A DNA stretch of 64,000 nucleotides from NCBI GenBank assembly GCA_026874595.1, contig CM049312.1, positions 72,014,929 to 72,078,928 of the forward strand. Direction: 5' to 3'. Below, in pieces: positions 1-64,000 of the stretch (the first letter of the stretch is position 1; each line of letters starts with the position of its first letter). Origin of the DNA: Sipunculus nudus. Lineage: Eukaryota > Annelida > Sipuncula > Golfingiida > Sipunculidae. The notes beneath the pieces are model-generated. The model saw nothing but the letters and a program-made list of their open reading frames with translations, ran no database searches and was not told where the DNA came from. The position numbers were made by a program, and so were the translations under genes.

Positions 1-150
1 GTCTCCGCCAAAGCATTTGTGCATTTGCAAACAATGGAGACTTAGTACTGGGTTTTGTTTCTTAGATGGTAAATTCAAACTGATGGCGGCACGTAACTAA
101 ATTGTATAGGCCTAATCTACCTTAGGAATTTATGAATATCTGGTGTTAGT

Positions 151-355
151 CAGGGGCGGATCCAGGATTTAGGAAAAGGGGGGGTCCAACCCAGGAGGAC
201 TAATGAAATTCCTAAAAAAAAGGTCATCAGGTTTGGAAAAGAGGGGGTCCAGGCCGCAAAATTACGTCCAAAACCCCTTAAAAAAGGTTGCTTCGGGTGA
301 AAAAGGGGGGGTCCGGACCCCCTGGACCCCCCCCCCCCCCCTGGATCCGCTTCTG
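151..355. mobile_element. Short TIR element (GCGGATCC family), copy 1
   Basis: A 205-bp element with inverted ends, starting CAGGGGCGGATCCAGG and ending CTGGATCCGCTTCTG. It is flanked by a 5-bp direct repeat TTAGT (146-150 and 356-360). The interior is runs of G and C. The same sequence recurs at 8142, 32670 and 36603. Terminal CAG...CTG with a 5-bp target duplication suggests a non-autonomous hAT-related (hAT5-like) MITE; that class is inferred. It encodes no protein. Confidence 0.75.
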
Positions 356-1200
356 TTAGTGTTAAATAGCGACAGGCGGAAACGAATGATCAAATTGTCA
401 AACAGGTGAACTGTCTGCCTATAATATAACTAAAGCTGAATTGACTAATAAAAAAATTATCAAGCCGCCTTTATAATTAAGCTACTCAAAGCTGATAACT
501 GCAGTCAAATTTAACAACTTATACCTAGTTTTCTCTCATCTATTTTGAATTTATAGGGCATTAACTGGAAACGTTATATGTTTAGAATATTTAATTACAC
601 ATAGGCCTAATTAAATCCGAAGTATCCCGGAGAGAAATAGAACACACACACACACACACACACAATAGACAAATTACTGCATTATTTATGATATAAATAT
701 AAAAATATATACATTTAGATTAATAATTACTGAACACAAACCTCGCAGATGCAGGAACGTACGGCAGACGATAATGAAATGCGGACCTTCGAGCCCTTCA
801 AACTGGTGAGACGAAACCGGTTTGTTCCAGCTGTGAACGTACCTGGTGCAATGGTCACGTGGTACTCCCGGATAAACAGAGCACGTCGACAGCTGGTGTA
901 GATATCAATGCATGTTGTGTGACATATTTTGTGATGCTACGTAGCAAACTCGAGTCTGAAGTTAAAAAATACAATGAACTGATCACAAATTTTAGGTGTC
1001 CAATATTGGCAACGAAGGGGATTAAAGTATAAGCAGTTTAAACTATATATGATATATCTGTGTTAGGGTGTGTGTGTGACAGGGTGTGTGTGTGTGAACA
1101 CCTCACAAGAATTCAATACAACATCCTTTTTTGATTAGAATTATCAGTTGCACAAAGTGAATAAATATCAAAGTTGCAGGATCAAACCTAAAGAAATGTA
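356..1200. other. Non-coding stretch with CA and GT microsatellites
   Basis: No gene was recognised. A (CA)n tract lies at 642-664 and short GTGTGTG tracts lie at about 1068-1097. The rest is unique-looking AT-rich DNA. Confidence 0.5.
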
Positions 1201-2274
1201 CACTAAAAAAACAGATTAGTTGAATCGACCAAAAAATTGGTTGAATCCATCCAATTTAATTGGTCAAAATATGTCCAAACAATTTATTGTTTAAAACAAC
1301 CAATTTCTTTTGGTCGTAATCAAACAACAGGTATTGGTCAAATCAACCTATATATTGGTCAGAGCAACCAACACAGCTGATCATTTAAACCAACAATATT
1401 GGTCAGTTTGACCAAAATAATTTGGTTATCCTCAAAAAAAGTACTTCGGTCAAGCAAAACAAATCGGTTAAATCAGATAATAAATTGGTCACATGAACCA
1501 ATTCAAACTGGTCAGCCTTGTGGATATATTTATGTGTGCACTGCTACTTTCAATCCCCTTTTCAGTTGTTTTGTTCAATTGGTTAAGATTAATTAGGAGA
1601 TTTTAATCAGGAGACTTCTTGTATGTCATTCGACAGTTTGGGGTTGCTCTGGTGCGAATTTCAAGGGGAAGCACTAATTCCGCCCGGCCTTGGAATCGAA
1701 CTTGTGACCGCTCGCATACAAGTCAGACGTTTTGCCCCTCAACCAGTGAAGCTGGCATTGCTTGTGTCTGATTTTATAGCACTTTTGTGTTTGATGTTAG
1801 AACTGATCAATTGGTTTGGTCAGTGCTTGACCAATCAGTTGGTAAAATAACACATATTTTGATAAAATCAACCAATGTTTAACTGAACCAAGAAAACTGG
1901 TTAAATATATGCAAACAAACGGTCGACCAATAAAAATTGGTCAAAATGACCAATGAGTTTGGTTACAAGTTGGGTGAATTTTACCAATGTGTTGGTTAAA
2001 TCAACCAATATCATCTCAACCAACCAAATTGGACATATATGTGTGCTAAAGTAACCAATATTTTGGTTATCAATTCACCAATATATTGGTTAAACCTACA
2101 TACAGTATTTTTATTCTGTTAACCAATAAAAATTGGTTAAAACAACCAACTGGTTTGGTAAGTATATACTTTAACAATGCATTGGTTAAAATAAACAATA
2201 TCTTGGTTAAAACAACCAAAACTGGCTTAACCAATTAAATTTGTTATATATTTAACCAATCTGTTTTTTGAGTG
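1201..2274. mobile_element. CACTA-like non-autonomous element packed with ATTGGTT/AACCAAT
   Basis: The inverted termini are CACTAAAAAAACAGATTAGT on the left and, on the right, a run ending AATCTGTTTTTTGAGTG. They are flanked by TA on both sides. Both arms contain dozens of ATTGGTT and AACCAAT words, often facing each other as short hairpins. The middle (about 1540-1800) differs and contains a tRNA-related segment. Assignment to the CACTA/EnSpm group comes only from the CACTA terminus and the short target duplication. Confidence 0.6.
1665..1765 (-). repeat. tRNA-derived SINE-like segment
   Basis: Read on the minus strand, an A-box-like TGGTTGAGGGG (complement of 1735-1745) is followed 32 bases later by a B-box-like AAGTTCGATTCC (complement of 1692-1703). 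This is the internal RNA polymerase III promoter arrangement of tRNA-derived SINEs. It does not fold as an obvious intact tRNA, so a SINE head or tRNA relic is preferred. It lies inside the CACTA-like element. Confidence 0.5.
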
Positions 2275-2361
2275 TAGGAATAATTTAAGTCCAAAACGGG
2301 GAGTAGGCCTACGGGATGCGACCGGGCCCCCTGCGCTCCCCCCTGGCTAAGCCTCATAGGC

Positions 2362-2362
<1 letters not shown>

Positions 2363-2450
<88 letters not shown>
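2363..2450. repeat. (TA)n microsatellite
   Basis: About 88 bp of uninterrupted TA dinucleotides. A second tract of about 50 bp follows at 2608-2659 and runs into GTGTGTG. Confidence 0.95.
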
Positions 2451-2456
<6 letters not shown>

Positions 2457-2605
2457 TCATAACCTTATTAACATACATACATAGTTTGATATATATTCAT
2501 GATTATGAATTAAGTGTCATTAATGCGTCATCCTCTATTTTCATTCAATAGGCCCTATGGGTGAAAAGAAACAATGTAAAACATTGCATGATAGGTGACA
2601 TAAAC

Positions 2606-2670
<65 letters not shown>

Positions 2671-3076
2671 CTTGTATGTGTTTCAAAATCATATTTCCTG
2701 TGTATTGTGATAAACAGAGTGCAACAAAAATTTTGCTTATTTAAACCTGAATATATGTATTTTTAATTGATCATATATAAATATAACTAAAATATGTTAT
2801 CTTTTTTTCTAAATTATGACCAAGTCATGACATTTGTCCTGAATTTGTGTACGTGGTAAGTTTGAAGTAATTCTCCATGGCTCTCTATGTTGTAGCAGGA
2901 TGTCGTCAATGGACAAGACAACTTGAACCAGAGCCTGCAGGACGACTCATCCGAAACATACACATCTCTAATATTCACAACTTCGTGACCTCTTGACCGG
3001 CAAATTACTTGTTTACATAACTGAAATATATCGTACGTGTCTCATGTGGACCATTGAGAGTCAACTGGTGTGTGTT

Positions 3077-3413
3077 TGAGAGAGAGAGAGAGAAAGAGAG
3101 AGAGAGCTAGAGAGCTAGAGAGAGAGAGAGAGAGAGAGTGAGAGGAGCTGGGGGGGGGGATTAAACAAGACCCTTCTTAAACTTTTTGGCTTACTTGCAT
3201 GTATATGTTGTGGGAAACGGACAATTTAAACAATTGAGAGAGAAAGAGAGAATTTGAGAGAGAGAGATGGGGGGGGGGGGGGGGATAGAGAGATCTGGAA
3301 AGCTGGCAGACAGTGAATCCAGCTACGTTTGTCTTGTTCAATGCGATATGTTTGTGACAAACAAACATTTGGCATATGGGTTTATTGTTGCGCGATACAG
3401 AAGAAATCGATCG

Positions 3414-3450
<37 letters not shown>
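3077..3450. repeat. (GA)n-rich microsatellite cluster
   Basis: Three purine tracts (3077-3140, 3236-3292 and 3418-3450) made of GA repeats with short G runs. They sit within two loosely similar flanks: the phrase around 3177-3230 (CTTAAAC..TTTGGCTTA..) recurs at 3484-3540, so the block looks partly duplicated. Minus-strand reading frames here are low-complexity artefacts. Confidence 0.8.
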
Positions 3451-3453
<3 letters not shown>

Positions 3454-3540
3454 TTGAGTAAAAACGGAAAATTATCAAGTCCTATCTTAAACACTTTGGC
3501 TTAGATGTATATATGTTTGAGATAGATGGACAATTTAAAA

Positions 3541-4242
3541 CAATCTAAAATATTTAATTCAAGTGACGTGCATGCATGTTTGTATTTGCGTGCGTCTTGA
3601 AGTCGTTATCAGTGTTGCAACTCTGAATTTTATTTTAAGAAAGGACAATCTGCAAGAGAAAATATGCCAACTTGTTTAAAACATTGTGGAAAAATATAAA
3701 TAAAAAATGCCGAATTGACCAATAGTTATCATATTGTATTGAATCTGATGCTTTCAAACAAGCTAGCTTCAAGTATAATATTTGTTTGTACATGGTGAGT
3801 CATAGCAAATGATCGGTTATATATTTCCAGTAGTTGTTTTTAAGGAGTAAATAAAAGCTCAGTAAAATGAAACTGCACTGAAACATGCATCCATATATCT
3901 CTAAACACTAACATATCCGAATATTGGGACATGGGCATTTATCATTGCATTCTTTGAAAATTTACCCAGGAAATTTGGCTTTGGCCGATTTTAGTTATGC
4001 AGAATCTATATTATTTGAGAACAAATGTTCAAAATGAACAAAAACTATTAGTAACCATGTGCATGCAGTGTCCAAAATGCAGTGCCACCACGCGTGAGCT
4101 ACCACATTTTAAATTAAAGAATTAAATCAATTACAAGTCAATTAAAATTCTACTCCGAGTGTCCAATTTAGAGGAGTTCCACTGTATAAAAATTTGTATT
4201 ATATTGCATATTATATGATTATATTTTATAAATACACGCAAT

Positions 4243-4294
<52 letters not shown>

Positions 4295-4635
4295 CCGTTT
4301 AAATAAAAAATGTGCCACATATCATAAATACTCGTATTTGTATGTGCGAACTATTGATGGTGTTTTGAAATGAAATAAGACTATAAGACATTCACTAAAA
4401 TGCATTGGTAAACTTACATAAAAATGCAAATGATATTCTCATATTTCCATTTTACTTGGACTTGGATTCGATCGAACCTCAAGGACTCGGACTGAACACG
4501 CTATAGGATCACCTTGAATGTGTACAGAAAAAAAACCTAACGCTACTGGCTGGCGGCTGAACCGATAGTTTCAAAGCGATAGTTTTTCTCCTTGAATGTT
4601 TCAGTCCCTTTTTGTCACAATTATATCTCCTTTTA

Positions 4636-4689
<54 letters not shown>

Positions 4690-4859
4690 CCTTCGAATTT
4701 GTCAGCTAGAGGCTTCGATTCATTTAGATTATTGATTATTGTACTTTTATTTGATTATCAAATTTAGTATTGCAAACGGTCAATATGTTCTGTTGGAGAG
4801 GCACATATCTACTAAAAAATCAGTTGTGGCTATAGTTTAAATAACGTCATGTGTTTTAA
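3541..4859. other. Non-coding AT-rich stretch with TA tracts
   Basis: No gene was recognised. (TA)n microsatellites occur at 4243-4291 and 4638-4684. Confidence 0.5.
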
Positions 4860-5040
4860 CAGACTGCGCAGAATCGAACTCATAAGATTACACAAGAGTC
4901 CCACTCTGCCCGACTGGAAGAGGTTCGTTTTGAGTAGAAACGACCTCTGGCGGACTGCGAAGAATCGAACTCATAAGAGTACACAAGAGTCCCACCTGCC
5001 CGATTGGAAGAGGTTCGTTTTGAGCAGAAACGACCTCAGG
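4860..5040 (-). repeat. Tandem pair of about 90-bp tRNA-like units
   Basis: Two adjacent copies, 4860-4951 and 4952-5040, are about 90% identical. On the minus strand each has an A-box-like GGGCAGAGTGGG and a B-box-like GAGTTCGATTC. The gap between the boxes is only about 18 bases, too short for a normal tRNA. A shortened tRNA-derived SINE head or tRNA relic, locally duplicated, fits best. Confidence 0.45.
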
Positions 5041-5345
5041 TGCAAGGGTAGTGTATTAATTGGACTATTGGACTTTCAGAAGAAGTAAAATATTGTATAT
5101 TTTCCAAAAAGTTCCTTATACCCCAGCGATGAGACATATAGCATAAGAAAAAAAATAATAACTACTGAGACTAATCTAATTCTGAAAAATAATTTTTCTT
5201 TAGTATTCACTCTAATACTTAATACTTCCCTAATCAAAACTGTTTCTACCGGTGATGAGCGCCAAGGCCTCGGTATTACTGTTCCTAATTGCTGCTTTTG
5301 CCTAAATCCCCTCACGTAAATTATTGTATATATATTGATAAAAGT

Positions 5346-5550
5346 GCAGTAGAGGTGATCTGCCGCAAACTGGCATTACTCGAAATTAATTTTTCTTTTG
5401 AATAAATTTGATGTTGTATTATTTTTATCAGAATTTTAAATTGTGCATTTTGATGGAATCATCAAGTAAGCTGCATGTGGGAGCAAGAAAAATAAGGACA
5501 GACCATAAGTTGAGTAAGTAAGCCAGTTTTAGGCAGGTCACCTCTACTGC
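5346..5550. mobile_element. 205-bp MITE with 29-bp inverted ends
   Basis: Left arm 5346-5374 starts GCAGTAGAGGTGATCTGCC. Right arm 5522-5550 is its reverse complement with about four mismatches. The interior is AT-rich with no coding potential. The family is not assigned and no clear target duplication was seen. Confidence 0.7.
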
Positions 5551-5633
5551 CCTTTGACCTGTATATCATTAATGTAAAATTTGCTGTTATCCATGTGCAA
5601 TATTTTAAAAAAGAAATGTCGCACATGTGTTTA

Positions 5634-5790
5634 GAAATAGACTATACTATATATATACTATAGTAATAGTATAGTTTCTGTCAGATATGACAAAATATCA
5701 CAAATTTTATTATTATCCATGGATAATAATAAAAAATGAAGCCTATCCGCTATTTTTTTGTCACTATATCTGCAGAGCAAATTATATGTT
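5634..5790. repeat. Palindrome cluster including a 30-bp perfect palindrome
   Basis: Positions 5705-5734 form a perfect 30-bp palindrome centred on CCATGG (halves TTTTATTATTATCCA / TGGATAATAATAAAA). Just upstream, 5640-5682 forms another hairpin around ACTATAC/GTATAGT. Weaker outer arms (CTGTCAGATAT near 5679 and ATATCTGCAG near 5767) suggest a larger decayed inverted-repeat element. Confidence 0.65.
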
Positions 5791-6161
5791 GGTGTGACCA
5801 AATTTATGTCCTTTTCTGGAATTGCATATAAATCTATTAATATTAATAGTATACAATCTAGACCGCTAGCTGGAGCTCAACTTGACACGAATGGTAACAG
5901 GAACACATATTTTGTTGAAACTTGTAGAGTATTCTAACATTCTAAAATTTTATAGGTCACAGTGTTTGTATAAAAGAAATTGTTGGCATTGTTTACTCGT
6001 GGACAACATACACTAGGGCGCAAATATTCCAATATAAATTTTTCAGGTAAGATTTATTTCTGATACACCAAAGCCTGGGTATGAGAGACGCTCAGAACTA
6101 ATACCCTGATTATCGCTCAGACGCCTCCCGCCGGTGACTGAATGATAATATTCAGGGTAAA

Positions 6162-6272
6162 ATGTCCCTGTCAACGCAGGAAGCGGACGATGATGACCAC
6201 TATTTGCTCGTCGCAAAAATGGACAATGCCCGGAGCATGTCAAATATGCTAAAGGCAATACACTTCAAAGAT
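6162..6272 (+). CDS. RAD1: RAD1 exon 1 (residues 1-37)
   Basis: Start codon, acidic stretch ADDDD and the conserved NMLKAIHFKD end. The donor is GAT|GTAAGA, phase 0. The first intron is about 4.25 kb. Confidence 0.93.
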
Positions 6273-9200
6273 GTAAGACCAGTTATATTCATAATATTTA
6301 ATGTATTTCACAGAGTACAGTTTATCCCTAATTTGGGTGTATCTAAAACTAAAAGTCGGAGAATTGAACAAATCCCATTAAAACCATTAAAACATATTTA
6401 TCTGCCAAAAACAGAATGCAGTTGAAAATAGATGGGCAGAACTATTGAAACCGGGCTTTAAGCTTGCTGCAGTCTTGCAGCACTGACATATATAGTTTAC
6501 TGACATATACAACTTACAAGCGCTGCAGCCTCTGGCGGGGAGAGTCTATACTATCTAAGTTTGTACGGATCCGTACAGACCCTCAGACATGTATATGCCT
6601 TGTGAAGCGCGAGGACACCAAACAAACCCCACATATTATAATTGTTACAGATGCTTAAACTCCGTTGGGACCAAAACCTTTGCTGGATGATCAGCATTAA
6701 TAAAGTATGGGCACTTACTCTGGATGATGTTGGATATTGCATTGTCTCCGTCTGACCGATGGCGCTTTCCGGTTGGAACAACCAATAGGAATTTAGCATC
6801 ATTGACAACAAGCGATGTATGATGGGAAGGATGCTTATGAAAATATGGTCTATCCTAGTGCACGGCACTGGCATTCCTGGGAAAAGCCCCCCTGAATTCA
6901 TCTTTTGCATAGATTGCCCACCTAATTTGCATGGGATTCCTTTTCCGGCGATGTCCAGTTGGCATGCAACATCTGAACCCCGGCAGTTCAAAGGATAAAA
7001 AAACATTTACAGGCGCACATAAAGGTGATATATCGATTTAATTTGATACATAAAAAGTTTATTTCTATATATAAACACAAGATTGTTTCTCTATCGCACA
7101 ACAAGCAGTGGTAATTCATGTTACAGGTCATCCATGAAAGGCAGGGTGAACTCTCACCGCCAGACGGTCGGACTCCATATCACAGATAAATGGAGTCCGT
7201 ACGTGGCGGACTAGCTTTAAGCCTACCGCCGGTACCTGATGCACAACGGGTGTCGCATAATAATTCTTTCCTGAAAAAGACCGATACATATTATTTTCCC
7301 GGGATATCCCATATTTAATTTTGCTCATAACTTGAGTTTATTATATTAGAGGAGGAGGGGTCCGGGGAACCTTGGTTCCCCTTCTGACTGGGGGTGTGGG
7401 GGGGAGCCCCCACTTAAAGCTTAATTTTCCTGTTAAAATAGTAAATGGTTTCCCATTTTCGCGATAGATGGCGCTTCAATCGCAGATATAAATTAGCTAA
7501 ACTTGCTCCTGCTGGTATCTCGTCTTCACGGCTCACTAAGTAGCCTGTAGGGCTCCTAGTCTAGAGATTGTAGGTTCGATTCCCAATTCAGACGACTTCT
7601 CATGCTTAGTAGTTGTTAATGTTAGAAGAGTTGAGTGTAGGGATATCTACATGTAAAAGTAGGAGTTAAAATAGAGAACGAGGGGAGACAGTTTTATTTA
7701 TAATTTCCTCAATAGAAGCGAAGCCCGCATTCTATAGTGGCTCCAATAGATGAGTATGACAACAATTTTCAACCTGTTGAAAGCTATTTTAACCAAATAT
7801 CTGTACACATTAAGAATTTGAAACTGAAAATAAGGGATGGTCCCAAGTACTTTAGGAATGAGCGAGGCAGAATAGTAGGCCTACACCCGACTTACCATAG
7901 TCTTCAAGTCCAGTAAGATAACATGAACATGACAAATAATGTGACAAAATTCAACAGTTTATTGTGCAACGCATTACAATTAAAATCAGGTGTAGGGAAT
8001 TTACAGGTGCTACATCTTTTTTCTTTTGCTTGGAATACACATTATTTGAAGACTAAAAAGTTCTGTCATAAATTATATACATTCTGACAAAGTATATACA
8101 TAGTGAAATGGGCATAAAAATATATACATTGACTACTGTTACAGAAGCGGATCCGGGGGGGGGGGGGTCCTGACTCCCCCTTTTTCATCAGAAACGTTTT
8201 TTTAAGGGCTTCAGACAAAATTTTGCTGCCTGGACCCCCCCTTTTTCAGACCTGAGGACCTTTTTTTATTAGGGTTTTCATGTTTCCTCCTGGGTTGGAC
8301 CCCCCGTTTTCCTAACTCCTAGCTATACTCTGTTATTATAATTATATCAACTTTAGTTCAGCTGAAGACAGTGAAGTACATAGCAGACAAACCTCAATAC
8401 CGGTATATAATATAAAATACCAAACTTTCATTTACAATCATTACAGAACCATTTCATTGTTTTTGTCACTTTTTCCACATTAGCACATTTTAAATGAAAG
8501 CATTTATTACATCTTTTATTATCACATCAAATCAAGTCTTCAAAAACATCTGCTAGTCCACAGCTGCATTCAATTCAAATTTTTTTACAGTTTTGTTATA
8601 TTATGGCTTGGGTGGGCTAAAATTAATATTATACCATTTACCCACCCATTTATAGGGTGTTTTAATGGTAGTGTACATCCATACAAAAACTCTCCGGAAA
8701 TTCTCCGGGATTTGTTCAATTCTTTGGGGATTCTCCAACTTTTAGATACACCCACAAATTTACCAGTTATATGACACATTAAATGTTATACCACATACAT
8801 TTATTTCTTGATTGAGGCCAACGAAGTCAGATTTATATATATTTTTAAAGAATTTTGTTCATGTACATATAATCCTGCCTTCATTTAAACCAAGGCAAAG
8901 CAGCGTCATAAACATTTTGCTTCCATACCGGTACGGTAAAAGTGCAGTATAATTATTTATGGCCTGCCCTTAAGCTGCTCTGCTGGCCTCCTGGGGCAGT
9001 GGCGGCTCCCATTCAGCATAAAAACCTCTGGCTGCTGCATTAGTCCTTACAGAGGGATTTTACAATACTAGGTGTGACATCATGGTTCAATATTTGACAA
9101 AAAATGTGTAAATAGTGAAGGATTGGGCTAGAGAAAAATAAGGCAAGTACTAGTCTGGATCAAGACTGAAGTGCTAGGCTACTTCAGTCTTGGATAAACA

Positions 9201-12200
9201 TTCATTTTTTGTGGTGCAAAATACTTGCTCGTAAAATATTTTGCACGACCTAAATATCGGATGAAAAAGAGACAATTTGGTATAAATTATACATCATTTT
9301 TCCTTCTATGGGTATTTCAACAAGTTTTGGTAGAAAATATTACAAGTTTTCCATGGTATCTAAAATGCTTTACAGTCTGATTTTACAACCAAGAATAGGC
9401 TTCCCAGATCTGGATCCTTCTGTTTGCCATATCCAGGCAAACCGTTTGGCCAGGGTCTCACTACAAGCTGCTTCATTTGAATGGCTATGTTGACAATAAA
9501 TGCACATGTTTCCAAAAACGCTGGAATCTCTAGATAATAAACAAAGGTCAGATCATTGCCGTAATTCTTGAATAAAAGTGATGTAACTGATATCAGCTTG
9601 TTTTAGCCCAACAACTATATGTATGCATGGTCAGAAGGCTGAAGGGTGGTTTGAAAGCTGTCAGTCAACAAACGGACAATACAGTGAGTTTAGGAAGAAA
9701 AAGTCAAGTAAACAACATTTTTGTCTGAAACCGTTGAAATAAACATCAATAAATCATTTGTGAACATAATTAATGTACATAATCAGTTATTTTACACGTT
9801 GTCTGTTATTATCATTCGAGAGGGCTTGCTCTTAAATTCTGTGCAACAAGTTTCTATGACTTTAATGTAATCCAACATCGGTTCCCATGACAAGGCAAGT
9901 ACTAGCAATATATGTGTCACATAAGTTAGAAGAGATCATATTAAAATTATTAATCACCAGTTTAAAGGGCCAGTTGTTCCTATTTTATCTCAATACTGGT
10001 GTCGCACCGATTGTGAAATCATACTTTCATGCACCCTCGCCAACCTGAGGGGCTTATTTTTCTCAAAAGGCCCGCCATGGCGTCATTCCTTCATCTCACC
10101 TATTTACGCGAAGAGGATGCACAGGACCTGGCTCACCTTCATGTAGCCAAAAATAGGGCTTGTCACTATCACCAGTTGAAATTTCATGCAGGTGACTTAT
10201 ATTGCACTTTTATATCCTTAAAATTACAAATGCAGTAATGGTATAAGCTGAAAAAAATTGATCTCGTTATTTCATGCTTTGGACCCTTAATCATTTATTA
10301 ATTGAAATTTTGATATGTATGACCTGTCTTTCATACAACTTGAAGCATGTCTTTCGACTTTGTAGTGGTGTGTTTACAATGGTATGTATTCTTCCACCAA
10401 AACATAGTTTTGCTGGTTGTTGCAATCAATTTTACCTCCATTCTCAAAGATTTCATCAACTAAACAAATGCATTTGGTATAAGTGAGTGTGACAGAGTGT
10501 CCAATGTTATGTACATATTGTAGGTAGCCACAGTGTTTGCAAGTGAACATGGCCTGAAGGTATCAGTAGAGGACGCTAAATGTGTCCAGGCCAACGCCTT
10601 CATCCAGTCTAGTGTGTTCCAGGACTTTGTCATCAAGGAAGAACAGGCGACATTCAAGATCAACCTCACAGTGTGGTTGGTAAGTGTCCTGTATAATTCA
10701 GCCTTTGTTCTTCACTCACTTAAAGAAGATGAATCTAGTTTGGTAAAGATTGACTAACATACAAAGTTGTCACAAAACGCTTAAGATCTAAGAAATAATT
10801 GCTTAAACCAACCTCTTTAGGCCTCAGATGCTCCACTGGCCAAATAATGCACAGGTGTAGTATATCTGTGCGTCAGATGCAAGTGATCTGTTGTTTACAT
10901 TCGCAGCAGAACCTTTGGATCAGCTATGTCATGGTCTATACAAACACACAAAATAGCAATGACGAAAATGACGAAATAGCAATTGAATACTACAACAAAT
11001 ACTGAAGCCACTTATCCTGTTGCCCAATCAGGTTATGAAATAGCTTTAAGGTTGAAATTTCATGACAGATATTTCAGATACAAGGTTTACTTGAGGATAT
11101 GAACTAAATCAGATGAAAAAACACATGCAAGTGATGTTAACTGCTGATTTTAATACAACTAGAGAATGCTTCTTTAAGCATATAACAGAAATGCTATTCC
11201 TAATCAATGGATAGGAACTTTGCTTATTTTACAGGTGAAGTATTCAGATGAGCCCTCATGCATGATGAAATGATTACCTTTAACACTGTGGGGCCACCTT
11301 CGTGCCACTTCTTTCATAATTGGCTATTGAGAGAAGATATATACATGAAGAGCTTGATTGGCAGATATACTTATATCAATTAATACAGTTAAACCTGTGT
11401 TAAGAGACCACCCATGGGATTGTTCAAAAGTGGTCTTAATTCACTGGTGTTTTTTTTTTGTAGAACATTTTTTAGACCATTATTTTTTGGTGGAGGGAAT
11501 CGTCTCCATTTTTTAATGCTGACTAATCTAATTCTTAACCAAAGTACGTACATCTGCAGTTTCCATTCGGTTTTGGACTACTTTACAGGCTGGTAGCACT
11601 TGCTTCCTATCATTTTTTATCTCAGCTAACTGTAAGTCATCTGAGCTATAGTCGTGGTCCATTGTCCGTCCGTCTGTCTGTCTGTCTGTTAGACTGGCAT
11701 GTTTTGAAACCATTAGACCTATGAATCCAAAATTTGGCATTCTATTAGATGTCCCCAAAATCTCCTACCATACCGAAACTTGGTTCAATATGACTTGTTT
11801 CCTTCGAGATATTTAGGAAAAACCTCAAATTTCCATTAAAAACCTATTATCACACTTCAGGACTGCCTTATATCAAAACCACTTATCTGTTTTTCTTAAT
11901 ATTTACCAGAAGTAATCTCCTATTTTATTTCCTACATATATGCCAGAAATTAAGTCCATTGAGTGTAATTTCTGTAAGTTATGGGCCCGAACATAAAATC
12001 AGGAAAAATATTTACTCACTTAACATGAAAAATTTTGAAACTTAGAGTCTATTTTCCCAAGTATATAACTATGTTTATTAAGATTCAATTGTTTACTCTA
12101 AATTAGATCTGAATTTTGTAAATTTTTTTTAAGTTATTAGCATAAAAATAAAATCAGTACCTTTAATTTTGCCCAACTTTGACCATGGTACGTTTTTTTT

Positions 12201-15200
12201 CCTGTAAGTACCATTGATTTAATTTTCACAGCATGTAAACATAAGTATTTAATTTTGTTTAGATCTGAAATTTGAAAATAAAAGCTTGAAAATTATGCTA
12301 GTTATTGATTTTTTTCTTGAGGCTCTATTGTAGTCATTTGCTTTGATTACAGATGCAGGGTCCAACTCCAGGTCACTAGAAGTCAGCTATGCCAGGGTTT
12401 CGGATATGTTACAGTCACTGGGGGAGATCCCCTGCTGTGACAGGTGTACAGTTATTCTCATATCATCACCCAAATCACACCCCCCCCCCCCCCCCCCGCA
12501 AACCAAACCTACCAAGTGTTATCCAGTAATTATTATTGTTTTCACTGTAGCTCCTTAATTTTAATGCTGTTTCCCATCTGATATACAAAAACTTTCCTTG
12601 AAAAAGTAACTCAAGGTGTAATCCAGAAGATGCAATGTTGTGTAATGTAGCATTTTTAAAGAAATCAGTTTTCTTTAAAATGAAATTTAACAAATATAAT
12701 TGAACCCATCAGTATGCCTAAATTTATAAAATATGAAGTACATTATGGATAAATAAAGACACAATTTAAAATTGTGAAATCTAAATCAAGTATTATATTT
12801 AGATATTTATTGTTTTGCAGATTTAAAAGATATATTTTTGTGGTAAAAAATAAATAAACATTTGTATGCATGATGTGGTGTTATCTGACAAGATTGAGAT
12901 TTATGATGATGCAGTTTAGAATTATGAATCAGCTTTTATATTCAGATATATATGTTATATTGGAAATGTATAGAAATATAAACTTATAATAAAAAAAAAT
13001 GATGTGATAGAAAATGAGGATCTAGTACAAACATTTGTTCATTATTTTCCTGCCTCAGCAGAGTTTGAGATCACGCTTTGTTTGCCCTGTATTATGTTGT
13101 TAATTAGTTATATATTTTAACTGTATACATTTCATAAAATAAAAAATACATATATATTTAATAATATATATTATACAAAAAAATAGATTCAATTGAACAA
13201 ATGTATAAATGTCAACAGTTAATCAAAAAGCCAACTAAAGATCATGGTAATAGTACAGATTATTTGTTCACAAACTGCTCACATGCTTTAGTTTCAACAT
13301 TAGGAAACACATGGTCAGGTCACAAAATATTATTTGCAACAATTTCTTGCTCATCAATACAAACCAATCAAATAAAACAAACAATGGCCTATGTTACCTC
13401 TTCCTCTTACACTTTATCTCCATTTGGTATTATTTTAGATTTTTACCTTCAAGGTCAACTTAAGCTGAGCATAGTGACCCATGGGTCCCTTGTTTTTAGT
13501 ATTAAGTAATTATGAATGAACTTTTTTATACTGTAGGCATTGTTGAATTAAGTGAAAATCCTATGTATATACACTATAATAATACAGATATGTTTTAACT
13601 CCCACCATTCCACATACCCCCCCCCCCCCCCACCACCACCAAGTCCTTTCATCTTTGGACTGGGGACATGAGTTATATTTAAACTATATACACTTTATAC
13701 AAAAAAAACATGAATATATTTAGTAATATATATTATAAAAAATAGATTCAATTGAACAAATGTCTAAACTACTGAAATGTCAGCAGTTTATCAAAAAGCC
13801 CAACTAATGATCATGGTAATAGTACAGATCATTTGTTCACAAACTGCTCACATGCTTTAGTTTCAACATTAGGAAACACATGGTCAGGTCACAGAATATT
13901 ATTTGCAACAATTTCTTGCTCATCAATACAAACAATCATATAAACCAACCATGGCCTATATTGCCTCTTTCTCTATCACTTTTTCTCCATGTGATATTAT
14001 TAAAGATTTTTACCTTCAAGGTCAACTTCAGCTGAGCACAGTGACCCATGGGTCCTTTTTTTTGTTTTGTATCCTGGGTTCACCCAGGCCCGGTGTCTGC
14101 CACGACTGCGGGTCCTGGGTGTGTAATCATCCCCATTACTGGGTCATAACACTGAGAAATCCCCCAAAGATGCACTCTCAAGTGAGTGATACACGGCTGT
14201 GGGGCACAGCCTTCCCATTAAGCCTGCAGAGCACTCACCCTAGGTGGGGGCCGACCGTGAAAAACCTCACTGCCTCGGCTGAGATTCCAACAATCTCCGG
14301 CTTTGAGTCCTGCGCTCTACCCCTGAGCCACAGAAGCCGGTCTTCACTGGTGGTTTATCAGACAGTCAATTATAACCAATGTGAATGGGCTCCCTTCACT
14401 CACAGGTGGTCCTTATAGACAGGTGGTCTTATTAGATTGATGGTATCTCATGTAGGTTTCACTGTATTTGCTTTATGTTGTAGGAGTGTCTGAACATCTT
14501 TGGCAGCAGCCCTCTCCCAGGAGCTTGTACAACGCTGAAGTGTTGTTATGAAGGTTATGGTTCTCCTTTGAAGCTACTGTGAGTAAATGGCTTGGTTGAC
14601 TGAATGGCTCATAGGGAGGGTTAGGGAGCATATCAGACAGAATTTATAAGTGTACTTCATATAATCAGGATATTGTTTTTATCCATGTGAGGAAACACTT
14701 CATATTATTATCAGGATAATTTTACTTCAAACCTTAGGATATCCTGCTCGTTATCAGTATAAATATTTATCAGTTTTATGAAGTATTATTTTTCAGACTA
14801 ATTCTACGTCACACCTTACCTGTATAATTTTTATCACCTTTGGGGCATTCTGCCTATTATTATCATGAGAGTTCTATATTAAACCTAAGGATATCCCACA
14901 TGTTATCAGTATAATTTTTTATCAACTTTTGGGTACACTGCATATTATTATCAAGTTAATTCTACATCAAACCTTAAAATATCTCACATGTTATCAGTAA
15001 AATTTTTTATAAATTTTAGTTCACATTATTATCGGGATAATTCTAATCAAACTTCAGGATGCACTTCTTTTTATCTGGATAATTCTTTGTCAGAAAGTTG
15101 TTAATAAATATAACAGAATATATGTAAGCACATCACTTAAGTTGTTAAATGAGTGTTTACAATGAATGTTTTAGTAACAAAAAAAAAGAAAACTGACAAA

Positions 15201-18200
15201 ATATATTAAACATGGGAGGCTGGATCTGCAAATGTATTGTGGAAATAAAAATATTCTTGAATGGTACATTTTTTAATTGTTTACTTTTAGTCAAATGTAT
15301 ATGCATTATACATTTACAGTCTAGAAGATGGCGGGGTACTGACAGACTGCAGTATAAAAACACAGGAGCCCGATGAAATGTTGGACTTCAACTTTTGTAG
15401 CGCGAATGTTATCAACAAAATTATCATGAGGGTATGTAGAAAGCTTGACATTTAGAAAAACGGGCAAACTCCTGGAATTTATTTCCTCCACTTCTTCCTC
15501 TTGTTATATTAGCTTCCTGTGATCTTCATACTTGCCTTCTCAATATGTTTTTGATTTTATTTACCCCTGAAGATGTCTCTACATGTCATATTTTTTTGTT
15601 GTGAATTGGGAAATAAAGGGAAATTTTGTATTGTTAAGGAGCTGGTGATAATAAATTTTCAGAAAGACACACAAAACCAATCAAAACCAATCAAAACCAA
15701 GGTGTGCATGGGAGCAATAACTGACCCAAATTTGAATGAAATTGAATAATATATAGGAAAGTTATCACACAGAAACACAAACCTGACGGACGGACAGACA
15801 GAGGGACAGCTTGACTGACAAACCCAAATCAATGTCCCCTGTTTCACAGAAGCGGGGAACAAAAATCATCACACTACAAAGTCTGTTTCAGCTACACTTA
15901 CAGAGACCTTTATTCAGCGAGCAGCTTTTATGTCTTCTTCATGAATGATGAACAAGCCTGTAAGAGTTAGGGCTGAGATAAAACCTGCCAATCAAATCAG
16001 GTTGACCGGATCCGGAGTCATTTGATATGTTCAGTTGCCTTGTTCATTTTTCATAAATAGACACCAGAGCAACTCATTGAAACAAGGTCTGTGAAAGTGC
16101 AGCTGCTACTGACTTGCTGATAAGAAGATGCCAACAAAAAAGCATTAGACTAGTTAAAAATAAATAATAACTAGTCCTAGTTGGACTATTTAAACCCTTT
16201 TAATTTGCCTTTCATTTCTACAATTATGCTTTAATGCTTGCATGACACTCTTTATTAACTGAATGCTTTAAACTGATAAAAATTTATAAACTTTTGATAA
16301 GACTTTATGATTACCAAAACACTCTTACATATCTATGTTACAGTCAGACTGCCTGAAGGAAGCATTTAGTGAGCTTGATATGACGAGTGAGGTCCTAGAA
16401 ATCCTGATGTCACCTGATAAACCCTACTTCAGACTCTCAACATTTGGCAACTCTGGTAGTACATATGTAAGTGTACATTTAATTCAATTCACTGGATCTT
16501 AATGGAAGTCATCATTTGGACTATTATATGTATGGTGAAGCTACTAATTGGAATTACGATAACAGTTTAGAATAGATTTACAATGATTAATACATATATT
16601 AGGATAACCTAATACCTGATAGTGAAAGGTAAGATTTGCATAACCTGTTTTTACAAAATGCATCAGGATTTTATGAAAACTTACATTAAAATGTCCTATT
16701 TATGTAAACCTGCACTTATTTTGCAAAACTTTCATTTCAGTCAGTATAAATGATTGTTTGCATAATTGTTCAGTTTGTACACCCTTTTCATGAAGTATTT
16801 TTCCATTGGTCTGGCAGATGGTGGTTTAATGTACTTTAATTTACACTTCCATTTTATTCCAACTAGCATCATTTCCTACCATATCTTTAGGATTAACACA
16901 ATTTGTTACCACTCTGATTGTGAGTATTATAATTTATCCACTGTATTTCACATGTTGAGGTTTATGTTATAATGCACTTATTATTTCAGTCTGATTTTCC
17001 AAAGGACTCAGATATGATGGAGTCCTTCCAGTGCCAACAAACACAAACAAACAGGTGAGCACCATCACATTATACCTTTGTAATGTATAGTAAATTTATC
17101 CCATTGTAGTGTATAATTCATTTATACCATTGAGTATATAATAAAGATGTACCATTATAGTGTATAATAAAGTTATACCATTTTTGTGTATAATATACTC
17201 ATACTATTATAGTGTAATATAATTTGATACCATTACAATTTATGACGTTTTTATATACAGTTTTAGTGTATAATAAATTTATACCATTAAAGTGAAATAT
17301 AAAGTTATACCATTACAATAAATAGTAAATTTATACCATTATAATATATAATAAATGAATACCATTATAATATATAATAAATTTATACCATTTCAATATA
17401 CCATAAAATTATACAATATATACTAAATTTATATCATTACAATATAAAATAAATTTATAACATAATATATTATAAATTTATACCATTTGAATATATAATA
17501 AATATATATCACTGTATTGTAAAATAAATTCATACCATTATGATTTATAATAAATTCATATGATTATAATGTATAATTAAAAAAGGGTCTGATAAGGGGA
17601 CTCAAAACCTGCGCCGAAAATAGTGATATGGATTTTAATTAAACCTGTGTTATTCCTGGGAACTTTTTCACTGAATTCTTTTAAAAATGCCCTTGACATC
17701 ATAGTATTGCTGTACTTGCCTATAAACATATCCAACAACAAGCATACCTCCTTCCCATGATGTGCACAAGCTGGTTTACCCTGGCACCTTTCAGGGAATG
17801 GCATGTGGTGTGACGTCATTGTCTCCTATGACGTAATGGAGGCTCGACAGATGGTCGTATGGTCACATCAAACGTGCAAGTGGTAAAACGTGCTATAAAA
17901 CTCATAAAACACTTATTCCAGAGTTATTTATGCTTGGATTTACACCAAAATTGAACTTAATCAAGACTTTTATAATACCAGCCCGTTTGATAAATTTCAA
18001 TAACATTGGTTATACCTTCTCCAGATATAGTCCGGTACACACACACACACACACACACACAGAACTGAGTGAAAACAACCCTTGCTTCGCACAGGGATAA
18101 TAAGTTCATGCCACTCTAATGTAAAATAAATTCATAAAGTTATAATGTATAAAATAAATTCATATCATTATGTGCAATAAATTCATATCATTGTAAAGAA

Positions 18201-20121
18201 TTATGAATTGATACCATAATGTAATAAATTTATACCATTGTAGCATAGAATAATGTGGCTCAAAGAATGTGGAACAATTTAATATTACACAGTGTTTCTG
18301 TTGATGTATAACTCTTTAAATAACCAATAAAATGCTTTATTTATTTATTTATTCATTAAAACGTACTTATACAGGGTAGCCCGTTCAGACAAGATTGTCT
18401 GATCTGCCACAGGGCCCTGTTTGGATATACAGTTTATTCAATGTATAAAACATGTAAAATGCAATCAGAATTAATAAAAGTGGCTAAAGATAAAACTATG
18501 CAGCAAGATGGGATATTTAACATGAAAATATATAAGAATATATATTCTATAAGAAGAAAAAAATTGGGAGTGCTGGTGCATGCAAGCCAAATTTTGGCGA
18601 GTCACTTGGTTTTTAGAGCATCCTAAGGGGAGGGAATCTTTGTCAAACTTGAAGGGCAAAGTATTTTTTTTAAATATTTCACATCATAATTTTGTTATTA
18701 TTTATGGTGTTTATTATATTATCATTATTTTAGTTATATGAAATATAGTGCTAACAATTGACTTGCTTGTTTGAGTTTGTCTGCAGTGCAGTGATCAGTG
18801 ATTGCTACAAGAGCCAGCATTTATCCTCTTAAGTCCTACAGCCAGAAATTTTTGCTTTTGATTGGACGCTCAGACCCTCAGAACAGAGCATCTGAAAGAC
18901 AGTTCATGTATCAGAGATGCTTACCCCATTGTTCCTGAAAGCCCTGCAATATATACAAAATATTTATTAACACATTTTTATTTCCCATGAAAAACACTTT
19001 TTTTCAGCTGTGGCAAGACATAAATCAGTTGATATATTTATATAGCAGTGTTCTTCATACTTCCATTATTTTTCAGGTACAAGTTGTCACTTTTAAAGCT
19101 GTCAGTCAAAGCTCTAATAGCATCAACAAGAATCCACAAGAATGTTTTTATTTCCATTATTTTTCATGATTTGTTTTTATTTCCATTATTTTTCATGATT
19201 TGTTTTTAGTTCCATTATTTTTCAGGTACAAGTTGTCACTTTTAAAGCCGTCAGTCAAAGCTCTAATGGCATCAACCAGAATCTCAATAAGAACTGACAA
19301 CAGGGGGTTCCTGTCAATGCAATACATGATCAAAAATGAGGATGGACAAGTCTGTTTTGTTGAATATTTTGTAAGTGAAACAAGTCTACTTCAAATTTTA
19401 TATATAATTCTCTACATGTTGAAAACACTTTTAAGTGTGTAGATGCTATAAATTCATTGTTTTAAACATTTATAAAATTAAATGCATTGTTAAGTCATAC
19501 AGACAGTAAATTCTAATGTTTCCATACTGCCATTTGCATGCTGGAATACATGATTTTAGCAAGATATATGTTTTATTTGTCATACATAATCTTCCACTCA
19601 TGATTTGTTTTTGTTCATTTTCATATGTATTGAAATAGTAATCATCTGAAAATCTTTTTCAGAAAATGATAAATCCTGATTTTAAGATTGTAGAAAATAA
19701 GAACTAAGAAGTTGATGATAAAAAAATCTAATACCAAAATATCTAATGTATCCAAACTTGTTAAATCTTAAAAATATTAAAAAATACCTTGACATAATTT
19801 TAATGTGCCAAGTGCAGAACAATCAGGTATTTTATATAAACCTTTTCCGGTATTTAAGAATTATTAACAGGGTTACCTGGGTTACTTAAGAATTTTATGC
19901 TAATAGAGAAATCATTATATTGAAGCTTTGATGCAATTTGCTGTCAATAATTCAGCTCTTGCATATATTTTCTTTCTAATATTGAAAGATGCAGGGTAGA
20001 CATTCCTAAAAAATTATGTATTTATGTAATAGTTGAATTATTAAATGCATTAATTGTTGTTTATTAATTTTATTATAAACCCCAGTGTGCACCTGATGAA
20101 GAGATTGAAGATTATGCATGA
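6162..20121 (+). CDS. RAD1: RAD1 checkpoint clamp subunit, eight coding exons
   Basis: Encodes the RAD1 subunit of the 9-1-1 (RAD9-RAD1-HUS1) clamp, a PCNA-like ring loaded at damaged DNA in the nucleus to activate ATR checkpoint signalling. Exons: 6162-6272, 10524-10679, 14484-14578, 15320-15431, 16344-16466, 16990-17054, 19226-19370, 20086-20121. All have GT donors and AG acceptors, and every junction keeps frame. The product is 280 residues, close to the usual vertebrate length of about 282. Recognisable RAD1 blocks include DAKCVQANAFIQ (exon 2), FCSANVINKII (exon 4), SELDMTSEVL and PYFRLSTFG (exon 5), SIRTDNRGFLS and DGQVCFVEY (exon 7), and an acidic C-terminus. The ATG at 6162 matches the family N-terminus (acidic stretch before DNARSMSNMLKAIHF). 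It carries no catalytic motif, consistent with a clamp; the older 'exonuclease' name has no visible support. No frameshifts or stops. Confidence 0.96.
7157..7209. repeat. Strong 53-nt hairpin in RAD1 intron 1
   Basis: The outer stem CCGCCA (7157-7162) pairs with TGGCGG (7204-7209). The inner 10-bp stem CGGACTCCAT (7169-7178) pairs with ATGGAGTCCG (7190-7199), leaving an 11-nt loop and a small asymmetric internal loop. It could be a MITE remnant or a structured RNA; nothing else supports either reading. Confidence 0.5.
7530..7600 (+). repeat. tRNA-like B-box segment (SINE head?)
   Basis: A GGTTCGATTCCC B box lies at 7573-7584, about 30 bases after an A-box-like TAGCCTGTAGGGC. It is not a foldable complete tRNA. 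A SINE relic is the likeliest reading. Confidence 0.35.
8142..8322. mobile_element. GCGGATCC-family TIR element, copy 2
   Basis: Starts CAGAAGCGGATCCGGG and follows copy 4 (36603) closely, with the blocks CTTTTTCATCAGAA, GCCTGGACCCCCC and CTCCTGGGTTGGACC. The right terminus has decayed (CCTAACTCCTAG instead of the inverted end). Confidence 0.7.
8323..10523. other. RAD1 intron 1, remaining part
   Basis: No gene or clear repeat family was recognised here. Short open frames such as 10029-10238 show no family features. Confidence 0.4.
10524..10679 (+). CDS. RAD1: RAD1 exon 2 (residues 38-89)
   Basis: The acceptor ATTGTAG precedes GTAGCCACA and the donor is TTG|GTAAGT, phase 0 at both ends. It contains VEDAKCVQANAFIQ and FKINLTVW, the best-conserved N-terminal RAD1 block. 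Confidence 0.96.
11391..11450 (+). repeat. Pogo-like terminal fragment
   Basis: The phrase CAGTTAAACCTGTGTTAAGA followed by GACCACC resembles the end of a pogo/Tigger-type element. A related sequence in the opposite orientation lies at about 14400-14475 (GACCACCTGT words, ending in TTTCACTGTA). Only fragments are present. Confidence 0.35.
11625..12345 (+). repeat. 0.7-kb interspersed repeat family R, copy 1
   Basis: Starts with a hairpin-prone TCAGCTAACTGTAAGTCATC block and a GTCCGTC/TCTG microsatellite. It then shares many blocks with 22123-22890 and 22965-23490: GATGTCCCCAAAATCTCCTA, CTTCAGGACTGCC, AGTTATGGGCC, TTTTTTCCTGTAAGTAC, AAATTTGAAAATAAAAGC. No coding capacity. Probably a non-autonomous element of unassigned class. 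Confidence 0.75.
12470..13114. other. RAD1 intron 2, poly-C tract and AT-rich DNA
   Basis: A poly-C run lies at 12479-12497. The rest is AT-rich with no recognisable element. Confidence 0.4.
13115..13505 (+). repeat. AT-rich repeat S, copy 1
   Basis: About 380 bp duplicated at 13675-14056. Shared blocks include AGATTCAATTGAACAAATGT, ACACATGGTCAGGTCACA and TTTTACCTTCAAGGTCAACT. It ends in AGCTGAGCATAGTGACC plus CATGGGTCCCTTGT, an end motif also present at 25258 and 48660. The open frame 13201-13509 is incidental. Confidence 0.75.
13675..14056 (+). repeat. AT-rich repeat S, copy 2
   Basis: Direct copy of 13115-13505 with scattered substitutions and small indels. Its end (CCATGGGTCC at 14046-14055) is abutted by a SINE tail, so the SINE entered or terminates exactly there. 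Confidence 0.75.
14057..14342 (-). mobile_element. tRNA-derived SINE, copy 1
   Basis: On the minus strand the head reads CTGTGGCTCAGGGGTAGAGC, a near-consensus tRNA A box. The body is shared with 56525-56955 and 62925-63185: GTGCCCCACAGCC, ATTACACACCCAGGACC, CAGGATACAAAA. The tail lies at the low-coordinate end. It sits in RAD1 intron 2. Confidence 0.85.
14484..14578 (+). CDS. RAD1: RAD1 exon 3 (residues 90-121)
   Basis: The acceptor TTGTAG precedes GAGTGTCTG and the donor is CTACT|GTGAGT. It encodes ECLNIFGSSPLPG and CCYEGYGSPLKL, equivalent to the interdomain region of the family. It ends two bases into a codon. Confidence 0.95.
15320..15431 (+). CDS. RAD1: RAD1 exon 4 (residues 121-158)
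   Basis: The acceptor TTTACAG precedes TCTAGAAGA and the donor is AGG|GTATGT. It completes the split leucine codon and encodes EDGGVLTDC and LDFNFCSANVINKII. Confidence 0.95.
16344..16466 (+). CDS. RAD1: RAD1 exon 5 (residues 159-199)
   Basis: The acceptor GTTACAG precedes TCAGACTGC and the donor is TAT|GTAAGT, phase 0. It contains EAFSELDMTSEVLEILMSP and YFRLSTFGNSGST. Confidence 0.96.
16990..17054 (+). CDS. RAD1: RAD1 exon 6 (residues 200-221)
   Basis: The acceptor ATTTCAG precedes TCTGATTTTCC and the donor is ACAG|GTGAGC. It encodes DFPKDSDMMESFQCQQTQTN, the conserved PKDSD block, and ends in a split arginine codon. Confidence 0.95.
17080..17580 (+). repeat. AT-rich minisatellite (about 28-bp unit), first part
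   Basis: Some 17 imperfect units of the type ATACCATTATAATGTATAAT followed by AAATTT, lying in RAD1 intron 6. The array resumes at 18100-18245 after an inserted segment. Confidence 0.8.
17585..18098 (+). mobile_element. Repeat T inserted into the minisatellite
   Basis: Unlike the surrounding array. Positions 17625-17960 match 57214-57510 (shared TTAATTAAACCTGTGTTATT, GACATCAT, GGAATGGCAT/GAAATGGCAT, TTTATGCTTGG). It ends with a (CA)n tract at 18039-18061. No coding capacity. The class is unknown. Confidence 0.6.
18100..18245 (+). repeat. AT-rich minisatellite, second part
   Basis: Resumes the same ATACCATT/ATAAATTCAT units after the insertion, showing that the array predates the inserted repeat. 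Confidence 0.7.
19071..19142 (+). pseudogene. Decayed partial duplicate of RAD1 exon 7
   Basis: Repeats the intron-exon boundary of exon 7: a TTTTTCAG acceptor, then GTACAAGTTGTCAC and the sequence encoding YKLSLLK-SVKAL-ASTRI. It diverges after about 65 bp and has no donor site. If spliced in, translation would run past the exon copy to a stop. The spacer to the true exon contains three copies of TTCCATTATTTTTCATGATT-like units, suggesting slippage or unequal exchange. Confidence 0.85.
19226..19370 (+). CDS. RAD1: RAD1 exon 7 (residues 221-269)
   Basis: The acceptor TTTTCAG precedes GTACAAGTTG and the donor is TTT|GTAAGT. It encodes YKLSLLKPSVKAL, SIRTDNRGFLSMQYMI and DGQVCFVEYF. A truncated copy of its first part lies 150 bp upstream. 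Confidence 0.96.
20086..20121 (+). CDS. RAD1: RAD1 exon 8 (residues 270-280, stop)
   Basis: The acceptor AAACCCCAG precedes TGTGCACCTGATG. It encodes CAPDEEIEDYA and a TGA stop. The short acidic C-terminus resembles the family (CP-DEE pattern). Confidence 0.9.
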   Translation, partial: CAPDEEIEDYA

Positions 20122-20260
20122 TAAAGGAGACCAAGATGATGCCCTTGTTGCCATGGTTACTGGTTCTGTACCAGAGACGGTACCAAATGTCAGACTCATC
20201 AGACAATACCCTGTGGTATTTTGTGTTGAATGTTCCATTTCATCCACAGTAGACCTCAGG

Positions 20261-20266
20261 AATAAA
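20261..20266 (+). terminator. Possible RAD1 polyadenylation signal
   Basis: AATAAA about 140 bases after the RAD1 stop, followed by a GT-rich stretch (TTGGGCAGTGTTG). Later AATAAA words near 21685 and 21743 are alternatives. Confidence 0.4.
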
Positions 20267-20299
20267 TTTTTTGGGCAGTGTTGCAAATGGTTTTTGTCA

Positions 20300-22120
20300 T
20301 AGCAGAAATTTATTGTAAGGGAACTGTATGGTGATGATAGGTTTTAGGGTTGTAATAGTATTGGGTTTAAACATAATACATATACAGTGTTATAAAAAGA
20401 CAGATATTGTATTTGTATCAGCAGATGGCCCTGTATGAATACATCAGTGGTATTTATACATCTAATGGAAAGGAACATCCAACATTTATCAGAAAATAGA
20501 GTGTCTTGGCTGCCATCTCAGTTATACGTCATTAGTCATAGACAAGAAATAAGCAATCTCCTGTCCAGCCTGCCATCCCTTAACAGAGGGCAAATCGTTG
20601 TTGTTTGACCTAGAAACTTCTATCTCATCATACAAGTAGGTCCTTGGTCATCTTATGATCTCCTGGTACACCAAAATTCAGTTTGGTGTGAATTGTATTC
20701 CGTGAGTTGGCCACATTCACGTGTGTTTTTAGCACATACAAAATCAGACTTGAGTAAGTGTTCTGTTCTACAAAACAAAAATTGTGCATTCAACCCCAAA
20801 AATAAGATGTTTTGCATCATCAGCACAAATATCATTGTTGTCATGTAAATAATGAAGAAAATCTGTCTTAAGGACTGCTCCGAACATAATAGTGAAATTT
20901 TTATATTTTGAGCTGTTGATGTATTAAATTCATACTTTAGATAGATATCTCAGTAATGAAGCTTATTTATCACATATAGCCCTTTCATCATCATGCAAGA
21001 GTGGTGTTCCCATATATTTTCTTTATTTTTTTTACACATTTTAATCATATTTTTCAGAAGTAGAAATATTGGTTGACATGTCAGATAAGGAGCCCAGCAA
21101 ACAATTGTTTTATTAAATGCAAAAATTGAAAGAATATGCACCATGTACACACATGGAGGACTTGGGAAAAAGTCCTTTTGATAATTCTTCACAACTGCTG
21201 CAGACACAGTTGCAAACGTTTAAATGACAGCAATCTTTAAAGGCTGTCTTTCCCCGATTGTGGAGCATTCGCAGAACCTTTCCATGAACCTTGAAATGTT
21301 GGTTATCAGAATCGCTCTAGTGTTCTATTCATGGAACCTTTCCGTGTACGTTGGTTTTCGTGCTGGAATGCACAAGATTCTACACTGTGCAGCAAAATTC
21401 ACACATTTGGTGATTCCTGCAGCAGGCTTTCAAAAGCTGTCAGTCTGTTTGAGACATCAACACCAGGCAAAGCCAGTGCAACGCCGTCGCATCGCAGAAA
21501 GATCACCTTAATGAAAAGGCAGCCTAAGTAAATACATTTTCTCAGGGTCAGCATCATGACCCCCTGGATGTATAGATGTCGGTTCAATGATAAAAAGGAT
21601 TAACCCTTGTGATCTGTGTTTGGTGATCTATGAAGATGATACGTTATGTTAATTCTCTGAGGTTAAACAAGTGCTTGGTTGTAAATAAATCTATTTTTAT
21701 ATTACACAGGACCAAGGCTTATACAGCATTGTAAATACTGTAAATAAATTTATTTTAAAAAATCAAACCATGTCTTTTGTTGTTTAATTTCAAGGTAACT
21801 TTATTGACTATGGTTTTAGGGTTTATTCTTTTTGTTTTTTCTCTTTCAGGTATTTGGCTGAATGTGGGTTAGACATATATGCTGCAAAGCCTCTTTAAAA
21901 ATCTGTTTATTTCAAGGAAAACATTTTATACTTGCACTCTAAAGTTGTCCTTAAAGGCCTGCTTTTGCAACTTGCATATTTATAGGAATCATTTTTAGAC
22001 ACTTCCCTTGCCAATTCAGCATACCTGTTTCAGGTAACACAAAACTAAACTGTATCTTTTGACATTATTATGACACAGTTTTACACTAACAGTTGCGTAA
22101 CATATACTAATCTACCCCAT
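20300..22120. other. Intergenic stretch downstream of RAD1
   Basis: No recognisable gene. The 95-codon frame at 21224-21511 and overlapping frames show no family signature. This may include an extended RAD1 3' UTR. Confidence 0.4.
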
Positions 22121-22122
22121 TT

Positions 22123-22890
22123 TTAGCTCAGCTGACTATAAGTCATCTGAGCTATAGTCATGGTCCATTGTCCGTCGTCCGTCCGTCTGTCGTGCCGTCC
22201 GTCTGTCCGTCTGTCTGTCCGTCTGGATGTCCGTCCGTAAGACTGGCATGTTTCGACACCGTTGGACCTACGAATCTGAATTTCAGCATACAGTTAGATG
22301 TCCCCATAATCTCCTACCATGCTAAAAATTGGGTCAAAAGGGCTTCTTTCCTTTGAGATATTAAGGAAAAACCTCAATTTTTTATTAGAAATCTATTTTC
22401 ACACTTCAGGACTGCCTAATATCAAAACCACTCTTCTGGTTTTCTTCATATTTACCATAAATATTTCTCTATATAGTTCCTATGTACATGCCAGATATTA
22501 AGTCAGTATTATATAATTTAAAAAAGTTATGGGCCCAAACATAATGGACTTTGTAAAAAAATCAGGAAGATATTTGGTCACTTGAGACCAAAAGTGTTAA
22601 AGGTAGGGACTTTTTTCCAGTAATACAACTTTAATTAATCAAAATTTAATTGTATACCAAAAATTAGATCAAAATTTGTTAAATTTTTTTAAATATTGGC
22701 AAAAATATAAAATTGGTACCTTAAATTTTGCCAAACTTTGGCCATGGCACGTTTTTTTCCTGTAAGTACTGTGGATTTAATTTTCACACCATGTATACAT
22801 AAGGATTTAATCTGTTAAAATCTGAAATTTGAAAATAAAAGCTGCAAAATTAGGCTAGTTATTGAATTTTTTTGGAGGCTCTTGTTGTAT
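22123..22890 (+). repeat. Interspersed repeat family R, copy 2
   Basis: Begins with a two-step hairpin at 22125-22153: AGCTCAG/CTGAGCT outer and TGACT/AGTCA inner around ATA. A GTCCGTC microsatellite follows, then the family body (see 11625-12345). It ends near GGAGGCTCTTG. Confidence 0.8.
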
Positions 22891-22964
22891 TCCCTTACAT
22901 TGTCAAGCAGTCCACTTTGATGACTGTAGGTCATTCATTGCACATCTCTATGCTCCCCAGGCTG

Positions 22965-23490
22965 TTGACATAATTTTAGATGTCCCCAAAATCTCCTACC
23001 ATACCGAAAATTGGGTCATTAGGACTTTGTTCCTTCAAGATATTAAGGAAAAAAAAACTCCATTTTCCATAAAAAAAGCCATTGTTACACTTCAAGGCTG
23101 CCTAATATCAAAACCACTGATCTGTTTTTGATCGTATTTAGTATTCACATTCTTTTATACATTTTCTATGAACATACCAAAAATTAGGTCAGTATTGGGT
23201 ATTATTTTGAAGTTATGGGCCAAAACATAATGCAATTTTTAAAAAAATCAGGAAATATATTTACTCACCTAACATGAGAATTGCTGAACCTAGAGACTTT
23301 TTTTCAGGAATATAACTATATTTAATCAAGATTCAATTGTTTACCCAAAATTAGATCTGAATTTTGCAAATTTTTCAAGTTATTAGCATAAATAAAAAAT
23401 CAATACCTTAAATTTTGTCCAACTTTGGCACTGTTGATTTAATTTTCCCAGCATATATGCATAAGGATTTAATCTTTTAAAATCTGAACT
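22965..23490 (+). repeat. Interspersed repeat family R, copy 3 (5' truncated)
   Basis: Follows copy 2 by about 75 bp and starts inside the body at TAGATGTCCCCAAAATCTCC, so the terminal hairpin and microsatellite are missing. A short further fragment (TACATGCCAAAAATTATGTC) lies near 24785. Confidence 0.7.
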
Positions 23491-23499
23491 TTCAAAAGA

Positions 23500-25257
23500 A
23501 ATTGATTGGAATGAATAGCTTTTATTCATGTTTTCATACACCATGTCAAGTGTTGTTTACATCTAGCCCACCTAGTAGTACAGCCTTCACTTGCATTATG
23601 TAACCCACCCCAGGCAGCTTACCTTGGCCCAGCTTGGCCACTACTAGCAGGCTTCCCCTCTGCCCTGCACTCATCCCCCCCCCCAGCTGGCGCATAAACT
23701 AGATGAATGTTATAATTTTTCTGTATTTTATTTTATTCTTGGACATGCTACATTTTAGATTTTGTATTGAACCACCAGGGTTACAATGATTAAAGTGTAC
23801 ATTTAATTGTGTCCACAAAGTGGTGTATTGCTATGAAAGTGTGGATGTTCATGAGATAAGTAATTCCTTACTTCAGAGGAGTAAAAACTTCACCAGGTGT
23901 GAAATTGACTATTAATTCCAGTAATTAATTAAAACTGGGATAGTAATTAGCACAATGATATTGTTTGTCCCTCATTCAACCAAAAGTGTGTATACTTTAT
24001 TTGAAAAGATGTTTTATTTTATCAAATTTACTTTTATTTTATTTTGGTGAATAAAATTAAGCATGTCCTGAAAACTCCAATGTGCAAAACTTTTTAATAG
24101 TGATTCAAGGAATATTCTTGTAGATGCCATGTTGTGGCATTATTTTCTTTTAAAATCAGTTTAAACATTTGTAATTAAAAATAATAAAATATATGTGTAT
24201 GCTTAATATGACCCAATGTTTTTTACTCTGTATATATTATGATTGCAACTTTTGCAACAATTCTAATATTTTAACTTATATTTTCAGGTTTTTTAATTAA
24301 AAATTTATAAACCTGTAAATAAAAAAATGATTCAGATAAAAACTTCTTAATGGAAAAAGTGGATCTGCTTTAAAAAATAGGATTATATATAAACTTAAAT
24401 GCATTATTCTCTTGAAAGTGAAATAAAGGTATTAGTCCATTCTGTCCACTTGCCTGTCCATCTGTAAATTTTCACATGCAACACAGTATCTCAAAACTTT
24501 TACTGTTTTTCTTCATGACAGTCTTGTCAGAGTATTAGTTTGCAATCATATATTTAGAACTTTACTCTAACCAAGTAGGAGGGCCCCTTTCCTCTTAGCT
24601 TTTCATATTCTTATATAAATGAAAAACATTACAATAGAATATTTCTACATCCACCTTCATGCTGCCCTCACTTTTCCCTTCTCCGAACCCCATCCCAAAG
24701 TCAGCCTCAGTAAGCAAGAACAAGATGAATCAGATATATTCATACTTTAATATTTTGTATAACTATTCGTCCATAGGTACCTATGTACATGCCAAAAATT
24801 ATGTCAATATTGTGTAATATGTAGACATAGTGGGCATCACAATAATGTACCTTGTCAAGACTAAAGAGATATTGTGTCATACAGTCACATATTCATAAAT
24901 CACTTCATCAGCATAGTTAATCATAACATCATATCTGTCAAATTGAACGCTTGCAGACTACCATACACTTTAGATCCTTCAACAAATAGCCTTATCATCA
25001 TTCTACTACTGCTTATTACTGCCGTCATTGCATTCATATTTGCTCAAATATATCACAATTTTCAACCCCTCCTAAATAAATAAAAAATAAACCACTTTAT
25101 TTGACTCTATTAATCCATCAGTCAGGTAATTTCATTTATCATTTACTCACATATTAAATTACATTCCTTTATAATAGCCCAACATGTACATGATATTCAT
25201 AAGCTTAATCGACTCGATATAGTATCACAGTGGAGAAACATTTATAGTCCAATCACG
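23500..25257. other. Intergenic AT-rich stretch
   Basis: No gene was recognised. It contains a poly-C run near 23675 and a short family R fragment near 24770-24860. Confidence 0.4.
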
Positions 25258-25302
25258 ATCAGCTGAGCGCCGTGACCAATGGGTCCCTTGTTTTTATATT
25301 TG
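25258..25302 (+). repeat. Solo end motif of repeat S
   Basis: ATCAGCTGAGCGCCGTGACC then AATGGGTCCCTTGTTTTTA. It is the same terminal phrase as at 13462-13497, 14030-14055 and 48660-48697, here without the S body. Confidence 0.5.
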
Positions 25303-25466
25303 GAGGCAACCAAAAGGCAACCCACAGGTTAATATATAAGAGACAAAACAATGGATCATGGATAAGTATTCTGCTTAAGCTATCATTAATGTTTGTATCC
25401 CCTATATCTAAATTCAATTCAAACTGCTTTAAATTCATTCTAGATCCCATAAAGTGTATATTTTTG

Positions 25467-26608
25467 TATCCGCCAAAACAAAGCTATGCGGATACTATGT
25501 TTGAGACCGGGTTCCACCGCTGCCGCTGCGTTCGTTTCCAGAATAGAACTCCGAGACCACTGGACAGATTTTTCCTAAACTTTACACAATTATAGGGTCA
25601 CATGTTAACTGGTGCCAAAATATTTTGCGTTGTCCTCTGACCTTTCCTCCAGTGTGTCCATCTTATCGTCTGTTTTGACACATTAACCCACATATCGTCG
25701 GACTTGTTTGACCAATCAAGAAAAAAATTTCACACAAATGTAGCCCTTGGATAGCTTTATAACATACATAAAAAATGGTGGTGCCACCTGCAACCATTTT
25801 TGCACAGTATCCATCTGTTCATCTGCCTTGGGATAAAATCACTCATATCTCTTAAGTGAATGGACTTATCCATCTAAAATTTTGCATGTATATACATCTT
25901 GGATAGCTTTATTGATTTTGTGGCAGGTGGCGCCTCCTACTTTCCCATTCAGGCTGCAGACATCCAAGCTTAAATCTCAGGACTGGTTTGACATATCCTC
26001 CTGATATTTTGCATGTGTTAAGATCTCACATAACTCTTTACCATAGGCAAAACTGGTGGCGCCACCTGCAACCATTCCCACACAGGGTCCGTCTGTTTGT
26101 CTGCCGTGGGATAAAATCATATCTCGGCATGTATATAAATCTTGGATAGCTTTCTTGATCTTGTGGCAGGTGGCACCACCTACTATCCCGTTCAGGCTGC
26201 AGACATCTAAGCTTATATATCGGGACTGGTTTGACAGATCCTCTTGAAAGTTTGCATGTGTATAGATTTCACATAGCTCTTTATCATATGCAAAACTGAT
26301 GACGCCACCTGCAACCATTTTTGCACAGCGTCCATCTGTCTGTCTGCCGTGGGATAAAATCACTCATATCTAGGCAGTTGTTTGACTTATCTGCCTAAAA
26401 TCTTGCAATTGTATACAACTTGGATAACTCTCCGGATTCTGTGGCAGGTGGCGCCACCTACATACACATTTCAGCTGCAGACATCCATGCTAATATGCAA
26501 CACACATATCTCTATTTCCCCTTGCCACTCAATCCATGCCTCACTTCACCCGTCCCACTCTGGTTTCGGCGGATACACGTAGTCGCATGTCGACTACCCG
26601 TATTCTAG
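25467..26608 (+). mobile_element. Helentron-like tandem-repeat element, copy A
   Basis: Starts TATCCGCCAAAACAAAG with a self-complementary 5' end (GTATCCGC...GCGGATAC). The core is diverged units of about 140 bp, each with a GGTGGCGCCACC-type palindrome. The end is subterminal GGCGGATAC (26568-26576), a GTAGTCG/CGACTAC hairpin and a final CTAG followed by TTTT. The subterminal inverted repeat, tandem core and 3' hairpin near a CTRR end match the DINE-1/Helentron and bivalve 'pearl' layout. No protein is encoded; open frames in the core are artefacts. Confidence 0.75.
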
Positions 26609-27899
26609 TTTTAAACCTAGTTACTCTGATCTTTCGGATGGTATGCATATTTTTATCATTTTCACATGATTTTGTAACATTTAAAAAAATATTTATTTAA
26701 AAGGTACACTGTTTAAAAAAATAAATATTTTTTTTTTTAATTTCATTTTTAAGCTAGATAGAAACATGATAGCGGAAAAATATTAGAAGTTTTTGAGATA
26801 TTGTCATTTAGATTAATATTAGTACATTTAAAACATGATTATTGTTATTTGGGGCTTAAAATAGCGAAGGCCTACCTTTAAAAATTTTATTCTTCTAAAT
26901 GTTAAAAAATCATGTAAAAAAGTAGTGAAAATTTAAAAATAAAAATGTGCCATCAGAAAGATTACTGTACCAGGTTTAGAATAATGTACACTTTATGGGA
27001 TTTAATATGAATTTAAAGCATTTTTTTAATTGAATTTAGATATAGGGAATTCAAACGATGATACCGTAAATACATGTAGCTCCCCTTTGCATGTGTGATG
27101 TGTGAAGTGGCGTGTTTCCACCTCCAGTTATGCAATGGGACGTGGTTATCCAAAAAGAATGATATGTTTGTCTGATCTATAATGAAACACCGGGCTACTA
27201 AAAGGTGCCCATTCACACACATATGAAAAAAAAAGTTCTTATAACGCCTACATGAAAGATGTATGAACTTGTTTGTCAACATCATGTTTGTAAATACAAC
27301 AATGTTGACAAACGGGGAAAACGTAACCCAAGGTGGTGGGTTGCATATATGCAGAGGTAGAAAGGTCACTTGTTGCAAAACGCAATTTGCAAAGCTCTGG
27401 TTTATATGACATGCTGCAAGATGCCCTTGTCGAGTTTGTTTTATATTGGCGGACCCCCACATATTATAAACGCGTTGAAATAAAACAAGCAGCCTGTGTG
27501 TGATGATATCCACATGCACGTTTTCTGGCCTATTTTTGTTAAAGCTCCAAGGGATTACCTTTAGTTTAATACGGTCAGATAGGTGATTGAGCCCCTTTGA
27601 CATCGGATTATGGTACTTAATTTATTTCTTCATATCTCAAAATATAATCGTTATGCAGGCCTTAGGTGCTTACTACTTTTCTCATTCATACAGGTTTGCT
27701 TTCTCATGTAAAGGCAGTGAACCTTTATGGACATGCATGATATTGCTGCTTGAGTATACCTTGTCGTTTGGGATTTTAATACCAAAAACTGGGTGACAAA
27801 AAAAGGCCCCAACACATCCTCGGCATTTTTCCCCGACTCATAGCTGGTGAACAGAGACCACCTTTCTAAACAGGGAGCAGCGTCTGTTGTAATGCAGGA
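26609..27899. other. Unassigned stretch with a 196-codon minus-strand frame
   Basis: The minus-strand frame 27013-27603 runs 196 codons without a stop, the longest in the window. It has no recognised family motif, signal peptide or clear exon structure, and its composition (many His, Asn and aromatic residues) does not look like a typical domain. It may be chance or the relic of a mobile-element gene. Confidence 0.2.
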
Positions 27900-28515
27900 A
27901 TTTTACCTGCAATTAAAATGAGAAACTGTCATATGTATACGGTATCCTATTTTTTAATAAGGGTTAATAAGTCTCCCAGCGATCTTGCCAGCTTCCTATT
28001 GTATTTTTTTCTAGATCGTTAGAATTCTCAGTGGTGCCGTTATCAATTAAAACGTTATACCATATTCGAGAAATGGTCTCACGTTAGATTTGTAAATAAT
28101 GAACTTCTTTTGAGGCAATATTTTAAGTGTTGTAACAATCCTAATCTTTTACGAGCTATCAATATAACGTATATGAGACGACCAAGAGAGTTGAGGTGTT
28201 AAAATTAATCCTAGGTGTTTATGGGATGTAGCTTGGGATAAAGGCATACCGTTCAAAAATAGCGTCGGATACACGGGCGTGGGTGACATCAGAGAAAATA
28301 TCATACTAACAGCTTTCACAGTATTGAACGTTATCCGACATTTTTTTTAATAACCTTCAAGGGTTTTGATGTAATTTTGAAGACGCTGTGACGCGCTAAT
28401 CCGAGAATCTACAGGCATATATCATCAGAAAACAGGAAAATTTCAAAATCAATTTTGTCATTTATATCATTTATGTAAACTAGGAATAAGAGGGGGCCTA
28501 AAATAGAACCTAAAT
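27900..28515 (-). pseudogene. Degenerate LINE reverse transcriptase fragment
   Basis: On the minus strand, GSILGPLLFLVYINDI then FLFSDDI (the FADD-box equivalent) is readable from 28510 down to about 28415. A frame change later, TLFLNGMPLSQATSHKHLG and LILTPQLSWSSHI appear at about 28265-28165, then EAGKIAGRLI near 27990. These are the palm and post-palm blocks of a jockey/CR1-type non-LTR retrotransposon. Several stops and frameshifts interrupt it, and the endonuclease and 5' part are absent. Confidence 0.85.
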
Positions 28516-28615
28516 ATTTCATATCACTCTTTATATATTGGCTTGGTGAATATTAATCATATTATTATCCGCCTTATATTGACGTGTTTTGGTCCCGAGT
28601 TAGCCGCAAGGCCAT

Positions 28616-28648
28616 GGCCCCGGGACCACTCACGGGAAACCCGGGGCC
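28616..28648. repeat. GC-rich hairpin
   Basis: A 9-bp perfect stem, GGCCCCGGG (28616-28624) and CCCGGGGCC (28640-28648), in an AT-rich context. The phrase GGTCCCGAG recurs nearby at 28591, 28891 and 29040. Confidence 0.5.
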
Positions 28649-29035
28649 GACTTAAACGACATTTACATTTACAAGGGGAATCTATCTAATTTTTTTCTTT
28701 TGTTGTCATTTATGATTAATATTCAACAAATCAATATATAAGGAGTGATATATAATATTTAGGTTAACTTTAAATTTTCAACGTCATCGGTAGAAAGACA
28801 AACTTTTCAATCATATTAATATCGAATAATAGAAAGGCGTAATCATGTATAAAATGGCTTTTAAAGACACCGCATTTTGGTCCAGAATTGGTCCCGAGCT
28901 GGTCCCGGGTTTAAGTGTGTCCCGATTATTTTGAATTTTAAACTATTTTACTTTGTTACCTATCCCATCTATCTTTGTATACTAAGTAGGTAGACAGGGT
29001 AAATTTAAGTTATAGAAGTGTAGATGTTATATTTA

Positions 29036-29960
29036 CTACGGTCCCGAGGCAGCGGAAATCCTGCGCTTCTGTAGAAGCTACTGATTTTCCCGCTGCCTAG
29101 TTTGACCGTTAATGATATACACTTAGACACCAGGTGGGGTATCTGTCTGCTGGAAAAAAATAATGCGAGTATGATGTGACTAGCAGCCAAACAATTGCCT
29201 GCTAACAAACACTCGATAGGCATCATGGCTCCTCCCAGAGCTGCGCTTTAAGCGCCGTTTGATGACAGTTTTATGGTTACTCTTGGTAAAGAACAGTCGA
29301 ATTTTAATATGCTCCTTCTGCGTTCTCGCATCATCGACCTATTCGATTATGACATTTCGACTATGTTAGCGTAGCCATGTATCCGTTGTCAGCAAAATTG
29401 AGACCAGCCAGCGAGGTGAGCACGGAGCCTATGTTGTTACATTTCGTTTGAATTACAGCTCACCGGCCGGGCATCCTGTGAGCACAAGGACCTGTGCAAA
29501 TCACGTGTCAGGCCATTCTCTCTGAGCCTGCTGCCTTTTCAAACCTTTGCCGGGGCGAGGGGCTGTCACTCAAAACGAAATGAACAACATTGGCTCCGTG
29601 TATTCCTCAACTGGTTGTTAAACCGTTTAGCTAGCAACACGTCCTGATAATTATGTAGATTCCTTGTCGCATCAGTTGTGTTTCGCATATCGGGCATTGT
29701 TTACACGCAGTCAAGAGGACCACAAATATTTATGGAATCAATTGGTGGTCTAGCTCATACACAGAGGCCTCTTCAACCCCTTAATTAGTCATGTTACCAT
29801 TTCAGCCAGTCATAGAGGTCGTGTCTTCCAGCACAGGGTCCCATCTGATTGAACCAAAATACAGTGCTCCCCTCTGGTGTAGCGATTGAGGTTACGAGGT
29901 CAAAACAAATAGCGCTTTGGTATAGGTAGTAGGCCTATAGGTAAAAGCTCTGTCAATTGA

Positions 29961-29962
<2 letters not shown>
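29036..29962 (+). repeat. Interspersed repeat E, copy 1
   Basis: Starts ACGGTCCCGAGGCAGCGGAA and folds back at once (AGGCAGCGG...CCGCTGCCT, 29046-29100, with CTTCTGTAGAAG near the tip). The inverted sequence at 47450-48150 matches along its length, including CATTTCGTTTTGAGTGACAG in opposite orientation and a distal block around ACAGTGCTC.CCTCTGGTGT. A segment near 29630-29800 is missing from the other copy. No coding capacity was seen. Confidence 0.7.

Positions 29963-30023
<61 letters not shown>
29963..30023. repeat. (TA)n microsatellite
   Basis: About 60 bp of TA dinucleotides at the distal end of repeat E. Confidence 0.95.
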
Positions 30024-30026
<3 letters not shown>

Positions 30027-30369
30027 CATGTCTTTGTGTGATGTGATTACAACTATGGCTACAATAAGAGGCGATCTGTTAGTGAGTTCTACTCATATAG
30101 GATTCTCCTCTGATTGATAACAACAGCACATATTACTATAATCACACAGTCATTCATCGTTAATAACATATCTCACAAATATATAACACAAAGGAGACAT
30201 ATTTGTAATAATAAAAGTAGAAGAAATCTAGATCTAGACTTATCTTTAAGTAATTAATAGCTAGATAATGAAAACCCAACAAAACACTTGTAACAACTCT
30301 CAATTGTATAGTGGGACATTAAAAAGTGCGGGTAATATTAGAATCTAGGTGACTGATATATAACAATAT

Positions 30370-32110
30370 TAACTTTTTCGAATATCAACAGCTGCGGTAT
30401 TTGCAGTTCGTTCAAAGTGGTGATATACTTAACATTGCCACCAAGGAGTCTGATGCAGATGATTCCGTCGTGTGCCCAAGTATCCTTGATTCTCTGTTGT
30501 GTTTTGAGAACTACTGCCTGGGAAGTGACTTCAGCTCACAATTTAGTGAGATCCTCTGTCATAAAGATTTTTTGTTGGCCTGGCATGTCGCGGAGTAGTT
30601 TTCTTGAGGCTAATACCTTGCGTTGGGTTTGGAAATTTAATTGGTTAATTTGATTAGAACTAGACGGGGGTTTGTTGCGGTGGATGCAGGTCGGCCGACT
30701 CTATAAATTCGGCAAAAATCCTGGAGTGACTATGTAGAATCTGTCCTACGTGTTCGATATCCACTACAGACAGTACGGTTACTATAACTACTAAAAATAA
30801 GGGATAGGACAGTAGATAGAAAATAAATGGATCCATGATGAATGTCATCAGGTCATAGGTGTCAAAGGTAGAAATCAGTTGATGTGTTAAGGATCACCAC
30901 TGGACAGGTAGTAGCGTATAGGACAGATTCTTTAGTTGGGCCAAAATGCCAACCTTGTAAAGAGACTTGAGCTTGTCTCGCAGAATGTCTCGAGCTTTGC
31001 TATTCACACTTTGTGAGGATGTCAGCGCTGCAGTGTCTCTCGATCTCCTCTTCGACTCCTCTCTATCTTCTGGATTCTCCATGCGGATACGATGGCGGTC
31101 TCTCACGACTCCGTGCTTCGCTTGGTGGCATCACGTCTGTTTGCTCATTCGAAATTACGCTTTAGTCTTGACTACAACAACCTGTAGCTCCTCGATAAAA
31201 CAGAAACATATCTTCAGTCAGTCAGTCAGACATTGTCATCGCTTGCTTCTTGGGAACCAGATATTCTAATGGAGTTTCTTTTTACAGTACTATTTGAGGT
31301 TTTCGTGCTTATTGGACAGTTTATTAAACTCTGAAGCAGTCTCTGCACAGGTTTGTTTGGATTCAGTGTTCACCAACCAGATATTTGCAAAGTCTTGCTT
31401 AAGAAGTGCTATTCCCTGACCCTGCGAAGTTATCTGCTGATTTTCTTCCTCTATTTCAATTAAGTTCGGTAGTGAACTGTTATTCAATCATTGTCATAAA
31501 TTTCGCCATGAAGCCGATCAATAAGGGGGCATTTTGGTCAAGGTCATTGAGAGCAGATCTCACACTTTTAGAAAAGCGCTCAAAAGACTCCATCGTATGT
31601 TCAATGTCCTGGTTGCTTTTATTGCCAATTTGTTTTGGGGTACATGGAAAGGTTGAACTATCTGAGAGCAGAAGACGTGTTTGCGTGTAATACATTTCAG
31701 CCTATATGATAACATAAATATTTGTTATCTGTTTTATATATATATATCGGGAGGGTATGGGAGGGACTATCCACTTCCCACATTGAAATCATTTTTAAAT
31801 ATGCAATGTAAAGAGGAAAGTTTGAGGGACTTTCCGCCAAAAAAAAATAAGGATTTTTTGTTGCTCAGAATCTGTTCACTTAAATGTCTTCGCATACTGT
31901 GTTCAAACTGTAAAGGGATTCAATATTTAATATTTATCTCTATTCAAACTTAGGATATTAAATTAGTCACCTCCATGTGGAAGGTGATTTCTTCGTGCAG
32001 AATTTTCTGTTGTAAGTACGCTTTCTAGCATTTAATTTAGCTGATCGACGCTGAGCAGATGCAATTTCTCGGTATCTCTTCGCCACAGCTGAAAGAAATT
32101 ACTGTCTTGG
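30370..32110 (-). pseudogene. Cluster of decayed coding fragments, family unknown
   Basis: Several minus-strand pieces look protein-like. One after a TTTCTTTCAG acceptor-like site reads VAKRYREIASAQRRSAKLNA (about 32093-31973). Another contains HTMESFERFSKSVRSALNDL (31695-31480) and continues after a one-frame change into an acidic, coiled-coil-like IEIEEENQQITSQGQG piece (31487-31290). A charged piece RIRMENPEDREESKRRSRD lies at 31106-30894, a hydrophobic helix FIFYLLSYPLFLVVIVTVLS at about 30820, and DTWAHDGIICIRLLGG at about 30450. On the + strand, 30392-30598 is also open. A broken mobile-element ORF or an old pseudogene is possible; neither the family nor the real exons can be named. Confidence 0.3.
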
Positions 32111-33352
32111 AAGGTTTGAAGTTTATCTTCAAGATCCTGGTCACAGGCGCTTGATACAATGTCAACAAACAATTAGACTGGGCGACAATTAGAGGGAAAT
32201 AGGGCTCCGGCCTACACCGGCCTTTCTATCAGATTATCACTAACTAGCTGATAAACCCGGTATACCGGGCTTTTACCGCGGTTTGGGGGATATATTTACT
32301 GAGATATTGAATGTTGGCTCATTTTTTTATTATAAAAGTTAAAAGAAAATATAGATTTTAAATGGGATACTCTCTGAATACGATATGTACAAATAATGTT
32401 TTTCTGTTATTTTTTGGCACTGTGCTCGTTGCAAAAATCATATCCCGGTATGTTTACCTTAATTGAAGACCTGGTCAGTGATGGTTTACATTGCGAACCG
32501 GAATGAGACGCGGAGGCATACAGTGTTTCGTTGATATTTGACTGGTTTCTATCGTTGAACGTATAAAGAATAGGTTGATGTGAGGAACACATGAAAGATT
32601 AATTAAATGTACGTTGCAAGGAAACTGTTCCTGAAGAAGGAAACAAAAATATGCATACATCGTAATTAGCAGAAGCGGACCCAGCGGGACTCCATGCAGT
32701 GGGTCCGTATCCCATTTTCAGCCACCGCAACCTTTTTATTCATCGTATCAGACAAATTTTGAGACCTGAAACCCCCGAAACCACCCCAGTCCTGTTCCTG
32801 AAATTGGGACCTTGAATTAGGTTTTGTCATTAATCCTCCTGGATTGAACTCTTCATTCCAGAAAGCAAGAAACATGTGTTTTTCTCTTTTACTGACCACG
32901 CACTTGGGTCAAATCCCTCATTGAAAGCAAACGTTATTCATATGAACAATAGTCGTTAGTGTTAGAGGTTGAGTGACCACGACGGACGCATTCCGGTGAT
33001 TGCCGAAGGCAGTTCGGCTGTGCTCGGTAAAAAACTCGGAAAAATCCCTCAAAATAATATGTATATTAAACATTATTTATTTTCATATCACCTATGTCAC
33101 TGCGGGGATAATAACCTTTAAAATGATGTATTCCACAATATTGTACACAACGCGGTTTTAGAGAACATTGCGAGCAAATGTGAACTGAATTCCTTTTATA
33201 AGTATTAGATTAAACTCGTTTACCCTTGCTTTCACGCCTTAAATAAACAATCTAGTCCCAACAAAACACGAAATTTCAATCTGTTTCACTTCTACAACTG
33301 ATCCCGTCTACCTACTACCAACGTATAGACACACGCACACACACAAACACAC

Positions 33353-33355
<3 letters not shown>
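32111..33355. other. Intergenic stretch with a diverged TIR element
   Basis: No gene was recognised. A phrase CTAGCTGATAAACCCGGTAT (32242-32261) resembles the terminal region of some dispersed repeats. A diverged GCGGATCC-family copy lies at 32670-32850. Confidence 0.4.
32670..32850. mobile_element. GCGGATCC-family TIR element, copy 3 (diverged)
   Basis: Starts CAGAAGCGGACCCAGCGGG and keeps the order of family blocks (CATTTTCAGCC, ACAAATTTTGAGACCTGAAA, TTAATCCTCCTGGATTGAAC) with many changes. The right terminus is not recognisable. Confidence 0.5.

Positions 33356-33423
<68 letters not shown>
33356..33423. repeat. (TA)n microsatellite
   Basis: About 68 bp of TA dinucleotides, preceded by an ACACAC tract, directly abutting the hAT-type MITE at 33424. 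Confidence 0.95.
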
Positions 33424-33426
<3 letters not shown>

Positions 33427-33811
33427 TGGCGTCATTTATCTTCAAGGGTGGGGGGATGATTCGCAGGTTGGGGAGATGACTCGCAAGGGTTGGGGAGGGG
33501 GGGGGGGGATGACAGGCGTGGAGGGTAGCAAAAGTTGGGATTAAACAGACATGTTTATACATACATATATAGCCTATATATATATATATATATTTTCTTG
33601 TCTGTGTCACACATGTCAAATATATATGAAATTAAGTATAAGGTTTTAAAAAATAAGGTAAATGTTAATTCTAAACCATTTAGATATAAATATTTCATAG
33701 TAAACTCATAAATGGAACCAAAGTCTAAAATAATTTGAAATAGAAAAATATTATTCTCTGAATAGTGGGGGGGGGGGTTGATTACATTCATATACCCCCC
33801 TTTATTGACGC
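33424..33811 (-). mobile_element. hAT-type MITE (GGCGTCAA family), copy 1
   Basis: Starts CAGTGGCGTCATTTATCTTC and ends TTATTGACGC. The interior matches the reverse complement of 36033-36414 (G-runs near both ends, AGTCTAAAAT/ATTTTAGACT-like middle, ATTCTCTGAATAGTGGGG block). The right terminus is slightly truncated. No protein. Confidence 0.7.
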
Positions 33812-33813
33812 TT

Positions 33814-33819
<6 letters not shown>

Positions 33820-33859
<40 letters not shown>

Positions 33860-36030
33860 TAATTGGTACTAGGTTAGTCGTACTTGGTTCGTGACCAACT
33901 CCATATAGCAAAGAGGACCCGTATACGTGTGGATCACGCCGCCTTAAATTGACAAAGTTAAATTTTTATTGGTAGGCCGAAAAGAATATAGCCTATCTTA
34001 AGATTAGGCAAAGAAAATATATTCATATAATGTTATCATATTGAGATATAGTATTTATTATGAAATAAAAAAAAAGAAGATGGTTATAATTGCATGGTTA
34101 CGATTTAGGATCAAGAACGTACGTGCCTTTTAATGTTATGTACGTTAAGGTCAACGTTTGACATTTATAGATCAATAGTGCTGAAGGTCTTAATTACTCC
34201 AGTAAACTAAGATACAAAATTAATCATATATAAAGTGACGGTGATTCAAATTCTATAGGGCGAAAAAAATATAATGAATTTGTAAATGTGGATGTATTTT
34301 GATTTTTTGGTTCTTGCTTATTTATCTAAATAGAACAGTAAGGCCACTGCTAGACTATCAAGTAACAAATATCATAAAGATTAAGGTCATATACTCCATG
34401 GTAATATATAAATGGGGGTATTAATTATATATTAGACCATTTCCTTGTAAAAGCAGACATATCAGATCAGATTAGTTGTACTTTTTGTAAAAAAAAATAA
34501 ATAAAGAAACATCATATCATGTTTTTCTTGATTTGTGGAGAAGGGGGGCATTTTGGTCTGAGAGTTTCAATATACATATGAATATTTAAAGAGAAAAAAA
34601 TAATTTTAATTGAATAACAGCACATAAATTGTTAGACAAAATTATACTTTTAATTAAATATTTTATAAATACTACAAAATGAAAAAAAAACAGTTTAAAG
34701 TTAACTATTAACGGTGCCTTACGCTTTATTAATAGATTTATGTGTTGAAAAAGAAAGAAGTATAGCTATATCAAAAGGAAAGTTACTGTATATAAACTCT
34801 GTGGGGGTAAGTTAAAAGAGTATTATCAGAGAAACAAATTAAATTTTACTGCATGATTGTAGATCTTTTGAATTGTCTGTTTTGTAAAACATGTGATACA
34901 ATGTTTCCGTAATTTCAATAAAGTGATGTTATGTAATATTTGCATGTCATGAACGTACCACTGTTTGTACTTTACTGTTAAACTGTTTTGTTGTGAATAA
35001 AAAAAATAATATATTCACTCGTATAACCATATGTTACCTGCTGCATAACTTTTTATTAAAAATATAGGCCCTATACAGACACTCGGTTCTTTGTGTTTCT
35101 TTATCATACTTTATCATGACATTAATATGTGGCATTGATTTATATGTAAACAAATCCGAAAACCAAAGTTGCAAACATATTCATCGCCCTATCAACATCA
35201 TCAATGATTCTGCATTTCATAATATGTATAATGTAATACATAAAATCAAGGGAATGTTTATGCATTTTTTATGCTCTGCTGTCGATTTTACCGTTTAAAT
35301 TGTTAAAAATCATTGTTGAATTAACAGTAGCCATGCGTATAAAGTCACAAAACTTCACTGCGAGACGTAGTTACGCGATTTAGGCGTTTGCGAAATGAGT
35401 CAATTCTGTTTATATGAATAGTAAGCTCGCGTGCACGCTTTTATGAACTAACGGACGTCCCTAATTATAATACTTGCTATATGACGGAGGACATATTGTT
35501 TTGAATATTTAATTGATTTGTTAAATACCTTATTTCTGAGGTTTAATTATTATTTCAGAACTTTTCCCAAGAAGTACCGCGTTTCCGAGTTTTTCCGAGA
35601 TTTCTCCACCTTTTACTTGTACCGATTTTCGGTACTATACATACATATTCGATCTTTCACGGTGCGGGTATATAGTGGTTTTATGTATTTTTGGATGTGG
35701 TTTTCTAGGAATATTATGACCAAACAAAATGTTACACAGGGAACTAGTCCATTGTGTCTCGTGAAGTACATGCATACCGGATGCTTTGGGGAGTGACTGC
35801 TAGGCCTATAATAGCGTCATATCGACCCTCTGGCATTACGGGCACCAGAATAGGCTTGCCAGCCCAGTATTGGATTGCCTACTGAGTCGGGTTGTCACGG
35901 CTAAGCCTATAATATTAAGATAACATTTTAATATTCAGTCCCAGGAATTTGTTTTTGACTTGCAATTCCTAACATAAAATTAATAACCTATATAAATACA
36001 TAAAAATTACACGGAACGTATTTAACTATG
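33820..36030. other. Intergenic AT-rich stretch
   Basis: A (TA)n tract lies at 33820-33855. No gene or known element was recognised in the remaining 2.1 kb. Confidence 0.4.
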
Positions 36031-36032
36031 CC

Positions 36033-36414
36033 CAGGGGCGTCAATATAGGGGGGGGGGGGATGGGGGTATATATACCCCCCACTTTTTGGCAAGGGGGGG
36101 ATGGTCAATGTAATCATCCCCCCCCCCCACTTTTCAGAGAATAATATTAGAATATTGCAAATGAAATATATTAATAATAGAATTAAAGACTTTGGATCTA
36201 TTTACTAAAAAATGTTATAACTAAACCTTGCTTAGAATTAAAAAAATAACTTATTTTCAAACATAACATTATGATTATTTGAAATGTGATTAAGTATATG
36301 TAATCATATATGTATATATAGTTGAATATGTCACTCGCAGACGCTGGAAAAGTTATTTATATATAAAAACAAAGTCATCCCCCCCCCACCCTGGAAGAAA
36401 AATTGACGCCACTG
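36033..36414 (+). mobile_element. hAT-type MITE (GGCGTCAA family), copy 2 with 8-bp TSD
   Basis: A 382-bp element with termini CAGGGGCGTCAAT and ATTGACGCCACTG, flanked by the perfect 8-bp direct repeat ACTATGCC (36025-36032 and 36415-36422). CAG..CTG termini with an 8-bp target duplication are diagnostic of the hAT superfamily. No coding capacity. Confidence 0.9.
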
Positions 36415-36602
36415 ACTATGCCATATAAAAATAGGCTTGTAAAAATGATAAACAGATAATTCTGCAAGTAAAACACATAATTCAAAACATTAATATCTAT
36501 AGAGGGTTGTGAGTTTAAAATGTAAGGCCCCTACTACTGTATATGGTATTAAGATTTTTTTTTTAAGTGAGTGGTTTTGCAAAATGTTATATCTAAGCGT
36601 TT

Positions 36603-36811
36603 CAGAAGCGGATCCAAGGGGGGGGGGGTCTAGGGGGTCCGGACGCCCCCCCCCCCCCCTTTCTTTTTCATCAGAAGCAACGTTTTTATGGGCTGGGACA
36701 AAATTTTACGGCCTGGACCCCCCTTTTCCAGACCTGAGGACCTTTTTTTAGGGTTTTCATTAGTCCTCCTGGGTTGGACCCCCCTTTTCCTAAATCCTGG
36801 ATCCGCCCCTG
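36603..36811. mobile_element. GCGGATCC-family TIR element, copy 4 with 5-bp TSD
   Basis: Termini CAGAAGCGGATCCAAGG and CCTGGATCCGCCCCTG, flanked by the 5-bp direct repeat CGTTT (36598-36602 and 36812-36816). With copy 1 this fixes the element boundaries and the 5-bp target duplication. Confidence 0.85.
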
Positions 36812-37099
36812 CGTTTGCCTGAAGGTCAAAATCTGAACTCTTTAAGAATAAGGGGATGTAGTGTGTCGTTCATGACCTTTGATATGAAGCCCATTGCATG
36901 GTGTGGTTTCACAGATTCCGGCCCTGGAGTGTGGCAAGAGAATTTTAGGCCCTAAGTAAGTAAAATACATACCGACCACCCAATTATAACCGTGTGAACG
37001 GGACAGGTTCTATCATAGGCACTGAATTTCTAAAACACAGTTCACACAGTACCTGGAAATTAGATACTTTGTTGAAAAGCAGCACTTCACACTGGAAGT

Positions 37100-37604
37100 T
37101 TTAATAACGTTCTTTCAACCGTGGATATAACTTAATACCGGGACTACTAGTCCTAACTGCTTGAAACCGTTGCCCGTCTGGGCCAGGGAACCAGTCTAAT
37201 CCGGTTCGTGAATCACGTGGTGGATACAGAATCTGGAACCTTCCACCCGGATGATACTACCACTGAAAGTAGGAAATTTAACAAGATTTGTATGCCTCAG
37301 ACAGGCTCAATTTAGTGAGCAAATATAAATGTTATAAGGAGCAAGTTTTGACAACTAGATTTCATATAAAAATATGCATGGAGAGTGTACCCGCCATATT
37401 TGATTCACGTTAGGTACATTCACGTTTTCGGGTGCGAGCTCAGAAACCTGTGCGTGAATACCAGAATACAAGGAAAGGAAAAGCGAACCGAAACCACAGA
37501 GCAGAAACCAAATCGACAGACACGAAGAGCGTATAAAAAGAGGAATTTGAGATACATTCTGCCGTCGTATTAAACGAGAATTCATTAAAAACAAAGGAAA
37601 AATC
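37100..37604 (+). promoter_or_regulatory. Upstream region and 5' UTR of the ZIP gene
   Basis: This stretch is less AT-rich than its surroundings and contains several CpGs between 37140 and 37570. The start codon at 37605 has an AATC upstream context. No TATA box or metal-response element (TGCRCNC) was identified with certainty. The transcription start cannot be placed from sequence alone. Confidence 0.35.
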
Positions 37605-37976
37605 ATGGTGGTTTCGCGGACAGGCGATGGCTTCACGTTTCAGTTATTGGCAGCTGTTGTTTTCCTGTCTGTTGGCACGATATGTGAATCAAACGACGTG
37701 AATGCAGACAAAAACATGAACACACATTCAAAAAACAACACCGGGTCTCGGCCTCCCAGCTTCTATCTGCATCATATTTTCGATAAATATGGAAATGGCG
37801 ATAAAATATCATTTGAGGGATTTGAGCGACTTATAACCAGCTTGGGGCTGGGGAAAATTGTTCCTAAGGATCGTCATGATAAAGACCACGATCACACGAA
37901 CCATGATCACGCAGACCATGACCGTGATCATTCAAATCATGACCATGATCTCATCAACAATAAGACCAGCTTAACG
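37605..37976 (+). CDS. ZIP exon 1 (residues 1-124)
   Basis: The signal peptide hydrophobic core is FQLLAAVVFLSVGTI. The exon then has the EF-like segment and the repeated HDH/NHDH stretch. The donor is ACG|GTAAGG, phase 0. The frame stays open past the donor to a stop at 38127-38129. Confidence 0.93.
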
Positions 37977-40040
37977 GTAAGGATCAATTACATTCCAATG
38001 TTGGAATTGCCACATCACACGTACCGGGTACATGCATACGGGTGCATGTTTAATACTGGAACCATTAATTCATATGATGATATGTGTGAGGCTGTGATGT
38101 TAAAAAAAATTGATTACTTATTATGTTAATGTACTATTTTTCATGGATGAATTTATGTACATTTATCTTGTTAATCCAAGAGGCCTAATGTGATTTATCA
38201 TTTATCGTTTGCTTTTACATGCTCCAACAAGAATAAAAAAAAGTGCATGATTATCAATGGCTCTGACAGGAATCAATATATGTCATACAACCACCAGCTT
38301 CAATAAAAGATGAAAATGGACAAGGTAGTTTTTCATTTTACATAATTTCATAAACTGTATTGCTCAGTTCGAAAAAAGTTTCAGAGAAGACTTTGATACA
38401 CACTGCCAAAATAAAGATTTTCTTGTTAAGAAGGGTTGGGGGGGGGGGGGTAATACCCAGGCGGGTAAACCCAGGCAGGTAATACCCCTTATTACCCGGG
38501 TGGGCAATAAGCCCATATGAAGGTTTTAATGGGCAATATGATTTGAGCTTTTCTAGAAGCATTCTTTTTAATCTCAGAATCGCTGCATAAAATGCATATA
38601 ATCAAATAAAGAGGAAAAACCACAGTGATTGTCCATGAAATAAGTTTAATACCAATAGATAAGCAACATCACAGATATAAATGAAGAAGCACACAAGCAA
38701 GAAATTGTGTCATGCACCAATGCTATTATGATACATCATGCATTATGTTCAAACTTTTTTTACAAACTGCTACAAGTCCAGTTCAGAATGTCCACAAAAG
38801 GCACGATAGCAGGTTGCAAGCTTTGCAGCACGTTGTACTCAAGTCGATTGCGAATCTTGTTTTTTATGTAGTCAAAGTTAGAGAACACAAGTTCTACAGC
38901 AGCAGAACTGGCTGGCATAAAGAGAAGATTGGATGCGTATGACACAAGCACTGAGGTGTCACTGTGCATGGCTTCACCTGTATGGTTACCTATACATGTA
39001 CTACCAATCAGTTGACACTTGGCATCCAGTAACCATCTTGTGTCAATCAGACTGAACCAGTTAACCAGTTTTTGTACACACCCAATAAATAATCCATCCA
39101 CTTTTAATCTTTCATTGATACAAAGGAAATTATATCAAAATCAATATATAATACAAATGATAGATTCAGATAGAAAAATGATTGAAATAATGGGAGTTAC
39201 AAAGTACGGTAGGTTTATACTCCATCTTAGAGACTCCTGATTTTTTTAAATTATCATTCTAACTGCTATATATCACCAATATCAGTTATATAAATATATT
39301 ATATATATTTATATAGTTATATATTAAAGCAAAGAAGCATACTGATCACAGTATTTCCCAAGCTGGTACAGGAAATTTTGAGTTCAGTCAGTTGCCATTT
39401 GAGACTATATTGCCAAAACCCAGGTTTACCCAGTAAAACCCACTGGGCTGGGTTTTATGCCTAAAACCCGGGTCTTGCCCAACCCTGTTGTTAAGATAAA
39501 ATTTTTCTTGACAAGAATCATTTTCTTCTGACCAGAAATCTTATAAAAAGTTATCATAATTTTCTCAAGACAAGATATATTATCTTGTCAGAAGAAATAT
39601 TTTCTTGACCAGTAAGACAAACAATTTTTGCTGACTCCCAAAAAGATATTTTTTTTGTCATTAAGATTGTTTTCTTAAAGAAAGAAATTTACTTTTGTTA
39701 TGTGCAAGTACTATATGGATGAGTGGTATTTTTTCATGCCATCAGGTTATTCAGGTATCTTATCTGATAGCAAGAAAAATTATCTTATCAGAAGAAAAAA
39801 ATCTTGTTATAAGAAAAATTTCCTTTTTCATAACAAGAAAATTTTCTTGTCCCACTCCCTAGAAAAATGTTCACATGATGTATCTTCTAAATTATTACAG
39901 TAAGAAATTACAGGGAGTGGAGGCAAGAAAATTTATCTTTTAATTTTGGCATAAAAAGTTTAAAAATGGACCAATTTAGGTGGCCCTTACATGTATCAAG
40001 CCTTCAATTTATTTCCTCAGGAAAGTGCTGTATGTATACA

Positions 40041-40083
<43 letters not shown>

Positions 40084-43000
40084 ACGGTCCAGCCCCGGTG
40101 CGGAGCGCACACCGATGTTGTGGTATTTCAATGCGCCGTCCTCCCAGAAACGAACAACCAAAGACATGTGGCGATACATCATTTAATGACCTGATGAAGA
40201 AAAGACTAATGTAATGTGACACAAGTGGTGTCGACCAAGTTCTATGGCAGAGTCACTTTTTACAAATATACATATAAGCCATACACAGAAACAGAAAACA
40301 GCTTAAATCTAAAACTTCCAATGAAGGCATTATGTACTACTTTACAAAACACTGAACGCATTGTGCTAAAATATGCGAGTAACTGGATGAAGGCATTATA
40401 AAGACTATTTTACGAAACACTAAAATATGACTTTGCGAGTTAGAAAAGGAAATAAATGGCTGATATTAACAAGGCAACTGTAAGAAACAATTTCTCACCT
40501 GATGAAGAAAAGACTAATGTAATGTGACACGAGTGGTGTCGACCAAGTCCTATGGCAGAGTGACGGCTGAACGGACTTCTGGTCCGAGGTTTCCGCCACT
40601 CTGCACACTGTCAGGTGTTAGTTATTATGTTAATGAACATGGACGTCGGTTCATTGGTTTCCTCATCCGATATAACCGGATCCAGTGGAATAACTGGAAT
40701 GTTCTGGTCGGATGACATTTCGGAATGAACAGAGGGATTTTCTGAGATATTAATGGGAATTCCAGGGAATTCCTCTTCATAGGGGCTCAGTGGTATTGGT
40801 ATCATATTATCATCTAATATCTCTTCATCGGGAGATAGACATTCTTGAATGTCAGGTAGTACATTATCACCTAATATCTCGCCTGGAGATTGACACTCTT
40901 GAATGTTATCAACTGGAAGTACATTATTCATTGGCAAAGTATGTTGAGGGGTAACCTGCTGAGGAACATCGGAATTCCTTTGATTATGCTGGTTTCTGTC
41001 AGAAACTCTAATAACAAGCGGTGGTTGGTCATCAAATGAGTCCTCCATCACGTCACTGTTGTCATATTTGTTTGTTTCTGAAGCTCGTTGAGCTGTGTCA
41101 TATGCAAATTTTAACTCTTTTTGGAGATCTGCAACATACGTTTTATATGTTTTCCCTTGAGTTTGATTATCCACTCCAAGGAACAAATCGACTGGGAGTC
41201 TGGGGTGTCACCCAAACATCAAGAAAAAAGGTGACTACCCTGTGGCTTCGTTCCTTGTGCAATTGTACGCATGAGTTAATGGACCTACATATGATTTCCA
41301 ATCTTTCTTTTGTTCGGATTCAAGGGTTCCTAACATGTTTAATAAGGTTCTGTTAAACCGTTCAACAGGGTTTCCTTGAGGATGGTAAGGTGTTGTATGG
41401 CTTTTCTTAATCCCTGCAAGTTGGCATAGTTGTTTTATTAAAGCAGATTCAAACTGGCGACCTTGATCGCTATGGATTTGTAAGGGGAAGCCATAATGAT
41501 TAACGAATGTGTCAAATAGAATCTTGGCGGTTGGTTTTGCTTTGGTAGTTTTACATGGGACGGCTTAAGCATATCGGGTGTAGTGGTCTGTCATCACCAA
41601 GATATTTTCTATGCCACCCTTAGAAGGCTCTAAACGTAAATGTCTATGCATAGCAGTCCCATAGGCTCGGACGATGTCATACTTACTAAGGAGGCTACTG
41701 CAGGCTGAGCTTTCCGTCTGACACATCGGGGACAGGTCTTTATATATGACTGTATATCACGAGTCATAGTGGGCCAAAAGAACCTGTCCTGTGCCAGCTG
41801 GATACTGGGATTACGTCCTAGGTGGCCTACTTTATCATGTATTCCTGACATCGCGACTGGTCTGAGTTTAGAGGGTATTACAAGTTGATATTGTTTTTCA
41901 CCTTTGAAAACCCGCTTACGATAGAGAATTTTATCCTTCAGAACCAGAGCTTTTAATTTCCTGTACACAAGGAGCTGATCAGCAGTCAAGTTCTTCCGAT
42001 GGAGTTCAACATCGTCTCGGAGATGGAGAATGAATGGTTTAAGGACAGGATCATTGAACTGTTCAGCTTCTATGTCATATTTATGTGTAAACAGTGGATT
42101 GTGGTTTAAAGCCATTATCACAGGGGAATTAGGATTTGGACCCAAAGACCTTTCCATATATATATGGATCTGCAATATTTTATAATAGTACCAGGTGCAG
42201 ATGTTTTGTACCAAGGTTGATTGACGATCATAAGACCTTAAATAATAAATTTTACAATTTATTTTATTGGTGAACCAGGAACAGTATCAACAGTTCTCCT
42301 TTCATCCAGATGGTATTGTCCTAATTTATTTTATATTACATTATTAATCATTTTGTGACCCCCAGTTGATAATCAGTTTTATACCATTTTTTAATATTTT
42401 TCTTGAAGTTCATACTTGAACTGCAAGACCATTTTGTTATAAAAAAAAAAAACATTCTTGCCAAAATCAGTATTTTATTTGAAAGTATCTTAAATAAAGT
42501 TAAAAACACTTATAGTGAGTAGTGAATGAAGAAATAAAGGATATACATGTTTTTTTTTTTAATATCACTGAGCCCTCAATGTCTGCCAAAAAGCAAACTT
42601 TCTTTTCTATAAAAACAGTCCCCAGTGTTAAATTATGTTGTTTTTAATTCTGTGCATTTGTCTGCAATTAACATGTTTATTTTCTTGAAAATATAGACAT
42701 AATATTTATGATTCATGATATTTGAATATATATAAAAGTTTTAAGTTTTCTGCATTATTTTTAATAACTAGGAAAAACAGATCAAATTTGTATGTTTATC
42801 ACTTTTACTAAAGGTGGTTAGTACTGATATTTACAAGGACTATAGATATAATTACCTGAGGGCATACAGAGTGATCATTTAATACTTGTTGGCTGGTGTT
42901 ATGTGTGGGTAATAGATCTATATTTAGTTACTTTTGTGTACAGGGGCTGTTGTAATTTCATATAGAGTTGAAGTCCTTAGCCAGCATTTCAATTAAGTGA

Positions 43001-46000
43001 CAGGCCTATGCCCTAATTTCTATTGATTTGCAAATCATTCTGCAACAGGTGTTACCTTTATTTGCTGTAAATCAAACCGGATTTTATCAGGAAAATTCAT
43101 TTCAGTTTATAATAACATGACATTGTCAGGAAACAATTAACTTTCTAAATTAATAATGAAGTTGGCCTGAAAGTTAATAATGAGGTTGGCCCTATCCCTT
43201 AGACTTAGCATACAAATACTGTTTATTGATGGTCACTTACCAATCTCCACTCACCAGTATGATTAGCATTACAAAGATATAGTGAAAGCCAACAGAATTG
43301 TTAACACTAAATGTTGATACTGTGATAGTGTTAGTGATGGGTGCTACCCTGTTTTACTTGAAGAAAAAACATTGTTTCACAAAATTAATTACATTAGTTA
43401 ACTCCTTTCACGGATGCAGAGACAAACTTTCTAAGTGAAACCAGCCTCATAATTAATAACTGCACATGAATATATGTAAGTCAACCATGAATGTAAAATT
43501 TATTATTTTTCCCAACAGAATAACATCGCTCTATGCCTTACTTCAGAAAAAAACTGCTCGACAAGCAGATGAAAGTGAAAAAGTACTGTTAGTAATAGTG
43601 TGCTCAACTGCATGTACATGTACCACAATTGATGTGAACACAATAGCTTGTACTGCCACCCATCTTCAGTTAATTAAAATTTGACATTTGGGTGGTAGGC
43701 TGCCCTTAGCTCCATAAGGTCTGTTGCTACATTCTGTCAGTGCAAACATGTATGAGAGAAAACAAGCCCCCAAGGACAAAAAAGCCCTTCCTTAATGATA
43801 AAGGACAAAAGGCCCCTCCATTACAAAAGCAATATCAATTTATATATATACTTAAATATACAAAACCAATATCTACATATACTTCACATTTTTATTTGAA
43901 CTACGCAAGTAAAGTTCTGAAGATACAAATAATCAGTTTAATGAATATGCAAGTAATCAGTATTTTGATGAATTATTATACTTGATAGTACTAAATGATA
44001 CATATTGTTGACTTTTATTATATTTTTGATATAAAGTGACTCATCAGTTACATTTATATAAAATATTCTTACCACTACACAGTGTACCTTATTCACTGTT
44101 CCAGGTTTCACCTATGATAAATAAATTTACAGAATTGGAAATAAAGTCATACATTTATTTAAACAAAAAATGAAAATACAATTGGGGGGGGGGGGGGTGT
44201 TGTCCTCTTTACCATTTTGTAAGAGGCTTTGATTAGGGGAGCTATTCATCATGGGGGGGGGGGGGGGGGGCTTTTGTCCAGACGGCCAGCAGCAGGGCAC
44301 AAATCGTAACTGTAGGGGCTAGGGTCATGAACCCTATGCAGTCTTAGAGGTTCTAAAAAGATTTCCTTGCAAACCTGAAATTAGGTCACTGTGACCTATA
44401 TTCTCGAAGTTATGGGGTGTATTTGCAACCCCAAGAATTATTTCTTTTAGCCAAAATTTTCACCAAACGTTCCATATTTCACATACAGCTCACCTAGCAA
44501 CAGGGAAGAACCATTATTATTTTAAGGTCAAAGGTCAAGGTCACATGACCAACTTCTTTGAAAAGCCTGTGGATGCATTGTAAGCCAAACCTTTCATCCC
44601 AATTCTTTGATCTTTCACATATAGCTCACCTACTAAGTGGGAGAAGAATCCTATAGATTTTGAGGTCACAAAGTCAAAGGTCAGGGTCACAGGATCCACT
44701 TCTTTGAAATGGTTGTGGACACATTTCAAGCTAGACCTTTAATTCCAAACCTTTCAGCACCTTTCGCTTCTCTGCCAACAGGGGAAAAGACCTGTTGATT
44801 TTTTAGGTCAAAGGTCAAGTTCACAGCACCCACTTCTTGCGTGGAATCATTTTTCAGGCAAACTTTTCAATCTTTATTTTCCATATGTCATATATAGCTT
44901 ACCTACCAAAAGGGGAAGAAGCCTATTGATGTTGAGTTCCAAAGGTCAAGGTCACAATATTAAATTGTTCTTAATACTTGTGAACATATTTCAAGTGAAA
45001 CTTTTCAAACCAAACCTTCAGTCTTTTCACATATGCCACATCTATGCATCACTCAGTTTCATTCAAACTTCATATTTATGGGTCTTTTGCATGAAGAAAT
45101 AACTAATTGATTTTTGGGTCAGCTGGTCAGGAGGTTAAAGGTTGCAGGTCAAAGTTATTCGCTCATTGGTTGCCAAGTAATTACACCAGATTTAAGTGGT
45201 TAGTAGTTACCCATCATTTAGAAAGAATCCAGTTGATATGTTGGCAGAAGGCCAATGTCATAGGTCAAGGATGTTCATAATAACTTATTTTATAGACCAT
45301 CTCTATTTTTCTTGTATATATATTATATAACCATTGCACTCCAACTGGTACATCTCCTTTTGTGGCTGTAATTGATATTGATGCTGGTGACATATGACTC
45401 CCTTTTGTCTCAGCCTGTTAAGTGATAAGGCTGAGTGATAAGTATCTGTTACTGCATAACAAAAACACTGTTGCTGGAATGTTTTCAACCAGGCATTAAG
45501 ACTGTGAGAGTATAGTATTAAGGTTTAGCTACTGATTTATAAGATGATGGGAACATTTTGCAGTTTATTTTATGGAATCATAGCAGTAAACTTAAACTTT
45601 ATTAGATATCTGAATATTTTTAATATAAAACACCAGATATAAAAGCAAATGTTTGTCCTCATAATATGTGAATGTGTACCTGGATTTAGGATGGCTTTTT
45701 TTTTTTACAAGACTTGTAGTCATGCTTTCTGCATTTCTTTTCTTTCAGGTTTTGCAGGTTACCTACCCTGCTGACCTCATTGAAAAGCAGAGTGATAATA
45801 AAAAATACTGTACTTACACTTTTAACATTTGCATATCTATAAATCTGATATGAGGGCCTGAACATGCCTTTTGAATTGTTATGGACATTCATTACTGTAA
45901 CATCCTTTTGAGAATCTGCCACAGGTTTGGTCTCTTATTGGAGGATTTGTGATATCAAATGTCAGACTTGTCAGAAATCCATTAAGTCTGCCAGTTAGCC

Positions 46001-49000
46001 ACCTTAGAAATCCTTTTGTCAGTGCAGTTCCAGTAATTTTTTCAATGTTAGGTCCGATTTAGAGAATGTTTGTCTGATTTCAGACTACGCTCTTTACACA
46101 GCGCTTTAACTATAGGCCTATTGCCTATATGGTAAGCGCTGTTTGTTATGACCTTGTATCCTGAATTGCAACACCAGAGGAGAGCACTGTATTTTTGTCC
46201 AATCGGATGAGACCTTGTGCTGGAAGACACGGCCAAGTGAGGAATATACAGAGCCAATCATGTTCATTTCGTTTTGAGTGACAGCTCATCGTCCCGGTAA
46301 TGGGCTGAATAGGCCACAGGCTCGGAGAGAATTGCCGCAGACGTGGTTTGCTTAGGGCCTTGGGCCTTCAAACCAAACCTTCAGTCTTTTCACATATGCC
46401 ACATCTATGCATCACTCAGTTTCATTCAAACTTCATATTTATGGGTCTTTTGCATGAAGAAATAACTAATTGATTTTTGGGTCAGCTGGTCAGGAGGTTA
46501 AAGGTTGCAGGTCAAAGTTATTCGCTCATTGGTTGCCAAGTAATTACACCAGATTTAAGTGGTTAGTAGTTACCCATCATTTAGAAAGAATCCAGTTGAT
46601 ATGTTGGCAGAAGGCCAATGTCATAGGTCAGGGATGTTCATAATAACTTATTTTATAGACCATCTCTATTTTTCTTGTATATATATTATATAACCATTGC
46701 ACTCCAACTGGTACATCTCCTTTTGTGGCTGTAATTGATATTGATGCTGGTGACATATGACTCCCTTTTGTCTCAGCCTGTTAAGTGATAAGGCTGAGTG
46801 ATAAGTATCTGTTACTGCATAACAAAAACACTGTTGCTGGAATGTTTTCAACCAGGCATTAAGACTGTGAGAGTATAGTATTAAGGTTTAGCTACTGATT
46901 TATAAGATGATGGGAACATTTTGCAGTTTATTTTATGGAATCATAGCAGTAAACTTAAGCTTCCTAGATATCTGAATATTTTTAATATAAAACACCAGAT
47001 ATAAAAGCAAATGTTTGTCCTCATAATATGTGAATGTGTACCTGGATTTAGGATGGCTTTTTTTTTACAAGACTTGTAGTCATGCTTTCTGCATTTCTTT
47101 TCTTTCAGGTTTTGCAGGTTACCTACCCTGCTGACCTCATTGAAAAGCAGAGTGATAATAAAAAATACTGTACTTACACTTTTAACATTTGCATATCTAT
47201 AAATCTGATATGAGGGCCTGAACATGCCTTTTGAATTGTTATGGACATTCATTACTGTAACATCCTTTTGAGAATCTGCCACAGGTTTGGTCTCTTATTG
47301 GAGGATTTGTGATATCAAATGTCAGACTTGTCAGAAATCCATTAAGTCTGCCAGTTAGCCACCTTAGAAATCCTTTTGTCAGTGCAGTTCCAGTAATTTT
47401 TTCAATGTTAGGTCCGATTTAGAGAATGTTTGTCTGATTTCAGACTACGCTCTTTACACAGCGCTTTAACTATAGGCCTATTGCCTATATGGTAAGCGCT
47501 GTTTGTTATGACCTCGTATCCTGAATTGCAACACCAGAGGAGAGCACTGTATTTTTGTCCAATCGGATGAGACCTTGTGCTGGAAGACACGGCCAAGTGA
47601 GGAATATACAGAGCCAATCATGTTCATTTCGTTTTGAGTGACAGCTCATCGTCCCGGTAATGGGCTGAATAGGCCACAGGCTCGGAGAGAATTGCCGCAG
47701 ACGTGGTTTGCTTAGGGCCTTTGGCACATAGGATGCACAGCCGGTGAGCTGTAATTCAAACAAAACGTAACAACAAAGGCTGCGTGCACACCTCGCTGGC
47801 TGGTTAAGTTCTGCATACAACAGATACATGGCTGCGCTAACACAGTCATACTGTCAGAATCGAATCGGATGTAGATGTGAGAATGCAGAGGGAGCAATTA
47901 AAATTTGACCATTAACTGTCTTCAAATGGCGCTTGAAGTGCAGCTATGGGCGGAGCCAGGATGCCTGTCAAGTGTTTGTTTATTGGCATCTGGTTGGCTG
48001 CTTGTCACATCATACGCACATGTTTTTCAGCGGACAACGAACTGCCATCTGGTGTCTAAATATATCATAAACGGTCAAAGCTGGCAGCATGAAAATCAGT
48101 TGCTTCTTTAGAAGCGTAAGATTTCCGCTGCCTCGGGAGCGTAATTTCAGACCTGTCAGATGTTCAATATGGCCACCAGGCAACCACCTTTAAATTTCTT
48201 TTGATAATATTATCTCAAGAACTGTTAAAGTGAATGCAGTCGGACATATATTAATGTAATCTTGGAAAGGATTGGGTCAAATATTTCTTAATAAATATTA
48301 CCATCATTTATAAAAGTTCAATACAGTTGGCTTGTACTGAATAAAAATTTATACAGAAGCACCCGTTTCTCAATAATTCTTGCATGGATTTCTTAGATTT
48401 ATGCTATATATTTTGTTCTTATAGTTAGCATGTGTGGTGTACCTTTTGAGACTTACAGGTATTAAGTAAGCTGTGGGAATAGTTCCTGATAGCTCAACAA
48501 ACATACATTTTTCCTCAGACCATCAATTCACTGTGTTTTAGCCAGACATAGCTGATATATATTTCTGTTTTCGTAAAAAATTTCAACGAATTGGCAAATA
48601 GGTTCTTCAAAAATTTGACTGGATGTTGTGAATCTCAGCGCATGATGTCAAAGGTCATGCTTGGCAGCTGAGCGTCATGATCCATGGGTCACTTGTTAAA
48701 TGTATAAATCTTAAGAAATAATTTTCAGGGATGTTTGATGAACCAACTGTGGTAATGGTGACCAGAAATAGGTTAAAAAAAATAGGAAATAAAGTTTTAG
48801 TCTTTGTAAAATTTTGATTCTCCAATGATTGATCTTGCAGTGCTGAAACTATTGACTTTTGCAAAATTTTGCTTATATGTAGACTTTACGGTTATGATGT
48901 GGAAATGTAAGTATTCAAATAATTTATGCCAGCAAACAATAGAAAAGACTGGTTTTACAAGTAAATTCATACCCAATTTTTTCCATTTACACAGAAAGGC

Positions 49001-49003
49001 TAT

Positions 49004-49043
<40 letters not shown>

Positions 49044-51067
49044 TATTCATAATATATATATATATGACGATACCTGCACAGGTGTACATTATATATTTAT
49101 TTGTTCAGAATTTCATACTCCTAAATATGATCAAGTAATAAGTTCCATTATCCATTGGTAGATTCCAAACTCTGATTCCCAACACTGTTTGAGACCTATT
49201 ATAGTATAGATGGTCTTTCTTTAAATATATTGGACCCAAACACACTCAGCTCACTTGTGGTTGACAGATGGCACTACCTGTAAGTAGTCATGAGAGTCTT
49301 GAGAAATTAAAAAAAATTATTTCATCTATTTCAGTGCCTTCGTCCACAAGATATATTGCCTGAAGATGACAGTCTTACGCACGAAAACTTCCTACAAGTC
49401 TGTCCAATGATCATCTCACAGCTCGATTCTGGCGCTTGTAATGGGGAGGATGACTCGGGTCATGAAGGTCACCACCATGACAACAAAGATTCAGCAGTCT
49501 CAGCCACCAGCTCATGGAAAGGTAAGATGATCCTTAATTATAAATTATGTTTACCTTACAATTTTCATGCAGCTGGCATAAAAAGTACAGGTACTTAAAA
49601 GGTTGTTATTCGTGAGGGTTTCAGGTTTGCAATATTCACTCATTGTTAAAAATAGCAAAAAAAAAAACTTTAGTTCATGACACGTCCATTTATCAGCAAC
49701 CTAATCAAAAGATAGAAATGTATGCCATAGTGGTATAGATTGTGATTATTATATGATTTAAATCATACCAGCCCTGGATTTAACCAAAAAATACTTCTAA
49801 CCATTAATGCACACTTGCCTCTTATAACCATGATTAGAAAACTAACAAATTTACAATACATGTTTTATATCTGTCAAATGGGACAAAAGAGCTTACCAGG
49901 TATTATATTTCCTTTACAAAAGGATAAAAGTAGATGCATGCTCTGTCAGGTTCAGGAACTTGCATGTTAAATACTAAAATCAGATGTTTATATAGCCCCA
50001 ATGGTTTAAACATTGGGTTGCTGATCAGTATTCCAGCAAACAGAAATAAAGGCAAAGGATAATAGCTTCAGCTTAAATATATATCCTGCAAAAAGCAGGC
50101 AAGCTGGATCATTACTTCAGCTGTGTTTTGCATGATGGACTACATCAGGTGACAAAGAAACAAAACTGTATGTGAACAACAGATGTTGTACAATTTAAGT
50201 TTTTTTTATCAGATTAGGGAGGGTTAAATTCAGAAATACAAGCACTGCAGAAGTGTTGTATGTCTTTTGTGTAACCTCATTAAATAAGTGCAAAAATCAG
50301 ATAATTGAATTTAGGTGAAAAAATATTTATACTTTATAGTGAATTTCATGAAAATCCATAAAATCATCAAAATCAAGTCATTTGTGTTGGTGTGCAGGGG
50401 ACTCATGTGCAAGATATTTTGGCCTTGCTGGTTGACATTAACTAACCGATCTTGTGACTTGATCAGTTTTGGTCATGTAATAGTCAGAGCACCAAGTTAC
50501 ACTGCCCTACTTGTCAACATATGATAAACATATATCGAGATTTATATGATACCGTGCAACTTCAAAGTGTAACAGCATGCTAGACAAGGTATTGAGAACT
50601 AATATCAAGATCTAGATATATAATGCAAGTGTGGCAGATCACTTCTCTCAAATGAATAAGGCCCAGTAACATTGTGAACATGGTAAACATCAATAAAGAA
50701 GTTAAATAATTCACATCACGTGACCCAGTGTTTCACATGTCAACAGTGATTCACATAGCCACTTGACTGACTGATCATTGTTTTGTTGTTAAACTAGGCC
50801 TTATCTCTGCTGGCAGATGATTTATTCTGGTCCACACACTCCATAAATATTGATTATCATTCCTTAAGTGGATGTATACAAATATAACCTGTACAGTTAA
50901 TTATCAATGGCACACGATTTTAAACCTGGCTGTCACAGGGTCACTGAGTGCATGTCAACATTTCTTGTATGATCACAGCCGCAGAGCGTTTACATTCAGA
51001 AAAGATGCGTGCTGATTGTATCCGCCAAAACAGAGTTTTGCGGATACTATGTTTTCAGCTGGTCCCG

Positions 51068-51120
<53 letters not shown>

Positions 51121-54100
51121 GTAGGTGTCCGGAGAACTCCTCCGTAACCGCTGGGCGGAATTTTCCGAAACCCGGGATTATGTTCGGGTCACATGTGAAC
51201 TGCTGCGCCCCGATTTTGTTTTGACCTCTGACCTTTCCTTTGCGCTCTGCGTCCGTTTGTGCGTCTGTTTCCACACATAAACCCACATATCTCGGGAACC
51301 GTTTGACCGATCAGGAAAATTTTTTTGCACAAATGTAGCCCTCGGAGAGCTTTATAACATACACCAAAAATGGTGGCGCCACCTGCAACCATGTTTGCAC
51401 AGTGTCCATCTGTTCGTCTGCCTTGGGTTAAAATCACTCATATCTCTGCAGTGACTTGACTAATTCACCTGAAATTGGGCATGCGTAAACATCCTGGATA
51501 GCTTTTCTGATTTTATGACAGGTGGCGCCACCTACATTCACGTTTACGCTGCAGACATCCAAGCTCATATCTCGGGAACCGTTTGACCGATCAGGAAAAT
51601 TTTTTTGCACAAATGTAGCCCTTGGAGAGCTTTATAACATACACCAAAAATGGTGGCGCCACCTGCAACCATGTTTGCACAGTGTCCATCTGTTCGTCTG
51701 CCTTGGGTTAAAATCACTCATATCTCTGCAGTGACTTGACTAATTCATCTGAAATTGGGCATGCTTATACATCCTGGAAAGCTTTTCTGATTTTATGACA
51801 GGTGGCGCCACCTACATTCACGTTTACGCTGCAGACATCCAAGCTCATATCTGGGGAACCGTTTGACCGATCAGGAAAATTCTTTTGCACAAATGTAGCC
51901 CTTGGAGAGCTTTATAACATACACCAAAAATGGTGGTGCTACCTGCAACCATGTTTGCACAGTGTCCATCTGTTTGTCTGCCTTGGGTTAAAATCACTCA
52001 TATCTCTGCAGTGACTTGACTAATTTACCTGAAATTTGGCATGCGTATACATCCTGGATAGCTTTTCTGATTTTATGATAGGTGGCGCCACCTACATTCA
52101 CGTTTACGCTGCAGACATCCAAGCTCATATCTCGGGAACCGTTTGACCGATCAGGAAAATTTTTTTGCACAAATGTAGCCCTTGGAGAGCTTTATAACAT
52201 ACACCGAAAATGGTGGCACCACCTGCAACCATGTTTGCACAGTGTACATCTGTTCGTCTGCCTTGGGTTAAAATCACTCATATCTCTGCAGTGGTTTGAC
52301 TAATTCACCTGAAATTCGGCATGCTTATACATCCTGGATAGCTTTTCTGATTTTATGACAGGTGGCGCCACCTACAATCAAGTTTACGCTGCAGACATCC
52401 AAGCTCATATCTAGGGAACCGTTTGACCGATTGGGCCAAAATTTTGCATGTGTATAAATCTCACATAGCTCTCTATCATATGCAAAACTGGTGGCGCCAC
52501 CTGCAGCCATGTTTGCACAGCTCCCATCTGTTTGTCTGCCATGGGATAAAATCACTCATATCTCGGCAGTGGTTTGACATATCTGCCTAAAATTTTGCAA
52601 GTTTATACATCCCCGACAGCTCTCTTGATTTTATGACAGGTGGCGCCACCTGCATTCTAGTTTATGCAGCAGATATCCAAGCTCATATCTTGGGAACCGT
52701 TTGACCGATTGGGCCAAAGTTTTGCATGTGTATAGAGCTTTCTGGATTTTTTCGTAGGTAGCGCAACCTACATACACAATTTGGCTGCAGACATCCATGC
52801 TAATATGCAACACTTCACCCGTTCCACTCTGATTTAGGCGGATACAAGTAGTCGCTTGTCGACTACCCGTATTCTAGTTTTACATTAAGACTGTATTAAG
52901 AGTGAAACTGTTGGGATATTTCCAGTTCTTGTAGAGGATTGGGGAGGTTCTATTTTATGTGTTTTATAATAAATTATATCTCATATCCCCTTGACCTGTA
53001 TTTTATGGTTGAACTTCTGGTACTGTTGGGCTGATAAATAGTGTTTGGTACCTTAAAAAAATGTTATGTTTTTTGTCTTTTGTATTTAATCACAGAAATT
53101 AAATAATATGCTCAATCTTCACTTAATTACATGATATTAGGAAAGTCAACCCCAAAACCCACTGAGAGCTGTCAATAAAGCTGACCTTTCATGCTTCTGA
53201 ATGTGGCACAGTGCTCCATATGCCATGCCCAACTGTTCACTCCACTAACTGCTGCACAAAACTGCAGTTGTCTGCAGTTGCACCAGATGGTGCTGTCTCT
53301 GTGGATATTCCTCCTGCCTAATATTTAACTACCCCCTGTTGGAATACACAGGATGCAATTGTAACCTTTCAGGACAGTCTCTATACTAACTTGCTGTTGT
53401 GGCCTTAGGTCAATGAATTATCCCTGACTGTTTGCAAGTTTCCTCTCTTGCGGTGCCACACAACAAGCTTTGAATGGGTGCTGAGCCAATCAGAATTTGT
53501 TTTACAAGCTAAACATAGATGCAGTCATCTTTGTTTTTACTCTGAGCCAATCAGATTTTGTTTTACACATGGATGCAGTCATCTTTGTTTTCACTCTATG
53601 CCAAATTAGATTTTGTTTTACACATGGATGTAGTCACCTCTGTTTTTACTCAGAGCCAATCAGATTTTGTTTTACACATGGATGCAGTCATCTTTGTTTT
53701 CACTCTGAGCCAATCAGATTTTACCTTACCTTGCATCAGATTGCTGGCAGTTTGACAGCTGGCCTAACCTGAAGAATCCTTCCATTTCTCACAGCATGTG
53801 AGTGGAAGGTTCCTAGGAAGTCTCGCGCTGTGTTCAGTACATAGCTTTTGATATTAGAAACATACTCTTTTAAATTTTCAACAGTGACTGCACAGGTTTT
53901 CCTGAAAAACATGTCTTTATCACTGATGTTGAGACTGCTGACATCCTGTCACTTAATATGCAAAATCATGTCACTTATTTTATCCGCCAAAAAAAAGTTT
54001 TGCAGATACAGTAGAACGACGAATATCCGAACATCGTTTATCCAAAAAATCGTTCATCCGAAATAAAAAACGGAGAACCGAAATTTTGACCATATATCCG

Positions 54101-57100
54101 AAATTTGACAAAAAAATCCAGATAAAAAATGGTATAAAAGATCGTCTGATCGCTAGATCAGCGGTGATACATATTGCCGACTAATTAGTGCACCCGAGCG
54201 TAGGCAAAGTTAAAACACTGCCTCGCTAGCAGGGGTGTCCTCGGCTCGCTTTAATTAGAATGCCAAAGCCGGGGTAATTGACCTTCGCAAACCAAACGTT
54301 ACAACAGACCATTACTGAGTAGCCGACCACAGGTCGTAGGTGTGATAAACACAACCCTGCCAGACCATGCATTCCTTGGTTAAGCTTCGATCTCGGTGTA
54401 GTTAAAGGATAGCTTTGATCTTCGTTCCGGTAGTCACCATGGCCTCGAGTACTGTGGTGAGTAGATGTTGAGATTATGTGCGTCTCCGATATTTACTGAT
54501 TATAAAACTGTGTACATAAACTTGTTAACTTGTGCATTCAACCGATCCTCTCGCTTGTAATTTCAATAAAAATACAGTACATGTAAAAAGGTTCCCTTAG
54601 TATAACTATCTGACGAGAGATGGCAGCACTTTCGAGGTCATGGCAGGTCATTCCAGTTATCATGGCAGCCACGCGTGACATGATGTAGGTACGATAGCGA
54701 TTGTTTCAAGCAAAGGGCTGTTCATATTATTATATAACGTATTATATAATAATGTTTTCTGTTTGAAACATAAATTAAATCGATCGAAAATGTTACAATA
54801 TATTGTCACACTTTAATCATGGGCTAGCTCAATCAGTTTAGGTCAGTCAGTAACCGGAAATGTCCCGAACTCGGCGGTAATCACCATGATTCCCAAACAA
54901 ATTTAATTTGAAATCATTCATCCGAACGATCGTTCATCTGAACAAAAAGCTTGTCCCCCGAGGCTTTCGGATATTCGGCGTTCTACTGTACTATGTTTTT
55001 GACCGGGTTCCACTGCCACATTTGTTTCCAGAATAGAACTGAGACTACTGGATAGATTTTTCCGAAACTTTACACGATTATCGGGTCACATGTGAACTGG
55101 ACCAAAAATATTTTGCGTTGACCTCTAACCTTTCCTGTCTCCATTGCATCCATCTGTGCGCGTGTTTTGACACATTAACCCACATATCTTCGGACTCGTT
55201 TGACCAATCAGGAAAAAAAATTTGCACAAATGTAGCCCTTGAATAGCTTCATAACATACATAAAAAATGCTGGTGTCAACTGCAACCATTTATGCACGGC
55301 GTCTGTCTGTTTGTCTGCCGTGGGACAAAATCACTCATACTTCAGCAGTGGTTTGACTTATCTGCCTAAAAGTTTGCATGTATATACATCTTGGATAGCT
55401 TTCTCGATTTTGTGGCAGGTGGCCCCACTTCTTTTACGTGCAGGCTGCAGACATCCAGGCTTCTATCTCAGGAATGGTTTGACATATCCTCCTGAAATTT
55501 TGCATGTCTATAGATCTCACATAGCTCTTTATCATACCCAAAACTTGTAGCGCCACCTGAAACCATTTTTGCACAACATCCGTCTGTTTGTCTGCCGTGG
55601 GATAAAATCACTCATATCTCAGCAGTGGTTTGACTTTTGCAATTTTATACAACTTGGATAACTTTCTGGATTTTGTGGCTCACAACATAATACAATAAAA
55701 ATAATTGTTTTTGCCAAATTTACATAAAAGCTATATGCCCTCCTGTATCAATCAGGCACACAGTGCAGGTGCAGTCAGGTTTGCATGTGGACACAAGCAT
55801 GGACACTTTTCAATATATATATATATACACTTGTCAGTGTGGTTTTTAGGTCTTTCCCTTCTTCATAATGGCACCTAGCTCATTTCTGTATACTTTTCAT
55901 ACCTCCTGCTAAATTATCTGGTTTTGCAAAAACCAGTCAGCAACTTTATGTGTGAAGTTAAGGTGTTCTCACTAACCCCATGTACACTGATCAAATTTCA
56001 CAGCAAATAGTTTCTGTACCCTCAATGTCATATTCAGAGTGCCTATTTGCCAGCATTCTTAGCAGAATGCAAATATTCATTTTCCACAAAGAAAATCCAT
56101 ATGTAAACAAATCAAACCTGTTTCCAAAGAAAGCTTCATGTATAATGTCAACACTGTTCCACAGCTCACATTTCTAACAATGAACAAAACAAGAGCCCTG
56201 GTTGTGTTAACTAAACAATTGTGGCCTGCTTGGGCAAAACCTTACTGAATTCAGTTGTCAACTGATTTTTTAAAGCTTGACTAAGCTAGGCAAAATATTT
56301 TCTAGCATCAAATGGCTTGAAAAGTTATCCCGAGTTTGTCAGTGTTAAAAGAATTAAGGTATTTCATTTAAAATAAGTTCATTGGAATCTCTTTTACTTG
56401 TAATATATCATGTCTCCAACATGTCCTTGAGTACATAATGTTTTCTTGCTTGTTTCTGTGGACAACTCAAATTACAATGTCTCTTTGTGATTATTGATAC
56501 TTTTTAAAGAATAAGAACTTAAAACTGGTGTCTGTGGCTCAGTGTAGAGCACAGGACTCAAAGCTGGGAGGTTGTGAGTTCAAATCGCAGCCGAAGAGGT
56601 AAGATTTTCACCGTTTGCCCCCAACCAGGGTGAGTGCTAAGAAGACTTTATGGGAAAACTGTGCCCCACAGCCTTGTATCACTCATAAACAAGTGTGTCT
56701 TTGGGGGGGTTCCTCAGTGTCATGGTCCAACAATGGGATGATTACACACCCAGGACCCGCAGGTGAGGTAGACACCAGGCCTGGGTGACACCAGGATACA
56801 AAAATAATATGATAGGAAGCGATTGCTACCCTGTCACATAGTCCCAAACCAAAAATGGAACTCTGCAGGTGTAAAGACTAAAGGTAATAATTAGAAAAGT
56901 GAGCTTTAAAAAATGGAGGCAGTTACCTTCAGCAAAAATAAAAAGTAGACCAGGTTTCATTAAGCTGACTCACTCAAGTGAATGAAATTACTGCAGCAAC
57001 TTCAATTACACATGCCTTGGCTTGAACTTATCTCTGCTGATGATAGAGAAGTAACAATACATTAATTCATTATATGATACATATCACAATACTTCTCTCT

Positions 57101-60100
57101 TGATACAATACACAATACAAGACATATGATATGATATATATAAAAAAAAAGTACCTGATATAAGGGCACAAACACTGCGCAAAGATATAGTGTTCAAAGT
57201 ATGTGCTTTGGAATGTTAATTAAACCTGTGTTATTCCTGGTAACATTTTTATTGAGAATAGTTTGTAAAACACCCCTGGACATCATGGTGTTGCTGCCCT
57301 TCACTTAAGCCACAACAAACAACAATCATGCCCCCCCCCCCCCCTTGCTGTCTGGATTTATTGACACCTTTGACTGGGAAATGGCATATGGAGTGACGAC
57401 ATTGCCCCCTGATCTGTCATGATTCACACTCCAAAGATGGCCATTTTGTCACATAAAACCCTTGTTCAGCCTTTATTAATGCTTGGGTTTTAACAAATAC
57501 TGAATCTCTTGGTACAACGACCTCTGACAATACTGATTGAATATTTGACTTTGTTTTACAGTGTGTTGGTGCACCTAGGCGAGATTAAAATCCTGGCCTG
57601 CTTCAAGATGGATTTTAATCTCGCTTAGGCGAGATTGCGATTGTGATCTTGTCTAGGCGAGTTTAAAATCTGTCTAGCCGAGATCACAATTGCAATCTCA
57701 CCTAGGCGAGATCACAATCGCAATCTCGTCTAGGCGAATTTAAAATCCACCTGGATTTCAATCTCGTCTCTGACATATATTAAACAGTGAAGTGCATGCA
57801 CCAGGAGTATACAAGTCTCACTGTAAATAGGGGTCAGCAGCTTTTGATCATTGGTCCAGTGAATATGGGTGCCTCTTCTGTGCATAATATGTCTTATTAT
57901 GACATCATCATTGTTTCCTGCCATTTAAATTGCATCTTGACTGGTGGCAGGATGTCTCTACCGGTACAGAATAGACCAGTTACTCATAAAATGGTTTTAC
58001 ATTGTTAGGAAAATGACATGTAGGCTATTGTTTCCACAATAGTTAATTACATATTTTCCTGTTTCTGCCCTAGGTGCAAAAAAATTGCCATTCTTTGACT
58101 CCAAAAAAAAATTTAATCCGTAAAAACAGATGGACAGTGATGGTGGAACAGACTAAAGTCACTTATGGAAGTGTTTTGAATCAGTTGTTATTTGATGATC
58201 AAACATCAGTAAATATTGTTTGACCTCTAGAAGATTTCTGATCTAATATAAACATGTACATTCTCTCAATTGATATATATATATGCCTATATAATGGCTA
58301 ATATATTTAATAACTCTATAGCCTAAATGCATATTTATTTATTTATTTTTTTAAATGAATTTTTTCCCCCAAAAAAACAATACCTATAGACTAGGAAAAT
58401 CTTCCTAGATGTTGTCCTGTATACCTGTTTGGTATACAAAATACGTCGTTACATACTAAGCAAGACAATACAAATCAACAAAATATATGGGTATACATGA
58501 GTATACTAATGTATACTACTATGTATATACAAATATAGTTAAAAAAAAAAACAAAAAAACTTTATACACTTACATGACTGTTTGTGTAAATAATATGTTA
58601 TACTTCACTAATTAGTTTAACAAAATGTTATACCTTAATAGGGTGCCACCTGTCCTAGAAAATCTGTGTTTCCTTTTTGCACAAATATATTGAATTCAAT
58701 ATTTCAAATATTATTCAGGGATTTTTTTAATCTGTCAAACTATAGATTTTGATTCTGTTGCCTGCTCTTGTAACACTTGGTTAAGATAATAAATAATTGA
58801 TACTAACACCAAAATTTTGATTCCCCAAGAGTACATCATTTTTGTCCAGAATATAATTGTATCCGCCAAAACAGAGTTTTGCGGATACTATGTTTTCAGC
58901 CCACCGCTGCCGCGGCCGCCGCGTAGGTGTCTGGAGAACTCCTCCGTAACCGCTGGGCGGAATTTTACGAAACCCGGGATTAAATTCGGGTCACATGTGA
59001 ACTGCTGCACCCCGATTTTGTTTTGACCTCTGACCTTTCCTCTGCGCTCTGCGTCTGTTTGTGCGTCTGTTTCCACACATAAACCCACATATCTCGGGAA
59101 CCGTTTGACCGATCAGGAAAATTTTTTTGCACAAATGTAGCCCTTGGAGAGCTTTATAACATACACAAAGAATGGTGGCACCACCTGCAACCATGTTTGC
59201 ACAGTGTCCATCTGTTCGTCTGCCTTGGGTTAAAATCACTCATATCTCTGCAGTGATTTGACTAATTCACTTGAAATTTGGCATGCGTATACATCCTTGA
59301 TAGCTTTTGTGATTTTATGACAGGTGGCGCCACCTACATTCACGTTTACGCTGCAGACATCCAAGCTCATATCTCGGGAACCGTTTGACCGATTGGGCCA
59401 AAATTTTGCATGTGTATAGATCTCACATAGCTCTTTATCATACACATAACTAGTGGCGCCACCTGCAGCCATTTTTGCACAGCTCCCGTCTGTTTGTCTG
59501 CCATGGGATAAAATCACTTATATCTCGGCAGTGGTTTGACATATCTGCCTAAAATTTTGCAGGTTTATACATCCCCGACAGCTCTCTTGATTTTATGACA
59601 GATGGCGCCACCTGCATTCTAGTTTATGCAGCAAACATCCAAGCTCATATCTTGGGAACCGTTTGCCCGATTGGGCCAAAGTTTTGCATGGTATAGTTCT
59701 CACATAGCTCTTTATCATACGCAAAACTGGTGGTGCCACCTGCAACCATTTTCACACAGCGTCCATCTGTTTGTCTGCCAGGGGCTAAAATCACTCATAT
59801 ACATGTAGTTGTTTGACTTATCTGCCTTAAATTTTGCATATGTATACAACTTGGACGGCTTTCTGGATTTTGTGGTAGGTGGCGCAACCTACATACACAA
59901 TTTGGCTGCAGACATCCATGCTAATATGCAACACTTCACTCTGTTTCCCCTTGCCACTCAATCCATGCCTCACTTCACCCGTTCCACTCTGATTTAGGCG
60001 GATACACGTAGTCACTTGTCGACTACCCGTATTCTAGTTTTGATCAGATTCTAAATAGATAGGTATTGATTTCTGCCAAATGTGTTGAACACATAAACAA

Positions 60101-63100
60101 GACCAGTAAAGATGCTCAACAGTCTCAGTCTCCAGTTGACAAAATGTACAGAGATTATTAGCTGAATTATTGTGCAGTATTTTAAACTAAAAACATCTGG
60201 TTTTAGTATCTATACAAACTTTGAAAGCTAGCTGAAAGACTGCGTATTTATTAGGAGCCAGAGATTGTTCTAAAGTTTGTTGGCATCAGTTTAATGAGAG
60301 TGTACCTTCTTTCATAATAGAGCCTTACATTCTTGAAAAATTGTAATCCATTGTGACAATGCAAGATGGACCATTTGCATCAACTGACCGATCATCAATT
60401 ATAATTTACTAGCAATTACCCATGCTACGCACGGTTTTGGGCGAGCATTTAGTTCTGATTTCAAATAGTCTGTCATTGTTTCATGTCTTGGGTGTACATT
60501 GTTACTGTCTCTTTGAATCCGACATTTGGTATAAGTGTTCTGTCTCTGAGTTAACCTTGTCAGAGTCTGAATGACCTGGACGAATACGTTCTTGTCCGAA
60601 TGGTGGAATGTCTTCGGACAAACACGGAGCATATGTATGTCAAAAAATCACGGCAAACCGTAGTGTCAGAGGAGACATGTAAATTCACACAAATCGCGTT
60701 ATGCTATTAACATATAGATCCATTATATGCATGGTGTTATGCATAAAACTCCAATTGAAGCCGAGAGGTTGGCAGGAGAATTTTCGAAGAATTTGATATG
60801 TTTAATAAAATCATTTTTTTATGAAAATATATATTATGCTGAAATTCGCCACTTAAAGTTGCCCTCCGCGCCCATGAATCCGCCAGTAAAGGTACCTGTT
60901 ATCTTGCATGGTGGTACAGTACAGCGCTGAGACATGATCTCGATAATTGCATTCCGGTTATAACGCACAAAAACTGAGCACTCACATGGTCGGGCAATCC
61001 CGCTGCACAAAAGTTCGTGGAAGCATTATATTATGTGGTACATTTAATGGCTGTATATTTTTTTTAAATATCACGCACTCCTTTCTGTTTGAAAGCTGAG
61101 CCAATGTTTTCCAGTGAGACAGTCACTGCGTTCAGGCAGTGTGTTAAACCCGGATCCCACTCTGGATCCCGGAACCCAAGAAAAATTTGTAATTCTTAAA
61201 CTCTCATGTTAATTTGTCCAGATATTTTAGCATAATCGTATCTAAAGACATATTTTATATTATGTTTGGTTAAAACATAAAAAAATAGTCTGTTTAGCAA
61301 CAAAATTTGATAAAAAAAACACTTCCGGACCCTGGGGCATGGACCTCACGGATTACACGGACCCCGTTTTCTCGTTGTTTTACCATTTCTTTAGTACATA
61401 CATGTATTTGACATCACGTTTAGCCATGACACATTTGTGATTTATTATTGTGTTTGTATCTGTATTTTAACATTTCTGTCTCAGTTTTTATTCATAATTT
61501 TATATTTGCTATTTATTTCATTTGTGTAGCGTTTTAAAAAGTATTATAATTTAAAACATTTACAAAATCATTATTTTGGAACCTGTAGTTGCTTGAAATG
61601 CAAGTAATCAACAATTCCTTTCGGTATTTATATTATTGCCAACTTTAAAATTGCATGGTTGTTATGAACGGAGCACGAAACCTGTTGTTATGTGGAAGTG
61701 CTCTGATATATCAGTCTCAGGTCCGCTCAACTGTTAGTGCACTTCAAATTAAATCTCCCCCAGTGTGCCCGCAATATTATATTTTCATTTGAAATAACAA
61801 ATATTATATTTAGTGTGTGACATGAGTGCTAGTTTTGTCCTCTTTTAGTCATGAATAAAAATATAAGCGGTGGTTACTGGGGTCCGTCAAAATTTAACAG
61901 TCGGTAAATACAAGTAAATGAGGTCCGTCTTCATCGAAATATTTTTGTAATTATAAATCTTTCAGTGAATCGGTCATTTAACATTTAGGGACTTTGCTCT
62001 GTCCTTACATCATCGGTAGTGATGTTTTTATCGGTATAAATAATTGAAAATGAGGAAATAGGTTTATGGGGTTCGGGGACCGTGGGGTTTGGGTTTTACA
62101 CACTACCCTGCATTCACTACCGCTCCGAAAATTTTCATTCTTTGAAAGATCCCCCTTTTGAGCATTTTCCTCACGCGAAATCTCCTTGTGCACAATAGAC
62201 CTTTTCGCTGCGCGGAGGTTGCCTTTTGAGAAGGGATCACCAATGGGGATTATTTCGGGCCGGTCACCGCAAATTTAAGAAAAGCCCAGATAGGGCCCCC
62301 GGAGAAAAACTCTGTCCCGCTATCAATCACTCTGTGGCCATTGTGTTACCAGGCCCGAAGGCACAAAGAAAAGAGGCGCCCGCAGGGGAGCAAATATTAA
62401 AATTATTAATTATGCACGTAATACACAAATATTGCAAATAAAAGTGGGAGGAATCTCTTCGGACAAACCCTGAGCATATGTATATCAGAAATCATGGCAA
62501 ACCGTACGGTAGTATCAGAGGACAAATTCATTTCAGACACATAACCTCAGGAATTGTTTAAGTGATTGCCGTGAAAATTTTATTGAAGATTGACACCTGT
62601 GAGAGGATGTGCACTATTGAAATTTCAGACCCATCAAGTTCCAGTATCACCACAAGGCTGCACTTTTGAGGAACTGGGCTCTGGAGACCCTAGTTGATTA
62701 CCTTTTGGGTTCCAGTTAATAATAGTTTGCCTTGAAATAACCTAATTTGAAAATAAGTCTTACAGCAGAAGTTCATGTTCTATGAAGTCATGTACACAAG
62801 GGACTTCAGGCTGGTGACTGTTTATGTTATGATGAAATGGAAAATTTTTCCAGGTGTTTCCCATTGACACTCAATACACCCCAGAAGAGTGGCTTTGGTT
62901 AAACGTAGTCATCACATCAAGATTCTGGAGGGGAAGGCCTTGCCCCACAGCCATGTTTCACTCTCAAAAGATTGTACTCCTTAGTGTAACCCAGCAATGG
63001 GGGAATTTACACACCCAGGACCAACAGGTGCAGTTGTCACCAGGCCTGGTTAACTCCAGGATACAAAATGAGAGGATGCATGTGCTACTGCCCTGTCATG

Positions 63101-64000
63101 AAGTCCAAAAAAAAAGAATGGAATTCTGCAGATGTACATACTTAGTTAAGTAAGCATTAAATAATGAAGGCAGGTTACCTTTTACATTAAAAACTGTTTG
63201 AAAAAATATTTTGAAAAAAATTTAAAAAGGGTTGTAACACTTTTTTCACCACTCCAGAATTCACAGATTATAGTTCGATTATGTATCACTGATAAATATG
63301 CACTGATATCAATCAACATGTTGTTTTCTTTATTTCCAGTGTGGATTTTTTCTCTCATCTCCATCTTAATCATCAGTCTCGTTGGTCTGGTGTGTGTTGC
63401 TGTTGTTCCGCTTCTCCACAAGGTGGCATACAACCACTTGCAGCAGTTCCTCGTGACGTTAGCGGTGGGGTCTCTCCTTGGAGATGCCCTTCTTCACCTA
63501 CTGCCTCATGTAAGTAATTTCTGCATAAATTTGAATATATAATTAAAGGCGCCCATTGTTGTACCAGGTATTTTTAGGTATATTAGGTATACATTAAAAT
63601 ACAGTGTTCTCTTCAGGGTTTTCCACTAGCCAGTATAGCCTGGCACACTGCCAGCCTATCATTTCTCACCGCCATCCTTTAATGTTACAGGCCACTCTTT
63701 TCATCTGTCCCCGCCACCCTTTCTCTGTCCTTGCCAGACATACAGTGGTCAGGGTTTGCAAGGACTGGCCTTACAGACCTACCCTGCATGGGGTCTTGCT
63801 TAGCCTGGAGTAATTAAGCTGGTGTCTGTGCTGGGATCTTATCATCACAGCCATGACATCAGGTTTAACTGGCTGGGTATGAGGCAGCCCCCTGTTGTAG
63901 AGTAATAATAGAAGCCACAACTCCCTGGTTCCCTAATTGCTTTTTAATTACACAATGCCTGTTGGCATGGTTATTGATTAACATCGATACATATTCTGAC
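37605..64000 (+). CDS. LIV-1 subfamily zinc transporter (ZIP6/ZIP10-like), 5' part
   Basis: An SLC39-family importer that moves zinc (possibly other divalent metals) into the cytosol across the plasma membrane. Exons here: 37605-37976, 49335-49521, 63340-63509, phases 0/0, 1/1 and 0 on exit, giving 243 residues so far. Signal peptide about 1-28. EF-hand-like segment FDKYGNGDKISFEGFERL at about 59-76, ending LGLGKIV, as in ZIP6/ZIP10. His-rich stretch about 91-114. CP...C motif CPMIISQLDSGAC at 147-159, a second GHEGHHH stretch, TM1 about 188-209, and TM2 with LAVGSLLGDALLHLLPH. N-glycosylation sequons at N44 and N119. The remaining helices, including the HEXPHE motif, lie beyond 64000. ZIP6 versus ZIP10 (or ZIP5) cannot be decided. 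An extra small exon in the introns is possible but not required by phase. Confidence 0.93.
38231..38236 (+). terminator. Possible intronic polyadenylation signal
   Basis: AATAAA about 100 bases after the read-through stop of exon 1, with another at about 38302. If used, it would end a short transcript encoding a secreted 174-residue protein. Confidence 0.3.
38431..39487 (-). mobile_element. hAT element with 8-bp TSD, nested
   Basis: Termini AAGGGTTGGG and TGCCCAACCCTG, flanked by the perfect 8-bp direct repeat TTGTTAAG (38423-38430 and 39488-39495). Subterminal regions carry many ACCCAGG/GGGTAAAC words in both orientations. It contains a decayed transposase C-terminus. Confidence 0.88.
38760..39101 (-). 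pseudogene. hAT transposase C-terminal dimerisation fragment
   Basis: A 113-codon minus-strand frame carries ASSAAVELVFSNFDYIKNKI followed by RNRL and VLQSL. This is the Ser...E-x-x-FS...K-x-RNRL pattern of the hAT C-terminal dimerisation domain. The catalytic core and BED zinc finger are missing, so it cannot be active. Confidence 0.8.
40042..40080. repeat. (TA)n microsatellite
   Basis: About 38 bp of TA dinucleotides abutting the likely LTR remnant. Confidence 0.9.
40080..40610 (-). repeat. Probable LTR remnant with internal duplications
   Basis: Lies on the 3' side of the integrase fragment and starts TGTAACGGTCC. A 65-bp segment at 40189-40253 (ACCTGATGAAGAAAAGACTA...) recurs at 40497-40561 with two mismatches. 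A second shorter repeat (ATGAAGGCATTAT...) occurs at about 40322 and 40387. No second LTR was found in the window, so the call rests on position. Confidence 0.45.
40611..42145 (-). pseudogene. Ty3/gypsy integrase fragment, broken
   Basis: Minus-strand remnant of a Ty3/gypsy-type LTR retrotransposon. The N-terminal zinc-binding domain (HDKVGH and, 30 residues on, CPRC) is intact in the 41630-42214 frame. The catalytic core follows in another frame, with HSDQGRQF at 41451-41480 and NPVERFNR near 41360, supplying the second Asp and the Glu. Breaks: a frameshift near 41640 and in-frame stops at 41565-41567 (TAA), 41235-41237 (TAG) and 41208-41210 (TGA). The frame 40611-41186 is the acidic C-terminal tail. 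Reverse transcriptase, RNase H, protease and gag are absent. It cannot be active. Confidence 0.9.
42230..44180. other. ZIP intron 1, unassigned AT-rich stretch
   Basis: No element was recognised. A possible small exon begins after a CCCAACAG acceptor at 43519 (reading NITSLYALLQKK-like sequence to about 43582), but the donor is weak and nothing ties it to the ZIP family. Poly-G runs lie at 44184-44197 and 44254-44270. Confidence 0.35.
44330..45140 (+). repeat. Tandem array (about 140 bp) with AGGTCA nuclear-receptor half-sites
   Basis: Four or five diverged units share CACATATAGCTCACCTA, a GGGGAAGAA block and an AGGTCA cluster. Clusters: 44525-44543 (AGGTCA-A-AGGTCA-AGGTCA, a perfect DR1 joined to DR0), 44663-44689, 44805-44823 and 44943-44954. 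TCAAGGTCA, the FTZ-F1/ERR-type monomer site, also occurs. It lies in ZIP intron 1. Regulatory activity is inferred from sequence only. Confidence 0.7.
45004..46361 (+). repeat. 1.36-kb tandem duplication, copy 1
   Basis: Nearly identical to 46367-47721, with about five substitutions plus length change in a T run. Copy 1 continues from the AGGTCA array and ends in part of repeat E. The junction carries five filler bases, GGGCC (46362-46366). Confidence 0.95.
46367..47721 (+). repeat. 1.36-kb tandem duplication, copy 2
   Basis: Direct copy offset by 1360-1363 bp. Its right side continues into the rest of repeat E at 47722-48150, so the original arrangement was array end, unique segment, repeat E. 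The paired small frames (45303/46666, 46048/47408) are by-products. Confidence 0.95.
47450..48150 (-). repeat. Interspersed repeat E, copy 2 (inverted)
   Basis: Reverse-complement match to 29036-29962. It ends GATTTCCGCTGCCTCGGGAG (48119-48138), the counterpart of the start of copy 1, with the associated GCTTCTTTAGAAGC fold-back at 48101-48114. Confidence 0.7.
48655..48700 (+). repeat. Solo end motif of repeat S
   Basis: GGCAGCTGAGCGTCATGATC then CATGGGTCACTTGTTA, as at 13462, 14030 and 25258. Confidence 0.45.
49335..49521 (+). CDS. ZIP exon 2 (residues 125-187)
   Basis: The acceptor TATTTCAG precedes TGCCTTCGTCC and the donor is AAAG|GTAAGA. It encodes PEDDSLTHENFLQVCPMIIS then QLDSGAC, the conserved CP...C ectodomain motif of LIV-1 ZIPs, and a GHEGHHHDN stretch. 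It enters in phase 0 and leaves one base into a codon. Confidence 0.92.
49620..51010. other. ZIP intron 2, unassigned start
   Basis: No recognised element or gene in these 1.4 kb. Confidence 0.4.
51019..52877 (+). mobile_element. Helentron-like tandem-repeat element, copy B
   Basis: The 5' end TATCCGCCAAAACAGAGTTT folds on TTTTGCGGATAC. A (CCG)n expansion lies at 51068-51121. The core repeats with an exact 280-bp period (GCAACCATGTTTGCACAG at about 51386, 51666, 51946 and 52226); each unit is a dimer of related 140-bp halves centred on GGTGGCGCCACC. The 3' end is GGCGGATAC (52837-52845), a GTAGTCG/CGACTAC hairpin and CTAG. This is the most homogeneous copy. Confidence 0.8.
51068..51121. repeat. 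(CCG)n trinucleotide expansion
   Basis: About 18 uninterrupted CCG triplets inside copy B. The same place holds only a few imperfect triplets in copies A and D, so it expanded within this copy. Confidence 0.95.
53483..53725 (+). repeat. 54-bp minisatellite carrying CCAAT boxes
   Basis: Four full units and a fifth start at 53483, 53544, 53598, 53653 and 53707. Four of the five contain AGCCAATCAGA, a close match to the NF-Y consensus, followed by TTTTGTTTTACACATGGATG. Reading frames through it are periodic artefacts. Confidence 0.85.
53981..55680 (+). mobile_element. Helentron-like element, copy C, split and 3'-truncated
   Basis: The 5' end TATCCGCCAAAAAAAAGTTT is interrupted at 54008 by a 980-bp Tigger/pogo-like element and resumes at 54991 (CTATGTTTTTGACCGGG). 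Diverged 140-bp units follow to about 55680, where the sequence stops matching. The GGCGGATAC, hairpin and CTAG end are missing. Confidence 0.75.
54009..54988 (+). mobile_element. Tigger/pogo-like element inserted at TA in copy C
   Basis: A 980-bp element with 24-bp inverted ends CAGTAGAACG-CGAATATCCGAA (one mismatch between arms), flanked by duplicated TA (54007-54008 and 54989-54990). CAGT termini with ATCCGAA and a TA target fit the pogo/Tigger branch of Tc1/mariner. ATCCGAA words recur inside both ends. A CACCATGG start followed six codons later by GTGGTGAGT (54439-54462) may be the remnant 5' end of a transposase gene. No transposase catalytic motif remains. Confidence 0.85.
55681..56520. 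other. ZIP intron 2, unassigned stretch
   Basis: No recognised gene or repeat family apart from a short (TA)n tract near 55810. Confidence 0.4.
56525..56955 (+). mobile_element. tRNA-derived SINE, copy 2 (near full length)
   Basis: The head CTGGTGTCTGTGGCTCAGTG has an A box, and GAGTTCAAATC at about 56577 is the B box. The body blocks are shared with copies 1 and 3 (GTGCCCCACAGCC, ATTACACACCCAGGACCCGC, CCAGGATACAAAA), then GGAACTCTGCAGGTGTAAAG and an A-rich end near 56955. It supplies the 3' part missing from copy 1. Confidence 0.88.
57214..57510 (+). repeat. Interspersed repeat T, copy 2
   Basis: Matches 17625-17960: GTTAATTAAACCTGTGTTAT, TCATGGTGTTGCTG.CCTT, AAATGGCATATGGAGTGACG, TTAATGCTTGGGTTT. 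It contains a poly-C run at 57331-57344. Confidence 0.65.
57577..57769. mobile_element. Short TIR element built of CTAGGCGAGAT words
   Basis: The 17-bp inverted ends AGGCGAGATTAAAATCC (57577-57593) and GGATTTCAATCTCGTCT (57753-57769) have two mismatches. Inside, CTAGGCGAGAT and ATCTCG.CTAGGCGA recur in both orientations with ACAATCGCAATCTC, giving several overlapping hairpins. Confidence 0.65.
58020..58855. other. ZIP intron 2, unassigned AT-rich stretch
   Basis: No recognised gene or element. Confidence 0.4.
58860..60037 (+). mobile_element. Helentron-like tandem-repeat element, copy D
   Basis: The 5' end is almost identical to copy B, with a short GCCGCGGCCGCC stretch where B has the CCG expansion. 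The core has about seven 140-bp half-units. The 3' end is GGCGGATAC (59997-60005), a hairpin with one mismatch (GTAGTCA/CGACTAC) and CTAG at 60034-60037, followed by TTTT. Confidence 0.8.
60038..62900. other. ZIP intron 2, unassigned 2.9-kb stretch
   Basis: No gene was recognised. An approximately 80-bp direct repeat (CTTCGGACAAAC..GAGCATATGTAT..GGCAAACCGTA) occurs at 60610-60690 and 62457-62530, about 1.85 kb apart, perhaps the remains of a longer element. A region rich in CCCGG words lies at 61150-61370. Confidence 0.4.
62925..63185 (+). mobile_element. tRNA-derived SINE, copy 3 (5'-truncated)
   Basis: Begins within the family body (GGCCTTGCCCCACAGCC) and keeps TTACACACCCAGGACCAACA, CAGGCCTGG, CCAGGATACAAAATGA, GGAATTCTGCAGATGTA and an A-rich tail. 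The tRNA-like head is missing. Confidence 0.8.
63340..63509 (+). CDS. ZIP exon 3 (residues 187-243)
   Basis: The acceptor TATTTCCAG precedes TGTGGATTTT and completes the codon split at 49521. It encodes TM1 (IFSLISILIISLVGLVCVAV) and TM2 with FLVTLAVGSLLGDALLHLLP, a ZIP-family hallmark. The donor is CAT|GTAAGT, phase 0. No later exon is seen before 64000. Confidence 0.95.
63510..64000 (+). other. ZIP intron 3, start
   Basis: No exon or clear repeat was recognised. The gene continues beyond the window. Confidence 0.5.

Follow-up and report, generated by a model that had tools for sequence, protein, structure and literature searches.

A probable family of Helentron-like non-autonomous elements with a dimeric tandem core in Sipunculus nudus

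Main Finding

Four related copies of a repeated element, designated A−D, were found in a 64,000-nt stretch of the Sipunculus nudus genome (assembly GCA_026874595.1, contig CM049312.1, positions 72,014,929 to 72,078,928 of the forward strand; hereafter the window, to which all coordinates refer). The set has the look of a new family within a known type of small non-coding mobile element, and the copies are probably HINEs, i.e., non-autonomous, Helentron-like elements, with a core built as an array of dimers, the first of which would have been multiplied in the lineage of copy B. Each dimer is composed of a long half (a) and a short half (b), numbered by position. The four copies were as follows:

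25466-26608, + strand: copy A, complete, with a1b1, a2b2 cut to 243 bp (a2 147, b2 96) and a3b3
51018-52877, + strand: copy B, a complete HINE-like element of 1860 bp with paired GTATCCGCC/GGCGGATAC ends
53980-~55680, + strand: copy C, with T instead of G as first base, dimer 1, a2 and a b-half piece, lacking the 3' end
58859-60037, + strand: copy D, complete, with a1b1, a2b2 and a3b3; nearest relative, copy B

The boundaries of the element were deduced from the three complete copies (A, B and D). The original prediction of four related copies was correct in number, with C lacking its 3' end and being interrupted by a transposon, and the predicted start of copy B (51019) had to be moved by one base to the G at 51018, the complement of GGCGGATAC being GTATCCGCC. 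Judged by their sequences, the copies form two subfamilies, A/C and B/D, in which C groups with A and D is nearest to B.

Element Ends and Insertion Sites

All four copies start with (G/T)TATCCGCC, in the form GTATCCGCC in A, B and D and TTATCCGCC in C. The motif GGCGGATAC or its complement occurs six times in the window against 0.11 expected, a count reached by none of 100 shuffles, and the occurrences form three inverted GTATCCGCC/GGCGGATAC pairs that bracket A, B and D, the 9-mer being found nowhere else in the window. The 8-mer TATCCGCC, when scanned over the window, gave one extra, solitary occurrence outside the copies, at 28566. The terminal features are best illustrated by copy B:

51018-51047, + strand: 5' subTIR and complementary IR, folding into 13 pairs with a single bulge and the loop AGA
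51068-51120, + strand: perfect microsatellite (GCC)17.7, detected with TRF
52837-52877, + strand: 3' end, with the subTIR GGCGGATAC, the stem GTAGTCG/CGACTAC and the terminal CCGTATTCTAG, followed by TTTT

The shared 5' end had been predicted to fold on itself, and this was borne out most strongly for B and D, each with a hairpin of 13 pairs and one bulge (z = -7.0; 0 of 200 shuffles folded equally well), followed by the shorter hairpin of A (z = -4.3; 1 of 200) and the decayed, weak one of C (z = -1.8; 17 of 200). At the place of the microsatellite, a short imperfect GCC-like stretch was seen in D in the B−D alignment, and a similar one was recognized in A by eye.

The 3' layout, in which GGCGGATAC starts 41 nt before the end and is followed by the stem and CCGTATTCTAG, is common to A, B and D, and the predicted subterminal inverted motif, hairpin and CTAG end are thus present in the three complete copies. 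Their last 18 bases (CGACTACCCGTATTCTAG) are identical and have no other site in the window, and the last 60 bp agree at 55/60 positions for A−B, 55/60 for A−D and 58/60 for B−D. The stem is GTAGTCG/CGACTAC in A and B and is one pair shorter in D. With regard to fold energy, the 41-nt 3' region was moderately better than its shuffles in B (z = -2.9; 0 of 200) and hardly so in A (z = -1.7; 17 of 200) and D (z = -0.9; 41 of 200). A longer 3' hairpin (GGATAC/GTATTC), which arose under one DNA parameter set but was not the minimum-energy structure, was discarded.

TT precedes all four copies and TTTT follows the three complete ones, at none of which a target duplication was visible beyond the T runs. 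The trailing TTTT may be element or target sequence, the three copies fitting either. No empty site was found on matching the flanks of the copies against the window; for the left flank of A, 34 bp matched in inverted orientation (91%) at 26987-27020, a match in which the junction was not spanned.

The interruption of copy C, at a place where A, B and D have uninterrupted sequence, was found to be a separate element with the inverted ends CAGTAGAACG(A/C)CGAATATCCGAA:

54009-54988, + strand: 980-bp inverted-repeat element in copy C, with TA on both sides (54007-54008 and 54989-54990)

It resembles a non-autonomous element of the Tc1/mariner or pogo type.

Dimeric Tandem Core

The core has the same orientation in all four copies and consists in each of halves that are by turns long (~153 bp) and short (~127 bp), giving dimers of ~277-280 bp. 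The starts of the units are spaced alternately by 153 (150-153) and 127 bp, and the spacing of the GGTGGCGCCACCT palindrome likewise alternates between 149 and 128-131 bp, with the rhythm locally broken by indels in the second dimer of A and in the last unit of B. The three dimers of A measure 280, 243 and 278 bp and those of D 280, 278 and 277 bp, while the dimer of C has 279 bp. The core of C comprises a1b1 and a2 together with 68 bp of a b half, whose position label is uncertain, being closest to b3 of A (88%) and b1 of C (87%), and then passes into unrelated sequence. In copy B, a 280-bp tandem array was reported by TRF at 51286-52709 (5.1 copies, 91% matches), and the core of this copy comprises the following parts:

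51286-52405, + strand: four copies of dimer 1 (a1 153 + b1 127 bp) with a period of exactly 280 bp
52406-52683, + strand: dimer 2 (a2 151 + b2 127 bp), 264 of 278 bp identical to dimer 2 of D
52684-52801, + strand: remnant of dimer 3 in which a3 and b3 are fused, 118 bp against 277 bp in D (52684-52790 taken into the alignment)

The exact 280-bp repeat of B had been predicted, and only the division of the unit into two halves of 140 bp was replaced by one of ~153 and ~127 bp. The accompanying statement that A, C and D hold only diverged halves failed, the same long/short alternation being present there. For the same reason, the views that B is the only dimeric copy and that A, C and D have no ~280-bp period were rejected, since dimers of 277-280 bp occur in each of them (with the second of A at 243 bp).

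The 27 halves that were excised and aligned fell into two classes, a (long) and b (short), with a mean identity of 80.2% within classes (156 pairs) and 57.2% between a and b (169 pairs), the fused unit of B being excluded; FastTree gave a support of 1.000 both to the a/b split and to the a1 clade. The long/short alternation predates the split of A/C from B/D. Halves a at the same position in different copies were 85.8% identical (22 pairs), against 74.7% for those at different positions (39 pairs), and the corresponding values for halves b were 82.4% and 77.5%. Across the subfamilies, same- and different-position identities were 82.3% and 73.0% for a and 78.6% and 77.0% for b, all of these means counting the four dimer-1 units of B several times. 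The positional identity of the b halves is weak overall, and the inner halves are unmatched across subfamilies. The outermost halves are alike across subfamilies (A−D a1 86%, b3 85%), whereas the inner ones are alike within a copy (a2−a3 85% in A and 89% in D, against 78% for A−D a2 and 81% for A−D a3). A positional divergence of all three dimers ahead of the subfamily split was consequently discarded as an idea, as it holds for a1 and b3 only. The similar or greater likeness of the inner halves within subfamilies suggests a later exchange or renewal of units there, and unit exchange inside the arrays would be expected to leave such a pattern.

Probable Expansion of Dimer 1 in Copy B

Dimer 1 is present four times in B and once each in A, C and D, and the satellite-style amplification proposed for B was supported to this extent; its description as recent was not, the mean divergence among the B dimers being 3.75% (bootstrap interval 2.2-5.4%) against 4.2% between B and D (26 of 624 compared sites; bootstrap interval 2.7-5.9%). 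The latter comparison, made on ungapped columns outside the GCC stretch and outside the a3 portion of the fused unit, comprised 0/44 and 7/165 differences in the 5' parts, 14/278 in dimer 2 and 5/137 in the 3' part. The B dimers differ from each other at 5, 10, 11, 11, 10 and 16 of 280 positions (1.8-5.7%), and B1−B4 differ from dimer 1 of D at 10, 11, 14 and 12 of 280, respectively. Given the broad overlap of the bootstrap intervals, these values give the expansion no measurably younger age than the split of B from D. Units 1 and 2, with 5 differences in 280, may be younger, with an excess similarity that was not significant (Fisher p = 0.076). The states at columns 170 and 192 point to unit 4 as the first to separate and to units 1 and 2 as the last, but a simple order of units is contradicted by column 93, at which B4 goes with D, and by column 200, at which B1, B3 and D stand against B2 and B4.

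The period of the expansion matches the spacing of a short repeat in the unexpanded sister copy:

59088-59113, + strand: 26-bp exact repeat in D at the start of a1, recurring where a2 begins (59368), at a distance of exactly 280 bp

In D, this 26-mer is the only exact match of at least 12 bases at offset 280; there is none of that length at offsets 279 or 281, and the other long repeats of D sit at offsets 277-278. Exchange or slippage at the 26-mer would add exactly 280 bp, which is also the period of the array in B, and the repeat is a likely substrate of the B-type expansion. Dimer 1 would have grown in the B lineage from one to four units, with exactly 280 bp gained at each step; the simplest route would be for a1 and a2 to slip or exchange unequally at their identical 26-bp starts. 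Such growth is ordinary array enlargement inside a HINE rather than the product of a separate mechanism. B also differs from D near the 3' end, a 39-bp gap in B being flanked in D by two CACTTCAC repeats.

An ancestral array of several dimers, from which D, A and C lost units while B remained the conservative copy, would account for B dimers that are nearly as divergent mutually as B is from D, and for the states shared by B4 and D1 at column 93 and by B1, B3 and D1 at column 200. This history is considered rather doubtful, given that A, C and D each hold a single dimer 1 and that a state at column 80 is common to all four B units and absent from D, A and C. Multiplication of dimer 1 within the B lineage is accordingly the reading retained here.

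Element Class

The assignment of A−D to the HINE/DINE-1/pearl type is supported on structure, although not proven, and the predicted DINE-1/Helentron and pearl layout stood in that respect (ends, microsatellite slot, tandem core and T-rich flanks). The Helentron and HINE features used for comparison are those given in PMC4067079, and the layout agrees with features given in PMC7492417 as well. Where HINEs have subTIRs of ~11-15 bp at both ends, GTATCCGCC/GGCGGATAC are exact over 9 bp in A, B and D and match at 12 of 13 positions in B and D, with one mismatch; nine exact base pairs are fewer than the 11 bp of the family rule in that source. The IR complementary to the 5' subTIR corresponds to the 5' hairpin of A, B and D (decayed in C). 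The 3' palindrome, for which a distance of ~8-35 nt from the terminus is described, stops 11 nt before the CTAG terminus, and the 3' subTIR has its outer edge at 41 nt and its inner edge at 32 nt from the end, against a described range of ~38-60 nt whose counting edge is ambiguous. The fixed-orientation tandem core with its microsatellite, perfect only in B and imperfect in D, agrees with the same description. For the insertion context, described as a T-rich site or TT without target duplication, all four left flanks and all three right flanks were T-rich, with nothing duplicated beyond T. Among the 23 listed stop-to-stop ORFs of at least 100 aa in the window, none gave a Pfam match to a Rep/helicase. 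Mobilisation would have occurred in trans through a Helentron Rep/helicase protein encoded elsewhere, with the 5' hairpin and subTIR acting as the start and the 3' subTIR, stem and CTAG as the stop of rolling-circle transfer into T-rich sites, by analogy with the family.

The CTAG end also has the form of the CTRR end of ordinary Helitrons, and with a stem 11 nt before the terminus it fits the CTRR-plus-palindrome arrangement (PMC4067079, in part); a proto-Helentron with 5' TT and 3' CTAG is described in the same source, and similar oyster elements carry the name Helitron-N in Repbase (according to the relevant part of PMC8268682). The copies might then be non-autonomous members of the canonical Helitron group or of an intermediate between Helitrons and Helentrons, in which the 3' hairpin is the stop and the subTIR is secondary. 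Such a placement appears unlikely, since with boundaries taken from the comparison of copies the 5' TC is missing and T, not A/T, surrounds the elements (before and, as TTTT, after the three complete copies, and before C), and since the subTIRs and the 5' IR agree with the description of HINEs. Still less credible, to the point of being very improbable, is a derivation as MITEs from an inverted-repeat DNA transposon, with a cut-and-paste transposase as the mover. The presence of GTATCCGCC/GGCGGATAC in inverted orientation close to both ends, and the earlier annotation of comparable elements as MITEs (noted in the part of PMC4067079 used), would agree with it, but the inverted repeats are asymmetric, lying at the very 5' end on one side and 32 nt inside the 3' end on the other, and no complete copy of the three shows a target duplication beyond the T runs, in contrast to the TA-flanked element nested in C. 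The HINE assignment is thus preferred.

Exact-pattern scans gave no match to the 3' end or the 5' hairpin in viral contigs and none to the 3' end in a collection of genome contigs, as expected for a eukaryotic element. No family was returned by Rfam, and the literature searches yielded no report pairing GGCGGATAC with helitron and none related for GGTGGCGCCACC.

Probable Host Gene and Surroundings

Copies B, C and D are positioned between two ORFs on the + strand with matches to zinc transporter domains, at 37551-38126 (EF-hand_Zip, E = 0.003, below the Pfam cut-off) and 63168-63539 (Zip, E = 2.8e-11, above the cut-off). These ORFs probably represent exons of a gene for a ZIP-type zinc transporter, and the three copies are therefore probably intronic in that gene. 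Their location in one single intron is plausible and hinges on a candidate exon at ~49.3 kb that was recognized by eye, with small exons between being possible; Pfam returned nothing for this candidate. A PDB search with the two ZIP ORFs gave no matches, and NCBIfam gave no families for three ORFs. On reading the translation, a histidine-rich stretch was seen in 37551-38126.

Several other repeats and fragments were observed in the window. Segments 45004-46365 and 46367-47725 form a tandem duplication of ~1.36 kb (99.3% identical), which is either a recent event or an assembly artefact. On the - strand, 41238-42286 matched the integrase zinc-binding domain (E = 1.2e-17) and, just below the Pfam cut-off, the integrase core (E = 1.2e-07), these fragments probably being retroelement remains, and 38763-39134 contained a hAT C-terminal dimerisation fragment just above the Pfam cut-off. 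A 54-bp tandem repeat (TRF, 3.9 copies) lies at 53513-53722, shortly upstream of copy C, and a CTAGGCGAGATT-like motif recurs in short repeats between C and D at 57570-57770 (TRF row 57667-57737). Direct repeat pairs were also seen at 13111-13497/13674-14063 (88% identical) and 11745-12181/22976-23427 (78%).

Known Relatives and Significance

The closest parallels are the Cg_HINE elements of Crassostrea gigas (PMC7492417), of which the parts of the paper considered here describe 11 with corresponding parts and order: a 5' subTIR with complementary IR, a microsatellite, a short satellite-like array in fixed orientation (mostly of at most five monomers), a 3' subTIR followed by a palindrome, and T-rich sites with no sign of target duplication. 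According to the same parts, these elements could not be related to autonomous Helentrons. Compared by description, they differ in their consensus monomers of 138-181 bp, against the 277-280-bp dimer of unlike halves found here, and a term search of the main text of PMC7492417 gave no occurrence of "dimer" or "higher order". The bivalve pearl elements, as summarized in PMC7492417, have a similar architecture, with central repeats of ~160 bp in short arrays of no more than six. The DINE-1/HINE elements of Drosophila, mite and mosquito (PMC4067079, in part and by description) share subTIRs, the 5' IR (DINE-1), a microsatellite with central repeats, the 3' palindrome and, judging by the T-rich flanks, apparently the TT preference, with the difference that no autonomous partner was identified in the present window. 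Helitron- and Helentron-borne satellite arrays, and their growth and shrinkage, are an established topic in the portions of PMC11136912, PMC8268682 and PMC12628747 consulted.

A more speculative suggestion, held only tentatively, is that in the B/D lineage a chance 26-bp identity of the starts of dimers 1 and 2 makes the 280-bp dimer prone to multiply stepwise and so seeds a higher-order satellite, from which free-standing 280-bp dimer arrays in other parts of the genome could derive. HINEs that bear and spread tandem repeats have already been published for oysters, and the value of the present family consequently lies in a worked case rather than in a discovery: for the possible growth of satellite-like arrays in rolling-circle elements, copies B and D provide a clean, small example with an expanded sister, an unexpanded sister and a short repeat whose spacing would determine the period.
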